A stretch of DNA of 64,000 nt, taken from the IMG/VR virus record IMGVR_UViG_3300044645_002359, positions 137,261 through 201,260 of that record; one strand, written 5' to 3'. The notes under the pieces were generated by a model. It made no database searches. It worked only from the letters and a program-made list of their open reading frames with translations, and was not told the origin of the DNA. A program made the translations under genes and the position numbers. Positions 1 to 64,000 of the stretch are shown piece by piece (the stretch's first letter is position 1; each line of letters starts with the position of its first letter). Source of the DNA: a virus.

Positions 1-2
1 AA

Positions 3-635
3 CCCTGGGATACAACCCCCGGTTCACAAACTGGCCTTGGTTTTACAACCTGGACCAACTTCAACACCGCTTATGGCACCGCAACCGGCCCCGCCGCATG
101 GTCCGCTCTCTCTGCTAACCCCATTGAGGACATTCTGACCCTGAAGCGTGCTGTTGCCAACCAGATCGGCATCCGTCCGAACTCCGCTGTTCTTGGAACC
201 GCTGTTTTCGACCTCTTGCTGACCAACCAAGCGATCCTTGAGCGTATCAAGTATACCTCACCCGACAGCATCGATACAGATGTCATCGCTCGCTACTTCG
301 GTCTTGAGCGTGGCCTGCGCGTAGCCGAAGGTCGTTATTTGGCCGCAGACGGTACCTTGCAACCGGTATTCCCAAGCAACGGTATCCTTCTGTTCTACAG
401 CCCCAACGGCCCCTCTGATTCAATCATGCCTGCCGGTGGCGCTAATGCTGCGACTCCTGCGTTTAGCTACACATACCAGTTGACTGGCACACCCGCTGTC
501 CGTCCTGAGTACTACATTCGCGAACGCCGCGTTGTACGTGCTGAAATCTCAATCGAACGTGTGGTTAACCTAGTTGGCCTCGGTGCAACTGGTCTTATTG
601 GTTCTGGCGCTATGATCACCGACATCCTGTCCTGA
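3..635 (+). CDS. Major capsid protein, C-terminal part (5' end outside window)
   Basis: The open frame enters from the left edge and stops at 633-635, so only about 210 C-terminal residues are visible. They contain a pattern common in HK97-fold and Mu-like major head proteins: a stretch reading 'NSAVLGTAVFDLL', a helix with 'ILERIKY', then 'DVIARYFGLERGLRVAEG', a P-domain/spine arrangement in which a reference helix is followed by a beta strand. The tail ends in an arginine-rich strand ('YYIRERRVVRAEI') and a hydrophobic glycine-rich end. Codon use is rich in C-ending codons, as expected for a very highly expressed virion protein. It sits directly upstream of a tail-tube-like gene. The family call is from memory of the motif; another structural protein is possible but less likely. 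Confidence 0.7.
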   Translation, partial: PWDTTPGSQTGLGFTTWTNFNTAYGTATGPAAWSALSANPIEDILTLKRAVANQIGIRPNSAVLGTAVFDLLLTNQAILERIKYTSPDSIDTDVIARYFGLERGLRVAEGRYLAADGTLQPVFPSNGILLFYSPNGPSDSIMPAGGANAATPAFSYTYQLTGTPAVRPEYYIRERRVVRAEISIERVVNLVGLGATGLIGSGAMITDILS

Positions 636-662
636 TTAGGAAGGAAATAAAGAGGTGACACC

Positions 663-1106
663 ATGGCAATTCTCAGACCGATTACAAAGGCCCAGTACGA
701 AGTTTCCTTCGTAGCCCCTGACGGCCCCACCCTAATCGCCACGTTTACAAAATTCAGCGGAATCAAAGATTCCTCCGATAGTAGTGATTATGCCAATGGT
801 ACAGGTAACCGTATTTATCACGTTGTAGGCCCCAGAAAGGCAGACAACATCACTCTAACCGCACCGTACGATCCCACGATCTTCAAGCAGTTGGAAATTT
901 ACTGGTTGCAGTACAATTGTAGAGAAATCACAGTTACTATCACTCCAAAAGATTGTGTTGGAAACGGCTCAGCTGCGGCTGGCGGCCAATACACCTGTTA
1001 CGGATGTCAATTCATGTCTATCAATACTGCTGACGTTGACCGTGAAAGCGGCAACGTTCAAGAGATTGAAGTCCAGTTGACAGTGAACTCTTGGGATAGA
1101 ACCTGA
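663..1106 (+). CDS. Tail tube protein (gp19-like), probable
   Basis: A 147-residue protein with the size and beta-rich pattern of tail tube subunits of contractile phages. The N-terminal strand runs into 'KFSGIKDSSDSSDYANGTG', then 'NITLTAPYDP', an acidic/aromatic segment 'LEIYWLQYN', and a C-terminal strand ('VQEIEVQLTVNSW'), which follows the order seen in tube proteins (sG..., dy..G, vtL, eeitl). It carries five cysteines, unusual for the family. A strong Shine-Dalgarno (AGAGGTGAC) precedes the ATG, and the gene lies 27 nt after the capsid gene and directly before a terminator hairpin, so the capsid and tube genes probably share a transcript. Tube subunits polymerise on the baseplate around the tape measure. 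Confidence 0.6.
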   Translation: MAILRPITKAQYEVSFVAPDGPTLIATFTKFSGIKDSSDSSDYANGTGNRIYHVVGPRKADNITLTAPYDPTIFKQLEIYWLQYNCREITVTITPKDCVGNGSAAAGGQYTCYGCQFMSINTADVDRESGNVQEIEVQLTVNSWDRT

Positions 1107-1117
1107 GTCACAAGTGA

Positions 1118-1144
1118 AAGCCCCCTAACCGGGGCTTTTTTTTT
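1118..1144 (+). terminator. Rho-independent terminator after tail tube gene
   Basis: A 7-bp stem AAGCCCC/GGGGCTT with a 6-nt loop (CTAACC) runs straight into a nine-T tract. It closes the capsid/tail-tube transcript and is followed 15 nt later by a GGGTAAAACC promoter motif. Confidence 0.9.
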
Positions 1145-1158
1145 CGGATACCATAAGA

Positions 1159-1168
1159 GGGTAAAACC
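1159..1168 (+). promoter_or_regulatory. Late-type promoter motif GGGTAAAACC
   Basis: Copy of the recurring GGGTAAA motif, 36 nt before the ATG at 1195 and just behind the terminator at 1118-1144. It would start the baseplate operon. No -35 element is seen. Confidence 0.7.
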
Positions 1169-1194
1169 TTTGTAAGAATAGACCTTTTGTATAG

Positions 1195-1671
1195 ATGGCC
1201 AAAACCCTGTTTTCAAGTGGCGTCATAGTAACAAGTGAGTGGTTAAATGGCGCTAGAAATATAGTATTTGACGGCCAGGACTTAGACTGGCATTACAATC
1301 CCCTGGGTCTGAACTCCCTTGTAACCGTAGGACCTGATGGCTTAGACAGTCGCTACTTGACCTTGAGCACAAGCCAGCCAGGTTTGTCTAGCTCAGGCGA
1401 ATTTTTGACAGGGCAACCCATCTCGGGAGGGAAAGTTGTATCAGGTTCTTGGTCTTTCGGGTTTAATCCCGTAGAAAATCCAACCTTAACACAGAATTAC
1501 GATAACGCCCCTCAGAGCTACCTTACTAATCTCAAGTACGAAAATGCGAACGGGATAGACCCGGCATCCATTGCACAAAAGTTTGCAGCTTTGTCCGATT
1601 CAGACTTGATAACAAAGAAAGTTTTGGTGGAATACCTCAGTACTCTTGTAGTGGACAACGGCGAATACTAA
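1195..1671 (+). CDS. Putative virion protein, unknown
   Basis: A 158-residue protein I do not recognise at family level. Its N-terminus ('FSSGVIVTSEWLNGA') resembles the short peptide that opens many cyanophage fibre-like proteins, and its C-terminus ('LITKKVLVEYLSTLV') resembles the helix that ends oligomerising fibre segments. The middle is rich in Ser, Gly and Thr without hydrophobic segments or signal peptide. It is first in the operon that continues with the baseplate J-like gene 12 nt downstream, so a baseplate or tail-associated role is inferred from context only. The start is the ATG 36 nt after the GGGTAAAACC promoter motif; there is no clear Shine-Dalgarno site. Confidence 0.55.
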   Translation: MAKTLFSSGVIVTSEWLNGARNIVFDGQDLDWHYNPLGLNSLVTVGPDGLDSRYLTLSTSQPGLSSSGEFLTGQPISGGKVVSGSWSFGFNPVENPTLTQNYDNAPQSYLTNLKYENANGIDPASIAQKFAALSDSDLITKKVLVEYLSTLVVDNGEY

Positions 1672-1683
1672 TCGGAGATCCAA

Positions 1684-4506
1684 ATGCCACGTTATTCACC
1701 ACTACCGTCCGTTTCGATAGACCCCCGAAGTGAAGCAGATTTGGTTCAAGCTGCTGCCCAAACCGTCTACGAAGCCTCTAACAAAACTTTAAATGATTTC
1801 AGTGCAGGCAACCCTCTGGCAGTTCTTTTAGAGGGGCAGGCTTTCGCACAGGGAGAATTTTTGTATTGGGCCAATCAGCTACCAGACAAGATCCTGATTG
1901 AGTGGATAGGACCCTTTTTGGGGGCGATGAGAAGGCTGGGGACCACTTCCACAGCCGAGCTGGTTGTAACAATTCCCCCAACCGGGAGTTCTACAGTAAT
2001 TCCCTCAGGAACGATTTTTTCCACTAACCCTCAACTTACATCTGGAGAAAGTTACGAATTCATATCAAATTTAGACCTGGTTATACCTTCGGGAGAGGCG
2101 ACTGGAAGAGTTCCAGTGTATTCAAGGTTCGTTGGAAGCATATATAATGTTCCTTCAAATTCAATTACAGGGGTTGCTAATACAGGTGCTCTCAATCTTT
2201 CGGCAACCAACCCTCAGCCGTCTGTTGGAGGTAGCGACGTAGAAACTTTCCAAGAAGTACAGGAAAGATTTTTCACCCTTATCCGTAGAAGAAACCCTGT
2301 CAGTGAGTCCGATTGGCAAGACTTTTTCATTGATTTGTACGGGATTGGAACTTTAACTTCGGTTCAACCGAATCGTTCAAATTTTTACGGCTACAACTAC
2401 ACCCAAGATTACACTCTCCCTAATGGACAAGTCTCTTTCTTCGTGTTGGGTCCCAACGGTCAAGAATTAACCACGCAACAATTGTCCTTGGGTCAAAATG
2501 CGGTGAACTTTTCCGTACCCGTTGAAAACCAAGGACATTTATTCCCAATCACCTTGAGTCAAGTACAATACAACTTGACTGTTGAGGTTAACTCAAATGG
2601 ATCGTTCGGCTCAAACTTCAAAGACAGTTCTCTAAATTTTCGCGATAAACTTTTCTCAGTATTGACACCGGGTCAGACTTTTCCAGCCGACATCACACCG
2701 ACAGTAAGTGATATCGACGCCGCTTTTTACTCTACTTTTGATGCGAATACTAGATTTAGAGACCCCTCAATAACAGAGTCTTTAGCGTATAATACTCCAA
2801 ATTCCCTGAGTAAAGAAGCAGCGGTTTATACGAACGTCTATGATTTCACACCCTCAAGTAGTATCTTGAAGCAGAATGACCTTATTGTTGTAAACACCCC
2901 CAACCCAACTTTTTACCCAGTAGAGGCTGATTTCACACCTTATTCTTCCAATAAGTACGATCAGACCGTTTATGGTAATCTTTCCTTAAAGCAGATAAAA
3001 CCCTTGACGTCAGGATCTTACCTCCTTGGCGACATTGTGTATTACGACGGTGCTGGGGACCCGGCTGAACAAGGACTTCATGTTGTCTTAGAAAACCTCA
3101 ACATAGCTTCTTCTTCGGACGTTTTGTCTTCTATAGCAAGCGGAAAAGTGTCTGGGGTTAAAACTTTTTCACCCTGGGTTGTAGGCAACTCTTATGTTTA
3201 CTCCTCGGGAGGAACCATAGACCCTGAGATAGTAGAGTACAATTACTCTTCGGGAGAATTTGTGCCTCTGACTCCTTCTTCTGTTCCCTTAAACAGTCGC
3301 CCAGGAGGGTTCGCCTGGCTGGTTTCACAGAACTTCACTCTCAACCCTTCCACGAATGATATAACTGGGGCCCAGACCGAGGTTTTAATCGGATCCTATA
3401 TTACCCCTCAACAACTAGAGCCTAATTCGTCCTACACCTCTGGCATATGGGTTTGCACTCCCCAAATAGGCGGTGGACCATCACAAGTTGTAGATCCGTA
3501 CTACAACTATGTAGATCTGACCAAAGGGGCCATAGTGAAATATGCTTATGTTGAAGCTAATTTCACCTACACCCCTAACGAATTGACCGTTAGCGAGTAC
3601 TTCAACCTCCTAGTTGATCAAGGAGTGCTGTCGGAAATTCTAGTATTTGAAGGGGATGGCGGTTTGCCTATCTACAAGTACAAAGCTCGGTTTAAAGCGG
3701 GTCAATACTTGCTGTACAAAGAATCCGCGTCCTCTCTACCCACTTACTACATATCTTCCTTATTTTTCACACCAGATAGCACGAACATACAGGACTTACT
3801 AGGGAATGGCTCAGTCTACAATTTGGCGCCGACCCCTGCTCTTCAAGCGCAACTGAACTCTGATTTGGCGGGCTCTTCTCTGAAAAATTTCGATCGGATG
3901 TTCACTTTTTTCCTTGGAGACCGCACTTTTTTCCGGGAAGGCTCAAATGTACAGTCTTACACTGCAACTTCTGCAGTTACACCCTTATTTGACTTTAACA
4001 TTTATTTGAACAATGGAATTTTCGTTGAGTCCGAATCTTTAGGGCAAGCTCTACCTTTAGCTAATGGCTATATCCCGTTTTTTAATCCCGTTTACCTTAA
4101 CACCACTGAAGACACAATTTTAAGCGAGGACGGAAGAAATTACTACAGAGTCATGAAAGCTTTCACACCTTCTACAACGGTGACAAACTGGACTGGAATG
4201 GTGACAAACAACACGTCTAGGTACGAAGAATTCGCGGGCAATTTACTACGTTTTGTAGTCTCCTACCGGTGCGAAGAACCTGTTCTTTCCCAGTACGGAT
4301 TGGAGACTTCTTCAATTAAACTTGGATCTTGTCAGATAACCATCATACCCAGAAACACTGGCAGGAACTTTAGTTCCTCACCGAACTTAGTCTACGTCTG
4401 GGAGAATGCCTCAACCTTGAGCGAAGTACCCGATCTTTCCTGGTATACAGGAACCACTTTTGAATATAGCCCACCCAACTACGGTGAAGGAACGTTGGCC
4501 CTATGA
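1684..4506 (+). CDS. Baseplate wedge protein, gpJ/gp6-like
   Basis: A 940-residue protein whose first 250 residues follow the baseplate J family: an N-terminal helical region with large hydrophobics (about 40-85), 'AELVVTIPPTGSSTVIPSGT' (91-110, the G-T-x-F signature follows), 'VPVYSRFVGSIYNVPSNSITG' split around residues 143-163 (the 'G..gNvp...I' block), and 'GGSDVETFQEVQERF' (182-196, the GG.D.Et...R block). Such proteins form the wedge ring that holds the contractile baseplate together. The rest (250-940) is beta-rich, Ser/Thr/Tyr-rich and much longer than in simple phages, which suggests extra fibre- or plate-binding domains. A GGAG Shine-Dalgarno lies before the ATG, and the stop overlaps the next start in an ATGA junction. 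Confidence 0.8.
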   Translation: MPRYSPLPSVSIDPRSEADLVQAAAQTVYEASNKTLNDFSAGNPLAVLLEGQAFAQGEFLYWANQLPDKILIEWIGPFLGAMRRLGTTSTAELVVTIPPTGSSTVIPSGTIFSTNPQLTSGESYEFISNLDLVIPSGEATGRVPVYSRFVGSIYNVPSNSITGVANTGALNLSATNPQPSVGGSDVETFQEVQERFFTLIRRRNPVSESDWQDFFIDLYGIGTLTSVQPNRSNFYGYNYTQDYTLPNGQVSFFVLGPNGQELTTQQLSLGQNAVNFSVPVENQGHLFPITLSQVQYNLTVEVNSNGSFGSNFKDSSLNFRDKLFSVLTPGQTFPADITPTVSDIDAAFYSTFDANTRFRDPSITESLAYNTPNSLSKEAAVYTNVYDFTPSSSILKQNDLIVVNTPNPTFYPVEADFTPYSSNKYDQTVYGNLSLKQIKPLTSGSYLLGDIVYYDGAGDPAEQGLHVVLENLNIASSSDVLSSIASGKVSGVKTFSPWVVGNSYVYSSGGTIDPEIVEYNYSSGEFVPLTPSSVPLNSRPGGFAWLVSQNFTLNPSTNDITGAQTEVLIGSYITPQQLEPNSSYTSGIWVCTPQIGGGPSQVVDPYYNYVDLTKGAIVKYAYVEANFTYTPNELTVSEYFNLLVDQGVLSEILVFEGDGGLPIYKYKARFKAGQYLLYKESASSLPTYYISSLFFTPDSTNIQDLLGNGSVYNLAPTPALQAQLNSDLAGSSLKNFDRMFTFFLGDRTFFREGSNVQSYTATSAVTPLFDFNIYLNNGIFVESESLGQALPLANGYIPFFNPVYLNTTEDTILSEDGRNYYRVMKAFTPSTTVTNWTGMVTNNTSRYEEFAGNLLRFVVSYRCEEPVLSQYGLETSSIKLGSCQITIIPRNTGRNFSSSPNLVYVWENASTLSEVPDLSWYTGTTFEYSPPNYGEGTLAL

Positions 4507-5777
4507 GTCAAAACTTAGTTGCATTAAATGGTGGAAGAAACCAAATTGAAACCTCTTCCACTTTTCAACAAGGTGTAAACCTATCACGACAGTATGTTGA
4601 CACCCTAGGGTTAAACCCTCAGCCCACTGAGTGGGTTCTGGGGGGCAGACCTATCTATGGACGATTACCTTCTGCCTCACAAGTCTATAAACTAGACTTT
4701 GGGCTTGACGATGACTCCGCTTACGCTTACGTTCCCGTGGGAAGCAGCTCCTTCGGAAAAGGTTCTCTCCAGGTTCAGTCTTCTGGAGACAATAAATTCT
4801 TAACCATACAGTCCGGTGAAATTGTTTGGAAGTACGGAAATTTAGCAGCAAACCCGGTTATCATATCTCTAGAAGAAATGGGAATGATAAGCACGAAGTA
4901 CCTTTTAGCTTATCAACTCTACTATGACGATTCCCCCTTTGTCGCTGAATATTCAGTTGAAAACTTTTCCTTATCCGGGTATGAATTGAGTGTGAGTAGC
5001 AGTACAGATGTGGTAGAAGGTTGGAGGTACACCCCTGTCTTCGCATTCACGGATCTTGAGTCTCAAACTTGGAGAAATTACGACGGTCTCTTCCCTTCTT
5101 ACTCCAGTGAAGCTTTTCTCTCTTGGCAGAGTCCTTACCCTGCCGCTTATTCCGACCTCACCTTAAGATGCCCTGCGAATTCTTCTGTAACAGGAACAGC
5201 TTCCCTGTACTATATGACTTGTCCCAATCCCGTGGAAGGGGAGACTTACTGTTCGAGCCCCGAATGGATTCTGCAAGGAACTACGAATGTTGAGTCTGAC
5301 ACCGACGGGCAATACTTTAAGTTTTCTTTCCCCCAGCCTTCATACCGCTACGGTTGGAAAGTCGTGTGGTCCGACATTAAAGTTACAATAAATAGAGTAC
5401 TCGTAAGCGGCGTTCTCTCTCTGCTAAGGAAACCTGCAACGGCGACAAGTTTTTTCCGCTTAATCGCCTACCCCGAAAATAGCGTCCCTAAGACTGTGAA
5501 GAATGCCATAGGAATTGAAGTTCCGACCACGTTATGCAAACTCGCTTACGTGGACATAAATGGAGCATATGAAGTTGAGAAGATAACTGACCTTAGAGAA
5601 ATAGTTCACACAGACTATCAACCTGTAGCTGACTGGTTGACTAAGGGATTTGACGAAAATTTGATCAACTTATTTTCACAAGTTAAAGAGTACCCTACCC
5701 TTTGGATGAGCCCCACCGAGTGCATGGTACAAGAATACCTCTCTTTGGAAGAGAAGTTGATTACAGTGGAGAAATGA
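4503..5777 (+). CDS. Baseplate-associated structural protein, unknown
   Basis: A 424-residue protein translated from an ATG that overlaps the stop of the J-like gene (ATGA), so the two are translationally coupled and probably made in fixed ratio. It is beta-rich, aromatic and serine-rich, with no signal peptide or membrane segment. The C-terminal quarter turns helical and acidic ('DINGAYEVEKITDLREIVH', later 'YLSLEEKLITVEK'). Position directly after the wedge protein would fit a second wedge or tail-fibre-network component (the role of gpI in simpler phages), but sequence alone does not show this. Only 1 nt separates it from the next large gene. Confidence 0.6.
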   Translation: MSQNLVALNGGRNQIETSSTFQQGVNLSRQYVDTLGLNPQPTEWVLGGRPIYGRLPSASQVYKLDFGLDDDSAYAYVPVGSSSFGKGSLQVQSSGDNKFLTIQSGEIVWKYGNLAANPVIISLEEMGMISTKYLLAYQLYYDDSPFVAEYSVENFSLSGYELSVSSSTDVVEGWRYTPVFAFTDLESQTWRNYDGLFPSYSSEAFLSWQSPYPAAYSDLTLRCPANSSVTGTASLYYMTCPNPVEGETYCSSPEWILQGTTNVESDTDGQYFKFSFPQPSYRYGWKVVWSDIKVTINRVLVSGVLSLLRKPATATSFFRLIAYPENSVPKTVKNAIGIEVPTTLCKLAYVDINGAYEVEKITDLREIVHTDYQPVADWLTKGFDENLINLFSQVKEYPTLWMSPTECMVQEYLSLEEKLITVEK

Positions 5778-5778
5778 A

Positions 5779-8616
5779 ATGACAGAGATTAAGCCCACAT
5801 TCAACGTAGAAGAGTTTGAAAATTACGGAAACACAAACTTTTTCCTGACCGCCGACCAATTAAACTCAGTAGCCCTAACAGAGAGTAGAGTAAATGAGCA
5901 ACTTGATTGGCTGGCACAATTGCTCGGGTGGAGCGGTCCTAACTACTGGAACAATCTTGTTTCGTCTGTTTCTCAGAAGAGGGGTCTACAAACCGGCACT
6001 TTCGGTGTGTATGACGGATATCTGTACCCCGAGATAGTTGAGGTCCGAAACTGGGAAAACAAAGTAATTGTGAAGGCAGACACGAGAATTCAGGTTGGTC
6101 AAACTTTCTACTTAGGAGATTACTCATACATCCTGTTGGGAATGAGCCAAGCTGGGGGGAATTACAGCTTGGACTTTGGAACTTTAACTGAGCAATTTTA
6201 CACCGATCTTTCCGGAAATGAGCAGCTCAAAGTAATCGCCCCGAAATCTCTTCCAAGCCCCTTCTACCGCCCAGAGCCAGGAGTATCAGCTAACGCCTCT
6301 TTTATTTGCGAGATTCAAGGTTCCAATCTCGTTTTGTTCCCCGACTATAACACCGAAAGAACACTACCCTACAAGTTTAACACTTTCGTTGCCGGAGGTA
6401 GATACTACTTTAACCTGCCTGTAACTCTCAGCAGTGATACGGTATCGCTTTCGCCTGCATACGACTTTTCCAGAGAACTATGGTACCTTAACATCCCTCT
6501 TAACTTGACAACAGATGAGTTAGGTTTGGAGGGTGCTCTTTCCTATGAAGGTTCAACTTTATTGGTTAGGGTATCTCCTTGGACGAACCCCTCAGATTGG
6601 GGAAATTATGATAAAATAAATAACTTCCGAGGGGTTTGGTCGAACAAGGGAGGTAAGTTGCCTTTTCACTTCGTCTTCGACGCTCTTAGCATACATGGAT
6701 TCAACGAAAGAGTTTCTCTTTGGTTGGGCAACGTTGAAAGATCAATAAAGTTTGATGAGCTCCTTGACTTCGTATACTATCAGACGGTTCCAATATCACC
6801 TGGAGAGCCAGATTTAGGGTACGGTAAAGTATGGTGGAACAGCCAATCCGGAAGTTTTTCGGTCTTTCTAGGGGATCCATTAAATTGCGGTCCGTGGGCT
6901 GAAGTGAACTACCCAGAGTTCCCTGAATTTGGACCCTTTCCTGACTTCGTTTTCCCGGATGTTTCAAGCTTTTCAACCTATACCGGAGATATACCAGAAG
7001 GGTGTCTTGTTACAATTTTAGACTTGTCAGGTTTGGACCCTTCCTTGGGAATTGAGGGTTTAACGCAGACTTTACTTGGTCCAGGACAGATAGAGATGTT
7101 CAGAAAAGAAAGTTCCGAATATTGGACACCTTATTTCATAGCATTCAACTTAGAAAGTGACTTTTCAGTGAACGCTGAGCTCTTGCCTTCTAGAACGCCT
7201 GTGAAACTCTTAGATTCCACGGGTTTGTCTCCCACAGGTGTTAATTATTCTGTTTCCAACCTGAGCCTTGCTGTGTCTGAGTCCTACCCTCTTCTCCTTA
7301 TGAAGGGTACTTCCGAGGGCTCTTGGTACATATCTCCCCCTTCAGACCTCAAATATATCGGAAATACGAGACTATTCGAAAGTTCTCAAGACTACGAAAA
7401 ACCGGTCGACGGGGAGATGAACTGGGACTTTTCAAACCCAGATCCAAAAACAAGACTTGCACGAGTTTTTTACTACAACCGCTGGGAACAAGACCTATTA
7501 ACGAGCGAATGGACATTAGCAGGGGACTGGGTTGGGGTGAATGATGGGACATCTTCTTCGTCGGTTCCAGAGGTTGTAGACTTTGGAGCCATACTAGTTT
7601 ACTGTAACGGGGAACTTCTCTCAGAAGGGGAATCCCTTAGACTACCAAATTTTCAGTTTAGTTTTGAAGTGGACCCCGGTACAGGGATTTTCAATTTCCT
7701 GTATGTGCCCTTGAACTACAACGGCTGCGTAAATCTACCGAAAATAACCGTATCGGACTCACTAACTTCTGCGTTTAAGTTCGATATCTCTAACCTGGTG
7801 TTCAGCGGTTTAACTTACTACATGTCACCAAATGTAGTAGACAGCGAAACTCTACTTAGGTTGTGGAAAAGTGAGCCACTTCACGTTGTTGATTCAATCA
7901 GTGAGCTTGAACTCTTAAGAAACTCTAACCCCTTGAGAGCAGATGTGAACCAAGGTCCTGGTGACATAAACTGGGAGAGATACTTCGTGCGTCTTCCTCC
8001 CGCTTATGGGAGAAATGGAAAAGAATGGCAAAAGGTTAACCTTATATGCCAGGACTTCGGTTACTGGGGTTCTTCTATAAGTCCCGAGAAAATGGCTTGT
8101 CCCTCTGAGCTAGCAGAGCCTAGAATCTACGAACAGGTAGTTCTTTACGGAGAAAGAGTAGACTCTCCTTCTTACTTATATTCTGAGCCTTACTTATACT
8201 CAGACGTTATGTATGACTTTGGAAATTCAGGCGACTACAACAATTCAGATATTGTCCCTGGCTTCGACAGGCCCTATGACGACTTTGACGAAGCAGAGCT
8301 TGTGAATTACAACCCTTTGCATAACCGCCAAGCAAATACTTCCTCCACAGGTACTGGCTACGGGGATTGGGAAGGAATTTACCTGCGCTCTCAAGCTTGC
8401 TCAAGTCTGAGTGGTTTCCTCGTTAACGATCTAAGCGACGGTTCTTTAGAGTCTTTACCGGCACCTGTGTGGGATGCAAGTATTTATAAGTGCCCCCCTC
8501 TCTGTATAGACGGGAAGGCATCGTCTACAGTCGACTCAAATCATTTCAAGATAGGGTACTCTTTCTTCGCCGCCGATCTTTCAGCCGCAGAAGAAGGGTG
8601 TTTTGACTTTGAGTAG
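5779..8616 (+). CDS. Giant baseplate/tail-periphery protein, unknown
   Basis: A 945-residue protein, the third large member of the 1.2-8.6 kb operon, beginning 1 nt after the preceding stop. The N-terminus is acidic and helical with 'EQLDWLAQLLGWSGPNYWNN'; the rest is beta-rich and aromatic with many 'G-W/Y' pairs, Asn, Ser and Pro, as in adhesins and baseplate-peripheral proteins. Three cysteines near residues 760-780 and several near the C-terminus stand out. I see no enzymatic motif. Size and location suggest a short-fibre or baseplate-periphery role; this is inference from position. Translation ends two bases before the next promoter motif at 8619. Confidence 0.6.
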   Translation: MTEIKPTFNVEEFENYGNTNFFLTADQLNSVALTESRVNEQLDWLAQLLGWSGPNYWNNLVSSVSQKRGLQTGTFGVYDGYLYPEIVEVRNWENKVIVKADTRIQVGQTFYLGDYSYILLGMSQAGGNYSLDFGTLTEQFYTDLSGNEQLKVIAPKSLPSPFYRPEPGVSANASFICEIQGSNLVLFPDYNTERTLPYKFNTFVAGGRYYFNLPVTLSSDTVSLSPAYDFSRELWYLNIPLNLTTDELGLEGALSYEGSTLLVRVSPWTNPSDWGNYDKINNFRGVWSNKGGKLPFHFVFDALSIHGFNERVSLWLGNVERSIKFDELLDFVYYQTVPISPGEPDLGYGKVWWNSQSGSFSVFLGDPLNCGPWAEVNYPEFPEFGPFPDFVFPDVSSFSTYTGDIPEGCLVTILDLSGLDPSLGIEGLTQTLLGPGQIEMFRKESSEYWTPYFIAFNLESDFSVNAELLPSRTPVKLLDSTGLSPTGVNYSVSNLSLAVSESYPLLLMKGTSEGSWYISPPSDLKYIGNTRLFESSQDYEKPVDGEMNWDFSNPDPKTRLARVFYYNRWEQDLLTSEWTLAGDWVGVNDGTSSSSVPEVVDFGAILVYCNGELLSEGESLRLPNFQFSFEVDPGTGIFNFLYVPLNYNGCVNLPKITVSDSLTSAFKFDISNLVFSGLTYYMSPNVVDSETLLRLWKSEPLHVVDSISELELLRNSNPLRADVNQGPGDINWERYFVRLPPAYGRNGKEWQKVNLICQDFGYWGSSISPEKMACPSELAEPRIYEQVVLYGERVDSPSYLYSEPYLYSDVMYDFGNSGDYNNSDIVPGFDRPYDDFDEAELVNYNPLHNRQANTSSTGTGYGDWEGIYLRSQACSSLSGFLVNDLSDGSLESLPAPVWDASIYKCPPLCIDGKASSTVDSNHFKIGYSFFAADLSAAEEGCFDFE

Positions 8617-8618
8617 GC

Positions 8619-8628
8619 GGGTAAAATT
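8619..8628 (+). promoter_or_regulatory. Late-type promoter motif GGGTAAAATT
   Basis: Motif copy 29 nt before the ATG at 8648, immediately after the stop of the 945-residue gene. It would start the spike/adaptor/terminase operon. Confidence 0.7.
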
Positions 8629-8647
8629 CTTTAGCTAAGAAACTAAA

Positions 8648-8950
8648 ATGACAACGAGAAAGAAAAAAGTGTTTTCCGACATTGAGAGTCTAGAACAAGG
8701 CTTAACAGAAGAGATTCTTGAAGAAAGTTTTTCATTACCCTCCTTAGAAGATTTCTCGGAGACCCCTGTAGAAAAGGAAGAGGAGCCAGAACCTATTGAA
8801 AAGGTGAAGGAAGTAACCGAAGAAGTGAAAGCTGAGGTTATTGAACAAGAACCCGAAGGGCAACCTGTTCAAGTGAGACCGAGACCGGCTGCTCCAGCTA
8901 AACGGATCCCTTCCAAAAACACTCCGAAACTTTCTGCTAAACTTAGGTAA
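8648..8950 (+). CDS. Small acidic/basic-tailed protein, unknown
   Basis: A 100-residue protein of extreme composition: a basic start (TRKKK), a Glu-rich middle of about 70 residues with only hydrophobic spacing residues, and a Pro/Arg/Lys-rich tail. It is predicted disordered or helical without a fold signature. It is promoter-proximal, 31 nt after the start of the GGGTAAAATT leader region, and lies 3 nt ahead of the gp5-like gene. Such charged proteins in morphogenesis operons are often scaffolds or assembly chaperones, but nothing in the sequence proves this. Confidence 0.55.
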   Translation: MTTRKKKVFSDIESLEQGLTEEILEESFSLPSLEDFSETPVEKEEEPEPIEKVKEVTEEVKAEVIEQEPEGQPVQVRPRPAAPAKRIPSKNTPKLSAKLR

Positions 8951-8953
8951 ACT

Positions 8954-10150
8954 ATGAGCCACAGCCTTAGGAACCAACCCTGGATCCGCCAACAGGCGGA
9001 GATGATGAAGGCACACGAAGCGAATGCAAGATATGCTGGTTCACCACGAGGTACAGTCCGAGGTACGATCGTAAGTGTCGACGATCCAGAGGATCTAGGA
9101 AGGGTCAAAGTTTTGTTTGATGCTATGAATCCGAAAGATCTTCCGCCCGTAGAAGGTGCTGGCGAATTCTCTCTGCCCCGTCCTGGAGAATCAAACAACT
9201 TCTCTCATTGGCTAGACGTATCTCCTGCATTCAAGGGAAAGCAGCCGAAATCCCTTGAGGGGAAAAGGGTTAATATAGCTTTGAGTAACGGTGAATATCA
9301 TTACGCTGTACTCCAAGACGTTCTTTACGACCCCCAGAATCTGACTGAAAGTTCGCAAAGAAACTACGAAATTCCTAGCAACAGTACAATGACACGCTTA
9401 CCTGTGTATGAGGCAGGATCACTGCCCCTTGCTTGTAAGGAAAACCATGGGTGTTCAGTCATAGAAGAAGGCGGTCCGATGAACTCAGACTGGGTTTGCG
9501 TTTGTCTTAAGAGGGACGGTAAATACATTTGGGTTCGCCACGCCGACTTGGCGCATGGGCATGCCGGAGGCAACGATGTAACCTCCCAAGTGGATTCTTC
9601 GGGAAATCGGGCAAGTCCTGGGCAAATGGCAGCGACTTACGATCACGTTTTCGTAACTAGCCACCAGGAGATGAAAAAAGAAGGAAGAACAGGGTATTCA
9701 ACTGCTCCGGCAGGCAACCCTTGGGGTGTAGATTGCCGCTGGACCCCTGCCCCAGGAAGCGAAGCTAAGGCTCTTGACTTCGTGGAAGGCCCACTGTTCA
9801 GCCAAGACACTGCTCTGACGTATGCGAGAAATTCAGGGTTCATAGACAATATAACAGGGTCATTCATAACTACCTACGCGCCGGAAATATCGGCAGTGGT
9901 GGAAAGCGTTCCTGGTTCTACTTTCGTTCAAAGGGCGGTAAAGGAAGCTCAAAAGGTTCTGAAAATAGCAGAGAATTTAAGAAAGATAATAGCAAATCCT
10001 ACTTCTTTTGTTATCAGCGCGGCGGAAAGTTCTCTCTCTTCTTACGCCCCTGGTGCAACGAAGTTCGTTCTTTCAACGCTTCAGAACCCTGCTGCGACAA
10101 TAAAAACTGTTTTCTCGAAACTACCTTCATTACCCAATCCATTCAAATGA
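8954..10150 (+). CDS. Baseplate central spike/hub, gp5-like OB-fold protein
   Basis: A 398-residue protein. Residues about 34-135 match the N-terminal OB-fold of gp5/VgrG/gpV spikes: 'RGTIVSVDDPEDLGRVKVLF' (an OB-fold strand pair around the 'D.....GRv.v.f' signature), then 'HWLDVSPAF' and a 'GEYHYAVLQDVLYDP' strand typical of the domain's end. The middle (about 150-260) has four cysteines, and the C-terminal 130 residues are helical and Ala/Ser-rich; no lysozyme domain is visible, unlike T4 gp5. The protein would cap the tube and pierce the outer membrane. It overlaps the next gene by an ATGA junction. Confidence 0.65.
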   Translation: MSHSLRNQPWIRQQAEMMKAHEANARYAGSPRGTVRGTIVSVDDPEDLGRVKVLFDAMNPKDLPPVEGAGEFSLPRPGESNNFSHWLDVSPAFKGKQPKSLEGKRVNIALSNGEYHYAVLQDVLYDPQNLTESSQRNYEIPSNSTMTRLPVYEAGSLPLACKENHGCSVIEEGGPMNSDWVCVCLKRDGKYIWVRHADLAHGHAGGNDVTSQVDSSGNRASPGQMAATYDHVFVTSHQEMKKEGRTGYSTAPAGNPWGVDCRWTPAPGSEAKALDFVEGPLFSQDTALTYARNSGFIDNITGSFITTYAPEISAVVESVPGSTFVQRAVKEAQKVLKIAENLRKIIANPTSFVISAAESSLSSYAPGATKFVLSTLQNPAATIKTVFSKLPSLPNPFK

Positions 10151-10518
10151 CTTTTACAGAAGATTACGACCCTGGTTTCATAAATTCACCTGGTTTTGGT
10201 CAAAGTGCTACAAATCCTTTGGCTCCCGTTTTCTACCAATCTTTGGGAGTTGTTGAGAGCTTGTCTGTTTATGACTCCATCTACGCAGCAAACTCTATAA
10301 AAGCCAACGTTTCCTTTTCCATCGGGAATAGTTTGTTGTCCCAAAGGGGTTTCACGGTTGCGGTTCCTACAACTTTCCTGGATACCGTGACTTGCGACAA
10401 AGATGTAAGAGTTAATGCAATAACCAACACAGACAGGTTAATAGTTGATGGGAAGGAGTATAGAGAAGGAGTTATTGTTGGAAGGAACGGAACTTTTCGT
10501 GTTTTGGTGCAAATCTAA
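10147..10518 (+). CDS. Small beta-rich structural protein, possible spike-associated
   Basis: A 123-residue protein, ATGA-coupled to the gp5-like gene. After a Pro/Gly/Asn-rich N-terminus the sequence becomes regularly alternating beta strands ('IKANVSFSIGN', 'DVRVNAITNTDRLIVDGKEY', 'VGRNGTFRVLVQI'), a pattern suited to a short beta-helix or trimeric needle. Coupling to the spike gene suggests a spike extension or tip, but I see no His-x-His iron-binding motif or PAAR signature. Function is unknown; the gene is convincing from coupling at both ends (next start is a TAATG overlap). Confidence 0.5.
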   Translation: MTFTEDYDPGFINSPGFGQSATNPLAPVFYQSLGVVESLSVYDSIYAANSIKANVSFSIGNSLLSQRGFTVAVPTTFLDTVTCDKDVRVNAITNTDRLIVDGKEYREGVIVGRNGTFRVLVQI

Positions 10519-10928
10519 TGGCAATTCGTCGACCTTCAGTTTATCGTCAGCGAGAATTCGTTTTTCAAGACTTTTTCTTCTTTCAAGACGGGGAGTCTCA
10601 ACTTCGCTATATTCTCGGTAAGTATGACGGGGAGCCTTACGAGGTTGTTCCGCAAACTTTTGACTACCCTACCCCTGAGTTTAAGGGAGGGGATATAGTT
10701 TCCCGTATTGACTACACGATAACGGGTAAGTTAATAACAATAGACAATTGGGAAGTGAATTGGAGGGATGAATGGCCTCTTCGGCTGGCTCTTCAGTTTT
10801 TGCTCAATTGCCTCTATCCTTCAGCTCTAGGGTACTCCGTAAGAGTTCAAAAAGATACCTACCCCTTCTGGGTGTCGGAAACTTTGTTCCCGTTGACGAA
10901 CGACCCTAACGACTACCTCTTGCACTAA
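10518..10928 (+). CDS. Small structural/baseplate protein, possible gp25-like
   Basis: A 136-residue protein starting in a TAATG overlap with the upstream gene. It is rich in Phe, Tyr and Asp, with a phenylalanine cluster (FVFQDFFFFQDGE) near residue 14 and 'EWPLRLALQFLLNCLYPSA' as the only helical segment. Position in a spike/baseplate operon and the small size would suit a gp25-like wedge subunit or a connector, but the EPR motif expected of gp25-like proteins is not present, so this is only a positional guess. Confidence 0.5.
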   Translation: MAIRRPSVYRQREFVFQDFFFFQDGESQLRYILGKYDGEPYEVVPQTFDYPTPEFKGGDIVSRIDYTITGKLITIDNWEVNWRDEWPLRLALQFLLNCLYPSALGYSVRVQKDTYPFWVSETLFPLTNDPNDYLLH

Positions 10929-10934
10929 TTTTTC

Positions 10935-12014
10935 ATGGCCATCCCTAAGATAAAAGAAGCCATCTTGTCAACGCCGAAGACAGTAGTTCTGTACTTTGAC
11001 AGCCCCATTGACACCCGAATTAGTGTTCCAGTGAACAGTTTCACTGTGAACTATGGTCAGTTCGGGGTTGTAACCATTGTATACTCTTCGGACACGATGG
11101 TTTCTCTAGGGTTGGATAGTAGCCTCTCTCCTTGGGACGAAGTTTTCGTTTCCTATGAACCGCCGTTGGATCTGAACGCCTGTATGAGGGGACCCATACC
11201 TCCTTCCGCTAACGATGTTGTTAAGAAAAGAAACGCCGTTAGAGCTTTTTATCGAGTAGCAGTTAGAAACTCTTTAGCGCCCGACGAGCGAACGGACGGT
11301 TCCCGTGAAGGGTCGAACCTTGGGCAAACAATCGGGGGTTACGGCTTCCCCTATCAGAATCGGTCTGGGGTTCTAACCGAACATAAATCCGACCCACGGA
11401 GTGCCTCTCCGGACGACTTCATAATTGCTTACGGGCTTAAAGAAGCAATTCAGCTCACAAACATAGACGACGCAAGCGCAAACTCGGTGAATGTCGCTAA
11501 AATGAGGATGGCGCTTGAGGATGCAAATTCTCTAATTGACTCATACATCGAGCAATCAGGTAAAGCGGGAAGGGTTCTAATAACAAGCAACCGCCGCCGA
11601 ACTGCTTTAATTATAGCAAGATATTACCTAGACAATGTTCGAAGAAGAGAAGATGTATACAAAGATTATGTAGAATCTCTAAAACAGCTTGACGCTGAAC
11701 GCGAAATGACTGCTATTCGAGCAGGGCATGGAGATTCGGCGATAGACACGAAGAGAGGAATTATGCGTTCCTGGCGCATCCCTCAAAGATATAATGGTGT
11801 GTCCGGTAAAGGTCTCAGCGGTTGGACAACGGATACAGCTGGGGATCAAGCACCAGACTACCGTTTAGGTTACGGTGCGGTAGGGCAAAACAACGATCAA
11901 GAAAATTGGATTTCCGCCCGAAACTACGAAGACTTGGGAGGTACTCCTCAAATCACAGCACCTAGTGATGCGGGTGGTTACTTCATTAACGGCTCCGACC
12001 AAACTTTCCCTTAA
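10935..12014 (+). CDS. Head-tail adaptor: SwmB-like domain fused to Mu gp36-like (DUF1320) domain
   Basis: A 359-residue protein with two recognisable parts. Residues 5-78 form an Ig-like module ('TVVLYFDSPIDTRISVPVNS' ... 'SPWDEVFVSYEPPLDL') resembling SwmB repeats of cyanobacterial surface proteins. Residues about 160-262 resemble the Mu gp36/DUF1320 family: 'RMALEDANSLIDSYI', then an arginine-rich 'RRRTALIIARYYLDN' and 'VYKDYVESLKQLDAE', i.e. the A..D....ID..l / IARY.l / rYe.al..L order. Gp36-like proteins complete the connector between portal and tail. The remaining C-terminus is Gly/Asn-rich. The fusion is unusual. The next gene resembles the usual gp36 neighbour, a tail terminator. Confidence 0.65.
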   Translation: MAIPKIKEAILSTPKTVVLYFDSPIDTRISVPVNSFTVNYGQFGVVTIVYSSDTMVSLGLDSSLSPWDEVFVSYEPPLDLNACMRGPIPPSANDVVKKRNAVRAFYRVAVRNSLAPDERTDGSREGSNLGQTIGGYGFPYQNRSGVLTEHKSDPRSASPDDFIIAYGLKEAIQLTNIDDASANSVNVAKMRMALEDANSLIDSYIEQSGKAGRVLITSNRRRTALIIARYYLDNVRRREDVYKDYVESLKQLDAEREMTAIRAGHGDSAIDTKRGIMRSWRIPQRYNGVSGKGLSGWTTDTAGDQAPDYRLGYGAVGQNNDQENWISARNYEDLGGTPQITAPSDAGGYFINGSDQTFP

Positions 12015-12019
12015 ACTAA

Positions 12020-13243
12020 ATGGAACTAAATTCCTTAACGCGCATCGAGCAATTTCTCTGTGACTCTTTAATAGCTTCTCCTTTAATCCCCCTGGGCGTA
12101 AATGTTTTACGTTTGGCAGACGCAGTTGAAAATGAGGGGGTAGTTACCCAGACAAATAATATTGTTGTTCGCTATGTGAATTCTACGAGCAATGTGAAAA
12201 ATAGAGTACCGTTCATCTATGAGGACTCTCTGAACTTTGAGCTAAACTTTTCGTGCCAGAATTACTTGACAAGTTCCGGTCACGACTTTGCAACTCAACT
12301 TCTCATGGGTGCAAAAATCACTCTGTCTGGGAGTGCACCCTCGGGTGCGTATGTACAAGTCCTGCAACCTTTCAGCTGCTCCTCTTCTCAATTCACCGGA
12401 ATAAGCGAAGAATCCCAGTACACCTACACACAGAACTGGACCGTAACAATTGAGGAAACATTGCCTTACATTGCTCTGGATCCCTGTGTTCAACGAGGTG
12501 ATTGTCGGCAAATATTTCCAAGTCGAAACGTTGCAACAACGCTGCCTTTGGCAGGTGTGCTAGATGAGGCGTCGGGTAGCATATACATTCCGTGGTGGCC
12601 TGGCACGAATGAGCTTGAAGCTGCCTTCACCGAAGCCCTCGGAGTTCGTTGGAGTGAAGAACTTACACAGTCCGGAGATTGGGTTTACGTTTGCGCCCCT
12701 GATGAAGTTTTTATTGAGGACCCTCTTAATCAACCTATCTATTTACTGAGCAATAACAACTATACGGAGGACGGTCGCTTAGTTGTTACAGTTTGGGATG
12801 CTATTACGAAAGAGCCAATTAAAGAAGTCTTTTACGTTGACTCTGGCAAAAAACTTGCTCGTTATGCTGTTGAACTTTGGAGGAACACGGTTCTAGGGTC
12901 TCTTGGAGGTGTAATCGATCCGATGAGTGTGAAGGACGCTTCATGGACTTCGGGTATTACTATTGGAGAATTTGCGGTGGTAAGAGGTGCAAATCAGACA
13001 CTTTTCACAGATCCTCTTGACCCGAACGGAAAAATGCAAACGTTGATGGGAGGAACCTTAATCGGCGTGAAACCCGACACCTTCATTCAAACCCCGAAAG
13101 GCAGATTCTACTTTGTCGGACAGTCTCCACAGGGTAAAGGTTGGTTGATACAAGACTCCTTTGAGCTTGCTTCGATTAATTCCCTTTGGAAACTCGGCTG
13201 CAATCCTTGCGAGGGCGGACCGAATCCCCCTAGCCTTTGTTAA
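12020..13243 (+). CDS. Possible tail terminator (Mu gp37-like N-terminus) with extra domain
   Basis: A 407-residue protein following the gp36-like adaptor by 5 nt. Residues 1-150 are laid out like tail-terminator proteins of the Mu gp37/DUF1834 kind: an N-terminal helix ('RIEQFLCDSLIAS'), a strand reading 'NNIVVRYVNS', then 'DSLNFELNFSCQNY' and 'GHDFATQLLMGAKI'. The long C-terminal part is beta-rich and contains a terminal cysteine cluster (LGCNPCEGGPNPPSLC). Terminator rings stop tube and sheath growth and join tail to head. The match is weak and depends partly on neighbourhood; an alternative is a neck decoration protein. GGGTAAAG occurs inside the gene at 13132 but is not placed like a promoter. 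Confidence 0.45.
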   Translation: MELNSLTRIEQFLCDSLIASPLIPLGVNVLRLADAVENEGVVTQTNNIVVRYVNSTSNVKNRVPFIYEDSLNFELNFSCQNYLTSSGHDFATQLLMGAKITLSGSAPSGAYVQVLQPFSCSSSQFTGISEESQYTYTQNWTVTIEETLPYIALDPCVQRGDCRQIFPSRNVATTLPLAGVLDEASGSIYIPWWPGTNELEAAFTEALGVRWSEELTQSGDWVYVCAPDEVFIEDPLNQPIYLLSNNNYTEDGRLVVTVWDAITKEPIKEVFYVDSGKKLARYAVELWRNTVLGSLGGVIDPMSVKDASWTSGITIGEFAVVRGANQTLFTDPLDPNGKMQTLMGGTLIGVKPDTFIQTPKGRFYFVGQSPQGKGWLIQDSFELASINSLWKLGCNPCEGGPNPPSLC

Positions 13244-13245
13244 CC

Positions 13246-13398
13246 ATGGCGACTCCAGCACAATTATGGGCCCAGTACGACGTTGCTGTTAAGTCCAATA
13301 ACATGCCTCTAGCACAAGCAATCTTGAAACAATTACAAAACTTTAAGAGCTACCCTGCTGTAAAAACAGGGTGCTCACGATGCAGAAAAACACTATGA
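13246..13398 (+). CDS. Small CxxC protein before terminase genes
   Basis: A 50-residue gene that is easy to overlook because of its size. ATG at 13246 is 2 nt after the previous stop, and the TGA at 13396-13398 overlaps the ATG of the next gene (ATGA). The product begins MATPAQLWAQYDVAV, has a helical middle 'PLAQAILKQLQNF', and ends in a basic zinc-knuckle-like 'GCSRCRKTL'. Similar small CxxC proteins sit beside terminase genes in other phages, as far as I recall, but I cannot name a function. Translational coupling at both ends makes it a likely real gene. A single CxxC pair would need partners (a dimer, or another subunit) to bind zinc. Confidence 0.6.
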   Translation: MATPAQLWAQYDVAVKSNNMPLAQAILKQLQNFKSYPAVKTGCSRCRKTL

Positions 13399-13667
13399 CA
13401 AGCCCCAACGAAAAAATTCTAAAACAGAAAGAATCACTTGCAGCAGCAGCTTTACAGGTTGCAGAAGATGCTCTTGAACTCCTGCAAGGTCAACTGGAGG
13501 AGTGCAGCACTCGCGACCTTGTTACCGTTTTTAACTCGGCTGTGAAAGCCCACCGCGAAATCGTTTCCGACATTGTAAGTCTAACTGATTCTGAAAGCAA
13601 GCAGGAAAAGGTCTTAGCTAAAGAGTACAATACGACACTAGAAAAGTTATTGAAAAATCTAGAGTGA
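13395..13667 (+). CDS. Probable terminase small subunit
   Basis: A 90-residue, almost wholly helical acidic protein directly upstream of the large terminase gene. The chosen ATG (13395) overlaps the stop of the 50-residue CxxC gene; upstream in-frame starts (GTG 13371, ATG 13380) lie inside that gene and are less likely. The sequence shows heptad-like helices ('SLAAAALQVAEDALELLQGQ', 'EIVSDIVSLTDSE', 'TTLEKLLKNLE'), matching the size and helical bundle of small terminases such as T4 gp16, which form rings and recognise DNA for packaging. No helix-turn-helix is obvious. The call is mainly positional. Confidence 0.55.
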   Translation: MTSPNEKILKQKESLAAAALQVAEDALELLQGQLEECSTRDLVTVFNSAVKAHREIVSDIVSLTDSESKQEKVLAKEYNTTLEKLLKNLE

Positions 13668-13687
13668 AACAACGAGTTTTAAATTAA

Positions 13688-15451
13688 ATGACCTTTCAAC
13701 ACCCCTCTATAACACATGCTTCTCAACTTGACGAAAAGTCACGGTGGAGAAAGTATAAAAGAGGGATTCGAGAACTTGAGCTTCTTGAGGCCCCTAAATC
13801 CGTAATTCAAGAATTTAAGTACAAAGCAGCGAGAGATTGTTTCCTAGCCTTCTGCGACATCATGAAAAACGGGGACTTAAAAGTTGCCCCATTTCATGAA
13901 ATCATAGCCAGCGCTTTTGAAGATCTTTTTGAACGAAGGTACAGACGTCTCATTATATCGTGCCCTCCGCGTTCGGGGAAATCTATGCTTTCTACGATGT
14001 TTTTAGCGTGGCTGTTGGGTAAGGACGAAAGGACTCAGCATATCTTGGCTTCTTACGGTGCCACGCTGTCTCAAAAATTCCACAGAGAAGCTGTGGTAAT
14101 GATGAAAACCCCTTCCTATAAAAAGATCTTTCCTGAATTTTCTGGATTCAACCGGGATTCTAAATATGACTTAATAGGAGGTGGCTACATACTTGCGACT
14201 TCTGTGGGGGGTATTCTCACAGGTTTCACTTCTGGGACAATTGATATGGACTCAGTAGGTATTGGAGCGGCTTTGATCGACGATCCACTAAAGTCTTCGG
14301 ATTCGAAAGCAGCCCTAGACAACTTAGAAAGTTGGTGGGCAGAGCAAATGTCTACTAGAAGAACAAACCACTACGCTCAAGTTATCATTGCAACTCGCTT
14401 CCATGAGAAAGACCTTCACGGGGTGTTACTTGATGGGGATGGACTCTATGACCCTGGGGAGAACCCGTTCGGATGGAGATGGATCAACATCGCAGGACTT
14501 TGTGAGGACCCTGAAAACGACCCTCTAGGTAGACAACTTGGAGAGAGCCATTGGCCGGAAAATTCTGCCTTCTCTGTGCCTATGCTTGAGTCCCAGAAAA
14601 AGATCATGGGCAGCTTTAAGTTTGCCGCTCTATACCAAGGAGTCCCTGTAGCTTCCGAAGGGCAGATCGTAAAAAGCAGCTGGGTTGAGATCATTGAAGA
14701 GGAAGAATGCCCCGACCTGGATGTTGTATGGTTCGGAGTTGACTGTGCCTTTTCAGAAAGGGAGATGGCTGACGAAAGTGCGATCTGCGTGGCTGGGATA
14801 AGTACTCGGACACCGGACATTGTTTACATTCGAGACATTGTGAAAGGTAAATGGGGCTTTCCGGACTTAATTGAGTCAGTGAAGCAACAGTACGCCTATT
14901 ACAAAGCGAAAGTTCTTTGCATTGAAAAAGCAGCGTCGGGGCACTCTCTCATTCAAATGCTAAAGAGGGAAGCCAGGATCCCAATCGAAGAAATGCGTCC
15001 CTTAAAGTCGAAAACCACTCGCCTTCAGGCAGTCTGCCCTTTACTTGAGAACAGCCGCGTTAAACTAGTAAGGGGTCTATGGACCGATGCGTTCGTAAAA
15101 GAGTTGACCTCTTTCCCCTACGTAAGGCACGAAGACAGTCTCGACGCGATGGTCTGGGCGCTGACCTACTACTCTCTCAAACTTGATACCATCGACAGAG
15201 GGATTCAAGAGTCAATCGTTCAAAACCGAAAGTGGAGTGGCGATCTTCGCAGAGCCGCTTTTAGTGACGGCGCTTCTTACGGAAACCTGTTTGAGGATAA
15301 GGGCAGTGCCCTTGGCGGGCGTAGAATGCCTGGCGACGGTAGTTTAAACGACCCTGACTTTCAGTCTGCTAACACTCCGGATCAAGGTCTCTTCAGGGGC
15401 GGCAGGAGCAGAAACCTTCGCAGTGGGTCTGGATACAACCTTTGGAATTGA
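13688..15451 (+). CDS. terL: Terminase large subunit (TerL)
   Basis: A 587-residue packaging motor with both catalytic halves. ATPase: Walker A 'CPPRSGKS' at 92-99, Walker B 'GAALIDDP' at 193-200 with D198/D199, coupling region 'QVIIATRFHEKD' near 231-242. RNase H-like nuclease: D352 in 'GVDCAFSE', E413 in 'CIEKAASG', and D483/D486 in 'HEDSLDAM'. It drives DNA into the prohead with ATP and makes headful or site-specific cuts. The C-terminal 70 residues are Gly/Arg/Ser-rich and probably flexible. It opens with the same peptide (ITH.SQL...WRKYKR) as the next gene, with which it forms a tandem paralogue pair. Confidence 0.93.
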   Translation: MTFQHPSITHASQLDEKSRWRKYKRGIRELELLEAPKSVIQEFKYKAARDCFLAFCDIMKNGDLKVAPFHEIIASAFEDLFERRYRRLIISCPPRSGKSMLSTMFLAWLLGKDERTQHILASYGATLSQKFHREAVVMMKTPSYKKIFPEFSGFNRDSKYDLIGGGYILATSVGGILTGFTSGTIDMDSVGIGAALIDDPLKSSDSKAALDNLESWWAEQMSTRRTNHYAQVIIATRFHEKDLHGVLLDGDGLYDPGENPFGWRWINIAGLCEDPENDPLGRQLGESHWPENSAFSVPMLESQKKIMGSFKFAALYQGVPVASEGQIVKSSWVEIIEEEECPDLDVVWFGVDCAFSEREMADESAICVAGISTRTPDIVYIRDIVKGKWGFPDLIESVKQQYAYYKAKVLCIEKAASGHSLIQMLKREARIPIEEMRPLKSKTTRLQAVCPLLENSRVKLVRGLWTDAFVKELTSFPYVRHEDSLDAMVWALTYYSLKLDTIDRGIQESIVQNRKWSGDLRRAAFSDGASYGNLFEDKGSALGGRRMPGDGSLNDPDFQSANTPDQGLFRGGRSRNLRSGSGYNLWN

Positions 15452-15469
15452 CAAATTTACTTTACTAAA

Positions 15470-16867
15470 ATGACACCGAAACATCCAAAAATAACACACG
15501 TTTCCCAGCTATCGGAGCACTCAAGCTGGAGAAAGTACAAGAGAGAACTTCTTGAACTTGAAATGAATGGCGGCCACTGGGCAAAAACGACTGACTTAAC
15601 TAAAGAGTCTGTCAAAAATAGTTTCGCTGCCTATTTATCTCTCTCCACATCCGCACCCCTTCTAAACTGGGAAACTTATGAAGTCTTGGGGTCCGCCTTT
15701 GAAGACATTGCTGAAGGCAGGTACCCAATCCTCTTAGTATCAATGCCCCCCCGCACAGGAAAGTCAACATTGGGCTCTCTCTTTCTGTCATGGCTCCTGG
15801 GTAAAGACCCTGATACTAACCATTTCGTAACTTCTTACAATGAGGGTATCACCGACTTAGCAGTAAGTAGAGTTAAGCAGTTGGTTAGTGCCTTTCCTTT
15901 TGAGGAATTGTTTTCAAAACTTGATTTGCGGGCTGATAGCGTAACATCGGCTAACATCCCCTGGCGTAGGCACGGGTATCGTTCACCTTGGGGTGGACCC
16001 AACGGGGTACCAGGGGTTTGGTTAATCGATGACTATCACAAGTCCTCAAATATAACAGTAAATAAAGACTGGATAGAAGAGGAAATTATGACCCGGCGCC
16101 ACCAAAACAGTGCCATTGTTGTTCTCGGGTCAAGATGGGGTGATGAAGACATTTTTGGCTACTTTTTAGAGAAATTCGGTGTCTTTGACCCCGTATCAAA
16201 CCCGAAAGGAGCCGCCCACATTAATTTGTCAGCAATTATTGAAAGTAAAGAAGAGGCAGAAAATGATATTCTGGGTAGGAATGTAGGGGAAACCCCGAGT
16301 ATAATCAATTCCTTCTGGTCCCCCGAAAATCTGAACCATATTAGAAGGAATATCGGCGATGAAAAGTTCTCCTGGCTCTATAAGGGATGCTCACCGACAC
16401 CAGAAATCCCCCCATTAGATAGAGTTATCATTTCTGTTGATCCTGCTTTCAGTGCCGACAGCATTGATAAAACAGGTATTTGCATCGCAGGGGTTACAAA
16501 GAAAAGGGACTACATGTATGTTCTTGATACTTACGAAGGCAATTGGGACTTGAAAACTGTCGGAGTAATCCTAAGCCTAGCAGTTAAGGCATACGGAGCG
16601 GAAGAAATTGTACTTGAATCCGCCAGGGTAAGTGCAGCTTGGACTGTGTACCTACAGGACTTAGGGTTAAACGTTTGCGTAGGTAGCAAGTTGAAACAAA
16701 CCAAATTAAATGCCTTCACTCAAATGTTAAGCTCAGGGAAAGTAAAATTCTCTAATTCGGATACTCTCAGTGCGTTGGATGCCTGTGATAACTTCCAGAT
16801 TTCATTATCCGACACCATGTATGCAGTCTTAGTTAGCTACAGCCAACTACTGCCTGTCGTTACTTGA
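15470..16867 (+). CDS. Second TerL paralogue
   Basis: A 465-residue protein 18 nt after TerL and clearly homologous to it: shared N-terminal 'HP.ITH.SQL.E.S.WRKYKR', Walker A 'MPPRTGKS' at exactly the same position (92-99), 'FLSWLLGKD' (105-113), Walker B 'GVWLIDDYHKSS' with D187/D188, and 'VVLGSRWGDED' in the coupling region. All three putative nuclease acids are kept: D324 ('SVDPAFSAD'), E383 ('VLESARVS') and D448 ('SLSDTMYAV'). The copy lacks the Gly/Arg-rich tail and is about 120 residues shorter. Divergence is high, yet no frame damage is visible, so it is likely functional. Possible roles are a second motor component, a host- or superinfection-directed nuclease, or a packaging specificity factor. 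Confidence 0.85.
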   Translation: MTPKHPKITHVSQLSEHSSWRKYKRELLELEMNGGHWAKTTDLTKESVKNSFAAYLSLSTSAPLLNWETYEVLGSAFEDIAEGRYPILLVSMPPRTGKSTLGSLFLSWLLGKDPDTNHFVTSYNEGITDLAVSRVKQLVSAFPFEELFSKLDLRADSVTSANIPWRRHGYRSPWGGPNGVPGVWLIDDYHKSSNITVNKDWIEEEIMTRRHQNSAIVVLGSRWGDEDIFGYFLEKFGVFDPVSNPKGAAHINLSAIIESKEEAENDILGRNVGETPSIINSFWSPENLNHIRRNIGDEKFSWLYKGCSPTPEIPPLDRVIISVDPAFSADSIDKTGICIAGVTKKRDYMYVLDTYEGNWDLKTVGVILSLAVKAYGAEEIVLESARVSAAWTVYLQDLGLNVCVGSKLKQTKLNAFTQMLSSGKVKFSNSDTLSALDACDNFQISLSDTMYAVLVSYSQLLPVVT

Positions 16868-16902
16868 CGGCAAATTGCGATTCGCAACCGCATAAAAAGT
16901 TG

Positions 16903-16921
16903 CTGTTGTTACCAACAGTTT
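16903..16921 (+). other. Hairpin in TerL2/16926 intergenic gap
   Basis: Between 16868 and 16925 are two short inverted repeats: TTGCG-ATT-CGCAA (16875/16876-16887) and CTGTTG-TTAC-CAACAG (16903-16918) followed by TTTC. The second could be a weak terminator for the terminase operon or a structure in the leader of the next gene; the T-run is too short to be sure. Confidence 0.3.
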
Positions 16922-16925
16922 CAAA

Positions 16926-17129
16926 ATGGCTATTTCACCAACAGATAAAAACCCTGCTATCATGCAGGAGCTACACGGCACTCGTTGCCTTATCACAGAC
17001 CCTGCCTCAGATAAGTACCTCAGTCAAGCCAAGAAAAGACCCCAATATGTCATTCCCGAAGACTCCTACTCCCGATGGTGTGGAGGAGCTAACGGGTTCG
17101 ACTTGTTTGTCGAAAGGGTTCATGAATGA
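16926..17129 (+). CDS. Small protein, unknown
   Basis: A 67-residue protein (start MAISPTDKNPAIMQEL) between the second terminase gene and PhoH. It is mixed charge with two cysteines and no hydrophobic stretch. I prefer this frame to the overlapping 103-residue frame at 16864-17175 because its composition is balanced and it starts cleanly after the upstream gene, whereas the other frame is leucine-rich and overlaps the terminase stop. An in-frame-unrelated 17-codon ORF (ATG 17122, ending with W-W-S-L at 17175) overlaps its stop and fills the space up to the terminator; a frameshift joining the two cannot be excluded. Confidence 0.45.
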   Translation: MAISPTDKNPAIMQELHGTRCLITDPASDKYLSQAKKRPQYVIPEDSYSRWCGGANGFDLFVERVHE

Positions 17130-17181
17130 GTACATAGAGAGTTTGCTTAACCGTGAGGAGTGGTGGTCTCTTTAGAACCTT

Positions 17182-17204
17182 GACCCTCTAACGAGGGTCT
17201 TTTT
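17182..17204 (+). terminator. Rho-independent terminator before PhoH gene
   Basis: Perfect 7-bp stem GACCCTC/GAGGGTC with TAAC loop and a five-T tract. The late promoter motif begins only 3 nt after the T-tract. Confidence 0.9.
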
Positions 17205-17207
17205 GCA

Positions 17208-17217
17208 GGGTAAAATA
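17208..17217 (+). promoter_or_regulatory. Late-type promoter motif GGGTAAAATA
   Basis: Copy 35 nt before the PhoH ATG (17243), immediately downstream of a terminator T-tract. Confidence 0.75.
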
Positions 17218-17242
17218 AGATCGTAGAGTTTCCCTTTCACAA

Positions 17243-18067
17243 ATGACTCTGCCTATTCGTTTCGAAGGGGGTGAGGATCATGTAGTCCTAATTATCAACG
17301 AAGCATACACGTTATCCACTGTTGTCACTAACCCTCTTTATCAAATGTTGAAAAGTAAAGAAAAGCGCAAAACACGCCGCGCTGAATCCGCTCAAATGGT
17401 TGAACGCTCCTACAACCGAGGCATGGATGTTGCCTCTCCGAAATTCCTCACCTGGCGGCAGGAAGAGTTTTGGAATCTACTTAAGAGAAATACCGTTACT
17501 ATTGCCGCAGGTTCGGCCGGAACAGGTAAGACTCTTATTGCTCTGCATTTCGGACTCGTTGGAGTAGCAAACGGGGACTTTGACAAAGTCTACTATGTTC
17601 GCAGCGATGTTGGAGTTGAACTGCAAAGGGGGAGAGGAGCCCTACCGGGCGAGATGTCAGACAAGATTGCCCCACTCGTAGCTCCAATATACGACAACCT
17701 TCCCTGCATCATGCGGTCTCAAGGGGCTGCCGAATACCTGCTATCCAAGAAAATTATTGAGCCGATTCTACTCGAGGACATTCGGGGCCGCTCACTAAAT
17801 AATGCTTTCATCATTGTAGATGAGGCCCAGAACTTCCTATCAGGACACTGCAAAACGGCGCTCTCTCGCGTTGGCAAAGACTCAAAAATTTGCCTCATAG
17901 GAGATACAAAACAAACAGACTTGGAAGCTTTCCGCAGAGACAACGGCTTGCTTGACGCCATTCATAGATTGAAAAATCTTGAGCAGGTTGGAATCGTGCA
18001 GTTTCAGAGAGAGGACATCGTTCGCAACTCTGTAATTGCTCACATTCTAGACAGATACGAGGATTGA
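17243..18067 (+). CDS. phoH: PhoH-like ATPase
   Basis: A 274-residue protein with the PhoH P-loop ATPase core: Walker A 'GSAGTGKT' (90-97), the phage-PhoH signature region 'VRSDVGVELQRGRGALPGEM' (119-138), Walker B 'FIIVDEAQN' (189-197) and 'GDTKQTD' (220-226). PhoH genes are common in cyanophages and other marine and freshwater phages; the ATPase is thought to act as a helicase or RNase-associated factor, but its role in infection is not settled. The gene is monocistronic, bracketed by two strong terminators, and carries its own late-type promoter, so its expression is tied to the late class and not to replication genes. Confidence 0.92.
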   Translation: MTLPIRFEGGEDHVVLIINEAYTLSTVVTNPLYQMLKSKEKRKTRRAESAQMVERSYNRGMDVASPKFLTWRQEEFWNLLKRNTVTIAAGSAGTGKTLIALHFGLVGVANGDFDKVYYVRSDVGVELQRGRGALPGEMSDKIAPLVAPIYDNLPCIMRSQGAAEYLLSKKIIEPILLEDIRGRSLNNAFIIVDEAQNFLSGHCKTALSRVGKDSKICLIGDTKQTDLEAFRRDNGLLDAIHRLKNLEQVGIVQFQREDIVRNSVIAHILDRYED

Positions 18068-18084
18068 AATTGTCTAGAGTTTCT

Positions 18085-18107
18085 GAGGGGCTTCGGCCCC
18101 TCTTTTT
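18085..18107 (+). terminator. Rho-independent terminator with TTCG loop after PhoH
   Basis: Stem GAGGGGC/GCCCCTC closed by a stable TTCG tetraloop, followed by five T. The next promoter motif starts 3 nt after the T-tract. Confidence 0.93.
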
Positions 18108-18110
18108 GAA

Positions 18111-18120
18111 GGGTAAAGTC
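18111..18120 (+). promoter_or_regulatory. Late-type promoter motif GGGTAAAGTC
   Basis: Copy exactly 31 nt before the ATG at 18142, abutting the PhoH terminator. Confidence 0.8.
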
Positions 18121-18141
18121 TAATACACCTTTTTTTTAAAC

Positions 18142-18372
18142 ATGCAAGGTTCATTCTCTGAAGACTCCCTTAAAGTTTTCAACAAGCTTGCTTCAGCAAC
18201 TCAGGAGTTAAATTACAGCGAATCTGGAACAGATTCGTATGACTTCACCCGTTGTGTAAGGCCGAATGGCACTGCCTATGGTACCAAGGGTAAATGTAGA
18301 AAAGGTTCGGAGGAAGAAAGACAAACTTCAGAACTGCAAAAAAAATTCCCCCGAAGTAGAGGCATTGGCTAA
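18142..18372 (+). CDS. Small protein with CRKG-type cysteine motif; frame breaks at an A8 run
   Basis: The 76-residue reading frame starts 31 nt from the promoter motif. It carries 'YDFTRCVRPNGTAYGTKGKC' ending in RKG (about residues 33-55), a two-cysteine 'R.(N/D)G..YGT.GKCRKG' motif that recurs in cyanophage virion-region proteins. After residue 65 the frame runs through eight A (18338-18345) and stops shortly after. Removing one A joins it to the downstream frame (to 18778), giving a continuous 211-residue protein with a Lys/Glu-rich helical C-terminus. This is either programmed or transcriptional slippage, a homopolymer sequencing error, or a real truncation. Confidence 0.6.
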   Translation: MQGSFSEDSLKVFNKLASATQELNYSESGTDSYDFTRCVRPNGTAYGTKGKCRKGSEEERQTSELQKKFPRSRGIG

Positions 18373-18778
18373 AAAACTCATAAAGTTTCAAAAGAAAGAA
18401 AATTTCTTTAAAAGGCTGCAGGACCTTAGACCCGGTGTTTTGAGTGAACATTTTATGACTGCAAAAAATTTAGATTTAGTAATGTATTTTCTTGAAAAAG
18501 AGAAAGCTGCTCTAGAAGCTGAGAAAACAAGGATAAGGAAAGGCGAGATTGAAACTCCAAAACCAAAAGGTACTAAATCCTCTGAAGCAGAAATTGTAGC
18601 CAAAAAGTTAAATACAAGGTTGAAACGAGAATCTAGTTATACAGATTTCTTAGCAAAAGGCCGTGGATCTCTTGATAAAGAGCACGGTGACGAAGTAGCC
18701 CTATATTGGCTTACGAAGTTTAAGGAGGAAAGAGAAGTCCTGGAAGCCAGGAAAGCAAAATCAGAGGCTGAAAAATAA
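18266..18778 (+). CDS. Lys/Glu-rich helical continuation of the 18142 gene
   Basis: An open frame in the +1 register relative to the 18142 gene. Its first 25 codons (from ATG 18266) overlap the conserved cysteine motif of that gene in another frame and look non-coding, so the true product probably begins at the A8 run near 18345. From there it is highly charged and helical ('EVEALAKKLIKFQKKE', 'YFLEKEKAALEAEKTRIRKG', 'TKFKEEREVLEARKAKS'), with two repeats of an 'A(E/L)..(A/V)KKL....K.E..' pattern about 85 residues apart. No enzyme motif is visible. Confidence 0.5.
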   Translation: MALPMVPRVNVEKVRRKKDKLQNCKKNSPEVEALAKKLIKFQKKENFFKRLQDLRPGVLSEHFMTAKNLDLVMYFLEKEKAALEAEKTRIRKGEIETPKPKGTKSSEAEIVAKKLNTRLKRESSYTDFLAKGRGSLDKEHGDEVALYWLTKFKEEREVLEARKAKSEAEK

Positions 18779-18894
18779 GAATACTTACTTGGACTTTACG
18801 CGAGTTTGATGAGAAAATTGGGGTCCAATAACAAAAGACTACTCATAGTAACTTTCTCAGTACTAGGCATTCAGAGCCAATCAGCAAATCACCA

Positions 18895-18919
18895 GGGGCT
18901 TCGGCCCCCCTTTTTTTTT
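18895..18919 (+). terminator. Rho-independent terminator with TTCG loop
   Basis: GGGGC-TTCG-GCCCC hairpin followed by CC and nine T. It ends the 18142 transcript. The 116 nt before it (18779-18894) are AT-rich and show no gene I can support. Confidence 0.9.
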
Positions 18920-18925
18920 CTCTCA

Positions 18926-18935
18926 GGGTAAAATA
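18926..18935 (+). promoter_or_regulatory. Late-type promoter motif GGGTAAAATA
   Basis: Copy 36 nt before the GTG start at 18962, 6 nt after the T-tract of the terminator at 18895-18919. Confidence 0.75.
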
Positions 18936-18961
18936 CTACATAACGTGTCTTATGTTTAAAA

Positions 18962-20587
18962 GTGAGTAGTAAATTCCTGTGGCAAAGTTTCTCCTCAAGA
19001 CTTGAAAAGGCAGGTGAGGAAGCCCTAAGAGCTCTCCAGGAAGAAGCAAGAATAGAAAAGCAAACTAAAAGTGCTTCTTCCCCTGAGGGAGACCACACAA
19101 GTCTAGAGATACAAAGGGCGAAGGAAAAAGCTTCTCAGTCTTCAGGGAAAGTTAAAAAATGTTCCACAGGCAAACCTTGTTCTGCGACGTGTATTCACAA
19201 AAATGATGATTGTATATCGACTTTGCCTGCTCCCCTTGGAATTGCCTTAACAAGGCTTTCTAAAGTCCTCTCCGAGCAAGTGGGCGAAAATAGAATTTCA
19301 GAAGAACAGGCAGAAGAGGTTGTATCAAAGATAAAAAGTACAGAAGATTCTCAACTAAAGGCGTTTGACCTCTTTAAGAAACTAGTTGATTCTGGTAAAG
19401 CGTCCGAGACAGAAATGGACTCGGTCGCCAAGCTCCTTATTAGCACCACTTTGACCCCTGGCCAAGACAGAAATGCCCCTCGTGTAATGAGCTTCGACGA
19501 TATCGAGGCGGTCTTGAAGCCAGGGAAATTAGAACAGCTAGAACAAGCTTATCAAAATTCTTTCAGCTCGAAAGGGAAATTCGACCCCTCTCAGAAAGGG
19601 GGAATGGGGGATCTAATAAGTTCGAAGTACCTGGTAAATAAGGTCTCAGATGAGGTTGCAACCGCTGCTTACTATATGCTCCCCTCAAAAGTGCGGTCTG
19701 CCATAGACAAGGCGGGTGCTGTTAAAGGAGAGTCTGTAATGTTCGCCGGCAATGATAAAGACGGTAACCCTACTTTTTCTGACAAACCTTCACGAGAGAG
19801 AGGAATTTTCTTGGTTAAACGCTGGATGGAACAAGGGGAACTGGACCCTTACACAGGAAAACCCATTGACATAAGAAATGCAGAGCCGGAGCACATGGTT
19901 GCATTCGCCCATGCACTCGCAAAGGGTGGTGGTGGTGACCAACCTCGCAACCTGCTTTGGTCGGCATCTCAACCAAACAACCAAAAAGCTGGGTCAGACG
20001 ATAATTTCATGGAGTGGAAAAAACGTCTTCAAGAGTTTAAGAAAATGGGTAGAGAGGCTTACGAACGTGAAGTATATAACCCCGCTGCAAACAAAGCCGA
20101 AGAAGCCAGAGGTAAGAAGGGTTCTGCCTCCGCAGATATAGCCAAAGCTTTATCGTCTCAAACACCAGAAGAAAGAATTGCAGGAGTGAAAGGACTGATA
20201 CAGGCTTACGGGGATAAAGTTCGATATCTGGTAAGAGCGGCTGAGGTAGGCTGGCAACATCAGGATAGAGACTTAGATCACAGAATGGGTGGCAAACCCG
20301 CGTTCATGAACAACGGGGTTCCAAAACTACCCGGAACCAATGTGAAGCCGAGCACAGCGGTTTTGGTAGCATTGGCTGCTGTGGACCCTTCGAAAAAAGA
20401 AGCTCTCAAGGAAGGGTTAGAGGATTTAAGAAAAGCTCGTATTTTGACCGACGGTGAAGCGCAGTCTGTGAGGGGGGATAATAGCGCACGACTTAAACTT
20501 CAGACGCAAAAGAGTTCAGACTACGGCGAAAAATTAGCGGAATTACTGAACAACTTTGTGCCCAATATAAATGTGATATTAGAGTAA
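18962..20587 (+). CDS. HNH-type nuclease with four-cysteine tag motif
   Basis: A 541-residue protein started by GTG. An N-terminal helical region is followed by a four-cysteine motif (C67, C73, C77, C84; 'CSTGKPCSATCIHKNDDC') whose C-x5-C-x3-C-x6-C spacing is identical to that at the N-terminus of the kinase-like protein at 26849. Residues about 283-347 look like an HNH nuclease: 'DPYTGKPIDI', E310-H311 in 'EPEHMVAF', then 'RNLLWSASQPNNQKAG' with the N...N..K pattern. The usual zinc cysteines around the HNH are missing. The C-terminus (about 400-541) is helical and unassigned. It may be a late-made, virion-delivered nuclease, or a structural protein with an HNH-derived fold. Confidence 0.6.
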   Translation: MSSKFLWQSFSSRLEKAGEEALRALQEEARIEKQTKSASSPEGDHTSLEIQRAKEKASQSSGKVKKCSTGKPCSATCIHKNDDCISTLPAPLGIALTRLSKVLSEQVGENRISEEQAEEVVSKIKSTEDSQLKAFDLFKKLVDSGKASETEMDSVAKLLISTTLTPGQDRNAPRVMSFDDIEAVLKPGKLEQLEQAYQNSFSSKGKFDPSQKGGMGDLISSKYLVNKVSDEVATAAYYMLPSKVRSAIDKAGAVKGESVMFAGNDKDGNPTFSDKPSRERGIFLVKRWMEQGELDPYTGKPIDIRNAEPEHMVAFAHALAKGGGGDQPRNLLWSASQPNNQKAGSDDNFMEWKKRLQEFKKMGREAYEREVYNPAANKAEEARGKKGSASADIAKALSSQTPEERIAGVKGLIQAYGDKVRYLVRAAEVGWQHQDRDLDHRMGGKPAFMNNGVPKLPGTNVKPSTAVLVALAAVDPSKKEALKEGLEDLRKARILTDGEAQSVRGDNSARLKLQTQKSSDYGEKLAELLNNFVPNINVILE

Positions 20588-20591
20588 AACC

Positions 20592-20927
20592 ATGAGGAGA
20601 GACAACCGCTTCCCCCGTCCCGACCGCTTCACCTTGGAGCAAGGTCTACCACCCGGCACACTGAGCCACCCTCAAGCCTATGGGGTGTGGTCGATTTTCT
20701 TGCAGTGCGACGATCCTCACGACGTTGCACACAAGTTCCGTTCCTACCGTGACAGCAACTTTTGTTCAATACCCCGTGAGCAACTCCGGGCAATGAGAGA
20801 CACCTTAATTCTTGGTATGAGGGAGTCAAATAAATCCTCGGCAAAACCGCTTAAGGAAAAGCAAAAAGGTCGGCACTATGCCGACTATGAGAATGAATGG
20901 GCGGAAAAGCCCCGCACTGGTGCCTAA
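20592..20927 (+). CDS. Small basic protein, unknown
   Basis: A 111-residue protein 4 nt after the HNH-type gene. It is rich in Arg, Pro, His and Asp, with 'HPQAYGVWSIFLQCDD' and a predicted helix 'REQLRAMRDTLILGMRES'. The tail is Lys/Arg-rich then acidic. No family recognised. Tight spacing on both sides (2 nt to the next start) supports a shared operon with its neighbours. Confidence 0.55.
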   Translation: MRRDNRFPRPDRFTLEQGLPPGTLSHPQAYGVWSIFLQCDDPHDVAHKFRSYRDSNFCSIPREQLRAMRDTLILGMRESNKSSAKPLKEKQKGRHYADYENEWAEKPRTGA

Positions 20928-20929
20928 TT

Positions 20930-21295
20930 ATGACAAGTACGAAAGATAAAATTGAGGGGCAATACCGCATACCCTGTGGCCCGATGGACATCGCCGCCGA
21001 TGCAATTTGCCGCCGCTCATTGCGCGACCGTTTCGACAAGTTGCTCGATAGGCTGACTCTCGAAGTTAACCCTCACCTTCCCACCCCCGGAAAACTACCA
21101 AAAGACCTCGAAGTTTCTGATGACGGAAAAATCGTTGCGAAAAAAGAAGAGTCAGAGGAGGATCGCAGGAGAAAGCTCATTGACGAAGGAAAGTTTCGCG
21201 CAGAGGTTCACGCGGAAATCAAAAAGTACCGTGAGGACCTCCAAGGAAATGGGAAGATGCTACAGGATATCTCTGGTAAGTATGAGTCGATCTGA
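20930..21295 (+). CDS. Helical charged protein, unknown
   Basis: A 121-residue protein. I use the ATG at 20930 (MTSTKDKIEGQY), 2 nt after the previous stop, in preference to an in-frame ATG at 20897 inside the preceding gene. Features: 'IPCGPMDIAADAICRRSLRD' near the N-terminus, then a proline-rich turn and a long Lys/Glu/Arg helix. It has two cysteines and no membrane segment. No function can be read; it ends 10 nt before the next promoter motif. Confidence 0.55.
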   Translation: MTSTKDKIEGQYRIPCGPMDIAADAICRRSLRDRFDKLLDRLTLEVNPHLPTPGKLPKDLEVSDDGKIVAKKEESEEDRRRKLIDEGKFRAEVHAEIKKYREDLQGNGKMLQDISGKYESI

Positions 21296-21305
21296 GTCTT
21301 TCTAA

Positions 21306-21315
21306 GGGTAAAGTT
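21306..21315 (+). promoter_or_regulatory. Late-type promoter motif GGGTAAAGTT
   Basis: Full-consensus copy exactly 31 nt before the ATG at 21337. Confidence 0.85.
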
Positions 21316-21336
21316 ACTCAGTCTACAAACTATACA

Positions 21337-21924
21337 ATGTCCAACAGAATCAACGGTGACTTTGACTCTGACTCGATTGAAGCCTTCAGAGCAGCGTACG
21401 CAGCACAAATCCTAGAACCGGAAGACCAAGAGACAGACCAATACACTGGTCTACCCACAAACTTGGTCCTAAATACTTCCCCTTGGCTACAACACACAGG
21501 ACTGTGGAAAGCGAACGACGGCACGAACAAGGACTTCCAACCGAACCAAGTTCTGGTACCCGGCTTAGAAAATTCTGAGGAAGAAGGCGAGTACGACGAA
21601 CTTGACGATCTCTCTGAAGAAGAACTCGAAGAACTTATCGACCAGCTTCTAGCCGACGAAGGCGACGACGACGACGACGAGGAGGAAGACCTGACCTATT
21701 ATGAAGAAGATGGGGATGAGGACGAGCTTTCCGATGAAGAAGTTGAAAGGTTGATTGAGGAGCTTTTGAGTGAAGATGATGAAGAAATTTTCTTGTCAGA
21801 TGAAAATGAATACGAGGGAGAAGAAATAGAAGAACAGGAAATTACTGACGAAGAGATAGATGCCCTGATTGCAGAGATTGAAGCTGAATCCGAAGAGCTT
21901 AATTACGATCCTGAAGAAGATTGA
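21337..21924 (+). CDS. Highly acidic protein with three helical repeats
   Basis: A 195-residue protein. Residues 1-75 are ordinary and aromatic ('QYTGLPTNLVLNTSPWLQ'). The rest is almost all Asp/Glu and contains three copies of a helix: 'LSEEELEELIDQLLADE', 'LSDEEVERLIEELLSED' and 'ITDEEIDALIAEIEAE', separated by pure acidic linkers. The pI must be extremely low. Such acidic proteins in phages can be capsid scaffolds, DNA mimics or charge-balancing inner-head proteins; the repeat itself looks like a short docking helix that could bind three copies of a partner. Function unknown. Confidence 0.6.
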   Translation: MSNRINGDFDSDSIEAFRAAYAAQILEPEDQETDQYTGLPTNLVLNTSPWLQHTGLWKANDGTNKDFQPNQVLVPGLENSEEEGEYDELDDLSEEELEELIDQLLADEGDDDDDEEEDLTYYEEDGDEDELSDEEVERLIEELLSEDDEEIFLSDENEYEGEEIEEQEITDEEIDALIAEIEAESEELNYDPEED

Positions 21925-21931
21925 GGTAACA

Positions 21932-22243
21932 ATGGCAACGTTCAATGAAAGAGCTTTTCTCATACGTGCATTAGCTGGAATTTTCGTAGTTCAATTTATT
22001 ACGGTAGGTTACCAAACTTGGTCCTGCCAGTCTTCTGCCACCCAGAATAAAGACTCAACTCAGGTCACTCTTATTTGCAACAATGCCACAAATTCTTTTA
22101 ACGAGACCGGAAAACTTGCTCTAACAACGATTCTTGCTCTCCTGGTTCCTTCCTCGGGTCAAAACGTTTCTGAAATTCTTGATTCGGTGAGAGGAAACCG
22201 CAAACGTAAAGGTGAGGACGAAAATCAAGAGGGTAAAGTTTAG
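21932..22243 (+). CDS. Small membrane protein, possible holin-like
   Basis: A 103-residue protein with GAGG Shine-Dalgarno before ATG 21932, so longer in-frame starts inside the acidic gene are unnecessary. One clear transmembrane segment ('ALAGIFVVQFITVGY', about 13-27), a polar Cys/Asn middle, a second weaker hydrophobic stretch ('LALTTILALLVP', about 63-75) and a positively charged tail ('RGNRKRKGED'). Size, two hydrophobic segments and charged C-terminus fit a class II holin or an anti-holin, but no lysis enzyme is adjacent. The last three sense codons contain the next gene's promoter motif. Confidence 0.55.
   Translation: MATFNERAFLIRALAGIFVVQFITVGYQTWSCQSSATQNKDSTQVTLICNNATNSFNETGKLALTTILALLVPSSGQNVSEILDSVRGNRKRKGEDENQEGKV
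22231..22240 (+). promoter_or_regulatory. Late-type promoter motif embedded in the 3' end of a gene
   Basis: GGGTAAAGTT is read as G-K-V plus part of the stop of the membrane-protein gene (GGT AAA GTT TAG) and lies exactly 31 nt before the ATG at 22262. Confidence 0.8.
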
Positions 22244-22261
22244 GATCACTGTAGTGTCTTT

Positions 22262-23236
22262 ATGTACGGAGCTAATTTAGATTTTTCTTCTGTGTCTTTG
22301 CCAGGGGTCGGGGGTTCTCTCAATGCAGCTACCGCCATATCCTCCGACAAACTTCAGGAAATGAATCGCACTGGCAAAAAATGGCGCACCGATAAAGACG
22401 GTAACATGTCTTTCCATAACGAAGCCATTTTGGACGCCAATAAAGCAAGTCGCGAACGAAGGGAAAACTTGGTAAATCGTGACCGAGACGCCCATGCAGA
22501 CGGTCAAGCGGCGATGAAAGAAATTTTCGGCCGAAAGAAAGCCCGGATGGAAGCCTTTCGAGAAATAAAAAGAAACGAATACAACTTTGCCGACGACACG
22601 GAACTAATGTCAATGCCACAACCTTTCGGTGAGGGTTGTTCTACAAGTTGCAAAAGCCCTGGAAAGTGTTCTTGCTCTTCCTGTAAAGCAAAAGCGAAAG
22701 CTGACTCAGAATTTCGTGAATGGACCACAGAAAAGCGCAAGAAACTTCAAACCGGTGAGGCGAAAGGGGAATTCGCCGGCCCGGGAATGTCGTTCCCGAT
22801 CGCAAGTCCAGAGGACGTTTCAGCCGCTTGGTCCTCTGTAGGACGGGCAGCGAACCCCCGTAAAATCATGGCAGAAATCATTCGCATTGCTAAGAAGTAT
22901 GGCTGGGAATCTGGCCTACCTCAGACGGTTAAAGATCGCATGGAAGAGGGTGAGTCCGGTCTACCGTCCCCTGACTTTCGTGAATGGCCTTCAACAAAGA
23001 GGGAAGCTATGAAAAAAGGCGACATTGTCGGACAATTCGCTGGCCCAGGAATGTCCTTTCCCATCGCAAGTCCACAAGATGTTTCGGCAGCTTGGTCTTC
23101 CGTTGGCCGAGCTTCAAATCCTCGCGAAACAATGGCTAAAATTATTGCAATCGCTAAGAAAAACGGCTGGGAGTCTGGACTCCCTCAGACAGTTAAAGAC
23201 CGCCTGAACGCAGGTCAGTCAGGATTACCGAGGTAA
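22262..23236 (+). CDS. Protein with Cys cluster and duplicated C-terminal domain
   Basis: A 324-residue protein. Residues 1-120 are helical and basic; residues 124-142 hold a cysteine cluster (C126, C130, C136, C138, C141). Then come two copies of an 85-residue domain (151-235 and 239-323) with the core 'FAGPGMSFPIAS', 'DVSAAWSSVGRA', 'IAKK.GWESGLPQTVKDR'. The core resembles small 'SFPI...DV..A' domains found in many phage and plasmid proteins (DUF6582-type, from memory). Copies are offset by 88 residues (264 bp) and closely similar, a recent internal duplication. Expressed from its own late promoter; likely virion-associated by context. Confidence 0.6.
   Translation: MYGANLDFSSVSLPGVGGSLNAATAISSDKLQEMNRTGKKWRTDKDGNMSFHNEAILDANKASRERRENLVNRDRDAHADGQAAMKEIFGRKKARMEAFREIKRNEYNFADDTELMSMPQPFGEGCSTSCKSPGKCSCSSCKAKAKADSEFREWTTEKRKKLQTGEAKGEFAGPGMSFPIASPEDVSAAWSSVGRAANPRKIMAEIIRIAKKYGWESGLPQTVKDRMEEGESGLPSPDFREWPSTKREAMKKGDIVGQFAGPGMSFPIASPQDVSAAWSSVGRASNPRETMAKIIAIAKKNGWESGLPQTVKDRLNAGQSGLPR
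22712..23230 (+). repeat. Tandem duplication, 264-bp period, inside the 22262 gene
   Basis: Two copies start at 22712 and 22976 and encode the 'FREW...SGLP' domain. Protein identity is roughly 70 percent by eye, with blocks such as the 20-residue core beginning 'FAGPGMSFPIAS' nearly unchanged, while synonymous positions differ, so the duplication is not brand new and is kept under selection. Confidence 0.9.
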
Positions 23237-23240
23237 GAAA

Positions 23241-23612
23241 ATGGGTTTAGTTGAAATTCCTCTAATCATTGCCGGTTGGTTTCTCACAGCAGGAATAGCA
23301 GGAGTAGGCGGAACTTTTGCCATTCAGGGTCGGAACAATAAGAGATTAGACACACTAAGGAGTAACTCTGATAAGAAAATTGAAAGACTTATCGAGGAAA
23401 ATGACAAGAGAATTAACACTTTGATTGCTGCCAATACCCTCCAAAATGAGAACGTATTAAATCATATTAAGAACGTAGAAAAGGCTCTTAATGACATGAG
23501 AGCCGAATTACCGGAAAAGTACACTCTCAAGTCCGACCACTTAAGATTGGTAGACAAAGTAGAAGAGTTGTCGATACAGTTCTACAGACATAGAGAGAAA
23601 GAAGGTGAGTGA
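23241..23612 (+). CDS. Single-pass membrane coiled-coil protein (holin/spanin-like candidate)
   Basis: A 123-residue protein with a GAGGTAAG Shine-Dalgarno. Residues 6-28 are a glycine-rich transmembrane segment ('IIAGWFLTAGIAGVGGTFAI'), followed by about 90 residues of charged coiled coil ('KKIERLIEENDKRINTLIAA', 'NVEKALNDMRAELPEKY'). The 'MRAELPEKYTLKSDHLRLVD' part resembles small phage proteins found next to lysis genes. Topology (short N-terminal anchor, long soluble coiled coil) fits an inner-membrane spanin or a holin-associated factor. Its last 8 nt overlap the next gene's GTG start. Confidence 0.55.
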   Translation: MGLVEIPLIIAGWFLTAGIAGVGGTFAIQGRNNKRLDTLRSNSDKKIERLIEENDKRINTLIAANTLQNENVLNHIKNVEKALNDMRAELPEKYTLKSDHLRLVDKVEELSIQFYRHREKEGE

Positions 23613-24117
23613 GAGCTACGACTGGCACCGGCTGGAAGGTTTGGGTTTTGACCTGAACTACATTGAAAAGGCACTTCCTGCCTCATACAAAAAAGGTCTA
23701 ACTGCACGAGAGCAAGGTGTCGCTAAGCGTGAAGCGAAAGATACTATGGAGAAGGCCAGCAGCAAGAAAACCTCGGCGAAAGAATTGTATAAAGACTGGG
23801 AGTCGGATAAGAGTTTCCGGAATAGGGAAAAAGAGATACCGAAGTCCCCAGCCACAGAAGCATTTGAGCGCGACTTTGCTGAGTCTTCCCCTTCCGACAC
23901 AGCCCTTAAGAACAAGTCAAAAAAGTCCGGCATCCCTATGCCTATACTGAGACAAGTGTTTAAGAGAGGAATGGCAGCTTGGAGGTCTGGTCACCGTCCT
24001 GGTGTTGCACCGCAGCAATGGGCTCAGGCAAGAGTGTCAAGTTTCATCACGGGAGTGGGAGGAGCACGGAAGGCTGATGCCGACCTTTGGAAAAAAGCTA
24101 AGGGTAAAAAACATTAG
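23605..24117 (+). CDS. Phage DUF5824-like protein
   Basis: A 170-residue basic protein started by GTG at 23605, overlapping the upstream stop. The N-terminal half is a Lys/Ser-rich disordered region; the C-terminal 75 residues carry a well-conserved phage pattern: 'KKSGIPMPILRQVFKRGMAA' then W-R-x-G-H-R-P-G, 'PQQWAQARVSSFITG' and 'KADADLWKKAK'. I know this block (DUF5824, name from memory) from many virion-region proteins of cyanophages and other large phages; its function is not established. The 3' end includes a GGGTAAAA motif for the next gene. Confidence 0.65.
   Translation: MSESYDWHRLEGLGFDLNYIEKALPASYKKGLTAREQGVAKREAKDTMEKASSKKTSAKELYKDWESDKSFRNREKEIPKSPATEAFERDFAESSPSDTALKNKSKKSGIPMPILRQVFKRGMAAWRSGHRPGVAPQQWAQARVSSFITGVGGARKADADLWKKAKGKKH
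24102..24111 (+). promoter_or_regulatory. Possible late-type promoter motif GGGTAAAAAA inside gene end
   Basis: Lies in the final codons of the DUF5824-like gene, 32 nt before ATG 24134. Spacing fits the series, but positions 9-10 are off consensus, so confidence is lower. Confidence 0.45.
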
Positions 24118-24133
24118 TTTAGAACTTAGAGAA

Positions 24134-24502
24134 ATGAGTAACTTGGGATCTTTTTCTCCGGAAGCTTACAGAGCTTACAAATATGGGGTTGAAAACCCGA
24201 GTAATTTCATGGGAATTGCTCCTGCATTCGAGGCAGAACCAGGGAGAAACCCTGATTCTTTTTCCATGGGCGAAGATGACGAGACTGACGAAGACGATTA
24301 CGATCCAGATTACGGGAACGAGGACTTTGAGCCGAACGGGGGCATGGCTATGACCCAACTTCGCTCTATGCAAGATAACATCGAGACTATTCTTGAAATG
24401 ATCGGTCCCTACTCAAACTTAGACCCCTGGATGGCTGCAAAGTTGGCCGAGGCTGAGCATGGTATGACAGCGATCGCCGACGCTTTACAATACAGAGATT
24501 GA
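24134..24502 (+). CDS. Small acidic phage protein with conserved C-terminal helical domain
   Basis: A 122-residue protein; the ATG at 24134 (MSNLGSFSPEAYRAY) is preferred over upstream in-frame codons lying inside the previous gene. An acidic linker (about 60-75) precedes a conserved helical unit: 'MTQLRSMQDNIETILEMIG' and 'LDPWMAAKLAEAEHGMTAI'. The pattern 'QLR......(I/L)......L.PW...K(I/L)..AE......(V/I)...' is widespread in phages, often in capsid-region genes and sometimes fused to other proteins, with no known activity. It is coupled to the next gene (overlap at the TTG/TGA junction). Confidence 0.6.
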   Translation: MSNLGSFSPEAYRAYKYGVENPSNFMGIAPAFEAEPGRNPDSFSMGEDDETDEDDYDPDYGNEDFEPNGGMAMTQLRSMQDNIETILEMIGPYSNLDPWMAAKLAEAEHGMTAIADALQYRD

Positions 24503-24507
24503 TCAAA

Positions 24508-24867
24508 ATGTGGGGATCTTTCTTACAATCTGCTTATGATTCTTTCCTGGAAGCGGCTATAGAAAAGTACGTTGAGAAAGTTGACAAAAATTCACTAGAT
24601 TGCAATGACCCCCACGCCACTCCGAGTCACCCTACGAAATCTCACATAGTTAAAGCGTGCTATCCTGGAGCCCCGAAAGGTGGCAAGCTGATTCGATTCG
24701 GTCAACAAGGTGTGAAAGGGTCGCCAAAGAAAGAAGGGGAATCGGAGGCTTATAAAGCCAGACGAGAGGCTTTCAAGGCAAGACATGCTGCTAATATTGC
24801 GAAGGGTAAGTCTTCAGCTGCCTACTGGAGTAATCTGGAAGAATGGGCGGAAGACATTAAGTGGTAG
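24508..24867 (+). CDS. Small basic phage protein with RFG/RH/W signature
   Basis: A 119-residue protein using ATG 24508; a TTG at 24499 overlapping the upstream stop is an alternative that would add three residues. After an N-terminal helix it has 'DCNDPHATPSHPTKSHIVKA' with two cysteines nearby, then 'KLIRFGQQGVKGSP', 'KARREAFKARHAANI' and 'SSAAYWSNLEEW'. The order RFG..G, F.aRH, aaYWs...W is a recurrent phage module in virion-region genes. DNA-binding or metal-binding is possible given His/Cys/Arg content but not shown. Confidence 0.6.
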   Translation: MWGSFLQSAYDSFLEAAIEKYVEKVDKNSLDCNDPHATPSHPTKSHIVKACYPGAPKGGKLIRFGQQGVKGSPKKEGESEAYKARREAFKARHAANIAKGKSSAAYWSNLEEWAEDIKW

Positions 24868-24876
24868 GGTATAATT
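24867..24876 (+). promoter_or_regulatory. Late-type promoter motif variant GGGTATAATT
   Basis: TATAAT-containing variant of the motif, 33 nt before the ATG at 24900. It overlaps the stop of the preceding gene. Confidence 0.7.
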
Positions 24877-24899
24877 CAGGTTGTAATCAACCTTAAACA

Positions 24900-25598
24900 A
24901 TGAAACACAACCACAGAATACTGCCCGGCCACATGGGAGGCGAGTACGTAGAAGGCAATGTTATACCTGTACAAGTAACTCAGTGTGACACTAACACTGC
25001 CAACCATGTAATGTGGCACTTTGCCAACTGGTGCCTTTATGGTAAAGAAGAAGATCGAGCAGCCTATAAAGGTTTATCAGGTTGTTATAGTAAAGAAAAA
25101 ATTATCGAGGAGAGGTTGAGACTAGCTGGTCAAATGCATGTCGATTCCGGCCACATTCAAGAAATAGGCAGGATTAACGGTAAGAGAGCCATGTCTCCGG
25201 GTGGATGGTTATACATGAACAGAATAGAATATGGGCGTTTAGGCTACAAATCAGGGATAGGAAAGTCGGAAAACAGGTTAACAGGGGAACAACTATCTGA
25301 GTTGGCTAAAAAGACTTGGAGAGAAGGGAAAGGTTTGGCAGCTTTAACTCCTGAGCAAAGAAGCGAAATAGGAAAAAGAGCTGGCAAAATTAGTGGACAA
25401 GTGAACAGAGAAAATAAAACAGGGGTTTGCGGAATTCCTCCAGAAGAACACTCCAAAAGAATGTCCGAAACGAACCGTCAAAAATGGCAATGTCCCGTGT
25501 GTGGTTTAATTGGTAATGCCAAGCAAATAAACGCGCATATGGCAGCTGAACATAATCTCGATAAAAAAGCCAAAATTAAGTGTAACTCTAACCACTAG
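24900..25598 (+). CDS. Free-standing HNH homing endonuclease
   Basis: A 232-residue mobile-type nuclease. The HNH region is at the very N-terminus: 'HNHRILPGHMGGEYVEGNVI' (His pair, GG and the N-V/I strand), then 'NTANHVMWHFANW' and 'DRAAYKGLSG', which is the standard H..i.p.h.GG....N.v / H...H / A...LsG order of phage HNH endonucleases. The middle has NUMOD-like helices ('LTPEQRSEIGKRAGK'), and the C-terminus is a C2H2 zinc finger ('CPVCGLIGNAKQINAHMAAEH') that would contact DNA. The reading frame is intact and has its own promoter variant, so the element may be active. Confidence 0.8.
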   Translation: MKHNHRILPGHMGGEYVEGNVIPVQVTQCDTNTANHVMWHFANWCLYGKEEDRAAYKGLSGCYSKEKIIEERLRLAGQMHVDSGHIQEIGRINGKRAMSPGGWLYMNRIEYGRLGYKSGIGKSENRLTGEQLSELAKKTWREGKGLAALTPEQRSEIGKRAGKISGQVNRENKTGVCGIPPEEHSKRMSETNRQKWQCPVCGLIGNAKQINAHMAAEHNLDKKAKIKCNSNH

Positions 25599-25600
25599 GA

Positions 25601-25610
25601 GGGTAAAGTT
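25601..25610 (+). promoter_or_regulatory. Late-type promoter motif GGGTAAAGTT
   Basis: Full-consensus copy exactly 31 nt before the ATG at 25632, two bases after the HNH stop. Confidence 0.85.
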
Positions 25611-25631
25611 CACTGACAGCAATCTCTAAAC

Positions 25632-26255
25632 ATGCAAGGAAATTTCGGTATCCCAAATATAGACCACCTGGTAGAAGGAGTTCACTACCACATTGTAGAT
25701 TGGGACTTTGCAGACCCTGCTCCTGCAGCCCCGACACCTACCCCTCCTCACAATCCGGGTGAATCGTGCCCACCAAATCAAAAAATGGTCTTCGGGGTAT
25801 GCCGCCGCGTGAATGCTAGCGGAGAACAACAAGTAGGAGACGACACTGACCAGGAAAGATCCCTAAAAGACCAAGCTAAGAAAGAAGGCTCGGCTTTTGA
25901 GAATAACAAGGCAATGAGTGCCGGTGGTAAGAAGTACGGTTGGGCTATGAAAGGTGGAAAACCGGTAATGGTGGCTTGGGGATCTGTAGCAGGTGAGAAA
26001 AAAGTTGGGCTCAAGAAGCCTGCTTCTGCGGCTCCACCTACCGCGCTCACCGGTTCCCCCGCTCCACGCGCTGGAGCATCCCCTGCACCCGCTAGAGCTG
26101 GTTCCCCAGCTCCAACTACAGCTCCAACAGCCCCAATATCAGCTACTGATAGAGCTGCTTATAACGCAGGAGGGGGCAATGCCGCAGCGCAAAGAGGCAC
26201 GGGGCGAACTACTGAGCAAGTTATAGCTCAAGGTAAGAAAATTTGGATAGACTAG
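25632..26255 (+). CDS. Pro/Ala-rich protein with paired Cys motif, unknown
   Basis: A 207-residue protein. The N-terminus ('NIDHLVEGVHYHIVDWDF') is followed by a Pro-rich linker, a two-cysteine segment 'GESCPPNQKMVFGVCRRV' (C-x10-C), a small folded patch with 'KKYGWAMKGGKPVMVAWG', then a long Ala/Pro/Ser/Thr-rich low-complexity linker and a short C-terminal helix. The layout (cysteine motif, linker, mini-domains) resembles other proteins of the 18-28 kb cluster. Extensive linkers suggest a tether or disordered virion protein. No enzyme motif seen. Confidence 0.5.
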   Translation: MQGNFGIPNIDHLVEGVHYHIVDWDFADPAPAAPTPTPPHNPGESCPPNQKMVFGVCRRVNASGEQQVGDDTDQERSLKDQAKKEGSAFENNKAMSAGGKKYGWAMKGGKPVMVAWGSVAGEKKVGLKKPASAAPPTALTGSPAPRAGASPAPARAGSPAPTTAPTAPISATDRAAYNAGGGNAAAQRGTGRTTEQVIAQGKKIWID

Positions 26256-26288
26256 ATCAGGGTAAGGGTAGGCGCTGATACGAATAAA

Positions 26289-26297
26289 GGGTAAGTT
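26289..26297 (+). promoter_or_regulatory. Promoter motif variant GGGTAAGTT (one A missing)
   Basis: Located 42 nt before the ATG at 26331. A near-identical variant occurs at 60726. A second GGGTAAG lies at about 26259. Lower confidence because of the deleted base and longer spacing. Confidence 0.5.
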
Positions 26298-26330
26298 ACA
26301 ATTAACAGACATACTCTCCCCACTTGGCAA

Positions 26331-26852
26331 ATGTATAACCCAAGACCCTTAGACTTAGATACATTCTCAGAACAAGAGTTGCAAATCGAAGGGTACACTC
26401 ATATGCCCACGGATTATTACAGGAACACCGTCATGGAGCCTGAAACCGTCTCCACATTAAGACCGAGTTTCGGAGAGTATGAAGCCATGGGAGAGAGGCA
26501 CGAGGAAATCTCTTCTAAGATTGACTTACTCAATCAAGCAATGAAACTTTCCCGTCAGAGGGGGGCTTTTCAAGAGTTGCAGAATCAAATGGCTGCCGTC
26601 AAGAAACTTGTAAAAGAGCGTGAAGAAATTGATGCAAAAATGGCCACTGTTGACCTTGCCCGAAAGAAAACAGATGACCACAACATTGCTGCCGGTATGG
26701 AAACTTCTTACACAGAGCAACTGGATTCGGTAAACTCTCGCATCAACCGTTTACAAAAGCTTCTTCAGGACTTCAGTGAGTCCATGGGAGAAGGTGAGTT
26801 TGACTTTACTCGTAACGGTCGTAAAGGCAAAGCCTGTGAGGAGACACAATGA
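26331..26852 (+). CDS. Coiled-coil protein, unknown, coupled to kinase-like gene
   Basis: A 173-residue protein. Residues 1-55 are Pro/Glu-rich and extended; residues 55-150 form a strong coiled coil ('EISSKIDLLNQAMKLSRQRG', 'LVKEREEIDAKMATVDLARK', 'VNSRINRLQKLLQDFSESMG'). The tail 'FDFTRNGRKGKACEE' looks like a shortened form of the DFTR...GKC motif of the 18142 protein. Its stop overlaps the start of the kinase-like gene (ATGA), so the two are made together; a partner or adaptor for the kinase is a reasonable inference. Confidence 0.55.
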   Translation: MYNPRPLDLDTFSEQELQIEGYTHMPTDYYRNTVMEPETVSTLRPSFGEYEAMGERHEEISSKIDLLNQAMKLSRQRGAFQELQNQMAAVKKLVKEREEIDAKMATVDLARKKTDDHNIAAGMETSYTEQLDSVNSRINRLQKLLQDFSESMGEGEFDFTRNGRKGKACEETQ

Positions 26853-28129
26853 GGCGCTGCTCGAAAGGAAAAAGCTGCGGAGGAACTTGCATCAACCGCA
26901 ACGTTAAATGCAGAGCCACTTTGTCTCCGAAAGTATCAAAGCAGGTTGAGGAAGCGGGCGACATCTTCCTCCGTTTGGTTAACGAGGATAAAAAACCGAG
27001 TTTGATTGTACAAAGGCTGATTGACGCCTTAGGGTTGGGCCCACTAACTCAAAGAGAAGTTGGCAATGACTTTCCCGTCTTAAAGAGGGAGGCAGAACGC
27101 CAACTCGCTGAGTTGCGCAGCCAACCCTCTATGACAGATGAGGAGATTGATCGGGCCAAACGACTTGAAATGGCTCTTATGGATGCTTGGGAAAAGCATA
27201 CTAAGGCCGACCGCATGGTACTCTACGATCGACAGGACGCTCGAGAGTTTGACCATGATTTCATTCCTACCGACAAATTCGGCAAAGATTATGACTGGTC
27301 TCAGTCTTACGAATCTGGTGCCAAAGGTTTGGGCTCAGGAAGCTACGGAAACGTTATGCTCTCTAAACCACCACCGGCTCTTGTAGTGAAGAGAGGAGAA
27401 GTGAGTGAAAGTGAGGTTAAAATTCTAGAAAAGTTAAACGGTAAAGACATTTCTCCGAAGTTCGTTTCAGCGGAGGTCAACAAATACACCGTTATGGCGC
27501 GAGAAGGGGATATAGAATTCTACGAAGGAAGAATTGCAATGACACGGGTTCCGGGTAAAGCCGTAGAAGATTTTGATGACAATGATCCCGCATACGGGAC
27601 GAAGGTCGGAAGTACAACTCTTGGAGACGCTTATTTTCTTCTTCGTAGGAGACTTCACGAAAGCGGAGTTGCCCATAATGACTCTCACATAGAAAATGTC
27701 ATTGTAGATAATAAGGGGAAAGCACGCTTCATTGATTTCGGGCTTTCTCAGGACGACCCTAGAGCAGCTCTATCAGAGGCCATTGGCATACTTGCAGATC
27801 GAAAATTGCTTCCTCAAGGTGTTGTACTAAAACGAGTTTTAGATGATTTTTCCGGGGACCGAAAAGGAAGGAAATATAAAGCTTACACCCAACCCATAAA
27901 AGACCTTCTTAAGGGTGGCACCAATACCAACCTCGAAAAGGTTGTTCGTAATCGCACTAAAGTATACGCAGAGCTTGCAAAGCTAGGTTTATCCAAGGAT
28001 GAGATAGCTGAGCTTGTGGTTCATGAGTTAAACCAGCCCATCAGCTCCTACAACAAAGGTGCCTGGTCCAAAGTAAGCAAAAAAGATGCAATGCGGATTA
28101 TCCCCCTACTCTACGAAGGCGTAAATTAA
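26849..28129 (+). CDS. Protein-kinase-like protein with N-terminal four-cysteine motif
   Basis: A 426-residue protein. C4, C10, C14 and C21 ('RRCSKGKSCGGTCINRNVKC') have the same spacing as the motif in the HNH-type protein at 18962. The kinase fold is visible: glycine loop 'GLGSGSYGNV' (160-169), candidate lysine in 'VVKRGE' (K181), conserved Glu in the following helix (near 189), catalytic loop 'HNDSHIENV' (H276, D278, N283) and metal-binding 'DFG' (296-298). His280 stands where Lys is usual, as in aminoglycoside-kinase-like and other bacterial small kinases. The C-terminal 110 residues are helical. Likely phosphorylates a host protein or small molecule; target unknown. Confidence 0.8.
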   Translation: MRRCSKGKSCGGTCINRNVKCRATLSPKVSKQVEEAGDIFLRLVNEDKKPSLIVQRLIDALGLGPLTQREVGNDFPVLKREAERQLAELRSQPSMTDEEIDRAKRLEMALMDAWEKHTKADRMVLYDRQDAREFDHDFIPTDKFGKDYDWSQSYESGAKGLGSGSYGNVMLSKPPPALVVKRGEVSESEVKILEKLNGKDISPKFVSAEVNKYTVMAREGDIEFYEGRIAMTRVPGKAVEDFDDNDPAYGTKVGSTTLGDAYFLLRRRLHESGVAHNDSHIENVIVDNKGKARFIDFGLSQDDPRAALSEAIGILADRKLLPQGVVLKRVLDDFSGDRKGRKYKAYTQPIKDLLKGGTNTNLEKVVRNRTKVYAELAKLGLSKDEIAELVVHELNQPISSYNKGAWSKVSKKDAMRIIPLLYEGVN

Positions 28130-28290
28130 TGAAAAATGATCAAAAGTATTTGGAGCTAATGGCTCTCTACAAAAAAGTTCGAGGTAACCCGGATAAAATT
28201 AAACAAGCAGACAAAGTGTTGGATGCGGCTCTGAAACTTGGTAAGAGTGGTGTGAGTCCAGACGCAAAAGAAGCAGCGAGATACCTCTGA
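28129..28290 (+). CDS. 53-residue helical protein, coupled to kinase-like gene
   Basis: A short gene whose ATG overlaps the kinase stop (TAATG). The product is basic and helical: 'KNDQKYLELMALYKKVRG', then 'ADKVLDAALKLGKSGVSPDA' and 'EAARYL'. The segment 'L..A..LG.SGVS.DA...AARYL' is a small module I have seen at the ends of cyanophage and other phage structural proteins. No function known. It ends 4 nt before the promoter of the first giant fibre gene. Confidence 0.6.
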   Translation: MKNDQKYLELMALYKKVRGNPDKIKQADKVLDAALKLGKSGVSPDAKEAARYL

Positions 28291-28294
28291 GTCG

Positions 28295-28304
28295 GGGTAA
28301 AGAT
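28295..28304 (+). promoter_or_regulatory. Late-type promoter motif GGGTAAAGAT
   Basis: 48 nt before the ATG of the first giant fibre gene (28343); a longer leader than usual. Confidence 0.65.
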
Positions 28305-28342
28305 TAGGGTGCCCTTGCACACAGTCTTAAGCTCTTTAGCAA

Positions 28343-31300
28343 ATGTCAGCAAAACGAATAATCCTGAAGCGTTCTTCAATCGCAGGAAAGCGTCCAACTT
28401 CAGAAAACCTCTCTCCCGGCGAACTCGGACTAAATACGAATAGCGTAGAACCGGGCATTTTCTTCGAAGCAACCGACGGTCAGATAGTCAAAGCGGGTCC
28501 TCCTGCTGTACTGCCTTACTCTCCAACCAACTTTCCTGAAAAGGGGGAATTGTGGTACGACCTGGAAGACGGAACCCTAAATGTAGGCGACGCTGAGAAA
28601 CACTGGCGCACCGTAGCCGCTCCTTTCTTAGGGGGCGGAGGAAGCGTAGTATTTGTCGCGCCCGAGTTTGAGTACTCAACGGACTCTCTAAGGAATGACG
28701 GGCAAGCTCTGCCCTTCCAAACTCTAACCCGTGCAATACTTGAATTATCCAAAATATATATAAGCCGCGTTTTAACTGGCTTTTCAACTTCGGATGAGAG
28801 CAACCGCTACACAATTTTCCTATCGTCCTCAGTAATTACAGCGAACAACGGCCCAGGAGTCAGCCTTAACGACTTCACCGTAAATTTTTCCTCTTCAACA
28901 GAAACAGCGGTCACAATTCCACAACTCCAGCAGTTTAACCCTGTTGAAGGGGGTATTATGGTACCTTTCGGTATTTCCATCCGGGGCTTGGATCTGAAAA
29001 AGTGTATAATTTCTCCCTCTTACGTTCCAACTTACTTAAACCCTTCCTTCCCTCCAGCTTCTCAGGGTGTAGACCAACCCCTGAGTTCAATCCTTAAGTG
29101 TGGAGGAAATGTTCTAGCCAACGACTTTTCTGTTATTGATAAGTTGAGATCGAGAGTAGTAATTTCAGTATCGGATAAAAATGGCCTAGCCGTCTTTGAC
29201 TCAGAAAGACCCCATTGCCTCGGCTTCAACGATCTTGTATCCGTTAATTTTGAGCCCACCGTAGATCAGAGCACTGGAACTTTCACTGCTGGAAATTACT
29301 ACGCGATACCACTAAACACTTATAGTTTCTACCTTTCCTACGGCTCTCAAACTGAAAATCCTGCAGCGGAATACGTTCCATTCGCAGCTTTGCCACTTTC
29401 AGGTTCTGGTAAAACTCCTAAACTTTTAGTGACAAACACACTCAAGTCGTCTCACAGGTTGAAAGTTTTTGAAAATGCTACTCTGGCAGACATTGGCGAT
29501 TACTTCACAAAAGTACAAAGAGCTTTTCCAGACTTCTTTGGTGGCAGAGTTACAGAGGGTTCTAGTATAGTAAACAGCGGAGACTACGTAATTGTGGGTC
29601 CGGTTGATACTTATCCAAATAACGAAGGGTCCAACACAACTAAAAACTCGTCTTTCTACGCAAATCAAGTTAACTTGAGATCTGAATACGGAATGAATTG
29701 GGGAGACTTTGATGGCTCCATAGTTTCCGGATTCAAGTCAGTGATCGCGAATGCTTGCACAGCGATTTCTCTTCAAAATGATCCTTGTGTGTACGAAATT
29801 TACACAACGTTGGTGAACCCTGCTACCGGACTCCCTGAGCAAAAGTGGTGGAATTTAACCGAAGCAAAGTTCTTGTCCACTCCTGTCGAACTTCGCCCCT
29901 CTTCAATAGCCGATGTTCCTGTTCCTGAACAGCTCTCTCTACTCAACTCAACACCCATAAACAACATACGCTACTATTACAAGAACCTGACTGAACCTGG
30001 AGGGGCAAGCATAGGAATTGTTGACATTGAAAGAGATTTCCGGCACTTCGGGTTCAGAGTAAGGAACGGTGCCTACGGCCAATTCCAATCGGTTTACAGC
30101 ATTGGACCCGCAATCGGTGTTTGGGCCTTGAATGGTGGTATTTGTAGCTTAACAAATAGTACGACAAACTTCGGATCAGTTGCCTTTAAGACCGAAGGTT
30201 TCCTTGGAATTAACACCATTGGAGGGGCAAAGCCCAACGGAAAGGGTTTCGTTTTAGAGGGTGTTCAAAGACCTTTGGCGCTTCTGAAGTCACAAGTAGA
30301 GAGCCAAGATAATAAGAAAATTCTTTCTCTCGGTGGCAAAATCTCCTCTATCTACATCGACCCTGAGGACCCGAACATACAAATTTTAGGGTTAAACTCG
30401 GACTTCTTACCTTGCTATTTGTTGCCTTATTCATTGGCACCTGGCACTGCACTATGGGTAGAAACTGAGTCTTGTACCTACAGGGGTTTTCTAGCCACAG
30501 ATGGCGGTCCCACAATTATAACAGGTTTGGGAGACCCCATCAATTTCGCTAAGATTAGACTCAGATCTTCAGACAGCACTATTCCGAATGACGAAGGTCT
30601 TCTTCCAGTCTTGGGGGTTCCTTACATTAGAAGATTTATAGACCCGCGACTTGACTTTGAGAGGTCTTACAGTCTTTTTATTCGTAACACCCTTCCAAAC
30701 GCAATCGCGCCCCAAGTCGGTTCAGTTCTGCGCCTAAACCAAACTAGCCAGCAACTGGGGTCTGTTTCATTGAGGCCCAACGTACAATTTGACCCTGGAA
30801 TCTTGGGGGGATGGGGAAGAATTTTTACAGTCGACGCAACCGAGACCGGTGGGCAAGGCTCTTCCCCCCAATTCAACTACGTTATAGGAGACAGCAACCA
30901 AGACCTTACCTATTACGTTGCTATTACGACCACGGATTACAGTCGTCCCTGGGGGCAAGGTCCGAACTTTGATCTTCCCGCCGGTTCTTACACAACGTAC
31001 AGGAATAGAAATTGGTACTCAGCCGAAAACAACCTATGGGGTTGTGTTTATTACGGAGATGCTTCTAGTTTCACTGATAGCTTCGGACCTTTCTCAGTCG
31101 CTCCTGTCGAATCTTGCTCACCCTTCGTAGATACGAGTGTTTTAGAGAGGCAAGACAGAGTCTCAGAGACTTTTCAAGGTTCTTATGCTGCGGATTCCTA
31201 CCTAGCCTTGGAAGGTTATCTGGAACAAACATATTTTAGGGGGGCAACAGAGCCTTACCCAACTTACTCCTCTCAGAATGTATACGATGGAGACGATAGC

Positions 31301-33112
31301 ACCGAAGGGTTAGGATTATGTTTGAAAGACTTGGCGGACGGCGAAGTAACTTACACCGTTTCAGAATTGGTAGAGATACAGTCAGAGCAACAGGCGACTT
31401 TGACTCCAGTTCCGCAAAGATACCGTCCCGCAATAGTAGAGTTCTCCGTTCTATCCTCGGTAAACATTGAAAACCCTCGTCAAACAGCTTCCGTCCTGAG
31501 ACTCAGCTCTGTGTCAGGAGTTGAATACATTCGAGTGATAAATCTGAATGGAACCGTTGTTCGAGGTATTCGTTTAACCTATGAAAATGGCTACTACCCC
31601 ACAACTTTACCAGGGAACGATTGGCCTCAACAAACCACAGTAACAGTTTGCAGTACAAATCCAATCCCTCAGACCGAACTTTACGATCCTGACTGGATAA
31701 ACACGAAGAGGGCCGTATACCGATTCTTCGAAGTTATGGGATACTCTCAAAGCGTCATGAAGCCTTATCTTACCCCGAAGTACTGGGGTGAACGTTTACT
31801 ATCGGTACTCTCTTTAACCGGAAATCTTCCGATTAACGGGTATGCATTGACGACAGATAAGTGGCCCCTTGAGTTTAACCAGCCCTCGATTGTAATTGCA
31901 AACACTCACACTTGGGCTTACGCAGGGTACTACAATTATTCTCGTGGTCTCCCTGAGTTCCAGAGTAACGATTTCACGAGAAAGTTAGCCACGGACTACC
32001 AAGCTACAACTACATGGAGCGGAAGACTTACGGTAACAGGGGTGAACGACAAGGGAGAAATTGTACAGTTTGGTCCTCAGCGTCAGGCTCTCACTGCGAA
32101 CTATTACGAATCTACTGCTCCAATTGTAAACCCGAGCAATCAGCAAATCTATGAAGAACAACCTTATGTTGAATTCCCCTCACAAGTTGTTGTTTACTCT
32201 GCCGACGACTTCTCGTCAAGTTTCGATGGCTCTCAATCAACTTTCGATTTAACTCGCAGTGGTTTAGCAATTCCTCCGGATCAGCTGCTTGCAGAGTCAA
32301 TGTTAGTGACACTCGGTGCTTCCGTTCAAAAACCTTACCAAGACTACATACTTATTGGGAACAGAATTCAATTCACAACTCCCCCCGTAGCCGGTTTGTC
32401 GAGCAACGTTCGAATCATAACTAGCGTTGACTCAAGCCGAACTCTAACGGTCGCTACATTAGCTTTCGTTGAAACCTTCGATGGGGCAAGAACTACTTTC
32501 ACTGCTAATATTCCGTCTGATCCGGCTTCTCTGATCCCTTTGGAGATCACTGCTAACAACACTTTCGTTTTCTTGGGTGGCGTTGAGCAAATTCCTCTCT
32601 CAAATGTGAACCCTTCTCTACCGTTCTCGTACTCGGTAGAAAGAACTTCTCCAACGACAGTTCAATTCTCTTTCACAGGTGTACCTCCTACGGGCACTAC
32701 TCTCGACGTGAGAGCTATTTGTTCTGGCTCCTACTGGTCTCTACGTTCAACTTTCCCTGTGGAAGTTTATTCCCTCGATGACATCAGCAGTGAATTTAAT
32801 GGGGCTCAGACCTCTTTCACTCTGAAGTATGGGGGGAAAGTTGTAAACGCAGCGACTGTAACTGCTGATAACCTTCTGCTAAGCTTAGGGGGCGCCGTTC
32901 AGATTCCGGGAGTTTCTTACACAGTTGAAAACTCAGTTCTAACCTTCTTGGATTCCACGGATGCCCCTCAGCCCGATACTCTTGTGAACTTGAGGGTAAT
33001 TACAAACGCCGAATTCATTTTCTGCCCAAACCAGGGTAAGTATGGAAGCAGCTTTTTGCGTTGGGGTCCTGGCATAGTCCTGACGTTGGCTAACGAAGCA
33101 GGCCTGCTGTGA
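28343..33112 (+). CDS. Giant tail-fibre/adhesin protein 1
   Basis: A 1589-residue virion protein. It opens with the short module typical of cyanophage fibres ('ILKRSSIAGKRPTSENLSPG', 'GELGLNTNSVEPGIFFE'), which probably anchors to the baseplate. A large beta-helix/pectate-lyase-like part follows, with 'NRYTIFLSSS', 'GISIRGLDLKKCIISPSYVP' and 'GVWALNGGICSLTNSTTNFG' also recognisable in fibre 2. The last 350 residues contain two or three copies of a 'D(D/F)....FDG(A/S)(Q/R)T.F.L' beta domain (near 1285, 1373, 1475). No peptidase or collar domain is visible. Function: host recognition. Its own late promoter and a following promoter make it monocistronic. Confidence 0.8.
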   Translation: MSAKRIILKRSSIAGKRPTSENLSPGELGLNTNSVEPGIFFEATDGQIVKAGPPAVLPYSPTNFPEKGELWYDLEDGTLNVGDAEKHWRTVAAPFLGGGGSVVFVAPEFEYSTDSLRNDGQALPFQTLTRAILELSKIYISRVLTGFSTSDESNRYTIFLSSSVITANNGPGVSLNDFTVNFSSSTETAVTIPQLQQFNPVEGGIMVPFGISIRGLDLKKCIISPSYVPTYLNPSFPPASQGVDQPLSSILKCGGNVLANDFSVIDKLRSRVVISVSDKNGLAVFDSERPHCLGFNDLVSVNFEPTVDQSTGTFTAGNYYAIPLNTYSFYLSYGSQTENPAAEYVPFAALPLSGSGKTPKLLVTNTLKSSHRLKVFENATLADIGDYFTKVQRAFPDFFGGRVTEGSSIVNSGDYVIVGPVDTYPNNEGSNTTKNSSFYANQVNLRSEYGMNWGDFDGSIVSGFKSVIANACTAISLQNDPCVYEIYTTLVNPATGLPEQKWWNLTEAKFLSTPVELRPSSIADVPVPEQLSLLNSTPINNIRYYYKNLTEPGGASIGIVDIERDFRHFGFRVRNGAYGQFQSVYSIGPAIGVWALNGGICSLTNSTTNFGSVAFKTEGFLGINTIGGAKPNGKGFVLEGVQRPLALLKSQVESQDNKKILSLGGKISSIYIDPEDPNIQILGLNSDFLPCYLLPYSLAPGTALWVETESCTYRGFLATDGGPTIITGLGDPINFAKIRLRSSDSTIPNDEGLLPVLGVPYIRRFIDPRLDFERSYSLFIRNTLPNAIAPQVGSVLRLNQTSQQLGSVSLRPNVQFDPGILGGWGRIFTVDATETGGQGSSPQFNYVIGDSNQDLTYYVAITTTDYSRPWGQGPNFDLPAGSYTTYRNRNWYSAENNLWGCVYYGDASSFTDSFGPFSVAPVESCSPFVDTSVLERQDRVSETFQGSYAADSYLALEGYLEQTYFRGATEPYPTYSSQNVYDGDDSTEGLGLCLKDLADGEVTYTVSELVEIQSEQQATLTPVPQRYRPAIVEFSVLSSVNIENPRQTASVLRLSSVSGVEYIRVINLNGTVVRGIRLTYENGYYPTTLPGNDWPQQTTVTVCSTNPIPQTELYDPDWINTKRAVYRFFEVMGYSQSVMKPYLTPKYWGERLLSVLSLTGNLPINGYALTTDKWPLEFNQPSIVIANTHTWAYAGYYNYSRGLPEFQSNDFTRKLATDYQATTTWSGRLTVTGVNDKGEIVQFGPQRQALTANYYESTAPIVNPSNQQIYEEQPYVEFPSQVVVYSADDFSSSFDGSQSTFDLTRSGLAIPPDQLLAESMLVTLGASVQKPYQDYILIGNRIQFTTPPVAGLSSNVRIITSVDSSRTLTVATLAFVETFDGARTTFTANIPSDPASLIPLEITANNTFVFLGGVEQIPLSNVNPSLPFSYSVERTSPTTVQFSFTGVPPTGTTLDVRAICSGSYWSLRSTFPVEVYSLDDISSEFNGAQTSFTLKYGGKVVNAATVTADNLLLSLGGAVQIPGVSYTVENSVLTFLDSTDAPQPDTLVNLRVITNAEFIFCPNQGKYGSSFLRWGPGIVLTLANEAGLL

Positions 33113-33117
33113 TTAAA

Positions 33118-33127
33118 GGGTAAAGTT
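33118..33127 (+). promoter_or_regulatory. Late-type promoter motif GGGTAAAGTT
   Basis: Full-consensus copy 36 nt before the GTG at 33154, six bases after the previous stop. Confidence 0.8.
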
Positions 33128-33153
33128 CACTATATACGTTAGTTCTGAAAACA

Positions 33154-36100
33154 GTGTCATTAACTAGAGCTCAACTACTAATGGGAGACAGCGGCCAAGG
33201 CCCTGTTTTACCCGGACAAGTCCAAGGGGTTAAAGCAGGAGCCGGTGTCAATATTGCCTTAGACGGCACCATCACCTTCAACTCCTCTTCGGCGACCGGA
33301 GTTGTAAGGACAAATAACCCTGCTGCATATAACTCCTACGTTTGGCCTGCTGCACCTATAAATGGTGGTCAGCTCTTCGTTAATTCCACCGGAATTCTAT
33401 CTTGGGGCAGGGTTCCCGGCTTCGGCTTGATGGAGGAAGGCATAGGCGCAGTTCACTTGAAGGCTGCCCTACCCGTTTCTGCGACTCCACCTACAATCGG
33501 GGCAGGGCTAGAGGATGCACCGGAAGGGGGTCTTTATTGGAATAGCGAGAGCAATCTCTTATTCATAAATTACGGGGGAATTTGGACTCAGGCGAGTTAC
33601 GGCCCTGCGGATTTAAATAAGGACCTTTTAACAGGAACGTACACTCTATACGTGAATCCCCAGATTGGAAGTGATATTTATGTGACCGGGATTTATGACC
33701 CTCTTGCAAATCCAGTAGTCACCAACCAAATGGCTACAGCGGGCTATACTGCTCAAAAACCTTTCAAAACCATTCAAAGGGCCGCACTAGAAGTAGCCAG
33801 GATTCAAAGTGGCTTAGGTCAGGATGCTCAGTCATTCGACCGTTTTGTGATTAAGTGTGCCGCAGGAGGGTTCGCAGTAGATAACGCTCTCGGTAGTTCG
33901 TCTGTTTCGGCCTGGGCGAACGACACCGTTCCTTCTGATGCCCAATTAAGGGCCATGAATAGCACTGGTTACCCTGGTATCATTCTGCCCAGAGGTGTAT
34001 CGGTAATTGGAGAGGATCTAAGGAAGACCATTATTAGGCCCTTGTATGTTCCCCCAAAAACGGGTAATATCGACACAGACCGTGGTTCCATCCTAAGGAT
34101 CACTGGTGGAGGGTTCTTCTTCAACTTCACTTTCAAGGACAAAGAAGGTTTGTCATCTAGTCACCACCTTCTTGATTGTTTTTCGTTCGTCTCTGAAGCA
34201 GACTTGGACGATTACTATGCAAAAGTTCAAACAATTTTTTCTCAGTCTTACCCGGACGTTCCTGTTAACCCTGGCGAAACAGAGATTGTTGCCCCTCAAC
34301 CACCAGGCACCCCTGAACAAGATACAGACGGAATCTTAGGAGCTTCCCCGTACATCTTCAACTGTTCTGTGCGTTCGGTTTACGGCCTTTGCGGAATAAA
34401 CGCAGATGGTGACGATGTAACTGGATTCAAATCCATGGTGACAGCCCAGTTTACTGGGGTTAGCTTGCAGAAAGACTTAAGCTGTTGGCAGAAATATAAT
34501 TCGGGTCCGAAAACTTGGACCAATACCATCGCCAATTATGATACATACATTGCGTTGGATCCGAATAATGTTAGGATGGATCCTACGAAAAGAAACTTTC
34601 ACATTAGGTCCATCAATGGAGCGTTCATACAGGAAGTTTCTGTATTTGCCATCGGACAAGGAATTCACCACTGGGTGAAATCTGGTGGTGAAGTTTCTAT
34701 CACAAACTCTAACAGTTCTTTCGGAGGCTGTGCTGCTTTAGCTGAGGGTTACAAAACAGAAGCATTTCCACAAGACTCGAACTGGAACGTTGCCACGATA
34801 AACTTGGCAACAAACATGACGGATCAAACTGCCGTCGTAAATAATATTTCTTTAGGTGTTGTAGATGCCGGAGTAGCAGATAATGCTATCACTATCACTC
34901 TGACCCAACCGCTAATAGACTCAGAGGTGTACCCCGGTGTTCCCCAAGTTCTTGCGTCAAAAAATTACACTTTCACTGATGGAAGCTACCTGTGGATTGA
35001 AAACCCGAACGGACCGGATTGGAGGGCGCCTTTATCCTCAGCAGCTTGGAGTTCCTCCAGCCCAACGGACATTGAAATTACTGTCCAAATGGAAAACCAA
35101 GATGGTGATTTCCCGGGAGTTGGAGGCAACCCTAGTTTAGAAGGTAGTAAGGTTTACATCCGCCGCCTTGTAGACAACCGCTCTTTGACTCAAAGACGAT
35201 ATAGCATTAATGTCACCAACACCGATAGCAACACTCGCACTCCTTTAAGGGACTATGTAATTCAAACTACCCTGGGCACTGGTGGTGGAGTCGTAGACTT
35301 GCTTCCTGAGTCGGACATGGTAATTGTAAACAAGTCGGGTCCCATCCCAATTGGAACAGACCCGGTTGTTAGGAAGGCTCAAATTATTCTGGAAAGAGCT
35401 AATCCTTCTAATGTTTGGACCGCAGGAAATTACTACAGATCAGGTGAAACGGTTAAGTATCAAAATAAACACTTCACCTGCGTAGTTAAGAACTCAGATG
35501 TTGTTTTTGACCTCGAAAAGTGGAGCCAATCGTATGTCCATATGCAATCGGACTACAACGCTTACGACTTTTTCGTCAATGTTGCTCCTGTAATTTATTT
35601 CGACAATGATACGGATGGTGACCAACCAACGACAAATTGCGGCTATGACTTGACTACATGTTGGTTCACTGACCCGAAGATTATTTCTCAGTACACAACA
35701 GCAACGGACTATAGAGGTGTTTATCAATTCCTGATTGGTATCGGTTTCACTGGCCCTGAAGCTACAGACCTTCTGCTACCCGTAGCAACTGCTGATAGGG
35801 AATTAAATCCTGCTTCTAATGTAGACATGAAGGGATATATCCCCGATGGAGCAGCAGACTTACTGTCAAACTGGCCCATTGAGTTCAGGCGCCCATCTGT
35901 TATACGAATGTTCGGTCATGCTTGGGAATGGGCGGGCTTCCTCAACTATACGAAAGCACTTCCCCGTTACCAAGGCGACTTGTCCCCGCAGAACCAGTTT
36001 ACTTATTACTTCACCAACGAACTTGGTGGTAGAGTTTACGCTACTGGCTTCAACCAAGAGGGGTACTTTGTAACTGCCGCTGGTTTGACTGATTTGAGTA

Positions 36101-36804
36101 CCAATGCGACACTAGGTGTGCAGGATCTTGGTAACCCATTCGCCGGGATTGATATTCCTACCTATTTCCCAGAACTTTCCGTAGGAAATTTGACAGTAAA
36201 TTCTGAGATATCTGGATCTCCGCTATTCTCACCAGGGTGGTATACGAACTTCCGTGTTGCTAGCCAGACTCAAACTGGAATAACCCGTTATGCTACCAAT
36301 GCTGAGACAGCCGCAGGTACTGCCACTGACTTAGCCATTTCTCCGGCAACATTGGCATCAGCTTCGCTATTAGAACCGGGCTTAGTCGTACAAGCAGCAT
36401 TCTCGTCCGCCCCGACTGGGAGGTTCCTGTATTGCAATGGGGCTCCAGCATCCAGAACAACTTATTCGGCCCTTTTCGCCAAAATCGGAACAACTTATGG
36501 CATTGGGGATGGGTCAACAACCTTTAATTTGCCTGACGGGAGGGGTTTGACTATTCGTGGTTGGGATGACGGCAGGGGGTTCGACCCTGGGAGGGTGTTC
36601 GGTTCCTATCAGGCAGACGGCATTCAGGCCCATACCCATTCTATATACAATAGTGATACTTCAACATTCCCTTATACTCCAGGGTACATATCCGCACTTT
36701 TAGGTACTCAAACGGGTTCTTTTGGAGAGGTAATCTCTTCATCATTCGGTGGAACTGAAACCAGAGTTAAGAGTATTGCATGGAAGTTTTTCATCTCCTA
36801 TTAA
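33154..36804 (+). CDS. Giant tail fibre 2 with tail-collar domain
   Basis: A 1216-residue fibre begun by GTG. N-terminal region 'VKAGAGVNIALDGTITFNSS' resembles fibre trunk repeats; the middle has beta-helix sequence homologous to fibre 1 ('GVSVIGEDLRKTIIRPLYVP', 'HHWVKSGGEVSITNSNSSFG', 'PSVIRMFGHAWEWAGF'). Near residue 1045 is the usual 'TGITRYATNAETAAGTATD' linker, followed by a phage tail-collar domain ('GRFLYCNGAPASRTTYSALF', 'GIGDGSTTFNLPDGRG', 'HTHSIY'), which forms the receptor-proximal knob. The final residues 'RVKSIAWKFFISY' are the standard end of such knobs. Followed 4 nt later by a fibre-assembly-type gene. Confidence 0.88.
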   Translation: MSLTRAQLLMGDSGQGPVLPGQVQGVKAGAGVNIALDGTITFNSSSATGVVRTNNPAAYNSYVWPAAPINGGQLFVNSTGILSWGRVPGFGLMEEGIGAVHLKAALPVSATPPTIGAGLEDAPEGGLYWNSESNLLFINYGGIWTQASYGPADLNKDLLTGTYTLYVNPQIGSDIYVTGIYDPLANPVVTNQMATAGYTAQKPFKTIQRAALEVARIQSGLGQDAQSFDRFVIKCAAGGFAVDNALGSSSVSAWANDTVPSDAQLRAMNSTGYPGIILPRGVSVIGEDLRKTIIRPLYVPPKTGNIDTDRGSILRITGGGFFFNFTFKDKEGLSSSHHLLDCFSFVSEADLDDYYAKVQTIFSQSYPDVPVNPGETEIVAPQPPGTPEQDTDGILGASPYIFNCSVRSVYGLCGINADGDDVTGFKSMVTAQFTGVSLQKDLSCWQKYNSGPKTWTNTIANYDTYIALDPNNVRMDPTKRNFHIRSINGAFIQEVSVFAIGQGIHHWVKSGGEVSITNSNSSFGGCAALAEGYKTEAFPQDSNWNVATINLATNMTDQTAVVNNISLGVVDAGVADNAITITLTQPLIDSEVYPGVPQVLASKNYTFTDGSYLWIENPNGPDWRAPLSSAAWSSSSPTDIEITVQMENQDGDFPGVGGNPSLEGSKVYIRRLVDNRSLTQRRYSINVTNTDSNTRTPLRDYVIQTTLGTGGGVVDLLPESDMVIVNKSGPIPIGTDPVVRKAQIILERANPSNVWTAGNYYRSGETVKYQNKHFTCVVKNSDVVFDLEKWSQSYVHMQSDYNAYDFFVNVAPVIYFDNDTDGDQPTTNCGYDLTTCWFTDPKIISQYTTATDYRGVYQFLIGIGFTGPEATDLLLPVATADRELNPASNVDMKGYIPDGAADLLSNWPIEFRRPSVIRMFGHAWEWAGFLNYTKALPRYQGDLSPQNQFTYYFTNELGGRVYATGFNQEGYFVTAAGLTDLSTNATLGVQDLGNPFAGIDIPTYFPELSVGNLTVNSEISGSPLFSPGWYTNFRVASQTQTGITRYATNAETAAGTATDLAISPATLASASLLEPGLVVQAAFSSAPTGRFLYCNGAPASRTTYSALFAKIGTTYGIGDGSTTFNLPDGRGLTIRGWDDGRGFDPGRVFGSYQADGIQAHTHSIYNSDTSTFPYTPGYISALLGTQTGSFGEVISSSFGGTETRVKSIAWKFFISY

Positions 36805-36808
36805 ACAA

Positions 36809-37156
36809 ATGCTCGTATACAACTACCACCCAACCCACGGGTATTATATCGATTCAGAAGACGCACCCCCATCCCCTGAGGAACCGGGTATTTGGCTTAT
36901 ACCACCGAATTCCACGACTGAGGAACCCCCTGAAACTAAAGACAATGAGGTAGCTTTTTGGTTGGGAAATGGATGGGTAATCAAGGAGGTGCCACCACAA
37001 AAAATTGAAAAAATTTGCCCCCTCCTACGACAACCTTGCATAAAAGAACTTTGCGAATGGTTTGTGCCGACTTATGACGAGCCAACTGTTAAATCGACTG
37101 CTAAATCAAGTGAAAGTACTGGGAAGTGTTCCGTTCTACTTTTATTGCCAACTTAA
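36809..37156 (+). CDS. Tail-fibre assembly (Tfa-like) protein with cysteine-rich tail
   Basis: A 115-residue protein; ATG 36809 (MLVYNYHPTHGYYI), 4 nt after fibre 2, is preferred to an in-frame start inside that gene. Residues 1-65 fit fibre-assembly chaperones: 'YHPTHGYYIDSEDAPPSPEE', 'GIWLIPPNSTTEEPPE' and 'WLGNGWVIKEVPP' (the A..sPlepg.wliP....eppP...GW pattern). Residues 67-115 add a Cys-rich part ('CPLLRQPCIKELCEWF', later 'TGKCSVLLLL') that looks like the small CP...CI...C.W cysteine modules seen alone in other phages. Probably helps fold or attach fibre 2. Confidence 0.65.
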   Translation: MLVYNYHPTHGYYIDSEDAPPSPEEPGIWLIPPNSTTEEPPETKDNEVAFWLGNGWVIKEVPPQKIEKICPLLRQPCIKELCEWFVPTYDEPTVKSTAKSSESTGKCSVLLLLPT

Positions 37157-37209
37157 GCCCCTCTTTCTAATTATACTTAAGGCGTTATCGAAGGCCATTA
37201 AACTGGGGC

Positions 37210-37219
37210 GGGTATAACT
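37210..37219 (+). promoter_or_regulatory. Late-type promoter motif variant GGGTATAACT
   Basis: 44 nt before the ATG of fibre 3 (37254). It is the second T-variant (GGGTATAA) besides 24867. Confidence 0.6.
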
Positions 37220-37253
37220 CACTATAAGGACTGAAAACGAACTCTAAGTCACC

Positions 37254-40200
37254 ATGCCCCAAACAATCCAAATCCTAAGGAGTCTAGAGGCAAAGAAGCG
37301 CCCTAACCCCGCAACTCTTTTACCGGGGCAACTGGCTGCTAACATTGATCCAACAGAACCTGGCTTATACTTCTCTGACACAAGCGGCAACCTCAGGAAA
37401 GTTGGCCCTTGTCACATTGGCAGTGAACCACCCAACTCCGACGTAGTACCACCTGCATTCGCAGGAAATTGCATTGGAGAGATGTGGTATGATACTGTTG
37501 GGGAGGTCCTGAAAATTTGGGATGGAACTATTTGGGTATCTACCCAAAGTGGGGGTGGTGGTGGAACCGGCGATTTAGGAGACCTTGCTCTTACCAATAC
37601 TGCTAGCAACCCGTTCCTTATTTTCACAGATTCCAGCGGAAATCCTCAAAAATTTAATCTTAACGCATCTCTTACTCAAAAGGGACAAGTACAACTTTCC
37701 TCCTCTTTGACAGATGTTTCCGAGACGTTAGCAGCCACACCGAGGGCAATCAGTCTCTTAAATACCAACATTGGAACCGTAAGTTCAGGTTTAACTACTG
37801 CGAACGCAAACATTGCCACCCTACAACAGCAACTTTTAAAGTTCAGAGATGGCAATAGGATATATGTTTCTAAAAGCATCTATGCCAGTGATAGCAACAA
37901 CGGGACTTCTCCTGGCGAACCTTTATTAACACTTGGCGCAGCGGCAGCGGCTGCCCAACCGGGCGATCTAGTTGAAGTTGGTCCTGGCCTTTATACCGAG
38001 CCAAGCCTTCCCATTCGTTGGAAGCGTGATGTTGGCATTTTGGGTAAGGGTCTTCGTAACGCACGGGTACAACCTGCAGCCGGTCAAGAATACAATGACA
38101 TTTTTAAAGTAGATAGTGGATTCTGGTGCTGGGGACTAGAATTCGCTGGCCACCAAGCTGATAGTTCTACCGGACAGCAAGCCTGGGCTATTAGTTTTAA
38201 TGAGACTGCCGATAATACTTCTTTAGGGGCTGTTGGCCTTGGGGCGTATATTTTCAAATCACCATACATCCAGAACTGTACCTCCCTAACAGCAGAGGAC
38301 GATAACGGCAATGCCGGATCCCAGTCAACGGGTGATACTGGGGGTGGAATCATTGTTGATGGTGCATCTTGTGCTAAAAATAGCCCCATCCGATCAATGG
38401 TAGTGGATAGCTTTACACAGGTTAACCTTGGTGGTCCAGGGTGCCTTGTGAAGAATGATGGTTATGCTCAGTTGGTTTCCTTCTTCGGAACTTTTTGTAA
38501 CTACCATGTCCGCACTGAGAGTGGGGGTCAAGTAAACCTCTCGGGTGGTGGTACCAGTGACTTTGGTACATACGGATTAATGGCCGACGGTTACTCTCCA
38601 TCCCCTTTATATACTGCGAAAGCACGTGTTTCTGCATTCGGAGCCACAAGAATTGAAAAGGGAGTTACATTTGACATTCCCTCTAACCTGATAACTTGCA
38701 CTGACTTGTTGGGCCATGGTCTCTCAATTGACGACCAAGTAATTTTCAATTGTTCACAGGGTACGTTCCCGGACAACATAGTAACAGGGACGGAATACTA
38801 TGTGATTTCCAGCGGATTTACAACAGTAGATTTCAAAGTTTCCCTAACTCAGGGGGGATCCCCTGTTGACATTTCCGGAACTGCCACAGGGGCTTACACA
38901 GTTATTCGCCAGGGTAATACCGAAGTAGATGTTATAGACTTGGGTGCCAATAGATTAGGCAGGCAACTCAAATACCCGACTGCAGGGAGCGCAGGAAGTC
39001 CCGGAAATGCCGTTACGATCACGGCAAGAGGTGGTTCGACCGCAGGATCTAGCTTCACCGTAACCTTAGACACCAGCACTATCAGGCACGAGTACATTGG
39101 TGGCGGAACCGTCACCATCGGGGCTAACTCTTACCCCGTCTCAAGTTGCACCTATGACAACCTAACCGGCTCCACGGTTTTAGCGGCCACAGGTTATGCT
39201 CCCACCTTGGGCGCACAAGTGACGATGCAGGATCTGTTCTTCACTTGTAGTTCCTCCAGCCGCCCTAGCTCTGGTATTTTACTATTCCCCCAACTTCCTT
39301 TCCCAAGTGGCGGTGCTACACCATTCACCTACACTAAGACAGGCGCCAATACATTCACTTATTTAACCACTGCAACTCCTTCTGGTCCAGAACACGAATA
39401 TGTTTCAGGAGGTACTGCCGTCATTGGATCGACTAACTACGGTGTTGCAGATTGCTCCTACGTTAAAAATACTGGCCTCGTAACGATCACAACGGTTACC
39501 CCATTGCCTGGGGCTTCATCCGGAACCGTAACCGTTGAAGGTCTAAATTTCATTTGCCCAACTTCGGGTTATATTGTTACTGGTAGTGTTCCAATTGACA
39601 TTAACGGAAACCCTGTGGCATTTGGCGCACCCACTCAAGCTGGTTACCGAATTAACTTCTATTCAGGTGTTAATGGGGGTCTGAAAAATACGATTGATGC
39701 CGACCAAGTCATTGACTTCCGTAATAGAAGCCAGGTTAGTGCCCCTAGCCACACTTTTGAATATGTAGGGTCCGGTACAAATTACGATGCTTTGCCCTAT
39801 AATGGAGGGGTTCCCGTACCTGCTAACAAGATAGTTGAAACCAACAATGGTAGAGTTTTTAGTAGCAATACCGATGAATTGGGGAACTTTGCTGTTGGGA
39901 CTCAATTTTATGTCGATGGGACCAACGGGTCAGTAACTATTAATACTGATCAGTTTAACCTGAGTGGCCTCAACTTTATCGGTCCATTCAGCCGAAACGG
40001 AGGTATAAGCACCGTTGGTGAGCAGCTTCGTGAGATTAGCAACAACACTAGTTTAATCGCGAGTACTGGAGTTGCAGATGGAAATACTGCACCAACTCAG
40101 TTTGCTGTTAAAGAGTACACAGGTAGCCGTTACGTTACGAATGTAGCTACCGAACTTGGTGGGCCTTTAAGTGTTACCGGAAATGCCGGTGCCAGCGGTG

Positions 40201-41795
40201 AGGGTATTTGGAGTTATGTGAAGACTTTATCTATTGCAGCAGCAACGACTTCCGCTCGTGGAACCATGAGTGCAGCCGATAAGTTGAAACTTAACAGCAT
40301 TGCCGATGGGGCAACTGCAAACCAGACTGATGCGTTTTTGCTGAGTCGTACCAATCATACTGGGACGCAGACGGCGTCAACTATTACCGGGCTAGCTGCA
40401 GTGGCCATCAGCGGCAGCGCCACTGACTTGGGCACCGGCACGCTCCCGGCTGCCAGGCTTCCAGACACAACAGTAACCGTCGGCAGCTACGGCACAGCCT
40501 CTGCAGTGCCTCAGTTCACGGTTGACGCAGCGGGGCGGCTTACGGCAGCGGCATCCATCGACATTGCCATCGCCTCCACTGCGGTATCTGGCCTTGGCAG
40601 CCTAGCCACGCAGTCAGGCACATTTTCTGGCACTAGCAGCGGTACAAATACAGGCGATAATGCTGTAAATACCCTTTACTCTGGCCTGGTTTCTAATGCT
40701 AATCATAGCGGAGACGCTAGTGGCTCCACTGTTTTAACCCTTGCAACCGTCAACTCAAACGTCGGATCGTTTGGCTCTGCAACTGTTACCCCAATTTTCA
40801 CCGTTAACGGTAAGGGGCTGATCACTGCTGCTAGCACTTCCACTATTACACCTGCCGTCGGCAGTATCACCGGCCTAGGAACCGGAATTGCACAAGCCCT
40901 AGCCGTCAACACTGGCGCTGAAGGAGCCCCGGTGATCCTAGGCGGAGCGGGAGGAATTCCTTCAAGCCTCACGCTCACCAACGCCACCGGGTTGCCGTTT
41001 GGAACAGGCATAAGTGATAAACCTACAACCCTATCAGGCTACGGTATAACAGACGGCTTCACCGAAGCCAACGTCCGATCAACGACTCTCACAGGGTATA
41101 CCAGTGGCGCCGGGACGATCACGGCTGCAGACACTGTGCTCACAGCAATCCAAAAGCTTAACGGTAATGCAGCGACGTTCGGTACTGGTAGCGTTACTAG
41201 CGTCGGTCTTAGCCTCCCAAATTTGTTCAACGTTACTACTACGACGGTCACCACCAGCGGCACCCTGACGGCCAGTCTGAACACGCAGGACGCCAATCTT
41301 GTCTGGGCTGGTCCGACCAGCGGTAGTGCAGCGGCCCCGACCTTCCGAACCCTGGTGGCGGCCGATTTGCCTTCGACCCCGCAATTCACGAACTTAGGTT
41401 TGGGAACCGCCGCTGTGAGCGGCTGGGAGTTGACCGTCGTAGGCGGAATGGTACAGAGGCGAGAATTGATAAGCCCAGTCAGTGGCGTTTATACGATCGA
41501 TGTCACATCGGGCAATGAATTTTATCTTGACAACCCTATCAACGGGGCCACCACAATTAACCTGAGCAACCTAAGCAACATTCCAAATAGTTATCGCTGG
41601 ACGGGTGTGTTAGAATTTACCTACACTAGCGGCGCGATCTCGTGGTTTACCGGCAATTCTGGGTGGACCGTGAGTTGGAAAACGCCTACAAAAACAGCAA
41701 AAGTTCCAACCTCTGGAAACGTTGAAGAATTCGTAATCCGTGTGATTGGTTCCTCATTTCGGATTGTTGTGGCACCAACTACGGAGACTAACTGA
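37254..41795 (+). CDS. Giant tail fibre 3, mosaic C-terminus
   Basis: A 1513-residue fibre. The N-terminal anchor ('QILRSLEAKKRPNPATLLPG', 'QLAANIDPTEPGLYFSD') is homologous to that of fibre 1. Around 200-450 lies a right-handed beta-helix ('YASDSNNGTSPGEPLLTLGA', 'PGDLVEVGPGLYTE', 'HVRTESGGQVNLSGG'). The stretch 'GNFAVGTQFYVDGTNGSVTI' leads to typical fibre-shaft repeats, 'NHTGTQTASTITGLA', 'GSYGTASAVPQFTVDAAGR' and 'NSNVGSFGSATVTPIFTVNG'. The C-terminal 400 residues are more GC-rich than the rest, indicating module exchange. The two following genes may chaperone or decorate it; all are host-recognition functions. Confidence 0.85.
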   Translation: MPQTIQILRSLEAKKRPNPATLLPGQLAANIDPTEPGLYFSDTSGNLRKVGPCHIGSEPPNSDVVPPAFAGNCIGEMWYDTVGEVLKIWDGTIWVSTQSGGGGGTGDLGDLALTNTASNPFLIFTDSSGNPQKFNLNASLTQKGQVQLSSSLTDVSETLAATPRAISLLNTNIGTVSSGLTTANANIATLQQQLLKFRDGNRIYVSKSIYASDSNNGTSPGEPLLTLGAAAAAAQPGDLVEVGPGLYTEPSLPIRWKRDVGILGKGLRNARVQPAAGQEYNDIFKVDSGFWCWGLEFAGHQADSSTGQQAWAISFNETADNTSLGAVGLGAYIFKSPYIQNCTSLTAEDDNGNAGSQSTGDTGGGIIVDGASCAKNSPIRSMVVDSFTQVNLGGPGCLVKNDGYAQLVSFFGTFCNYHVRTESGGQVNLSGGGTSDFGTYGLMADGYSPSPLYTAKARVSAFGATRIEKGVTFDIPSNLITCTDLLGHGLSIDDQVIFNCSQGTFPDNIVTGTEYYVISSGFTTVDFKVSLTQGGSPVDISGTATGAYTVIRQGNTEVDVIDLGANRLGRQLKYPTAGSAGSPGNAVTITARGGSTAGSSFTVTLDTSTIRHEYIGGGTVTIGANSYPVSSCTYDNLTGSTVLAATGYAPTLGAQVTMQDLFFTCSSSSRPSSGILLFPQLPFPSGGATPFTYTKTGANTFTYLTTATPSGPEHEYVSGGTAVIGSTNYGVADCSYVKNTGLVTITTVTPLPGASSGTVTVEGLNFICPTSGYIVTGSVPIDINGNPVAFGAPTQAGYRINFYSGVNGGLKNTIDADQVIDFRNRSQVSAPSHTFEYVGSGTNYDALPYNGGVPVPANKIVETNNGRVFSSNTDELGNFAVGTQFYVDGTNGSVTINTDQFNLSGLNFIGPFSRNGGISTVGEQLREISNNTSLIASTGVADGNTAPTQFAVKEYTGSRYVTNVATELGGPLSVTGNAGASGEGIWSYVKTLSIAAATTSARGTMSAADKLKLNSIADGATANQTDAFLLSRTNHTGTQTASTITGLAAVAISGSATDLGTGTLPAARLPDTTVTVGSYGTASAVPQFTVDAAGRLTAAASIDIAIASTAVSGLGSLATQSGTFSGTSSGTNTGDNAVNTLYSGLVSNANHSGDASGSTVLTLATVNSNVGSFGSATVTPIFTVNGKGLITAASTSTITPAVGSITGLGTGIAQALAVNTGAEGAPVILGGAGGIPSSLTLTNATGLPFGTGISDKPTTLSGYGITDGFTEANVRSTTLTGYTSGAGTITAADTVLTAIQKLNGNAATFGTGSVTSVGLSLPNLFNVTTTTVTTSGTLTASLNTQDANLVWAGPTSGSAAAPTFRTLVAADLPSTPQFTNLGLGTAAVSGWELTVVGGMVQRRELISPVSGVYTIDVTSGNEFYLDNPINGATTINLSNLSNIPNSYRWTGVLEFTYTSGAISWFTGNSGWTVSWKTPTKTAKVPTSGNVEEFVIRVIGSSFRIVVAPTTETN

Positions 41796-41797
41796 TC

Positions 41798-42838
41798 ATG
41801 CTAGGGCGTAACGCATTACTAATGGCAAACGGTGGGACGGGTACGCCAGGCTTTGGGGTCAGGTTTAGCAACCCAGCAACTTTGCCGCCCGGAACAGGTT
41901 ACGGAGTTGCTTTTAGTCCTGATGGGTCCGCTATTGCGGTTGCTTCTAGTGCTACCGCATACCCTTGGTCGTCATCAGGATTCGGCACTAAATATGCCAA
42001 CCCTGCAACGCTTCCCGCAAGTTTTGCGTATTGCGTTGCCTTTAGTCCTTCCGGTGGATCCATCGCTTTTGGCCATTTTTCAAACCCTTTTATCACTGCA
42101 TACCCCTGGTCATCATCAGGATTTGGCACTAAATATGCGAACCCTGCGACGCTGCCAGGAGGCTATGTCCTGGGCGTAGCATTTAGCCCTTCTGGTGATT
42201 CTATTGCAGTAGCCGGAAACGGCTCTCCATGGCTTATTGTTTATGCCTGGTCATCATCAGGATTTGGCACTAAATATGCTAATCCTGCAACATTGCCTAC
42301 AGGGGTTGGCAATGCGGCTGCCTTTAGCCCTGACGGTGCTGCAATTGCGGTCTCCCACGTATCGTCTCCCCGTATTACCGCATACCCCTGGTCATCATCA
42401 GGATTTGGCACTAAATATGCGAACCCTGCGACGCTGCCCACAGGCGACGGCAAAGGTGTTGCTTTTAGTCCTGATGGTAGTGCCTTGGCGACTATCCATT
42501 TTTCAAGCCCTTTTATCACCGCATACCCTTGGTCATCATCAGGGTTTGGGGTTAAATATAATAATCCGGCAACATTGCCGGTTATGTCAATAGCCACCAC
42601 GCCCGCCATGGGGGTTGCGTTCAGTCCGGACGGGAGAGCCCTTGCGGTTGCGCACAATAACTCCCCACATATCACCGCATACCCTTGGTCGTCATCAGGC
42701 TTTGGTGCTAAATACAACGACCCGATCACTTTGCCGCCGAATGATGGCCTTGGCGTTGCCTTTAGTCCTGATAATAGCGCTTTGGCGGTTGCTCACGCAG
42801 ACAGCCCGTTCCTCTCTGTTTACACTTTCACCACATGA
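41798..42838 (+). CDS. Seven-repeat beta-propeller (YVTN/WD-like) protein
   Basis: A 346-residue protein made almost entirely of seven repeats of about 47 residues, each ending with a 'GVAFSPDGSAIAVA'-type strand pair and 'ITAYPWSSSGFGTKYANPAT'. Seven copies is the number needed for a closed seven-bladed propeller. It begins 2 nt after fibre 3 and ends in an ATGA overlap with the next gene, so it belongs to the fibre operon. Propellers bind glycans or proteins, and a fibre-tip or receptor-binding role is inferred. It has no signal peptide. Repeats are nearly identical in DNA over short blocks, which points to recent expansion or gene conversion. Confidence 0.8.
   Translation: MLGRNALLMANGGTGTPGFGVRFSNPATLPPGTGYGVAFSPDGSAIAVASSATAYPWSSSGFGTKYANPATLPASFAYCVAFSPSGGSIAFGHFSNPFITAYPWSSSGFGTKYANPATLPGGYVLGVAFSPSGDSIAVAGNGSPWLIVYAWSSSGFGTKYANPATLPTGVGNAAAFSPDGAAIAVSHVSSPRITAYPWSSSGFGTKYANPATLPTGDGKGVAFSPDGSALATIHFSSPFITAYPWSSSGFGVKYNNPATLPVMSIATTPAMGVAFSPDGRALAVAHNNSPHITAYPWSSSGFGAKYNDPITLPPNDGLGVAFSPDNSALAVAHADSPFLSVYTFTT
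41966..42699 (+). repeat. 141-bp tandem DNA repeats in propeller gene
   Basis: The marker TGGTC(A/G)TCATCAGG starts at 41966, 42107, 42248, 42389, 42530 and 42686. Spacing is 141 bp four times and then 156 bp, so units are 47 codons with one 52-codon unit. Flanking bases up to about 55 bp are almost invariant between copies 2-5. Confidence 0.95.
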
Positions 42839-43095
42839 ACAGCAAGCTCCCCATCCTCGCCCCCGCCCTTGAAGGCCGCGATGCCGAACTTCTCGGCTAC
42901 CAGGTCAATATCGATAACTATGTCTTAGCGATTGCTAAGATTGAACAAGACTACGCTGACAATGACGATCTCATTGCATTCCGTGACGACCTCCAAACCC
43001 GACTAGACGAGGAGCGCCGCCAGCAACTGCGCTGCCAGGTCATCCGCGATGTAATCGCCGAGCAGGTCGCTCAACTCACCATTGAAGCCGAATGA
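42835..43095 (+). CDS. Small helical fibre-operon protein, unknown
   Basis: An 86-residue helical, acidic protein coupled to the propeller gene by ATGA and to the next gene by another 4-nt overlap. Sequence features: 'ALEGRDAELLGYQVNIDNY', 'IAKIEQDYADNDD', and a charged helix 'RLDEERRQQLRCQVIRDVI'. Codons are GC-rich and unlike those of most genes in the window. It probably travels with the neighbouring fibre-assembly gene as an acquired unit; a chaperone role is likely but not shown. Confidence 0.55.
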   Translation: MNSKLPILAPALEGRDAELLGYQVNIDNYVLAIAKIEQDYADNDDLIAFRDDLQTRLDEERRQQLRCQVIRDVIAEQVAQLTIEAE

Positions 43096-44006
43096 ACCTA
43101 ATCAACCTCCTCACCAACGCCTACCCCGTCAGCCTCTACGAGGTGCGCCAGGCCAACCCCAACGTTTCCTTTCCCGTCAACCCCACCGACGAGGATCTAG
43201 CACCGTTCGGCTATGCCAATGTCTATCCTACCTTACAACCCACTGAGTACGATCCACGCACACAGCGCATCGAAGAGGCAACTCCAGAGCCCGATCCCGA
43301 GGGTATCTATCAGCAGCAGTGGACAATCCGCGAAGCTACCGAACAAGAAATTGCGGCCTATGATGAAGCTAACCGCCCTGCCCCTAATTACTCAGGATTC
43401 TATAACGACCTGATCGCCAATCCGATCTACACAGCAATCAGCATGAGGGCAGCATTATTTCAACCCCTACTTGCTGCATCGACAGAATTTATTGCGGCAT
43501 TTGCCGATGCCAAGGCTGGCAACCCGAATCCTGACGCCATCCGTATGACAGTCTGGAGGTTGTTTTATTGGTTAAAACCATCTGTCGATGAAGTGGCGGC
43601 AATTCAGACAATGCTTGAAGACAATAACCTAGCCGATTTATATTCATTGGAAATACCAGTCCCGGTCTTAGAGGCATTCAATTCACTACCTAATCCATTC
43701 CTTTTCTATCAAGGTGTGTTGGGTAGTAACTTATATCAGAGGAAGTTGGTTCAGCTTATTCTTTCCGGTGCAAGTTCAGTTCCCGGCGATGCGACAACGA
43801 TAATGGGGTTTGCCATTAAGGACGCCCAGGCTGGATTAGTTCCTCCGCCAGTTGTTGGCGCCCCCCCAAATAGTCTCCAATCCGCAATCTGGCTATTTAT
43901 GGCTGCTGTGGGGTCATTGATTGATGAGGATGATGTGGCTGAACTTCAGACTTTACTGGATGCTGCTAATCTATCGGGGATGTATTCGCTGTTGCCACCA
44001 ACATGA
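43092..44006 (+). CDS. Fibre-assembly-type N-terminus with helical C-terminus
   Basis: A 304-residue protein. Residues 1-95 match the widespread N-terminal part of phage fibre-associated proteins: 'VSLYEVRQANPNVSFPVNPT', 'DEDLAPFGYANVYP', then 'QQWTIREATEQEIAAYDEA'. Residues 95-304 contain two similar helical units about 105 residues apart ('MRAALFQPLLAASTEFIAAF' ... 'PSVDEVAAIQTMLEDNNLADLYSL' and 'AIWLFMAAVGSLIDEDDVAE' ... 'LSGMYSL'), suggesting duplication. The 5' third is GC-rich, the 3' two-thirds much less. Last gene of the fibre operon; inferred role is folding or attachment of fibre 3. Confidence 0.6.
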   Translation: MNLINLLTNAYPVSLYEVRQANPNVSFPVNPTDEDLAPFGYANVYPTLQPTEYDPRTQRIEEATPEPDPEGIYQQQWTIREATEQEIAAYDEANRPAPNYSGFYNDLIANPIYTAISMRAALFQPLLAASTEFIAAFADAKAGNPNPDAIRMTVWRLFYWLKPSVDEVAAIQTMLEDNNLADLYSLEIPVPVLEAFNSLPNPFLFYQGVLGSNLYQRKLVQLILSGASSVPGDATTIMGFAIKDAQAGLVPPPVVGAPPNSLQSAIWLFMAAVGSLIDEDDVAELQTLLDAANLSGMYSLLPPT

Positions 44007-44077
44007 TTATGTAGGGAAGGTGTTAAACTCTCGGCAAAGCTTCTCCTTTCACCCACCGTACCCTTAGTCAAAGATAT

Positions 44078-44836
44078 TTAAAAGTCTAGAGCTAGATCTT
44101 CTGGACCCTGCTTTGAGAAAGAACCAAAAAGTTCAGAAGGTGTTTCATAACCTTCGCTCCCTTTTGACCTATTAGCTGAAGCACAGACGAGGGAAAATCT
44201 GGCTTTAGCCTCGTGATACAACTTCCAATCTTTCCACAGAATCTCATCTTTGAATTTCTTGGCAGTAGGTGGCCCAGTTAGAGAAACATCCGTATAGGTT
44301 AAAGAATTTAACTTTATAAAAGAATCGGCAATTTCCGCGAAAGAAAGCCCTACATGGTCAACGTCGGTTCTCATGCCTCTTCGAATGCTCTTTCCTGTCA
44401 AGTAACAAGTTATTGGAAGGTTCAAAGACTCTCTAAAGTCCTTCAACTGAGATGAAACTCCATTCCTCATGGCAGCTTTCACGGCATTGTAATGCTTTTC
44501 TTCTAAACTCGCGCTTGTTGCTATCTTCTTAGCGGGGTACAAAAAGTCTATCAACTTAGCCTTTGGGACGGGTTGCTTCGAGCCCCCTCGCTCAAGGCTT
44601 ATCATTTTAACTTTTCTACCCCCTGCAATTTCTACATTCCTCAAGTAAACATTAACGTCTAGGTCGTTCGACAGTTTCGCCCACGTTGGAGAAAGACGGC
44701 AAGATCTCAGAACGAAGTCTCTGGGCTCACCGACCAACCTTGAATTTGCTCGATGGTTTTCAATTATTCTACTTAGTTTTTCCGTGTAGTCCTTCTTAGT
44801 TAGCCCAAGGGTGTCTTTTCCTATCGTGTTGCTCAT
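44078..44836 (-). CDS. HNH-like endonuclease (DUF3223-type), only minus-strand gene
   Basis: A 252-residue protein on the opposite strand from every other gene. Its second half has the order seen in phage HNH-like proteins of the DCL/DUF3223 group: 'CYLTGKSIRRGMRTDVDHVG' (C.(l)TG....DVDH), 'SFAEIADSFIKLNSL', then 'WKLYHEAKARFSLVCASANR' with a final W...H......SAN. This is a mobile nuclease pattern. It has its own consensus late promoter with the exact 31-nt spacing, mirrored on the minus strand, so it fits the phage's regulatory system despite its orientation. Inserted between the fibre block and the nucleotide-metabolism block. Confidence 0.7.
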   Translation of the reverse strand: MSNTIGKDTLGLTKKDYTEKLSRIIENHRANSRLVGEPRDFVLRSCRLSPTWAKLSNDLDVNVYLRNVEIAGGRKVKMISLERGGSKQPVPKAKLIDFLYPAKKIATSASLEEKHYNAVKAAMRNGVSSQLKDFRESLNLPITCYLTGKSIRRGMRTDVDHVGLSFAEIADSFIKLNSLTYTDVSLTGPPTAKKFKDEILWKDWKLYHEAKARFSLVCASANRSKGSEGYETPSELFGSFSKQGPEDLALDF

Positions 44837-44857
44837 TTCAGTGGGTTGAATCTAATA

Positions 44858-44867
44858 AACTTTACCC
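44858..44867 (-). promoter_or_regulatory. Late-type promoter motif GGGTAAAGTT on the minus strand
   Basis: Reading the minus strand, the motif's first G (44867) is exactly 31 nt from the A of the ATG at 44836. Strong independent support for motif function because strand and context differ from all others. Its complement supplies a TTTACC that might serve as a weak -35 for the + strand. Confidence 0.88.
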
Positions 44868-44911
44868 GACTACAAGGAAGCTAGGATAAGGTCAACGGTA
44901 ATTGACTCAAT

Positions 44912-45286
44912 GTGCTAGAAAAAACTTCGGTTATTCGTCAACGGGGTGACCTGAAATACCTCCTTGGAACTGAAGTTGAGTGCTCGGGGAGGGTAAAAGA
45001 GCTTCGCCCCCACGAAAAGAGAAAAGATCTAGACTCAATTTGTTTAGTGAATGTCATTGTAACACCTTTACCATTCGGTGAATCCATATACGTAGACCAC
45101 TTATGGATTTTGAGGCGCCAATTCAAAAAAGTCGGCAAAGTGCCTGAACAAAATGAAAGAGTGTATTTCACTGGCAAAGTTTACTCCTACAAAAGACTAG
45201 GAGGGAAATCAATCGACCGTGGATTATACGGAATAGAAGATTACGGAGTTCTTCCTTTAATGTTGGGGAAAGTTCATGAAAATTGA
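44912..45286 (+). CDS. Small beta-rich protein, unknown (OB-like?)
   Basis: A 124-residue protein begun by GTG 44912; the adjacent ATG frame stops after two codons. The strand order 'LGTEVECSGRVKELRPHEK', 'VNVIVTPLPFGESIYVDHLW', 'NERVYFTGKVYSYKRLGG' and 'GLYGIEDYGVLPL' looks like a five-stranded barrel, perhaps OB-like, with no catalytic motif. It is first in the nucleotide-metabolism block. The only upstream promoter-like sequence is a poor GGATAAGGT at 44884. Confidence 0.5.
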   Translation: MLEKTSVIRQRGDLKYLLGTEVECSGRVKELRPHEKRKDLDSICLVNVIVTPLPFGESIYVDHLWILRRQFKKVGKVPEQNERVYFTGKVYSYKRLGGKSIDRGLYGIEDYGVLPLMLGKVHEN

Positions 45287-45512
45287 GATCAAGAGTCAAA
45301 TTTTCGAGGGAAGAGAATACCTTGAGTTTCTCTTGCACGATGGGCCAAATGAAAGAGAGAAGATAAGGGGTTACGCCACTGACCTTATCGTAGCGTTCAC
45401 GAAAATCATTGAGTGGCACGAAAGGATAGAGTCGGAGTACGGTAGTGGTGAGGGTATACCCTCTATGCCCGAGGGCTATAGTAAGATCGAAGCGGAACCA
45501 CCGCCTTTGTAA
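45276..45512 (+). CDS. Small protein, unknown
   Basis: A 78-residue protein overlapping the upstream gene by 11 nt and followed 13 nt later by the exonuclease gene. It contains 'EGREYLEFLLHDGPNEREKI' and a helix 'LIVAFTKIIEWHERIES', then a Pro/Gly-rich acidic end. No family recognised; coupling supports a real gene. Confidence 0.5.
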   Translation: MKIEIKSQIFEGREYLEFLLHDGPNEREKIRGYATDLIVAFTKIIEWHERIESEYGSGEGIPSMPEGYSKIEAEPPPL

Positions 45513-45525
45513 TCTTCATTAAACA

Positions 45526-46146
45526 GTGAAACCAACAGAGTTAGAGTTTAAAGAACTCAAGCAAAAGTCCTCAGAGTGGGCTGAACAACGACTGTCTGAC
45601 CCTAAAACAGTAGTTATTGACTGTGAAACTACTGGGATCTTAAGAAACGATCCAAATACCGAAATCGTTCAACTTACAGTTACGAACGTTGCAGCCAGGC
45701 CTCTATTTTCAATGTTGATTAAGCCCGCTCAGCCAATGAGAGACGAGCTGGTAAATATCCATGGCATTTCCAACGAGATGGTGATGGATAGTCCCATTTT
45801 CCCTCAGGTAGCGAAGCTAATCTCGTTCATTCTCGAAGGTAAGCACGTTGTCGCATATAACGCTGACTTCGACGTTGCCCTCTTGGTTCATCTATATAAA
45901 AAGTACGACATACCCGCTCCGAAGTTCTCCGGGGCCAGTTGCTGCATGGACAGGTATTCCGAGTGGAAGGGTGAATGGAACGAAGGTAAGGAAGGAATCC
46001 GTTGGCAAAAACTTCCAAACTTGTCAGGTATGCCTGCTCACGACGCACTGTCTGACTGCGTTTCCACTATTCGCGTAATGGAATTAATGGCCAGGGGAAT
46101 TGACTTGGCTACCCTTGATTCTGAAGAAATTTCTCTAAACTTTTGA
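45526..46146 (+). CDS. DnaQ-like 3'-5' exonuclease (DEDDh)
   Basis: A 206-residue protein started by GTG, with the three exonuclease motifs: ExoI 'VVIDCETTGI' (D32, E34), ExoII 'HVVAYNADFDVALL' and ExoIII 'PAHDALSDCVSTIRVM' with the H...D spacing of the DEDDh subclass. 'NIHGISNEMV' between ExoI and ExoII is typical. It removes nucleotides from DNA 3' ends; in the phage it may proofread replication or process recombination ends. No polymerase is fused or adjacent in this window. It belongs to a + strand run with ThyX and the 5'-3' exonuclease, all without late promoters. Confidence 0.85.
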   Translation: MKPTELEFKELKQKSSEWAEQRLSDPKTVVIDCETTGILRNDPNTEIVQLTVTNVAARPLFSMLIKPAQPMRDELVNIHGISNEMVMDSPIFPQVAKLISFILEGKHVVAYNADFDVALLVHLYKKYDIPAPKFSGASCCMDRYSEWKGEWNEGKEGIRWQKLPNLSGMPAHDALSDCVSTIRVMELMARGIDLATLDSEEISLNF

Positions 46147-46151
46147 TAACC

Positions 46152-46451
46152 ATGTTCGGTAAAATTACGATCACCTACGAGCCCCCCAACAATGACCCAG
46201 ATGAGAGTAGGGTCTCTATGCAATTTTCTTCAGAGGCAGACCTGAACGAAATTGTAAGGAACTTCGAGCGTTTCCTTCGAGTAATGGAGTACCCTCTAGA
46301 TCAAGGTGATTCTCTCGAGGTTGTTTACGCAAAAGACTGCCCTGACACACCTGCGCACTTCACGGCTTTCCCTAGTCTCGGAAAAAACTGTTACCTCACT
46401 TTGACCGATGGTAGTCTGTATAACCTAACATCAAGAGATTCGGAGAGCTGA
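46152..46451 (+). CDS. Small protein, unknown
   Basis: A 99-residue protein; ATG 46152 is preferred to an in-frame TTG at 46143 that overlaps the exonuclease stop. Beta-alpha pattern: 'KITITYEPPNNDPDESRVSM', 'LNEIVRNFERFLRVMEY' and 'SLEVVYAKDCPD'. Two cysteines, no motif. Located between exonuclease and ThyX with 1 nt to the latter. Confidence 0.5.
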   Translation: MFGKITITYEPPNNDPDESRVSMQFSSEADLNEIVRNFERFLRVMEYPLDQGDSLEVVYAKDCPDTPAHFTAFPSLGKNCYLTLTDGSLYNLTSRDSES

Positions 46452-46452
46452 G

Positions 46453-47295
46453 GTGGAAAACAATAATCCCTGGTTCATTGAAGGATCAAGTAAATCTCGT
46501 CTAGTTACCGTTACACCTCACGCAGAAGAGCATATTGCTTATATCGCCAGAGTAACAAGCAAGAACCAAAGCAACCCTAAAATCTCAGGTTTGCTAAAGT
46601 ACTGTGCAAAAGACGGACATTGGAGCGTTTTCGAGCAAGCTACCATGTCAGTAGAAGTTGTCACACCTTTGGCAATCTCAATTCAGGCACTGAGGCACCG
46701 GTCCTTTTGCTTTCAGCAATTTTCAGGAAGGTATGAAGATCAGGGTTTCATGAGAAACTATACAGAAGATCTTTCCACCTACCAAGATCTGTTCTACATG
46801 CCCGAAGAAGCAAGGCTCCAAGACACCAAGAACCGTCAGAATAGCTTCGTGGCAGATGACGCAAGTCTCACAGACTTTATGTGGTCTGAATTCGAGTTCG
46901 CCTACAAAGCTTCTATCACTGCCTACAATAATCTCCTTGGGCGCGGTATCGCTAAGGAACTAGCACGTTTTGTTCTTCCCGAGGGTGTGTATACTCGTCT
47001 CTACATTACCGGAAATGTGAGATCGTTCATTCACTACATTAACGTGAGAGACGATCATGGGGTGGCTCAGTGGGAACACGTAGAACTTGCAAGGGCTGTG
47101 CGTTCCGTGTTTGCAACCCAATTCCCCACTATTTACAGCTCTTTGTTCGACCCGCAAACGGGTAGTCTTTTATACAAAGACAAAGAGCACGAAGAGCAGA
47201 TTGCCCAACTTCAAGGAGAAATTTCGGTCCTCCAAGACGAGATCACAGGCTTGAAAACTACTATTACCCTTCTTCAAAATCGACTGTCTAACTGA
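46453..47295 (+). CDS. thyX: Flavin-dependent thymidylate synthase ThyX
   Basis: A 280-residue protein started by GTG. The signature RHRx7S is present (R81-H82-R83 ... S91 in 'RHRSFCFQQFSGRYED'), together with 'HWSVFEQATMSVEV' (flavin/dUMP-binding region) and 'GIAKELARFVLPEGVYTRLY'. It methylates dUMP to dTMP using methylenetetrahydrofolate and FADH2. The partner activity, dCMP deaminase, is encoded at 61263, and MazG at 60947. The C-terminal 38 residues form a coiled coil ('EQIAQLQGEISVLQDEITGL') that ThyX enzymes usually lack and may cross-link tetramers. The next gene starts at the stop (TGATG-type overlap). Confidence 0.93.
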   Translation: MENNNPWFIEGSSKSRLVTVTPHAEEHIAYIARVTSKNQSNPKISGLLKYCAKDGHWSVFEQATMSVEVVTPLAISIQALRHRSFCFQQFSGRYEDQGFMRNYTEDLSTYQDLFYMPEEARLQDTKNRQNSFVADDASLTDFMWSEFEFAYKASITAYNNLLGRGIAKELARFVLPEGVYTRLYITGNVRSFIHYINVRDDHGVAQWEHVELARAVRSVFATQFPTIYSSLFDPQTGSLLYKDKEHEEQIAQLQGEISVLQDEITGLKTTITLLQNRLSN

Positions 47296-47528
47296 TGAAC
47301 AACCAAATTGCAAAAGGATTCTGGAAAATCGTTGAGGATTCTCCCCCTGTAGATAAAGAGTATTTGGTTGCGTTCCCTGATAGAGCAGGGAGCTACAATC
47401 TCATAGACTGCGACATTTGGCAGTTTAAATCTGGAGAATGGCGTAGCTTGTCAGACTCTAGGTTTCTAGAGGAAGAAGTTGGCCTACCGGCTTACTACAT
47501 TGACATTCCTATGCCGAAAGCTGAGTAG
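47295..47528 (+). CDS. DUF551-like small protein
   Basis: A 77-residue protein overlapping the ThyX stop by one base. The pattern 'FWKIVEDSPPVDKEYLVAFP', 'CDIWQFKSGEWRSLSD' and 'PAYYIDIPMP' (W..v.dsPP....lv, W.....W, y..ipmP) is that of the DUF551 family, common in phages and prophages with no known activity. Conserved tryptophans and prolines suggest a small beta fold. Confidence 0.6.
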   Translation: MNNQIAKGFWKIVEDSPPVDKEYLVAFPDRAGSYNLIDCDIWQFKSGEWRSLSDSRFLEEEVGLPAYYIDIPMPKAE

Positions 47529-47538
47529 TTTACGAAAG

Positions 47539-47569
47539 ACGGTAACTCCAATAATAAAAGGGTTACCGT
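47539..47569 (+). other. 8-bp inverted repeat ACGGTAAC ... GTTACCGT
   Basis: Perfect 8-bp arms (47539-47546 and 47562-47569) with a 15-nt A-rich loop fill most of the 51-nt gap before the exonuclease gene. No T-tract follows. The right arm ends 10 nt before the ATG and could mask the ribosome site or be bound by a protein. Confidence 0.4.
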
Positions 47570-47579
47570 TACAACCCTC

Positions 47580-48563
47580 ATGAGTGAAAGTCAACCCGCC
47601 CGCCCCAAACTCGAGTCTTACTTCAAACTTGACAGTGATCCTGCTCCTTTGGTGGTAGTTGACTTTCACGTATACTTACACGATGTGAAAAAGTGGTTCG
47701 AAGAAAAAGTTGAGGGGTCCGTCAGTAAAGAAGTAGAAGACAAATTGATAAAAGGATGTTGGGCCTTGAAGATAAATCGAGGGCCGGATATGCTGCCTAG
47801 GCACGATTACCGTATTGTTGTTGTTGCAGATAGCAGATTTTCGGATACAGGTAATTACTGGCGCGACACTTTCATGAAACGATCTGCAGACGTGCAGTCG
47901 GCTTGGTTAGCTTTTGCGGAAAAAGAGGGGAAAGATCTATCGGAAATCCCAACCCATTACAAGGGCACTCGTGGAGAGAAAACCGAGACGTTTTGGCGCA
48001 TATTCAACATAGGTTGGGACTACGTCAACAAATACTATCCGGTTTTTTCTCAAGAAGGGTTTGAAGCGGACGATGTAGCAGGGGCTATATATCGCCTGTC
48101 TCGCAATAGCCCCCCAGGTTCTGTGGTACGAGAGAGGCAGATTTTGCTTTCAACTTTAGACCGAGATTGGTCTCAATTGGTTGATGAAGACATGAATGTT
48201 TATTTCGCAAACACCCGTGTTCCCTTCCCTAACGAAAAGATTCAGGAAAGATTAGTAGGCAATATAGGGGTTATTGAACATACGAAACATAGGATGGGTT
48301 ACGACCTTGACCACCCGAAGAATTTGGCCGACTGGAAAGTTAAACATGGTGATTCATCTGACAATTTGCCACCAGGCTCTCCAAAATGTCTTTTCGACCT
48401 ATGCGAACCCCATACAGAATACACTATAGAAAGAACTGCTTCCTGGTACCCTCAGCTTGAGGAGTGTTTGAATGACCCCTCTGCCAATATAAAAACTTTT
48501 CACTTTGATCAGGCTTACAAAGAATTCGCTAAAATTAGTATTGACATACCGGTGAGGTTGTAA
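47580..48563 (+). CDS. 5'-3' exonuclease / RNase H (FEN-like)
   Basis: A 327-residue protein with the metal-site acids of the FEN/T4 RNase H family: D28 ('VVVDFHVYL'), D84 ('VVVADSRFS'), a lysine/arginine helix 'YKGTRGEKTE' (about 127-136), E162, D164 and D165 ('FEADDVAGAIYRL'), D194 and D196 ('STLDRDWSQL') and the helix-hairpin region 'KHGDSSDNLPPGSP'. It would remove RNA primers and flap structures during phage replication. It lies alone between an inverted repeat and the next late promoter. Confidence 0.85.
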   Translation: MSESQPARPKLESYFKLDSDPAPLVVVDFHVYLHDVKKWFEEKVEGSVSKEVEDKLIKGCWALKINRGPDMLPRHDYRIVVVADSRFSDTGNYWRDTFMKRSADVQSAWLAFAEKEGKDLSEIPTHYKGTRGEKTETFWRIFNIGWDYVNKYYPVFSQEGFEADDVAGAIYRLSRNSPPGSVVRERQILLSTLDRDWSQLVDEDMNVYFANTRVPFPNEKIQERLVGNIGVIEHTKHRMGYDLDHPKNLADWKVKHGDSSDNLPPGSPKCLFDLCEPHTEYTIERTASWYPQLEECLNDPSANIKTFHFDQAYKEFAKISIDIPVRL

Positions 48564-48566
48564 AGC

Positions 48567-48576
48567 GGGTAAAACT
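48567..48576 (+). promoter_or_regulatory. Late-type promoter motif GGGTAAAACT
   Basis: 31 nt before ATG 48598, three bases after the exonuclease stop. It starts the second tail block and so marks the switch from nucleotide metabolism to virion genes. Confidence 0.75.
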
Positions 48577-48597
48577 AGGTAGAATGAATATGTACGG

Positions 48598-49269
48598 ATG
48601 CAATCCGACTCTGCCTACTTTGCTCAATGTAATCCGATGGCTCACCTTCTTATTGAAGTGTGTGGCGGAAATGCTGCGGCTATTCCTCAGCATTACCTTG
48701 ATAATTTCCACCATGACTTTGCTGACGGGGATATCTCTCTGGTTCCAGCACTCTCTAAGCTTGATGACGAGGTAGACTTGAGCCCAGAAGAGCTTGATGA
48801 GACCCTGGAAGCATTGCAAAAAGTCAACCCGAACCACTGGCCCGCCGTTGACGTTATAGAAAACATAGACCCACACAGGCTTCTAAATTTATCTGGGGAA
48901 TTTGAAAATCTCTCTGAAAACTTTGTTGAAGACAACCTCGGCACTGCGGAAAAAGTTGAAAGAGTTTTGAAGGGAGTGATTGAAAGTGTTTTCGGAGGTA
49001 CTGTAAACAGTATTCGAGATCCCAAGGGCGAATATCCGTCAAGTTCAAACGACTTTTTACAGGAGGATGACGGTACCTTTTCAGGAACCTTTCAACATGA
49101 AGGCCATCACTTTCGCTTTGAGATAGCTCCCACCGAGCAAGGGTGGATCTGCACTTATCGCATGGAAGAATCCTCTCTCGACAAGATTCCTCAGATTGTG
49201 AAAGATGCGAAGAGGGACAATAAAGAATCTACGAAAGTTAAAAGTGTTCGCAGTCAGGGGTGGAAGTAA
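48598..49269 (+). CDS. Tail-block protein, unknown (possible tail assembly chaperone)
   Basis: A 223-residue protein; of several ATGs after the promoter (48584, 48590, 48598) the last gives the long frame and the 31-nt spacing. It is acidic and helical in the first two-thirds ('MAHLLIEVCGGNAAAIPQHY', 'LSPEELDETLEALQKVN') and beta-like at the end ('GTFQHEGHHFRFEIAPTEQG'). Position before an adaptor candidate and the tape measure is where tail assembly chaperones lie in other phages, but no frameshifted extension is visible. The stop overlaps the next ATG (TAATG). Confidence 0.5.
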   Translation: MQSDSAYFAQCNPMAHLLIEVCGGNAAAIPQHYLDNFHHDFADGDISLVPALSKLDDEVDLSPEELDETLEALQKVNPNHWPAVDVIENIDPHRLLNLSGEFENLSENFVEDNLGTAEKVERVLKGVIESVFGGTVNSIRDPKGEYPSSSNDFLQEDDGTFSGTFQHEGHHFRFEIAPTEQGWICTYRMEESSLDKIPQIVKDAKRDNKESTKVKSVRSQGWK

Positions 49270-50798
49270 TGGCTTTTTCAGGTTCAATACCTCTTGTTTC
49301 CCTGGGGTCTGGCTCTTTAAGTGGCATAGCCGGGGGGCTAATCAACAACCTAACTTCCTCGGCAATCAGTGTAGCTTTAAGCCCCAGGTTATCTGACCAG
49401 TGGGCGAATTCCTTAGGGCTAAACCCTCAGGCTCTAACAAACTTTGTAGGAACCATTGCGACTCCGGGGCTAATCTCAGCAGGTGGTCAGGCCATCTCTC
49501 AGGCGCTGACCTCTTCGATTGTAAACTCGAAAGCTCTTGGGCCTGCAGGACCCTTGGTCCAAAACTTTGTGACCGGAGCGGCTAACAATTTAACCCAGGG
49601 TTTGCTCGGAAACATTTTTCCGCCAACAACGAGTAGCCCTACGAAATTCTTCCCTGGCGCGGGGAATGAGCCTGAAGCTGATTACCAGGGGTTCACTTAT
49701 AACCTCGGAACCAACGGCCCTGACGTTGTTTTCTCTCTTAAACCCGCTACGACTGGTGCTCAAGCCGAAGTGAAAGACCAAGTCTCTGGAAACGGTCCCG
49801 GCGGTGTTTCAACGTCTATACCAGCTGGTCAGAGTGTTCCGTCATCTAGTGGCGCTCCTGCCTCTTCTATCGGGGACTATTCAAAAGCCTTTCAAAACAC
49901 TTCCAACACATTCCTGACTGACTTAAATCTTCAAGCTATCTCGGCAGGGTCAAGTAGCGGTATTCCGTTCGGTAGTCCGGACGCATTTAAGACTTTGTCT
50001 GCAGTCCCCTTGAACTTAACTTTTTCTGCAGTGGGACAACCTTTCTCTTTAGACACATCTCAAAGTTCAGTTTGGAATTTTATCTGTGCCCCAGAAGAAA
50101 TTTCGTGGTCCACTGCTGCTCAGGTTGATCGGGTTCCAATTTTCGGTACCAACTACCCACCTGTAGTGTCTGGTAGCAGGGGAATGAGAGAGCTGAGCAT
50201 GTCAAATGCCCTGGTTGAGGGGTTCACAAGAGGCAAGACCATCGAAGGGAAAATATCCGACTTAGAAAATCTACTGAACTTCTCTCTTGATACGAAAAAC
50301 GGGTATGTGAAAGTACCCGTGTACTGGATTTACGCGAACAACAAGAGATACGGGGATGTTGACGGCGGTTGTTTCATTATCAAGGAGATGAAAGTTAAAG
50401 AGGAAATGAGAGACTTGACTGGTTTGTCGACTCGTGCCAAAGTAGATATATCTTTTTCTCAGGTTCCTCCATACCAAGTCGACGACGGTAGAGACATAGC
50501 GAGCAAGACAGTGTCGGGAACGACTTCGAGTCTGGGTGCAGTTGCTAACGTTCAGAGAGAAAGACCCATAAACATAGCCCCAACCACTGGAGCTAGTGGC
50601 AGAAGGGGGAGGCAAGGTAGCAGTGTGACGGGTAGTGCTAATCAAGGTGTTTCTCCAACTGTGAAAATACTGGGGGTTCCCACAGGAGCGACTAATGTGA
50701 AAATTGATACGAATAAAAAGGGTGAATCTACGGTTAGATACATATTTAATGGGGTTGAACGTTCGAAGTTGTTACCTAGAGGCACACCACTATTTTAA
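49269..50798 (+). CDS. Tail/baseplate adaptor candidate upstream of tape measure
   Basis: A 509-residue protein from ATG 49269 (MAFSGSIPLVSLGSGS). Residues 1-120 are Gly/Ala/Ser-rich and hydrophobic like membrane-interacting or tube-lumen segments. Residues about 265-410 are a folded unit: 'FICAPEEISWSTAAQVDRVP', 'RGMRELSMSNALVEGFTRGK', 'YVKVPVYWIYANNKRYGDVD', 'STRAKVDISFSQVPPYQVDD'. This resembles the LysM-adaptor/gp53-like proteins that link baseplate hub and tube in contractile systems (n-P..i......v.ip..g, l.f.G, w.....v.i...). Immediately upstream of the tape measure. Weak recognition; role inferred. Confidence 0.5.
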   Translation: MAFSGSIPLVSLGSGSLSGIAGGLINNLTSSAISVALSPRLSDQWANSLGLNPQALTNFVGTIATPGLISAGGQAISQALTSSIVNSKALGPAGPLVQNFVTGAANNLTQGLLGNIFPPTTSSPTKFFPGAGNEPEADYQGFTYNLGTNGPDVVFSLKPATTGAQAEVKDQVSGNGPGGVSTSIPAGQSVPSSSGAPASSIGDYSKAFQNTSNTFLTDLNLQAISAGSSSGIPFGSPDAFKTLSAVPLNLTFSAVGQPFSLDTSQSSVWNFICAPEEISWSTAAQVDRVPIFGTNYPPVVSGSRGMRELSMSNALVEGFTRGKTIEGKISDLENLLNFSLDTKNGYVKVPVYWIYANNKRYGDVDGGCFIIKEMKVKEEMRDLTGLSTRAKVDISFSQVPPYQVDDGRDIASKTVSGTTSSLGAVANVQRERPINIAPTTGASGRRGRQGSSVTGSANQGVSPTVKILGVPTGATNVKIDTNKKGESTVRYIFNGVERSKLLPRGTPLF

Positions 50799-50805
50799 CC
50801 CCACG

Positions 50806-50815
50806 GGGTAAAGTC
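50806..50815 (+). promoter_or_regulatory. Late-type promoter motif GGGTAAAGTC
   Basis: 47 nt before the ATG of the tape measure gene (50853); lies directly after the preceding stop. Confidence 0.7.
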
Positions 50816-50852
50816 TAATTAACACTAGGCTAGTACCGCACGAGAAACGCGA

Positions 50853-53800
50853 ATGGCGGACAATAAAACTTTTACTCTGATCGGTAAATTTGACGATCAG
50901 ATTACCAAAAAGTTAAAAAACCTGAACAAGGAGCTTGAAAAGCTAGGCAAGCCCCTTAAGAATAACAACGCCGCCGCTTCCCTTCGAGATGGGTTTAAGG
51001 CTGCTAACACAGAGCTGAAGAATTTAAGCAAGACTTTTGAAGACCTGAACTCCAGAGTAGGGTTAATTTCAAAACCTATAAATGGAGTCACAAGAAGTTT
51101 GAATGACGCAGCGTCGGCTGCAGGTAAAGTTAGAGACACAGTGTCTCAAATTGGAGAGGGGGTGAAGGGGTTAGACGGGATAACTGAGTCTCTAAGTGAA
51201 GCTGCTCGAATGGCTGGGAGAACGCAGGAGGAGGTAGCCGGGATCGGAGAAGCTGCTGGAAGAGCTACGCGGCAAGCCGAAGATTTGATGACCACTCTCC
51301 TAAAGGCTGACGCCCTAAGCAAGTTCGGGGATGCGATGGCCAGTGGATTTGAGAGAGGGATGAGAACTATGTTAGGAACCGCTCAAAAGGGGGCGGGTCT
51401 GATCTCAAAACTTTTCAAAGAGTCAATGGAGGATGAGCTAGCCGACGTGAAAGCTGCCTCCGGTATTGAAGGATCCTTTAGGCTCAAAGGCTATGAGGGG
51501 TCTTTCAAAGATTCTCAGAAGATGTATAAAAAGTACGATCAAGTTGTGTCGGAAATGATCCGGCAGTCTTCGGCACCTACAGCTAAAGTTGTTGAACTTC
51601 AGAGATATACTTTGGATACGATGGGACCCCTCATGTTGGCTGCAGAGGGGGTGGCCAAGGGTACCAAAATGAAGGACATTGACCCGAAAAAATTAGAGGC
51701 TTCTGCTAAAAACTACGGTGCCTTTCTAGAGAAAGCGGCTCTTTTCTCTCAGGGAACAGGTTCTGCGGGTTTCCGTGTAGCTGCTGGAATTGAGGGTCTA
51801 GTTACCCGAGGGAAGATCGACACAACTATTGACTTCTTCACAGACAACATCATGTTGATGAAGAACCTTGAGGAAGCAGGTTTCATGGGCCGACAAGGTG
51901 GAGGTGGAAGTGGAAAAATGATGAATGCCACTGACGCAGTTAGAATGAAGGCCATGATGGATGCCTTCAATAAATCCATGTCAAGTGAGTCTACCAAAGC
52001 AATGGCTCAGAGTTTAACGGGCTCTCTGCAAGGTCTTCAGGACACTCTCTTCAACCCTTCCGTAGGGATTCTTGGGATGGCTGTAACTTTCACCAAGGAA
52101 GAACAGAAGAAGGCGAATGATTCAATCATTAAGATACAAAATGCACGTATAGACAGATACCGTTGGGATCTGAAAAACGAGGCAGCGGATTCCCGAAGAG
52201 CTAAGCAACTTAGGGCTAATATTGAGCAAGCTCAGCTTACAAGAGACCAGCTGACGAAAGATGGAGCAGATGAGATTAGTACCCCCTTCAAGGCATTCAG
52301 CTACGCATTTTCTAACTTAGTGAGAAGTCTAACTGACGCCTTAAACTCCATAGGACCAGTTTGGACGAATTTCGCATTGGCCGCAATAGAAGTCACAAAC
52401 ACGGTGTTTGGGCCGCTATCGGGAACATTGAGTGCTGTGGCTTCTAACATGAGGTCAAAAGACCCTTCAAATAAAATGACTCAAGCTGAAGGATTTGGCA
52501 GAATTGTGGGGGAAATTTTCAAGACTGTAGGGCAAATCATGGGTGATCTTGCAAATATGATAAAAGACCCCAATAGCGCATTGGGGAAGGCTCAAAGTGA
52601 ATTTATGAAGGGTTTCATGTCTGCATTCACAGGACCTGGCTCCTTAGACGCGGCTAAGAAAGGCATAGAAAGTGGAATATCTGCCTTTGTAGGGAAACTC
52701 TTTGAGTTTATTTTCAAAGTGATAACTTATGAGCCAATCAGACCCTTAGTTTTAACCTTCATTGGTGCCATATTCGGTCCCCCCCTTATAAGTGCCGTGA
52801 TATCCTCTGCAACTCCCTTAATAGCGAGTGCCATTTTTAAGGCAGTTTCAGGTTCCTTAGTGGCCTCAACTTCAGGGTCTGTTGCGGGTGCTGGAGCAGG
52901 TGCAGCTGGCGCGGCGGCGGCGGCAGGTGCCGGGGGATTACTGGCGTCAGTCTTAGGTGTCACTGCAATAATTGCTTTATTAGTAGCAGCATTTGTTATC
53001 TTTGAAGGACCCCTGAGAGCATTAGCAGACTGGTTAACAGACACTGGCATTAAACTAACCGAAAGTAGTAACTGGGCTGCATCTGCCGCAGGGTATTTCT
53101 TAAAAGGTCTAGCTAATGTTTTAAGAGGGCTCACAGACTTTTTTACTGGAATTTGGGACATTTTAGTAGGGATGTTCACAGCTGACCAAGAGAAGATAGT
53201 CCAAGGCGTTCGGAAAATTTTCTGGGGTATTGGAGAAGTTTTAAGGGGGGTTGTACAAAGCATATTGGGAATGGGAGGAATTATCGTTGGTGCAATCGGT
53301 AATTTGTTTAACGCTATAGGTCGTATCATCGAAAGTATGATACCTGGAAATAGCGCAGCTGCTTCAGGCCAGGGCAGGAAAACTTCCGACTGGGGTTCCA
53401 GTGGAACCCCGCAGAGAAGATCAACTGCGGCGGCTCCTAAGACATCTTTAAATCTTTACGGTGGCGCAGGCCCCCAAATGACTTCTTCTTTGGGATCTTC
53501 CGTAGAAGAGTCAAGTAAAAAACTTCAGTCTTATAGCCAAGTTGTGGGCATGACTGTAAAAGAGTCTCAAAACAACTTGTCGGTTTCAAGAAGTCTCTCT
53601 CAACAACAAGCAGTAGTGACCCAAAAAATGACTGCAGCGTGGGAAAAAACGAATACAACCTCTCAAGGAAATTTATTGTCCTCTGCTACAGACTTATCAA
53701 AGTCTATCACCTCTGCATCATTCAAAATAAATCAAGCAAGTTCCTCAGTGAAGGCTAATTCTAGCCCCCTGGCTGCTCCTGCAGTTCGTGGCTTCCTGCC

Positions 53801-54602
53801 AGGGTCTTCCAACAATAAAATGTCTTTAGACGAAGCTCTCTCTTCTGAGATGCGGAATAAACCGTCCGGCTCTCATCTTGTTATTGCAAATTCAACTGAA
53901 ACAGTTATACCTGCTGCCCAAGGGTACACTCCTGCGTCTGGGGGACCTCTCCCGATGCTTGGTGCGGCACTTTCTAAGTATGTCGGACCCCTGAACAAGC
54001 TTGGTGAGATGGCCGATGGGCTCAGGAAACTTAGAGAAAGCTCCATGCTCTTCGGAGGTGGCTCCGGAAGTCTATTGGGGGCCAAGTCTCTAGCAGCAAT
54101 GTTCGGTCTCAGTTTAACTTCATTCATTCGACCCCATTCTGTTGGATCCTATCACCAAACAGGAAGGGCTATGGACTTTTCAAATAGCAGTGGTCCCACT
54201 CCTCAAATGATGGCATTTGCGAGAGAGATGATTAAGCGGTATGGCAGTTCTTTAACAGAACTTATTTACACACCGTTAGGCTTCAGTGTTAAAAATGGAA
54301 GAAAAGTAGCCCCTCTGGCAGCGGCTGGCCACTATAACCACGTTCACGTGGCTTACGCCTTAGGGCAAGGTAGCCCTGCGTTTTTCTCTAATCAAAATGA
54401 AGCTATGGCTTGGGAGCGAAAGATGATGCCTCCCTCCGCAAAAGTGGCGTCATTCACAGCGAACACCTCAGAAGGGTTCGGCCACTCAACTATTAACGCC
54501 CCAATCACGATTTATCAACAACCGAACCAAGACCCGGAAGAACTTGCTTCTATGGTAGCAATGAGAATTGGTATGGTCGTAGACGAACTCAGGAACCACT
54601 AA
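50853..54602 (+). CDS. Tape measure protein with C-terminal LAS-type peptidase domain
   Basis: A 1249-residue protein. Residues 1-160 are coiled coil and Lys/Ala-rich; a long helical middle has Ala-rich segments; hydrophobic transmembrane-like stretches lie at about 635-720 and 790-830, as usual for tape measures that enter the cell envelope. Near the C-terminus 'HQTGRAMDF' (H1101, D1108) and 'HYNHVHVAY' (H1163, H1165) form the H-x6-D...H-x-H zinc site of LAS peptidases (lysostaphin/D-Ala-D-Ala peptidase fold), which would cut peptidoglycan during DNA entry. At about 1.5 angstrom per residue the tail would be near 190 nm. ATG is used; hub gene follows by 1 nt. Confidence 0.88.
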   Translation: MADNKTFTLIGKFDDQITKKLKNLNKELEKLGKPLKNNNAAASLRDGFKAANTELKNLSKTFEDLNSRVGLISKPINGVTRSLNDAASAAGKVRDTVSQIGEGVKGLDGITESLSEAARMAGRTQEEVAGIGEAAGRATRQAEDLMTTLLKADALSKFGDAMASGFERGMRTMLGTAQKGAGLISKLFKESMEDELADVKAASGIEGSFRLKGYEGSFKDSQKMYKKYDQVVSEMIRQSSAPTAKVVELQRYTLDTMGPLMLAAEGVAKGTKMKDIDPKKLEASAKNYGAFLEKAALFSQGTGSAGFRVAAGIEGLVTRGKIDTTIDFFTDNIMLMKNLEEAGFMGRQGGGGSGKMMNATDAVRMKAMMDAFNKSMSSESTKAMAQSLTGSLQGLQDTLFNPSVGILGMAVTFTKEEQKKANDSIIKIQNARIDRYRWDLKNEAADSRRAKQLRANIEQAQLTRDQLTKDGADEISTPFKAFSYAFSNLVRSLTDALNSIGPVWTNFALAAIEVTNTVFGPLSGTLSAVASNMRSKDPSNKMTQAEGFGRIVGEIFKTVGQIMGDLANMIKDPNSALGKAQSEFMKGFMSAFTGPGSLDAAKKGIESGISAFVGKLFEFIFKVITYEPIRPLVLTFIGAIFGPPLISAVISSATPLIASAIFKAVSGSLVASTSGSVAGAGAGAAGAAAAAGAGGLLASVLGVTAIIALLVAAFVIFEGPLRALADWLTDTGIKLTESSNWAASAAGYFLKGLANVLRGLTDFFTGIWDILVGMFTADQEKIVQGVRKIFWGIGEVLRGVVQSILGMGGIIVGAIGNLFNAIGRIIESMIPGNSAAASGQGRKTSDWGSSGTPQRRSTAAAPKTSLNLYGGAGPQMTSSLGSSVEESSKKLQSYSQVVGMTVKESQNNLSVSRSLSQQQAVVTQKMTAAWEKTNTTSQGNLLSSATDLSKSITSASFKINQASSSVKANSSPLAAPAVRGFLPGSSNNKMSLDEALSSEMRNKPSGSHLVIANSTETVIPAAQGYTPASGGPLPMLGAALSKYVGPLNKLGEMADGLRKLRESSMLFGGGSGSLLGAKSLAAMFGLSLTSFIRPHSVGSYHQTGRAMDFSNSSGPTPQMMAFAREMIKRYGSSLTELIYTPLGFSVKNGRKVAPLAAAGHYNHVHVAYALGQGSPAFFSNQNEAMAWERKMMPPSAKVASFTANTSEGFGHSTINAPITIYQQPNQDPEELASMVAMRIGMVVDELRNH

Positions 54603-54603
54603 T

Positions 54604-56211
54604 ATGGCAAACAGCTTAATAATCCCACGCTGCGAAGTTGTCTGGGGAGACGTGAACCTCATGAATTACAACTTCGACGGTAGTACACCAGGGTTGACAA
54701 ACCAACCCCTAGTCTACGATGTAAGAGTATCTTTGCAAGATTCCGGCCAAACACCCACAGGTTCCATGCGTTGGAACCCAACCGGTGTGGCTTTCAGAGT
54801 TTATGAGAAATTGATAGAAACTGCAATCAACAAGACCATCACTGTTAGGTATTACTACCTAAACGGTCGTTCTATTACTTTCTCGTTCGTGTGGTCTGGG
54901 CAAACAGAGGTTTACGGAAAAGAGATGTCTCTTGAAGTGAAACTTGCCTCTGAACTCGACGGTCTTGTGAATGCGAACATAAAGAGCACAGCACAAGCCA
55001 GTGACCAAGGCTCTTCACCTTTAACCAACCTATCGCAGTTGAACTACACGTTCGGTGTTGATAAGTATGACCTGGTGAAAATAACGCCCCAGACACAGGA
55101 AAACTTGAAAACAACCAAAGTTCTTTCAAATTACTCAGAAGGAACCAACTATCTTGACAGTGTGAAAAACTTATTTGAGCAGACAGGCAGTATAGTTATG
55201 GCGTCTAATATTGTTTCTCCGGGGGGAACACAAAAATTGTCAGCAAACTGCGTTGTATTGGGACCCTACCTATCGGATAGTAAAACAGTAGAGGAACTTC
55301 CCGCACAGAGTCAATTCCCCGACCCATCAGTAAGGTACGGATACTTTCTCGGCCCAGGCATCATAAATACAATTACAAAAACGTCTGAATGGCAGCCACC
55401 CCAAAAAACACAAACTAGCTTAGACAGCATTCAAGCTAAGGTTCAGGCTACCGACCCTGGAACGCAGGGGCAACCTACGCCGACTACACCACAAAGCCAA
55501 CAAGCTGCCGCTGCGGCTCAGTCTCAAAACAGAAGCGGGGCTGGGAACACTGCTAATTCCCGTGCGAGGCCCGGAGTTCGATTGAAGGATAACCAAGATG
55601 GGGAAAAAAGAAAGCTAGAATTGCAGCAAGAGCGAGGGTCTAAACTAAGTGCTTCCTTATTTATGTGCCCTTCCCTCACAGGTATTAAACCAAGCGATGT
55701 TGTTTTCATTCCAAACTTCAGCGGAACTTACATAGAAGACTGGATTGTCAACGGAATTGAATACGCGCAGACTGACGGCGGTGTTGAAGTTTCCCTTCAG
55801 GCTAGCAGACAGTACGGACTGGGCAATTTGATGAACAAAAGACTCGGCGATGAATGGTTAGGAAAAGCTAAAGCCAAGAATTTGGTTGGATCTACTGGAA
55901 CTCTTGAGGGATGGCACGAATACGCTTGGGGATCACTGGGCTTCAATAAGCCGGTTGAATCCTCGCAAACGGCCGCTACAACAGGCGGTTCTCAAACGGC
56001 AGTTACAGCGGGAAATTCCCCAACAGTTTCGGATTCTTTTTCACAGTTGGCAAAACCTTTTGGAACTTCCCAAACTTTGATAACAGATAAAGCCCTTTAT
56101 GATTACTTGACTAAATACTTGAATGTGAAAGCTGTGAATGGAAGCGGAGTTATAGACCTCCCTATCGACAAAGTAAGGCAGTTAAACCAACTTCGTTTAG
56201 AGGATCGCTAA
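54604..56211 (+). CDS. Baseplate hub protein (gp27/GpD-like), probable
   Basis: A 535-residue protein directly after the tape measure. N-terminal strand-rich half: 'PRCEVVWGDVNLMNYNFDG', 'VYDVRVSLQDSGQTPTGSM', 'LEVKLASELDGLVNANIKS'. A 90-residue Gln/Ala/Thr-rich linker (about 275-365) separates it from 'GIKPSDVVFIPNFSGTYIED' and 'VSLQASRQYGLGNLM', which matches the end of hub domains ('pG.vv.....ldG.w.V..v.h.....g...s.l....'). The C-terminus is Ser/Thr/Gln-rich. Hub trimers join the tail tube to the spike. Recognition is partial; gene order supports it. Confidence 0.6.
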   Translation: MANSLIIPRCEVVWGDVNLMNYNFDGSTPGLTNQPLVYDVRVSLQDSGQTPTGSMRWNPTGVAFRVYEKLIETAINKTITVRYYYLNGRSITFSFVWSGQTEVYGKEMSLEVKLASELDGLVNANIKSTAQASDQGSSPLTNLSQLNYTFGVDKYDLVKITPQTQENLKTTKVLSNYSEGTNYLDSVKNLFEQTGSIVMASNIVSPGGTQKLSANCVVLGPYLSDSKTVEELPAQSQFPDPSVRYGYFLGPGIINTITKTSEWQPPQKTQTSLDSIQAKVQATDPGTQGQPTPTTPQSQQAAAAAQSQNRSGAGNTANSRARPGVRLKDNQDGEKRKLELQQERGSKLSASLFMCPSLTGIKPSDVVFIPNFSGTYIEDWIVNGIEYAQTDGGVEVSLQASRQYGLGNLMNKRLGDEWLGKAKAKNLVGSTGTLEGWHEYAWGSLGFNKPVESSQTAATTGGSQTAVTAGNSPTVSDSFSQLAKPFGTSQTLITDKALYDYLTKYLNVKAVNGSGVIDLPIDKVRQLNQLRLEDR

Positions 56212-56212
56212 G

Positions 56213-56240
56213 TTTACCTCTCCTGGACAGAACCTATACT
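56213..56240 (+). promoter_or_regulatory. Possible sigma70-type promoter TTTACC-N16-TATACT
   Basis: TTTACC at 56213-56218 and TATACT at 56235-56240, about 60 nt before the ATG at 56300. Weak -35 but same TATACT -10 as two other early-type promoters. A 6-bp hairpin (CTGAGC ... GCTCAG, 56254-56271) lies in the leader. Confidence 0.45.
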
Positions 56241-56299
56241 TGTTTTGAACGTGCTGAGCAATAGGGCTCAGAATATCGCGTTCTTAACCAGTAACAAAA

Positions 56300-57271
56300 A
56301 TGGCTGTAATTACATTCAAAATCCTGCCCCAACTTGATGACAAGAACCGCGCTCGGCTTGAGTCGAAGAGTTATACAAGGGCATACACGGACATTCCGAA
56401 CAAAGCACTCCCTGAGACTTATCGCAACGGTTTGTCCACAGTCTTCAAGGTCCTAACCGGCGAAGACTTCGACCCTGAAGGGTCTACCTTCACCGTAAAG
56501 GCAGACGCCAACGGAACTTTCCAACGTTTGTATTCTCCTACAATCTTCTCAACTGAAGAAGGCGGTTTGGTGATCCGTTGGGGCGACCGCGACATCCCCC
56601 TCCTTGTAGCTCCCGGTAAAATCGGCGTAGCGAATGCACCGAAGGGCACCAAGTTCGCGTTCAAAGATGAGCAAATCGGTAAGTATACTGAGCCCGTTCT
56701 TTCTGTGTCTGCACAGGGAGAGGGAACTCTTTACACCCTGCCTATCACAATTCGCAAGAAGGAAATCAAGGAAGAACTTCCCGCCGACCTTCTTGAACTT
56801 CTGCTCGACGAAAACCCTGAAGCAATCGCTGAAAAGGTTTACGCCGCACCAGACATTACGAAGCGCGGTGAAAGCTCCGGTGGAGAGCGTCTGATCGGTC
56901 CTTTCCTAAAGGTCGCTAGCTTGCCCCTAGGTGAGTACACAATCACCAGCTACAGGGTCAAAGAAGGCGGAGCCTATGGAACCGACTACTTTCTCCAAGC
57001 GAAAGTGACTGAGCCTTTCGTGGCTCCAGTTCGCACTCAAGTTGACGGAGAATGGATTGACCAAGAAACCGAAATCTCTGACTGGGTTATCGTCAAGCCG
57101 AACGGGGCAATGAAAAAAATTCTCGCCGCCGAACCCTTGATTACTCCTGATGCCCCAGCAACTTTGAAAGTTAACGAGCACTATGAGTACAACGGCAACC
57201 CTGCGGCGAAAGTTACCTTGAAGTGTCCGAACTTCGTTCAAAATCCCGAGAGCTTCGACCTGGACTTTTGA
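56300..57271 (+). CDS. Possible single-stranded DNA-binding protein
   Basis: A 323-residue protein of alternating beta strands and loops with no transmembrane segments. It lies ahead of the helicase gene and, unlike most genes here, uses mainly C-ending codons, a sign of very high expression. The C-terminus 'NPESFDLDF' resembles the acidic-aromatic tails by which SSB proteins dock partners. A basic N-terminal region ('KNRARLESKSYTRAY') could bind DNA. These hints fit an ssDNA-binding protein, which would otherwise be missing from the visible part of the replication module, but no OB-fold signature can be proven by eye. Other abundant early proteins are possible. Confidence 0.35.
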   Translation: MAVITFKILPQLDDKNRARLESKSYTRAYTDIPNKALPETYRNGLSTVFKVLTGEDFDPEGSTFTVKADANGTFQRLYSPTIFSTEEGGLVIRWGDRDIPLLVAPGKIGVANAPKGTKFAFKDEQIGKYTEPVLSVSAQGEGTLYTLPITIRKKEIKEELPADLLELLLDENPEAIAEKVYAAPDITKRGESSGGERLIGPFLKVASLPLGEYTITSYRVKEGGAYGTDYFLQAKVTEPFVAPVRTQVDGEWIDQETEISDWVIVKPNGAMKKILAAEPLITPDAPATLKVNEHYEYNGNPAAKVTLKCPNFVQNPESFDLDF

Positions 57272-57305
57272 TAAGTCCCCTTAAGGTGAACTCTTAGACT
57301 TACAC

Positions 57306-57332
57306 GACCCTGGCATACCGCTGGGGTCTTTT
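57306..57332 (+). terminator. Terminator-like hairpin before helicase gene
   Basis: GACCC ... GGGTC with 13-nt loop followed by TTTT. It separates the highly expressed 56300 gene from the helicase transcript; the TATACT promoter begins just after it. Confidence 0.65.
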
Positions 57333-57340
57333 GCTATACT
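57332..57340 (+). promoter_or_regulatory. Extended -10 promoter TGCTATACT
   Basis: TG-C-TATACT is a near-perfect extended -10 element, 33-41 nt before the ATG at 57373, with no clear -35. It looks like a host sigma70 promoter for the helicase operon. Confidence 0.6.
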
Positions 57341-57372
57341 ACATCGTCAAACCCTAAACAACAAGAGGCTAT

Positions 57373-59397
57373 ATGGCAGATCCCTTTTCTGGGGGACTCG
57401 GAAGTACGAAACAGGAAATTGGTATCCTAAACGAAGCCCGAGAAAGAAACAAAGCAACTTCCTTTCGCTCGAAGAAAGACGGAGAGGAAAAACAAGAAAA
57501 GAAGAAAAAAGCGCCAACGAGAGTATCAGAGCTTTACAATGCGGGTATTACCCTTCTGAAGGCGAAAGGTTTTACCGTAGAAATTGACGAAAATGGTGAC
57601 CACTGTTTACACAGAATATTGAAGCCCTCGCCTCCGCAAATGGTTCGAGGCATTCGTTATCCTGCAGACTTTAACCCCTTACAAGACATCTCTGTCTACG
57701 ATGACTTTGAGCGTGTAGAAACATGCTTTCATCCTGACTTGTGTCCAGACGAAGTGAGAACATTCTGGGAACCTTTATACAGCCCTAAGGCGGGAGATTC
57801 ACCTCTTCTTTCTTTCAGCGAAAGGTTATTGAAGATGAGAAAAGTTAACCAGAGTAAAAACCTTAGTGAAACTTTAGATTACGGTCATACTTTTGATCCT
57901 GCGGGTAGGTTCGGTGGGGAGCCAGTAATGAACCCTCGTGTGTGGGTGCCAGATAGAGAATGGTTTGACCCCGCTTTGCATAAAGTATCAATTAGAGACG
58001 TATTTACTATCTTCCCTGAAGCCGAGTGTGAGATGCTTAAGCTTATCATGGGCCGCATAGGGGTTGGTAGAACAGATCATCTTCCGCCAGGTAGAAAAGA
58101 CAAAGTAGATCACACTGCTCGTATGGCGGGAGTGATCGTGGGTAAAGATCCAGGATTAGGGAAGAGCACCATCTTCAATGGCATGACTGCTGCTTTCTCT
58201 AAGTGCGGTTTCATCACCCATTCTTTCAAGTCAACAGAAGACCGGTTCGGTCTAAAGAAAGTCGCGTTGAGCGACATCGCTTACAAAGATGATACGGCAC
58301 TCCCTTCCTTGAAAAAATTCTTGGCCGCAGAAGAAACAAAGATCCTGATCACCGGGGGTATCTTCACAGTTGAGGACAAGTTTCGAAACTCAGAGGAAGT
58401 TTGGCCAAAAACTGTACTTCTTCTAAATGCCAATGACTGGAATAGCAAATTCGCCTATGATTTGGATCCCGGAATCATTGATAGGATCAAGCTAATTAGT
58501 ACTTACAGAGAATATGAAGTTGCTAAAAATAGGGAAAACTTAGAAGGAACAGTTTGTGAGGGTACCCCTGACCTAAGACCCCGTGCCCACATTCCCTACT
58601 TGGCCAATAAACTTGGCGTTAGCAAAGATGCTTTATACTTGTGGTGCCTTCGTCTAGCAACGGATCGCTTCTGGGAAGTTATCCAAGACACCTCAGACCC
58701 AAGCATAAACAGACTTCAGGTGGAAGTTCGCTACTGGACCACACGTCAACGGATTCGCTTCAAGGCAGACGTTACTCAGGCTCTCGTGAACGCGATGGCG
58801 TTCGCTCACTCTGTGAGGACGCAATCAGAGTGGGATTTCATGCCTGAAATGACACCGGACGTTCTTTATGATTATCTACAATCTCTTTACTTCGTAGGAG
58901 TAGACCCCTCTTGCCAACACCTGACAGCTCGAATGAAGAGGGAGTGGGAGCTTGCAGGAAGAACTTCAACCCACTACTATCAAGGTTTCCGAGAGTTGAG
59001 ATGGGAGTCTGTTAAAAAGGCAATTTCTCTTGCTAAGGAAAGCCTGTTCGACGATACAACCGGGCTTCGAAAAGAAACCAAAGATAAAACCGCTCTTACA
59101 CTCATCCGAGAAATCATGGAGAAATTGGTGATGAGAGACGGCTTCAAGATTGGGGGCGAAGCGAACTACGTCATCGAGAATTGGAACAACTGCCGCCACG
59201 CGCAAGAAGAGCTTGTGGTTGAGGGCAGAAAGTTGGTCGGATTCATGGAAGATATCGACAAGGAAAGATTGCTCAACCCGAAAGCAGTATGTTTTGATGA
59301 TTGGCTTCTCGATAAGCACTATTCTCCTGACCGTGCAGAGAAGTTCCGAGACTCCGCTCGTAAAAAACTCTATGAAAGTAAGGGGGTAAAAGTATGA
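57373..59397 (+). CDS. SF3-like replicative helicase (D5/primase-helicase type)
   Basis: A 674-residue protein. Walker A 'GKDPGLGKST' (257-266) follows 'MAGVIV', then 'KKVALSDIAYKDD' (about 299-311, Walker B-like) and 'TVLLLNANDWN' (motif C with the key Asn). This order is that of superfamily 3 helicases in phage D5-type replication proteins. The N-terminal 200 residues hold 'FHPDLCPDEVRTFW' and 'MNPRVWVPDREWFDP'; a primase active site is not obvious. The C-terminal half is helical. It would unwind DNA at the replication fork. AGAGG Shine-Dalgarno before the ATG; the next gene overlaps in ATGA. Confidence 0.75.
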   Translation: MADPFSGGLGSTKQEIGILNEARERNKATSFRSKKDGEEKQEKKKKAPTRVSELYNAGITLLKAKGFTVEIDENGDHCLHRILKPSPPQMVRGIRYPADFNPLQDISVYDDFERVETCFHPDLCPDEVRTFWEPLYSPKAGDSPLLSFSERLLKMRKVNQSKNLSETLDYGHTFDPAGRFGGEPVMNPRVWVPDREWFDPALHKVSIRDVFTIFPEAECEMLKLIMGRIGVGRTDHLPPGRKDKVDHTARMAGVIVGKDPGLGKSTIFNGMTAAFSKCGFITHSFKSTEDRFGLKKVALSDIAYKDDTALPSLKKFLAAEETKILITGGIFTVEDKFRNSEEVWPKTVLLLNANDWNSKFAYDLDPGIIDRIKLISTYREYEVAKNRENLEGTVCEGTPDLRPRAHIPYLANKLGVSKDALYLWCLRLATDRFWEVIQDTSDPSINRLQVEVRYWTTRQRIRFKADVTQALVNAMAFAHSVRTQSEWDFMPEMTPDVLYDYLQSLYFVGVDPSCQHLTARMKREWELAGRTSTHYYQGFRELRWESVKKAISLAKESLFDDTTGLRKETKDKTALTLIREIMEKLVMRDGFKIGGEANYVIENWNNCRHAQEELVVEGRKLVGFMEDIDKERLLNPKAVCFDDWLLDKHYSPDRAEKFRDSARKKLYESKGVKV

Positions 59398-59774
59398 ACA
59401 TACAAACCCCAGAACAAATTCTCGTGGATTCATTTACTTACGAATGTCAAAAACAACTGCGACTCAAGGAACAACTTGAATCCGAAGGGTTTATTCTGGC
59501 AGATGATCCCGCTGGGTTATACGATATGATTGGAACAGTTCAAGAACTGAATTGTTTCTGTGAGTTATACACTCCTCGACTTCTTGTGAAAACTTTCGTG
59601 GAAGGAACCGAGCACATCGATTACGCTTTCCACTTAGTTTCTTTGTGGCAAATTGTAAAATTCGGCTACTTGATCCCGGAACCCGGACAATACTTTGCAA
59701 CAAGGTATATTATCGGTGTTCGCAAAGTTAGCGAAAATTCTTTCGTCCCCTCACTGCGTTTGCCCCTCAACTGA
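59394..59774 (+). CDS. Small protein, unknown, coupled to helicase
   Basis: A 126-residue protein, ATGA-coupled to the helicase gene with an AGGGGG Shine-Dalgarno that also looks like GGGTAAAA but is too close to the ATG to be a promoter. Mixed alpha/beta, acidic, with 'FTYECQKQLRLKEQLES' and 'TEHIDYAFHLVSLWQIVK'. No motif. Overlaps the next start by one base (TGATG). Confidence 0.5.
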   Translation: MNIQTPEQILVDSFTYECQKQLRLKEQLESEGFILADDPAGLYDMIGTVQELNCFCELYTPRLLVKTFVEGTEHIDYAFHLVSLWQIVKFGYLIPEPGQYFATRYIIGVRKVSENSFVPSLRLPLN

Positions 59775-60229
59775 TGAACGGACTTTTCCAAAATCCGGAA
59801 GATTCACAGCCCGACCTGCCCACCCCGATTAATTCTCAGGGTGGGTATGGTAACGGGTCGGGTTCCTTTAGCTTGAAACGTTCTCTCAAGCGCAAAGTGA
59901 AATCTAGAGAAGACCTTTCTCAACCGAAAGAAAAAACCTTCGCGGAAGCTAACCCCCTTAGAACAACTTCCGGATCGGAAAATAACGCTGTCGACCGGTA
60001 CTTCGGTGCCTTCAGCATTGAGTCTAAGAGGCACGTTTGGGACCTTCTTAGCAAGCACCCTCAGTTCGGAGACGAAGGGGGTTTACGAAAAAACCGCATC
60101 CGCAATAATACAACGGAAGTGCTCCCCAACGATCCTTTCCGAAATGTCACGAACGGTGGCTATGTAGTTTACGAACATCCTGAACCAAATGGCACAAACT
60201 TACAAAGACCCTCACAGCTACCTGAATGA
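59774..60229 (+). CDS. Disordered-start small protein, unknown
   Basis: A 151-residue protein beginning with a Gly/Ser/Pro/Lys-rich low-complexity half, then 'VDRYFGAFSIESKRHVWDLL' and a basic segment 'GLRKNRIRNNTTEV'. It overlaps the following gene by 41 nt, in a different frame. Possibly a replication accessory protein by neighbourhood; nothing more can be said. Confidence 0.45.
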   Translation: MNGLFQNPEDSQPDLPTPINSQGGYGNGSGSFSLKRSLKRKVKSREDLSQPKEKTFAEANPLRTTSGSENNAVDRYFGAFSIESKRHVWDLLSKHPQFGDEGGLRKNRIRNNTTEVLPNDPFRNVTNGGYVVYEHPEPNGTNLQRPSQLPE

Positions 60230-60689
60230 AAGCCTTGTAAAAAGAGGGAAGTCCGGTCACCAAGAAGTTTATTTAACCCACGTTACGGTAGTTGCTGAAG
60301 CTGAAGCTGACTACGGTTATCGAGTTTCACCTCAAAAGTTCGACTTTTTCGCCCCTTTAGGTAATTATTACAATAGTCCAGAATGGTTGATTCTACTTGT
60401 ATCTCTGCGGTCACAGGGCACCGATACCCAAAGAACGATCACTTTTGATCAAACAACTTTTCAGTTCCTGCCAGAGGGCAGTCATCTGAGCCTAAACATT
60501 TTCTTTCCTGAAAGGAACGTAGAAACGTTTGACTACGACGTCCTTGCAGCTCAAGACATGCTAAGAGAAGTTGCAAAATTTGCTGGGAAAATCCCCACAA
60601 CCATCCGTTTCAACTTGGGGCTTGTAAAAAAGTCTTATGAAACCATGGTTGAAGATGGAGAGGTTGAAGAAGTAGAATTCAGCTTTTAA
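60189..60689 (+). CDS. Beta-rich protein, unknown, in replication block
   Basis: A 166-residue protein from ATG 60189, overlapping the end of its predecessor. It reads as alternating strands ('QEVYLTHVTVVAEAEADYGY', 'PEWLILLVSLRSQ', 'LSLNIFFPERN') with a C-terminal acidic tail ('EDGEVEEVEFSF'). That tail, like that of the 56300 protein, is acidic and ends in Phe, which would also suit a DNA-binding accessory protein. Not recognised. Confidence 0.45.
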   Translation: MAQTYKDPHSYLNESLVKRGKSGHQEVYLTHVTVVAEAEADYGYRVSPQKFDFFAPLGNYYNSPEWLILLVSLRSQGTDTQRTITFDQTTFQFLPEGSHLSLNIFFPERNVETFDYDVLAAQDMLREVAKFAGKIPTTIRFNLGLVKKSYETMVEDGEVEEVEFSF

Positions 60690-60723
60690 CTCATGCATAC
60701 ATACATGGCAATAAATACCGTGA

Positions 60724-60927
60724 GGGGGTAAGTTCTACATAGGTAGCACTCACAACTTCGAGAAGAAAACTGAAGATTGCAGTAGGGGAGGAGCTGCAGG
60801 ACTCAGGTCCCTTAATAGTCAAAGATGGAAGTGCACAGAAACAGGGCACGTCTCTAACCCTGGAAACTTAACCCGCTATCAGAGATCTAGGGGTATAGAT
60901 ACCTCAAATCGAATTAAAATTAACTAA
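60724..60927 (+). pseudogene. Remnant of an HNH homing endonuclease (C-terminal part)
   Basis: The 257-nt gap before mazG is not empty: one frame is open from the TGA at 60721 to the TAA at 60925-60927 (67 codons) and reads 'KFYIGSTHNFEKKTEDCSRG', then 'LRSLNSQRWKCTETGHVSNP' and 'GNLTRYQRSRGIDTSNRIK'. The block 'N.QRWKC..TG..s.PG.Lt.yQ..RGID.S.R' is a standard C-terminal end of phage HNH/GIY homing nucleases. There is no ATG, GTG or TTG in frame, and the nuclease core is missing, so this is a decayed or deleted copy. A GGGTAAGTT promoter variant sits at its 5' edge. Confidence 0.7.
60726..60734 (+). promoter_or_regulatory. Promoter motif variant GGGTAAGTT at remnant's edge
   Basis: Same one-base-shortened variant as at 26289. 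It lies at the start of the homing-endonuclease remnant and 221 nt before mazG; it may be a relic of the lost gene's promoter. Confidence 0.4.
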
Positions 60928-60946
60928 AACTAACTACACAAGTAAA

Positions 60947-61276
60947 ATGAACGCAAACGACTATCAATCTAGTGCATTAAAAACAGCAATTTACCCTAAC
61001 CAAGGAAACAATTTTATTTACCCAATACTTGGATTAAGTGGTGAAGTAGGGGAAGTAGCTGAAAAACTGAAAAAAGTAATTAGAGACGAGGGGGGAGTTC
61101 TCACTGACTCGAGCCGAGATAAGATAGCTCTTGAGTTGTCCGATGTTTGCTGGTATTTAGCAGTTCTGGCTTACGAGTTAGACTACAGCTTAGAGGACAT
61201 TTTTCAAATGAACTTGGACAAACTTGCATCCCGTAAAGAGCGAGGCGTTATTCAAGGAAGCGGTGACAATCGCTAA
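60947..61276 (+). CDS. mazG: MazG nucleotide pyrophosphohydrolase
   Basis: A 109-residue protein with the MazG metal site: E33 and E36 in 'GLSGEVGEVAEKLKKVI' and E63/D66 in 'ALELSDVCWYLAVLAYEL', i.e. EXXE...EXXD. Single-domain phage type, shorter than bacterial two-domain MazG. It hydrolyses noncanonical or stress nucleotides; in cyanophages it is thought to trim dGTP/dCTP pools or other substrates. It is close to dCMP deaminase (overlapping by 14 nt), linking it to nucleotide supply. Confidence 0.9.
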   Translation: MNANDYQSSALKTAIYPNQGNNFIYPILGLSGEVGEVAEKLKKVIRDEGGVLTDSSRDKIALELSDVCWYLAVLAYELDYSLEDIFQMNLDKLASRKERGVIQGSGDNR

Positions 61277-61763
61277 TTTCTCCCTAACAAACGCACCCTT
61301 TCTTTCCGAATGGGACTTTAGATTCATTCGCCGAGCCCAAGAAATTTCCTCTTGGAGCAAAGACCCCAAAAGAAAGGTTGGATGCGTCTTGGTAAGAGGA
61401 AAGAGAGAAGTTTGCGAAGGGTTTAATGGGTTTCCTGAAGGGTTGTCCGACGAGCTGAAACGTTTGACAGACCCGGATTATAAGGGTAAAGTCATTATCC
61501 ACGCAGAAGCGAACGCGATAATAGATGCAACTCGAAGGGGAGTTACACTAGAAGGAACCACTGCTTATATTACTCGTCACCCTTGTTCACTCTGTGCAAG
61601 TATGCTCATACAAGCAGGAGTTGAAAAGATTATTTGCCCACCTCCTGCCTTACAAGGCTCGAAGTGGTCGGACAATTTCAGAACCTCTAGTGATCTTTTA
61701 CTAGAAGTAGGAGTTCCTGTTTATTACTTTAACGAAACCGATGAATCCCGACATCCCAACTGA
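61263..61763 (+). CDS. dCMP deaminase
   Basis: A 166-residue protein. I use the GTG at 61263, which has an AAGGAAG Shine-Dalgarno a few bases ahead, over a TTG at 61224 inside mazG. The zinc site is complete: 'HAEANAI' (H80, E82) and 'PCSLC' (C108, C111). The N-terminal 'SWSKDPKRKVGCVLV' is the usual deaminase substrate-binding strand. It converts dCMP to dUMP, the substrate of ThyX (46453), so the two supply dTMP. Overlaps mazG at its start and the next gene at its end (23 nt). Confidence 0.9.
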   Translation: MTIANFSLTNAPFLSEWDFRFIRRAQEISSWSKDPKRKVGCVLVRGKREVCEGFNGFPEGLSDELKRLTDPDYKGKVIIHAEANAIIDATRRGVTLEGTTAYITRHPCSLCASMLIQAGVEKIICPPPALQGSKWSDNFRTSSDLLLEVGVPVYYFNETDESRHPN

Positions 61764-61995
61764 GTCCAACCAACCGGATGCAATCGCTTTGACTCTGACT
61801 CAAACTTTCGAGTTAGAAAAAATGCAAAGAGCTATTGACTCCTGCGATAATGCTTCTGAATTGAAAGCACTCGCTAAGCAGTTACTCTCCGCGTGGATGA
61901 CTCAGAAAGCAGCTTGTTTGTGGGTCATGCGTCAAAACAACGAAAGATTACCTTCCATGGCTCTACTGGAAGAATATCGAAATTTAGAAAAGTAG
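61741..61995 (+). CDS. Small conserved cyanobacterial/cyanophage-type protein
   Basis: An 84-residue protein overlapping the deaminase by 23 nt. Pattern 'NPDIPTESNQPDAIALTLTQ' then 'TFELEKMQRAIDSCDNASEL' and 'LLSAWMTQKAACLWVMRQ'. I recall helical proteins of this kind (FELEk.rrAId.C.....L..la..L..aW..Q......) in cyanobacteria and cyanophages with no assigned role. All helical and likely to form a bundle. Confidence 0.55.
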   Translation: MNPDIPTESNQPDAIALTLTQTFELEKMQRAIDSCDNASELKALAKQLLSAWMTQKAACLWVMRQNNERLPSMALLEEYRNLEK

Positions 61996-62001
61996 GGGGA
62001 T

Positions 62002-62037
62002 GGGCGGTAAACCGCCCTGTATAGCCGGTAAACCGGC
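62002..62037 (+). other. Two adjacent GC-rich hairpins with A-rich loops
   Basis: GGGCGGT-AA-ACCGCCC (62002-62017) and GCCGGT-AA-ACCGGC (62024-62037). Both have the same GGT-AA-ACC core, so they are a tandem pair of related palindromes. The next bases are CTTGTCTTT, the -35 region of the sigma-gene promoter. Could terminate upstream transcription or bind a regulator. Confidence 0.6.
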
Positions 62038-62038
62038 C

Positions 62039-62067
62039 TTGTCTTTCGCCCTTAGAGACAGTATACT
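62039..62067 (+). promoter_or_regulatory. sigma70-type promoter TTGTCT-N17-TATACT
   Basis: -35 TTGTCT at 62039-62044, 17-nt spacer, -10 TATACT at 62062-62067; 21 nt before the ATG at 62088, with AGGAG between. The best host-type promoter in the window, in front of the phage sigma factor, suiting early expression. Confidence 0.75.
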
Positions 62068-62087
62068 TATAGGAGTTGACAAACACC

Positions 62088-62693
62088 ATGTACACCGACG
62101 AAACCTTTTACAACGCTGTGCGGGGCGATTCTCGCGCTGTAACAGAGACTCTGAGAAAGTTCACACCCCTTGTTCACAAGTTCGCCCATAAGTACAAATT
62201 TATGGTGCCCGACTACATGTATAATGACCTCGTACAGGTAGGTCTTGTGGACGGGGTTCTTAAGGCAATCAAAACTTTCGACTTAGACTACAGAGTCAAT
62301 GGTAAACCGATTCGTCCAATGACTTGGATTTACCCTAATGTTCGTGGCGCAGTCCAAGGGGCAGCTCGAAAAGAGAAGAAGAACCCGAAGTATGCTCTCT
62401 CTCTGGAACAATCTGATTGGTCTAACAACCTTGAAGATCCGAATGCTTACGAACTGAAAGAAGATTTTTCTAGCATTGACATTGCCGAACTTGTAAGGAA
62501 GGGTTGCGGGTCTCTGGACAGTAAGCGGGCACAAATCGTCTGTGACCGCTTCGGACTACTGGGCAGAAAGCCCATGCGCCAAGGCGAGGTGGCCCTGAAG
62601 TACGGTCTCACCAAGCAAGCAACCAACGGGCACATCGCACGTTTCACTAAGAAAGTGAGAGAGGCAGTTCCCGAACTACAAGACTTTATTTGA
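62088..62693 (+). CDS. Phage RNA polymerase sigma factor (sigma70-type)
   Basis: A 201-residue protein from ATG 62088 with AGGAG upstream; a TTG at 62076 in frame is too close to that site. Region 2 (about 20-100): 'FTPLVHKFAHKYKFMVPDY', 'LVQVGLVDGVLKAIKTFDL', 'WIYPNVRGAVQGAARKE', i.e. core-binding and -10-recognition helices. Region 4 (about 130-195): 'KRAQIVCDRFGLLG', 'QGEVALKYGLTKQATNGHIA', a helix-turn-helix. Regions 1 and 3 are missing. Such small sigmas redirect host polymerase; I propose it reads the GGGTAAAGTT late promoters. Its own gene has a host-type promoter. Confidence 0.85.
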   Translation: MYTDETFYNAVRGDSRAVTETLRKFTPLVHKFAHKYKFMVPDYMYNDLVQVGLVDGVLKAIKTFDLDYRVNGKPIRPMTWIYPNVRGAVQGAARKEKKNPKYALSLEQSDWSNNLEDPNAYELKEDFSSIDIAELVRKGCGSLDSKRAQIVCDRFGLLGRKPMRQGEVALKYGLTKQATNGHIARFTKKVREAVPELQDFI

Positions 62694-62700
62694 GGGACAT

Positions 62701-63048
62701 GTGGAACAAGAGAACAAAGTCATTGTAACCAAAGTCTTCGACCACGGCTGTTCAGTCTGTGACACGATGTCGCGGTTTGACAAGTCCGTGTTCGAGGGTT
62801 TCCCAGAGATTTCTTACCAGGAAATTTCTTTCGACAATCTAAGAGACTATGAGGGGAATCTAACGAAAACGAGAATCTATCAGTGTCTTGAACGGTACGC
62901 AGTTTCTCCAACGTATGAGATTGACTTTCCGACTTACCTGTTTCTAGGGAAAACTGGAAAATACCTTGGTTTCTTGCAAGGTGCTCTCACCTTGAAGGAG
63001 TTGAGAGACGGGGTAAAACAAATTTTAGAACAACGTTCTTCTGAATAA
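62701..63048 (+). CDS. Thioredoxin-like protein
   Basis: A 115-residue protein started by GTG. Redox motif 'GCSVCDTM' (C17, C20) after the first strand 'KVIVTKVFDHG', later cis-proline in 'DFPTYLFLGKTGKYLGFL', and the final helix 'LKELRDGVKQIL'. This is a complete small thioredoxin fold. CSVC differs from the host-type CGPC, so redox potential or partner is probably different; possible roles include reductant for ribonucleotide reduction, or assisting phage enzymes. A GGGTAAAA at 63011 lies in its 3' end, probably by chance. Confidence 0.75.
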   Translation: MEQENKVIVTKVFDHGCSVCDTMSRFDKSVFEGFPEISYQEISFDNLRDYEGNLTKTRIYQCLERYAVSPTYEIDFPTYLFLGKTGKYLGFLQGALTLKELRDGVKQILEQRSSE

Positions 63049-63064
63049 TCGAGGTCTGTATGCA

Positions 63065-63403
63065 TTGGAAAGTCTTGGTACTCACGCGCTAGTTCGCGTT
63101 TTCAATTCTGATTTTGATAAGTTGAATTGCATCAACCGACTTCGGGAAGCATTTGAATTCACGGTTCTAGAGCATGGGTTGGTTGCTCTTAGCGACCCTA
63201 TCCTTCACCAGTTTGACCCTCAAGGTTTGACTGGTATTATATTGCTCGCAGAAAGTCATCTTTCAATTCACACGTGGCCTGAAAAAGGTGAAGCCGCAAT
63301 TGATGTGTTCACCTGTGGAGGGCGTCCCTCGTCTGAGATTGCATCAACTTTTTGCAAGCACCTTGGGTGCCCCACTTACACCATTAAAGAGGTAGAGAGA
63401 TGA
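63065..63403 (+). CDS. speD: S-adenosylmethionine decarboxylase proenzyme (SpeD)
   Basis: A 112-residue protein begun by TTG with GAGGT 9 nt upstream; an ATG at 63060 is in another frame that stops after ten codons. It aligns with SpeD from the first residues ('MESLGTHALVRVFNSDFDKL'). Self-cleavage site 'LLAESHLSIHTWPEKG': S64 would become the pyruvoyl group, with H69 and C84 ('DVFTCGG') for catalysis. It decarboxylates AdoMet for spermidine synthesis and is known from cyanophages, perhaps for polyamine supply in DNA packaging or host metabolism. The next gene overlaps its stop. Confidence 0.92.
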   Translation: MESLGTHALVRVFNSDFDKLNCINRLREAFEFTVLEHGLVALSDPILHQFDPQGLTGIILLAESHLSIHTWPEKGEAAIDVFTCGGRPSSEIASTFCKHLGCPTYTIKEVER

Positions 63404-63576
63404 TTAAAACTGCGAAGCTGGTGAAGAGAGCACTGGAACAACCAGAGTTGTACAGCGAAGGGGAATTAAGATACTTCCGCCTTTGGTTGGACGAGAAGAA
63501 AAAGCAAAAGGAGAAAAAGAGGGCACTGAAACGACTGATGTTGGAGAAACAGTTCTTGGAATCGCCTGGAGGGTGA
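63400..63576 (+). CDS. 58-residue basic helical protein
   Basis: A small gene coupled to speD by an ATGA overlap. Product: 'MIKTAKLVKRALEQPELYSE', 'GELRYFRLWLDEKKKQKEK', then a Lys/Arg helix. The pattern 'A..AL..PELYSe.EL.Y......L...k..r' recurs in small phage proteins, as I recall. Strongly basic, so nucleic acid or ribosome binding is possible, unproven. Confidence 0.6.
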   Translation: MIKTAKLVKRALEQPELYSEGELRYFRLWLDEKKKQKEKKRALKRLMLEKQFLESPGG

Positions 63577-63630
63577 ACCAAGTTTACGGCCCAGAAGCCG
63601 AGCTAGAATAAACCGTCAAACAACCGAAAA

Positions 63631-63834
63631 ATGACCGTAACCACCGAAGATAACAATCGCAACAACATCTACGCCAAAGAACCCGAAATGGTTCCCGTTG
63701 ATCCCGATTACAGGCCCATGGTAGCTTGGGACTCCGTCGGAGAGACTCTTAATGGCAGGATGGCCATGCTTGGGGTTATTGCCGCACTCGGCTCTTACGC
63801 CCTTACCGGCCAGATTATTCCTGGAGTTTGGTGA
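63631..63834 (+). CDS. hli: High-light-inducible protein (Hli)
   Basis: A 67-residue protein with the one-helix chlorophyll-binding signature 'ETLNGRMAMLGVIAALGSYA' followed by TGQIIPG (E..NGR.AM.G). Hli proteins bind chlorophyll and carotenoid in the thylakoid membrane and protect photosystem II; phage copies keep the infected cell photosynthesising. The N-terminal 35 residues are soluble. The gene is strong evidence for a cyanobacterial host. Its upstream 54 nt hold a possible TAGAAT -10 (63604-63609) but no GGGTAAA motif. Confidence 0.95.
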   Translation: MTVTTEDNNRNNIYAKEPEMVPVDPDYRPMVAWDSVGETLNGRMAMLGVIAALGSYALTGQIIPGVW

Positions 63835-63878
63835 TTCCCTTTCAGTTAATTTTTCAATAAACAACAACGCTGTTCAAA

Positions 63879-64000
63879 ATGGCAAAAGCAAAGTCTCCAA
63901 CCGGTCAACGAGAACTCAAAATTGTAGAGAAAAAGACCTACCAAGGCAACTCAAAACGAACCAAGTTCTCTCCAACTTCGGCAAACTCTCCGAAGAAAAA
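63879..64000 (+). CDS. Small basic protein, 3' end outside window
   Basis: An open frame from ATG 63879 to the window edge (40 codons visible), starting 44 nt after the hli stop. The N-terminal 'MAKAKSPTGQRELKIVEKKT' and 'YQGNSKRTKFSPTSANSPKK' are Lys/Arg/Gln/Asn-rich with little hydrophobic content. I recall small, highly basic 'GQR.L......T..GN...T' proteins among cyanophages; function unknown, a DNA-binding or virion-internal protein is possible. Confidence 0.6.
   Translation, partial: MAKAKSPTGQRELKIVEKKTYQGNSKRTKFSPTSANSPKK

Follow-up and report, generated by a model that had tools for sequence, protein, structure and literature searches.

What is the role of a short four-cysteine element carried by two otherwise unrelated phage enzymes? 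The question arises from a 64,000-nucleotide stretch of viral DNA (the window), part of the 201-kb record of a cyanobacterial virus akin to Synechococcus phage S-CBWM1. Two of its proteins, an HNH-nuclease-like protein and a protein-kinase-like enzyme, contain the motif C-x5-C-x3-C-x6-C, hereafter Cys4, at residues 67-84 and 4-21, respectively, as the first-pass annotation had placed it. The motif had been described as identical in the two proteins, which holds for the Cys spacing but not for the residues, only 12 of 24 of which are identical. The relevant features of the window are listed in the table.

Features of the window, with their relation to phage S-CBWM1
Feature	Position	Strand	Remarks
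Major capsid protein gene, 3' part	27..632	+	63% identity to S-CBWM1 gp175
Terminase large subunit	13688..15451	+	57% identity to S-CBWM1 gp103; late/head gene block common with S-CBWM1
PhoH-like protein	17243..18067	+	58% identity to S-CBWM1 gp105, syntenic
Small protein with CRKG tag, apparently frameshift-interrupted	18142..18372	+	
CRKG tag, CVRPNGTAYGTKGKCRKG	18253..18306	+	Type found on S-CBWM1 NMNAT
HNH-nuclease-like protein, 541 aa, Cys4-tagged	18962..20587	+	Counterpart of S-CBWM1 gp174, 45% identity over 90%
Cys4 tag of the 18962 ORF, KKCSTGKPCSATCIHKNDDCISTL / CSTGKPCSATCIHKNDDC	19160..19213	+	Residues 67-84
Protein-kinase/APH-like enzyme, 426 aa, N-terminal Cys4 tag	26849..28129	+	Syntenic with S-CBWM1 gp113 (RIO-like kinase)
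Cys4 tag of the 26849 ORF, RRCSKGKSCGGTCINRNVKCRATL / CSKGKSCGGTCINRNVKC	26858..26911	+	Residues 4-21
Putative baseplate wedge protein	28343..33112	+	45% identity to S-CBWM1 gp116 over ~1,570 residues, syntenic

The pattern C-x2-GK-x-C-x3-C-[IV]-x5-C is found exactly twice in the window, whereas 100 dinucleotide shuffles of it gave no match; a related Cys pattern has exactly two matches in the entire 201-kb record. In the proteins scanned, no Pfam, PHROG or NCBIfam match falls on the tag, sub-threshold PDGF/VEGF look-alikes being the sole family matches. A PDB profile search with the Cys4 tag found nothing, and a PDGF match in the PDB was set aside as a chance Cys pattern. The earlier statement that the motif has no described role agrees, as far as was searched, with these scans and with a survey of polyvalent phage proteins in which the word cysteine is nowhere used (PMC5512222). 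AlphaFold models the tag without a confident fold (pLDDT ~43-57).

The identity of the two enzymes was examined separately from that of the tag. The label of HNH-type nuclease for the 18962 protein is tentative and derives from its relatives; its own Pfam scan contains no HNH match, and Foldseek is uninformative. A relative (L028) has an HNH_4 match above the Pfam cut-off, the family alignment shows no variation at D295, E310, H311, or N330, and the protein resembles S-CREM2 gp12, which is annotated as Cas9-like (E 3e-6). Its S-CBWM1 counterpart, gp174, is annotated as 'virion structural protein'. The 26849 protein is kinase-like. Its Pkinase (E 5e-5) and APH (E 2e-4) matches in Pfam are both under the curated cut-off, its main Foldseek matches are all protein kinases, and the glycine loop, catalytic Lys, HxD, and DFG elements are present, with G164, G167, K181, D278, and D296 invariant in the kinase alignment. 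One member of that alignment (L114) looks like a tagged ADP-ribosyltransferase, not a kinase. Pfam places a MuF domain (PF04233 or related) in neither window protein.

Cys4 extends well beyond this record. Among viral contigs, the correctly spaced pattern hits at least 119 stretches, as compared to one stretch for a control pattern with the last Cys shifted by one codon; three mis-spaced Cys patterns, this control among them, gave 3, 1, and 16 matches, which were regarded as chance. Many viruses, from freshwater, carry tagged enzymes, and the cargo comprises kinases, HNH nucleases, ADP-ribosyltransferases, a zeta toxin, alpha/beta hydrolases, and DnaJ; one tagged protein matches LPD1 just under the cut-off. 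The majority of tagged proteins are short and contain one enzyme domain, and the tag is usually N-terminal. The short tagged kinases start with the tag, followed by the enzyme, and no separate packaging element is seen in them. In some long proteins the tags are interspersed between domains: CL131 gp048 has four Cys4 copies and one two-Cys copy, another protein (L230) has four tags, and in a third (L104) the tag is flanked by a portal and an ART-like domain. A tblastn search with 12 tag variants gave no additional isolate phage beyond weak matches. Broad occurrence in cellular zinc-knuckle families, which the first-pass annotation named as grounds for rejection, was not found in the sample tried: 299 genomes of a single bacterial phylum, one of which has the motif. 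The loci in the kinase and HNH alignments were picked by the pattern, so the near-invariance of the tag in them arises partly by construction; tag frequencies were drawn only from relatives retrieved by their cargo without the tag and from the Cys co-occurrence count.

The tag is found on proteins that are reported in virions. S-CBWM1 has Cys4 on five proteins (gp106, gp113, gp161, gp162, and gp174), while its PknB-like gp173 is untagged. A second-hand account (PMC10665884) reports the APH, ChoK, and Rio2 kinases of S-CBWM1 in virions; going by annotated name, we equate these with gp162, gp161, and gp113, respectively. The S-CBWM1 NMNAT (gp39), which bears a CRKG tag, is also reported in virions (PMC10665884, PMC9602691). 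Like the capsid-targeting sequence (CTS) of T4, Cys4 is carried by unrelated virion proteins, here of several enzyme folds, with virion detection taken from others' papers.

Homologous cargo exchanges its N-terminal module. Retrieval with the kinase domain only yielded 70 relatives, 29 with Cys4 (24 strict and 5 loose) and 19 with CRKG; a further ~11 belong to a MuF-fused group, in which 5 were checked by Pfam (a MuF domain is present on relatives such as L205, L207, L213, and L226). On the kinase tree, the N-terminal module must have changed at least 10 times. Two kinases, one with a two-Cys tag (L202) and one with CRKG (L180), are 62% identical and alignable in their bodies from just behind the tags, and comparison of the pair indicates that one tag has replaced the other. 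The zeta toxin is joined to Cys4 in L116 and to MuF in L207 (E 4e-15). All eight HNH relatives retrieved without the tag carry Cys4. In T4-like cyanophages, homologous cargo has a T4-type, CTS-like N-terminus. In the T4-like S-CREM2, only four ORFs have a CTS-like N-terminus, and all four are virion-detected; homologues of the cargo in this phage are the kinase gp14 (E 7e-11), the HNH protein gp12 (E 3e-6), and the NMNAT gp154 (E 4e-4), each found in virions (Table 3 of the S-CREM2 paper). The T4-type N-terminus M-x-x-[FY]-x-x-F-[LI]-x-E is absent from S-CBWM1 and from the record containing the window. The CRKG form on the 18142 protein, which had been noted as related to Cys4, is real but belongs to a distinct sequence family; in a survey of CRKG only, [FY]xE sites, at which the prohead protease might cleave, lie within 14 residues upstream of 25 of 34 tags, versus 7% of background windows. 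CRKG is probably a second tag that does the same job in the same phages.

These data suggest that Cys4 is likely a portable tag for the encapsidation of virion cargo in a large S-CBWM1-related phage group and a functional counterpart of the T4 CTS. Among the roles first proposed for the motif, delivery into the capsid is the best-supported reading, given the tagged kinases and CRKG-tagged NMNAT reported in S-CBWM1 virions and the swaps with other N-terminal modules. Enzymes destined to act early in infection (kinase, HNH nuclease, ADP-ribosyltransferase, zeta toxin, and alpha/beta hydrolase) would bear the tag, which would bring about their uptake into the prohead. Cys4 tags with their flanks have a mean net charge of +4.8, and the protease-scaffold proteins have charges of -84 and -66; the small, strongly basic tag probably binds the very acidic protease-scaffold core, or DNA. 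In S-CBWM1, gp170 is the protease-scaffold protein. The packaged enzymes would then enter the host along with the genome. Cys4 would thus fill the role of the CTS in T4-like phages and of the MuF minor head fusion in others. We infer three of these elements: that the tag itself causes packaging, its binding partner, and injection of the cargo. Several observations count against an encapsidation tag. Tags between domains, as in CL131 gp048 and L230, exceed the need of a simple packaging signal; in L104 the tag sits next to a portal domain, a position in which packaging would be assured anyway; small bacterial proteins that look secreted have a similar core; and AlphaFold gives the tag no confident fold. 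The S-CBWM1 proteomics is cited second-hand, and, as the authors of the S-CREM2 study caution, enzymes of high abundance may co-purify with virions.

A broader proposal, which we regard as tentative and somewhat less likely than not, is a general modular loading code unrelated to that of T4, in which two or more small Cys tags (Cys4/two-Cys and CRKG), locked by paired disulfides and not by metal, would each suffice for arbitrary enzymes and be freely exchanged between effectors. A somewhat doubtful alternative is that two disulfides (C1-C3 and C2-C4) staple a loop and that the tag works only in the oxidized particle or periplasm, where it might serve as an anchor or protect during ejection. 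The co-occurrence of C1 and C3 is perfect (46 tags have both, 9 neither, and none a single one), the bacterial look-alikes appear to be secreted, i.e., to an oxidizing location, and CRKG is a one-loop, two-Cys tag. However, the cyanobacterial cytoplasm is reducing during assembly, and the AlphaFold models offer no confident fold. As a reading of the chemistry, disulfide pairing can be compatible with the encapsidation tag.

The tag could also act after entry: injected effectors, packaged by something else, would use it for targeting or for binding to DNA, RNA, membrane, or a host protein. Multiple tags between the catalytic domains of long proteins, the basic character of the tag, which could bind nucleic acid, and its position between portal and ART-like domain in L104 are consistent with such a role. 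We nevertheless consider it unlikely, as the tag is interchangeable with the MuF head domain and corresponds across phages to a T4-type CTS, the known or proposed roles of both of which concern head location, and as the short tagged kinases have no visible separate packaging element. An ordinary zinc-knuckle accessory domain that stabilizes or regulates the enzymes, with no trafficking role, is very improbable. Small zinc sites are frequent in phage enzymes, and four Cys lie within a short basic module; however, the same module is found on unrelated folds, and on a kinase of 62% identity an unlike tag has taken its place entirely. Conservation of all four ligands, as in a zinc knuckle or ribbon, is not seen: two-Cys forms persist, which retain C2 and C4 and have F, Y, G, or H in place of C3. 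An obligatory four-Cys metal site is disfavored because C1 and C3 are lost together, which weakens the earlier suggestion of a shared metal-binding adaptor. Short motifs recur by chance, as the PDGF look-alike in the PDB illustrates, but a chance or convergent origin of Cys-rich stretches with no common function is excluded in practice by the shuffles, the excess over the displaced-Cys control, and the conservation of residues between the cysteines.

To our knowledge, little is known of how phages other than T4 and the MuF phages select head-borne enzymes. If the encapsidation-tag explanation is correct, the set of injected effectors could be read straight from the genome, the repeated finding of kinases and NMNATs in cyanophage virions would be explained, and the tag would offer a means of loading phage particles with proteins. 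The prediction can be tested in a culturable phage, S-CBWM1.

Four known systems bear comparison. Small secreted-looking bacterial proteins (CCKxCxxGKxCGxSCI...GCACDG) share the C-x2-GK-x-C-G-x2-C-I-x5-C core, but they have an apparent signal peptide, extra Cys, and no enzyme domain. Polyvalent phage proteins (Iyer et al. 2017, PMC5512222) are likewise virion-carried effectors with ART, zeta-toxin, and kinase domains; they are multidomain, whereas most Cys4-tagged proteins are short and have a single enzyme domain. MuF polymorphic toxins and minor head proteins combine an N-terminal delivery part with interchangeable enzyme domains and include the same kinase and zeta-toxin cargo, although MuF comprises an entire structural domain, as against ~20 residues for the Cys tag; SPP1 gp7 attaches to the portal (PMC5576092). 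The T4 CTS is a short element common to otherwise unrelated, early-acting, head-carried proteins (PMC3012670). The Cys tag has no sequence likeness to it, is Cys-based and basic, and is not always at the extreme N-terminus; it resembles the CTS as a short element on unrelated proteins, and homologous cargo in T4-like cyanophages carries a CTS-like N-terminus.

The cysteine spacing C-x5-C-x3-C-x6-C occurs in both the HNH-type protein encoded at 18962 and the kinase encoded at 26849, as the first-pass annotation had reported. Its description of the two copies as identical applies to this spacing but not to the residues, 12 of 24 of which are identical between KKCSTGKPCSATCIHKNDDCISTL and RRCSKGKSCGGTCINRNVKCRATL. 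A pattern search of the whole 201-kb record finds just these two copies of the Cys4 tag, both in the window (record positions 137261-201260), and shuffled windows contain no match. Pfam, PHROG, and NCBIfam give no match over the tag in the scanned proteins, apart from sub-threshold PDGF/VEGF look-alikes. The tag is also not described in the literature searched, consistent with the earlier statement that no role was known.

The closest isolate found to the record is Synechococcus phage S-CBWM1. The gene order terminase, PhoH, four small genes, and baseplate wedge gene is common to the window and S-CBWM1, as are the portal, protease-scaffold, and capsid genes to the record and this phage, which identifies the record as a cyanophage-like myovirus. 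In both, a tagged HNH-type gene follows PhoH (18962 in the window, gp106 in S-CBWM1), and the 26849 kinase is the positional match of gp113. By sequence, the 18962 protein is nearest gp174, whose gene adjoins the S-CBWM1 capsid gene. The window also encodes a tandem pair of terminase-large-subunit homologues (13688-16867; 57% and 29% identical to gp103). Between 16062-18600 of the stretch just upstream (L159) and window position 632, the gene for the major capsid protein is split, and Rfam places group I introns there, at 16062-16358 and 17520-18283 of L159.

Five S-CBWM1 proteins bear the Cys4 tag: gp106 and gp174, of the HNH family, and the kinases gp113, gp161, and gp162. In gp113 and gp161, the start is annotated at a point past the tag or within it, a possible reason that the tag had been overlooked. 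According to second-hand sources, APH, ChoK, and Rio2 kinases (PMC10665884) and NMNAT (PMC10665884, PMC9602691) were detected in S-CBWM1 virions; this NMNAT bears the distinct two-cysteine CRKG tag, in the form noted earlier on the 18142 protein. The fourth kinase, PknB-like gp173, is untagged and is absent from the kinases named as virion-detected (PMC10665884). Copurification with virions may be the source of these detections. The Cys4 tag is best explained as a putative encapsidation signal for virion cargo. Aphanizomenon phage CL131 has a single copy of the tag in gp047 and four copies in the 1.8-kilo-residue gp048, upstream of the tape measure gene; three distinct regions of gp048 show matches to several alpha/beta-hydrolase families. 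In another phage protein, of 1,597 residues (L230 1069-5859), at least two kinase-like domains are surrounded by four tags, one of the Cys4 type and three of the two-Cys type.

Kinase relatives (n = 70) were fetched by the kinase domain alone and HNH relatives by the HNH body alone, so that neither set is biased toward the tag. Cys4 is found in 29 of the 70 kinases and all 8 HNH relatives. CRKG is found in 19 of the kinases, a two-Cys version of the tag in three, and a MuF fusion in about 11, five confirmed by Pfam PF04233. The NMNAT relatives L239 and L240 are CRKG-tagged. The N-terminal module changes at least 10 times on the kinase tree, an approximate count from a quick tree with long branches. 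Two kinase loci, L202 and L180, share 62% identity, and their bodies align from the residues immediately after the tags, which differ between the two; this comes close to observing a tag swap directly.

Among viral contigs, the correctly spaced Cys4 pattern is present in 119 or more stretches, versus one for a control pattern with the last cysteine one codon further; in a bacterial sample from one phylum, 1 of 299 genomes matches. The viral-contig matches form two classes, small, apparently secreted bacterial proteins and larger phage proteins. Cargo in the latter includes kinases, HNH_4 nucleases, ADP-ribosyltransferases (ARTs), zeta toxin, DnaJ, hydrolases, one LPD1 protein, and one portal-tag-ART fusion. 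A signal for packaging alone does not fully account for this fusion or for the presence of several tags per chain.

The Cys4 tag and its flanks have a mean net charge of +4.8 over about 27 residues, and the protease-scaffold proteins have charges of -84 and -66. In the preferred mechanism, the basic tag would be recruited to the acidic scaffold core or to DNA. In loci chosen without the tag pattern, C1 and C3 are both present in 46, both absent in 9, and never single, one additional chance match having been excluded. Such joint presence or absence is easier to reconcile with paired disulfides than with a zinc site that is obligatory.

An [FY]xE element lies upstream of 25 of 34 CRKG tags, versus 7% of background windows, and the protease-scaffold protein contains sequences resembling it; these elements may be prohead-protease sites. 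The CRKG-tagged ORF at 18142-18372 terminates in an A8/C5-rich stretch and is overlapped in another frame by an ORF at 18266-18778, reflecting a sequencing indel, a pseudogene, or programmed frameshifting. Four more CRKG-tagged proteins lie elsewhere in the same record, and the FPIASPEDVSAAW repeats and RHAANIAKGKSSAAYW modules reappear in contigs bearing Cys4 tags.

CRKG-tagged proteins elsewhere in the record and recurrent modules in the window
Feature	Location	Coordinates
CRKG-tagged ART-like protein (Pfam match below cut-off)	L153	10424-11203
CRKG-tagged 530-aa protein with YRGV motif	L154	7253-8842
CRKG-tagged NMNAT-like protein	L155	6136-6783
CRKG-tagged small protein	L155	12527-12856
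FPIASPEDVSAAW repeats, recurrent module (weak DUF6582)	window	22262-23236
DUF5824, recurrent module; also at the end of a cytidyltransferase PHROG	window	23605-24117
RHAANIAKGKSSAAYW, recurrent module	window	24499-24867

Virions of the T4-like cyanophage S-CREM2 contain a kinase, a Cas9-like HNH protein, a cytidylyltransferase, and a SAM hydrolase, the first three being homologues of tagged proteins in S-CBWM1-related phages. Three of the four (kinase, cytidylyltransferase, and SAM hydrolase) begin with a sequence resembling the T4 capsid-targeting sequence (CTS), roughly MK-x-F-x-x-F-L-x-E. This pattern was composed after inspection of those proteins. Genome-wide in S-CREM2, it is limited to four ORFs (L146 3837-12846, L148 11609-12469), all virion-detected, and it has no match in S-CBWM1 or the window's record. 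The passages of the S-CREM2 paper that were consulted do not mention this N-terminus on the four proteins. T-even internal proteins are described as diverse, the CTS being their sole common feature (PMC3012670). Homologous cargo thus bears a signal of T4 type in T4-like phages and a Cys tag in the present phage group.
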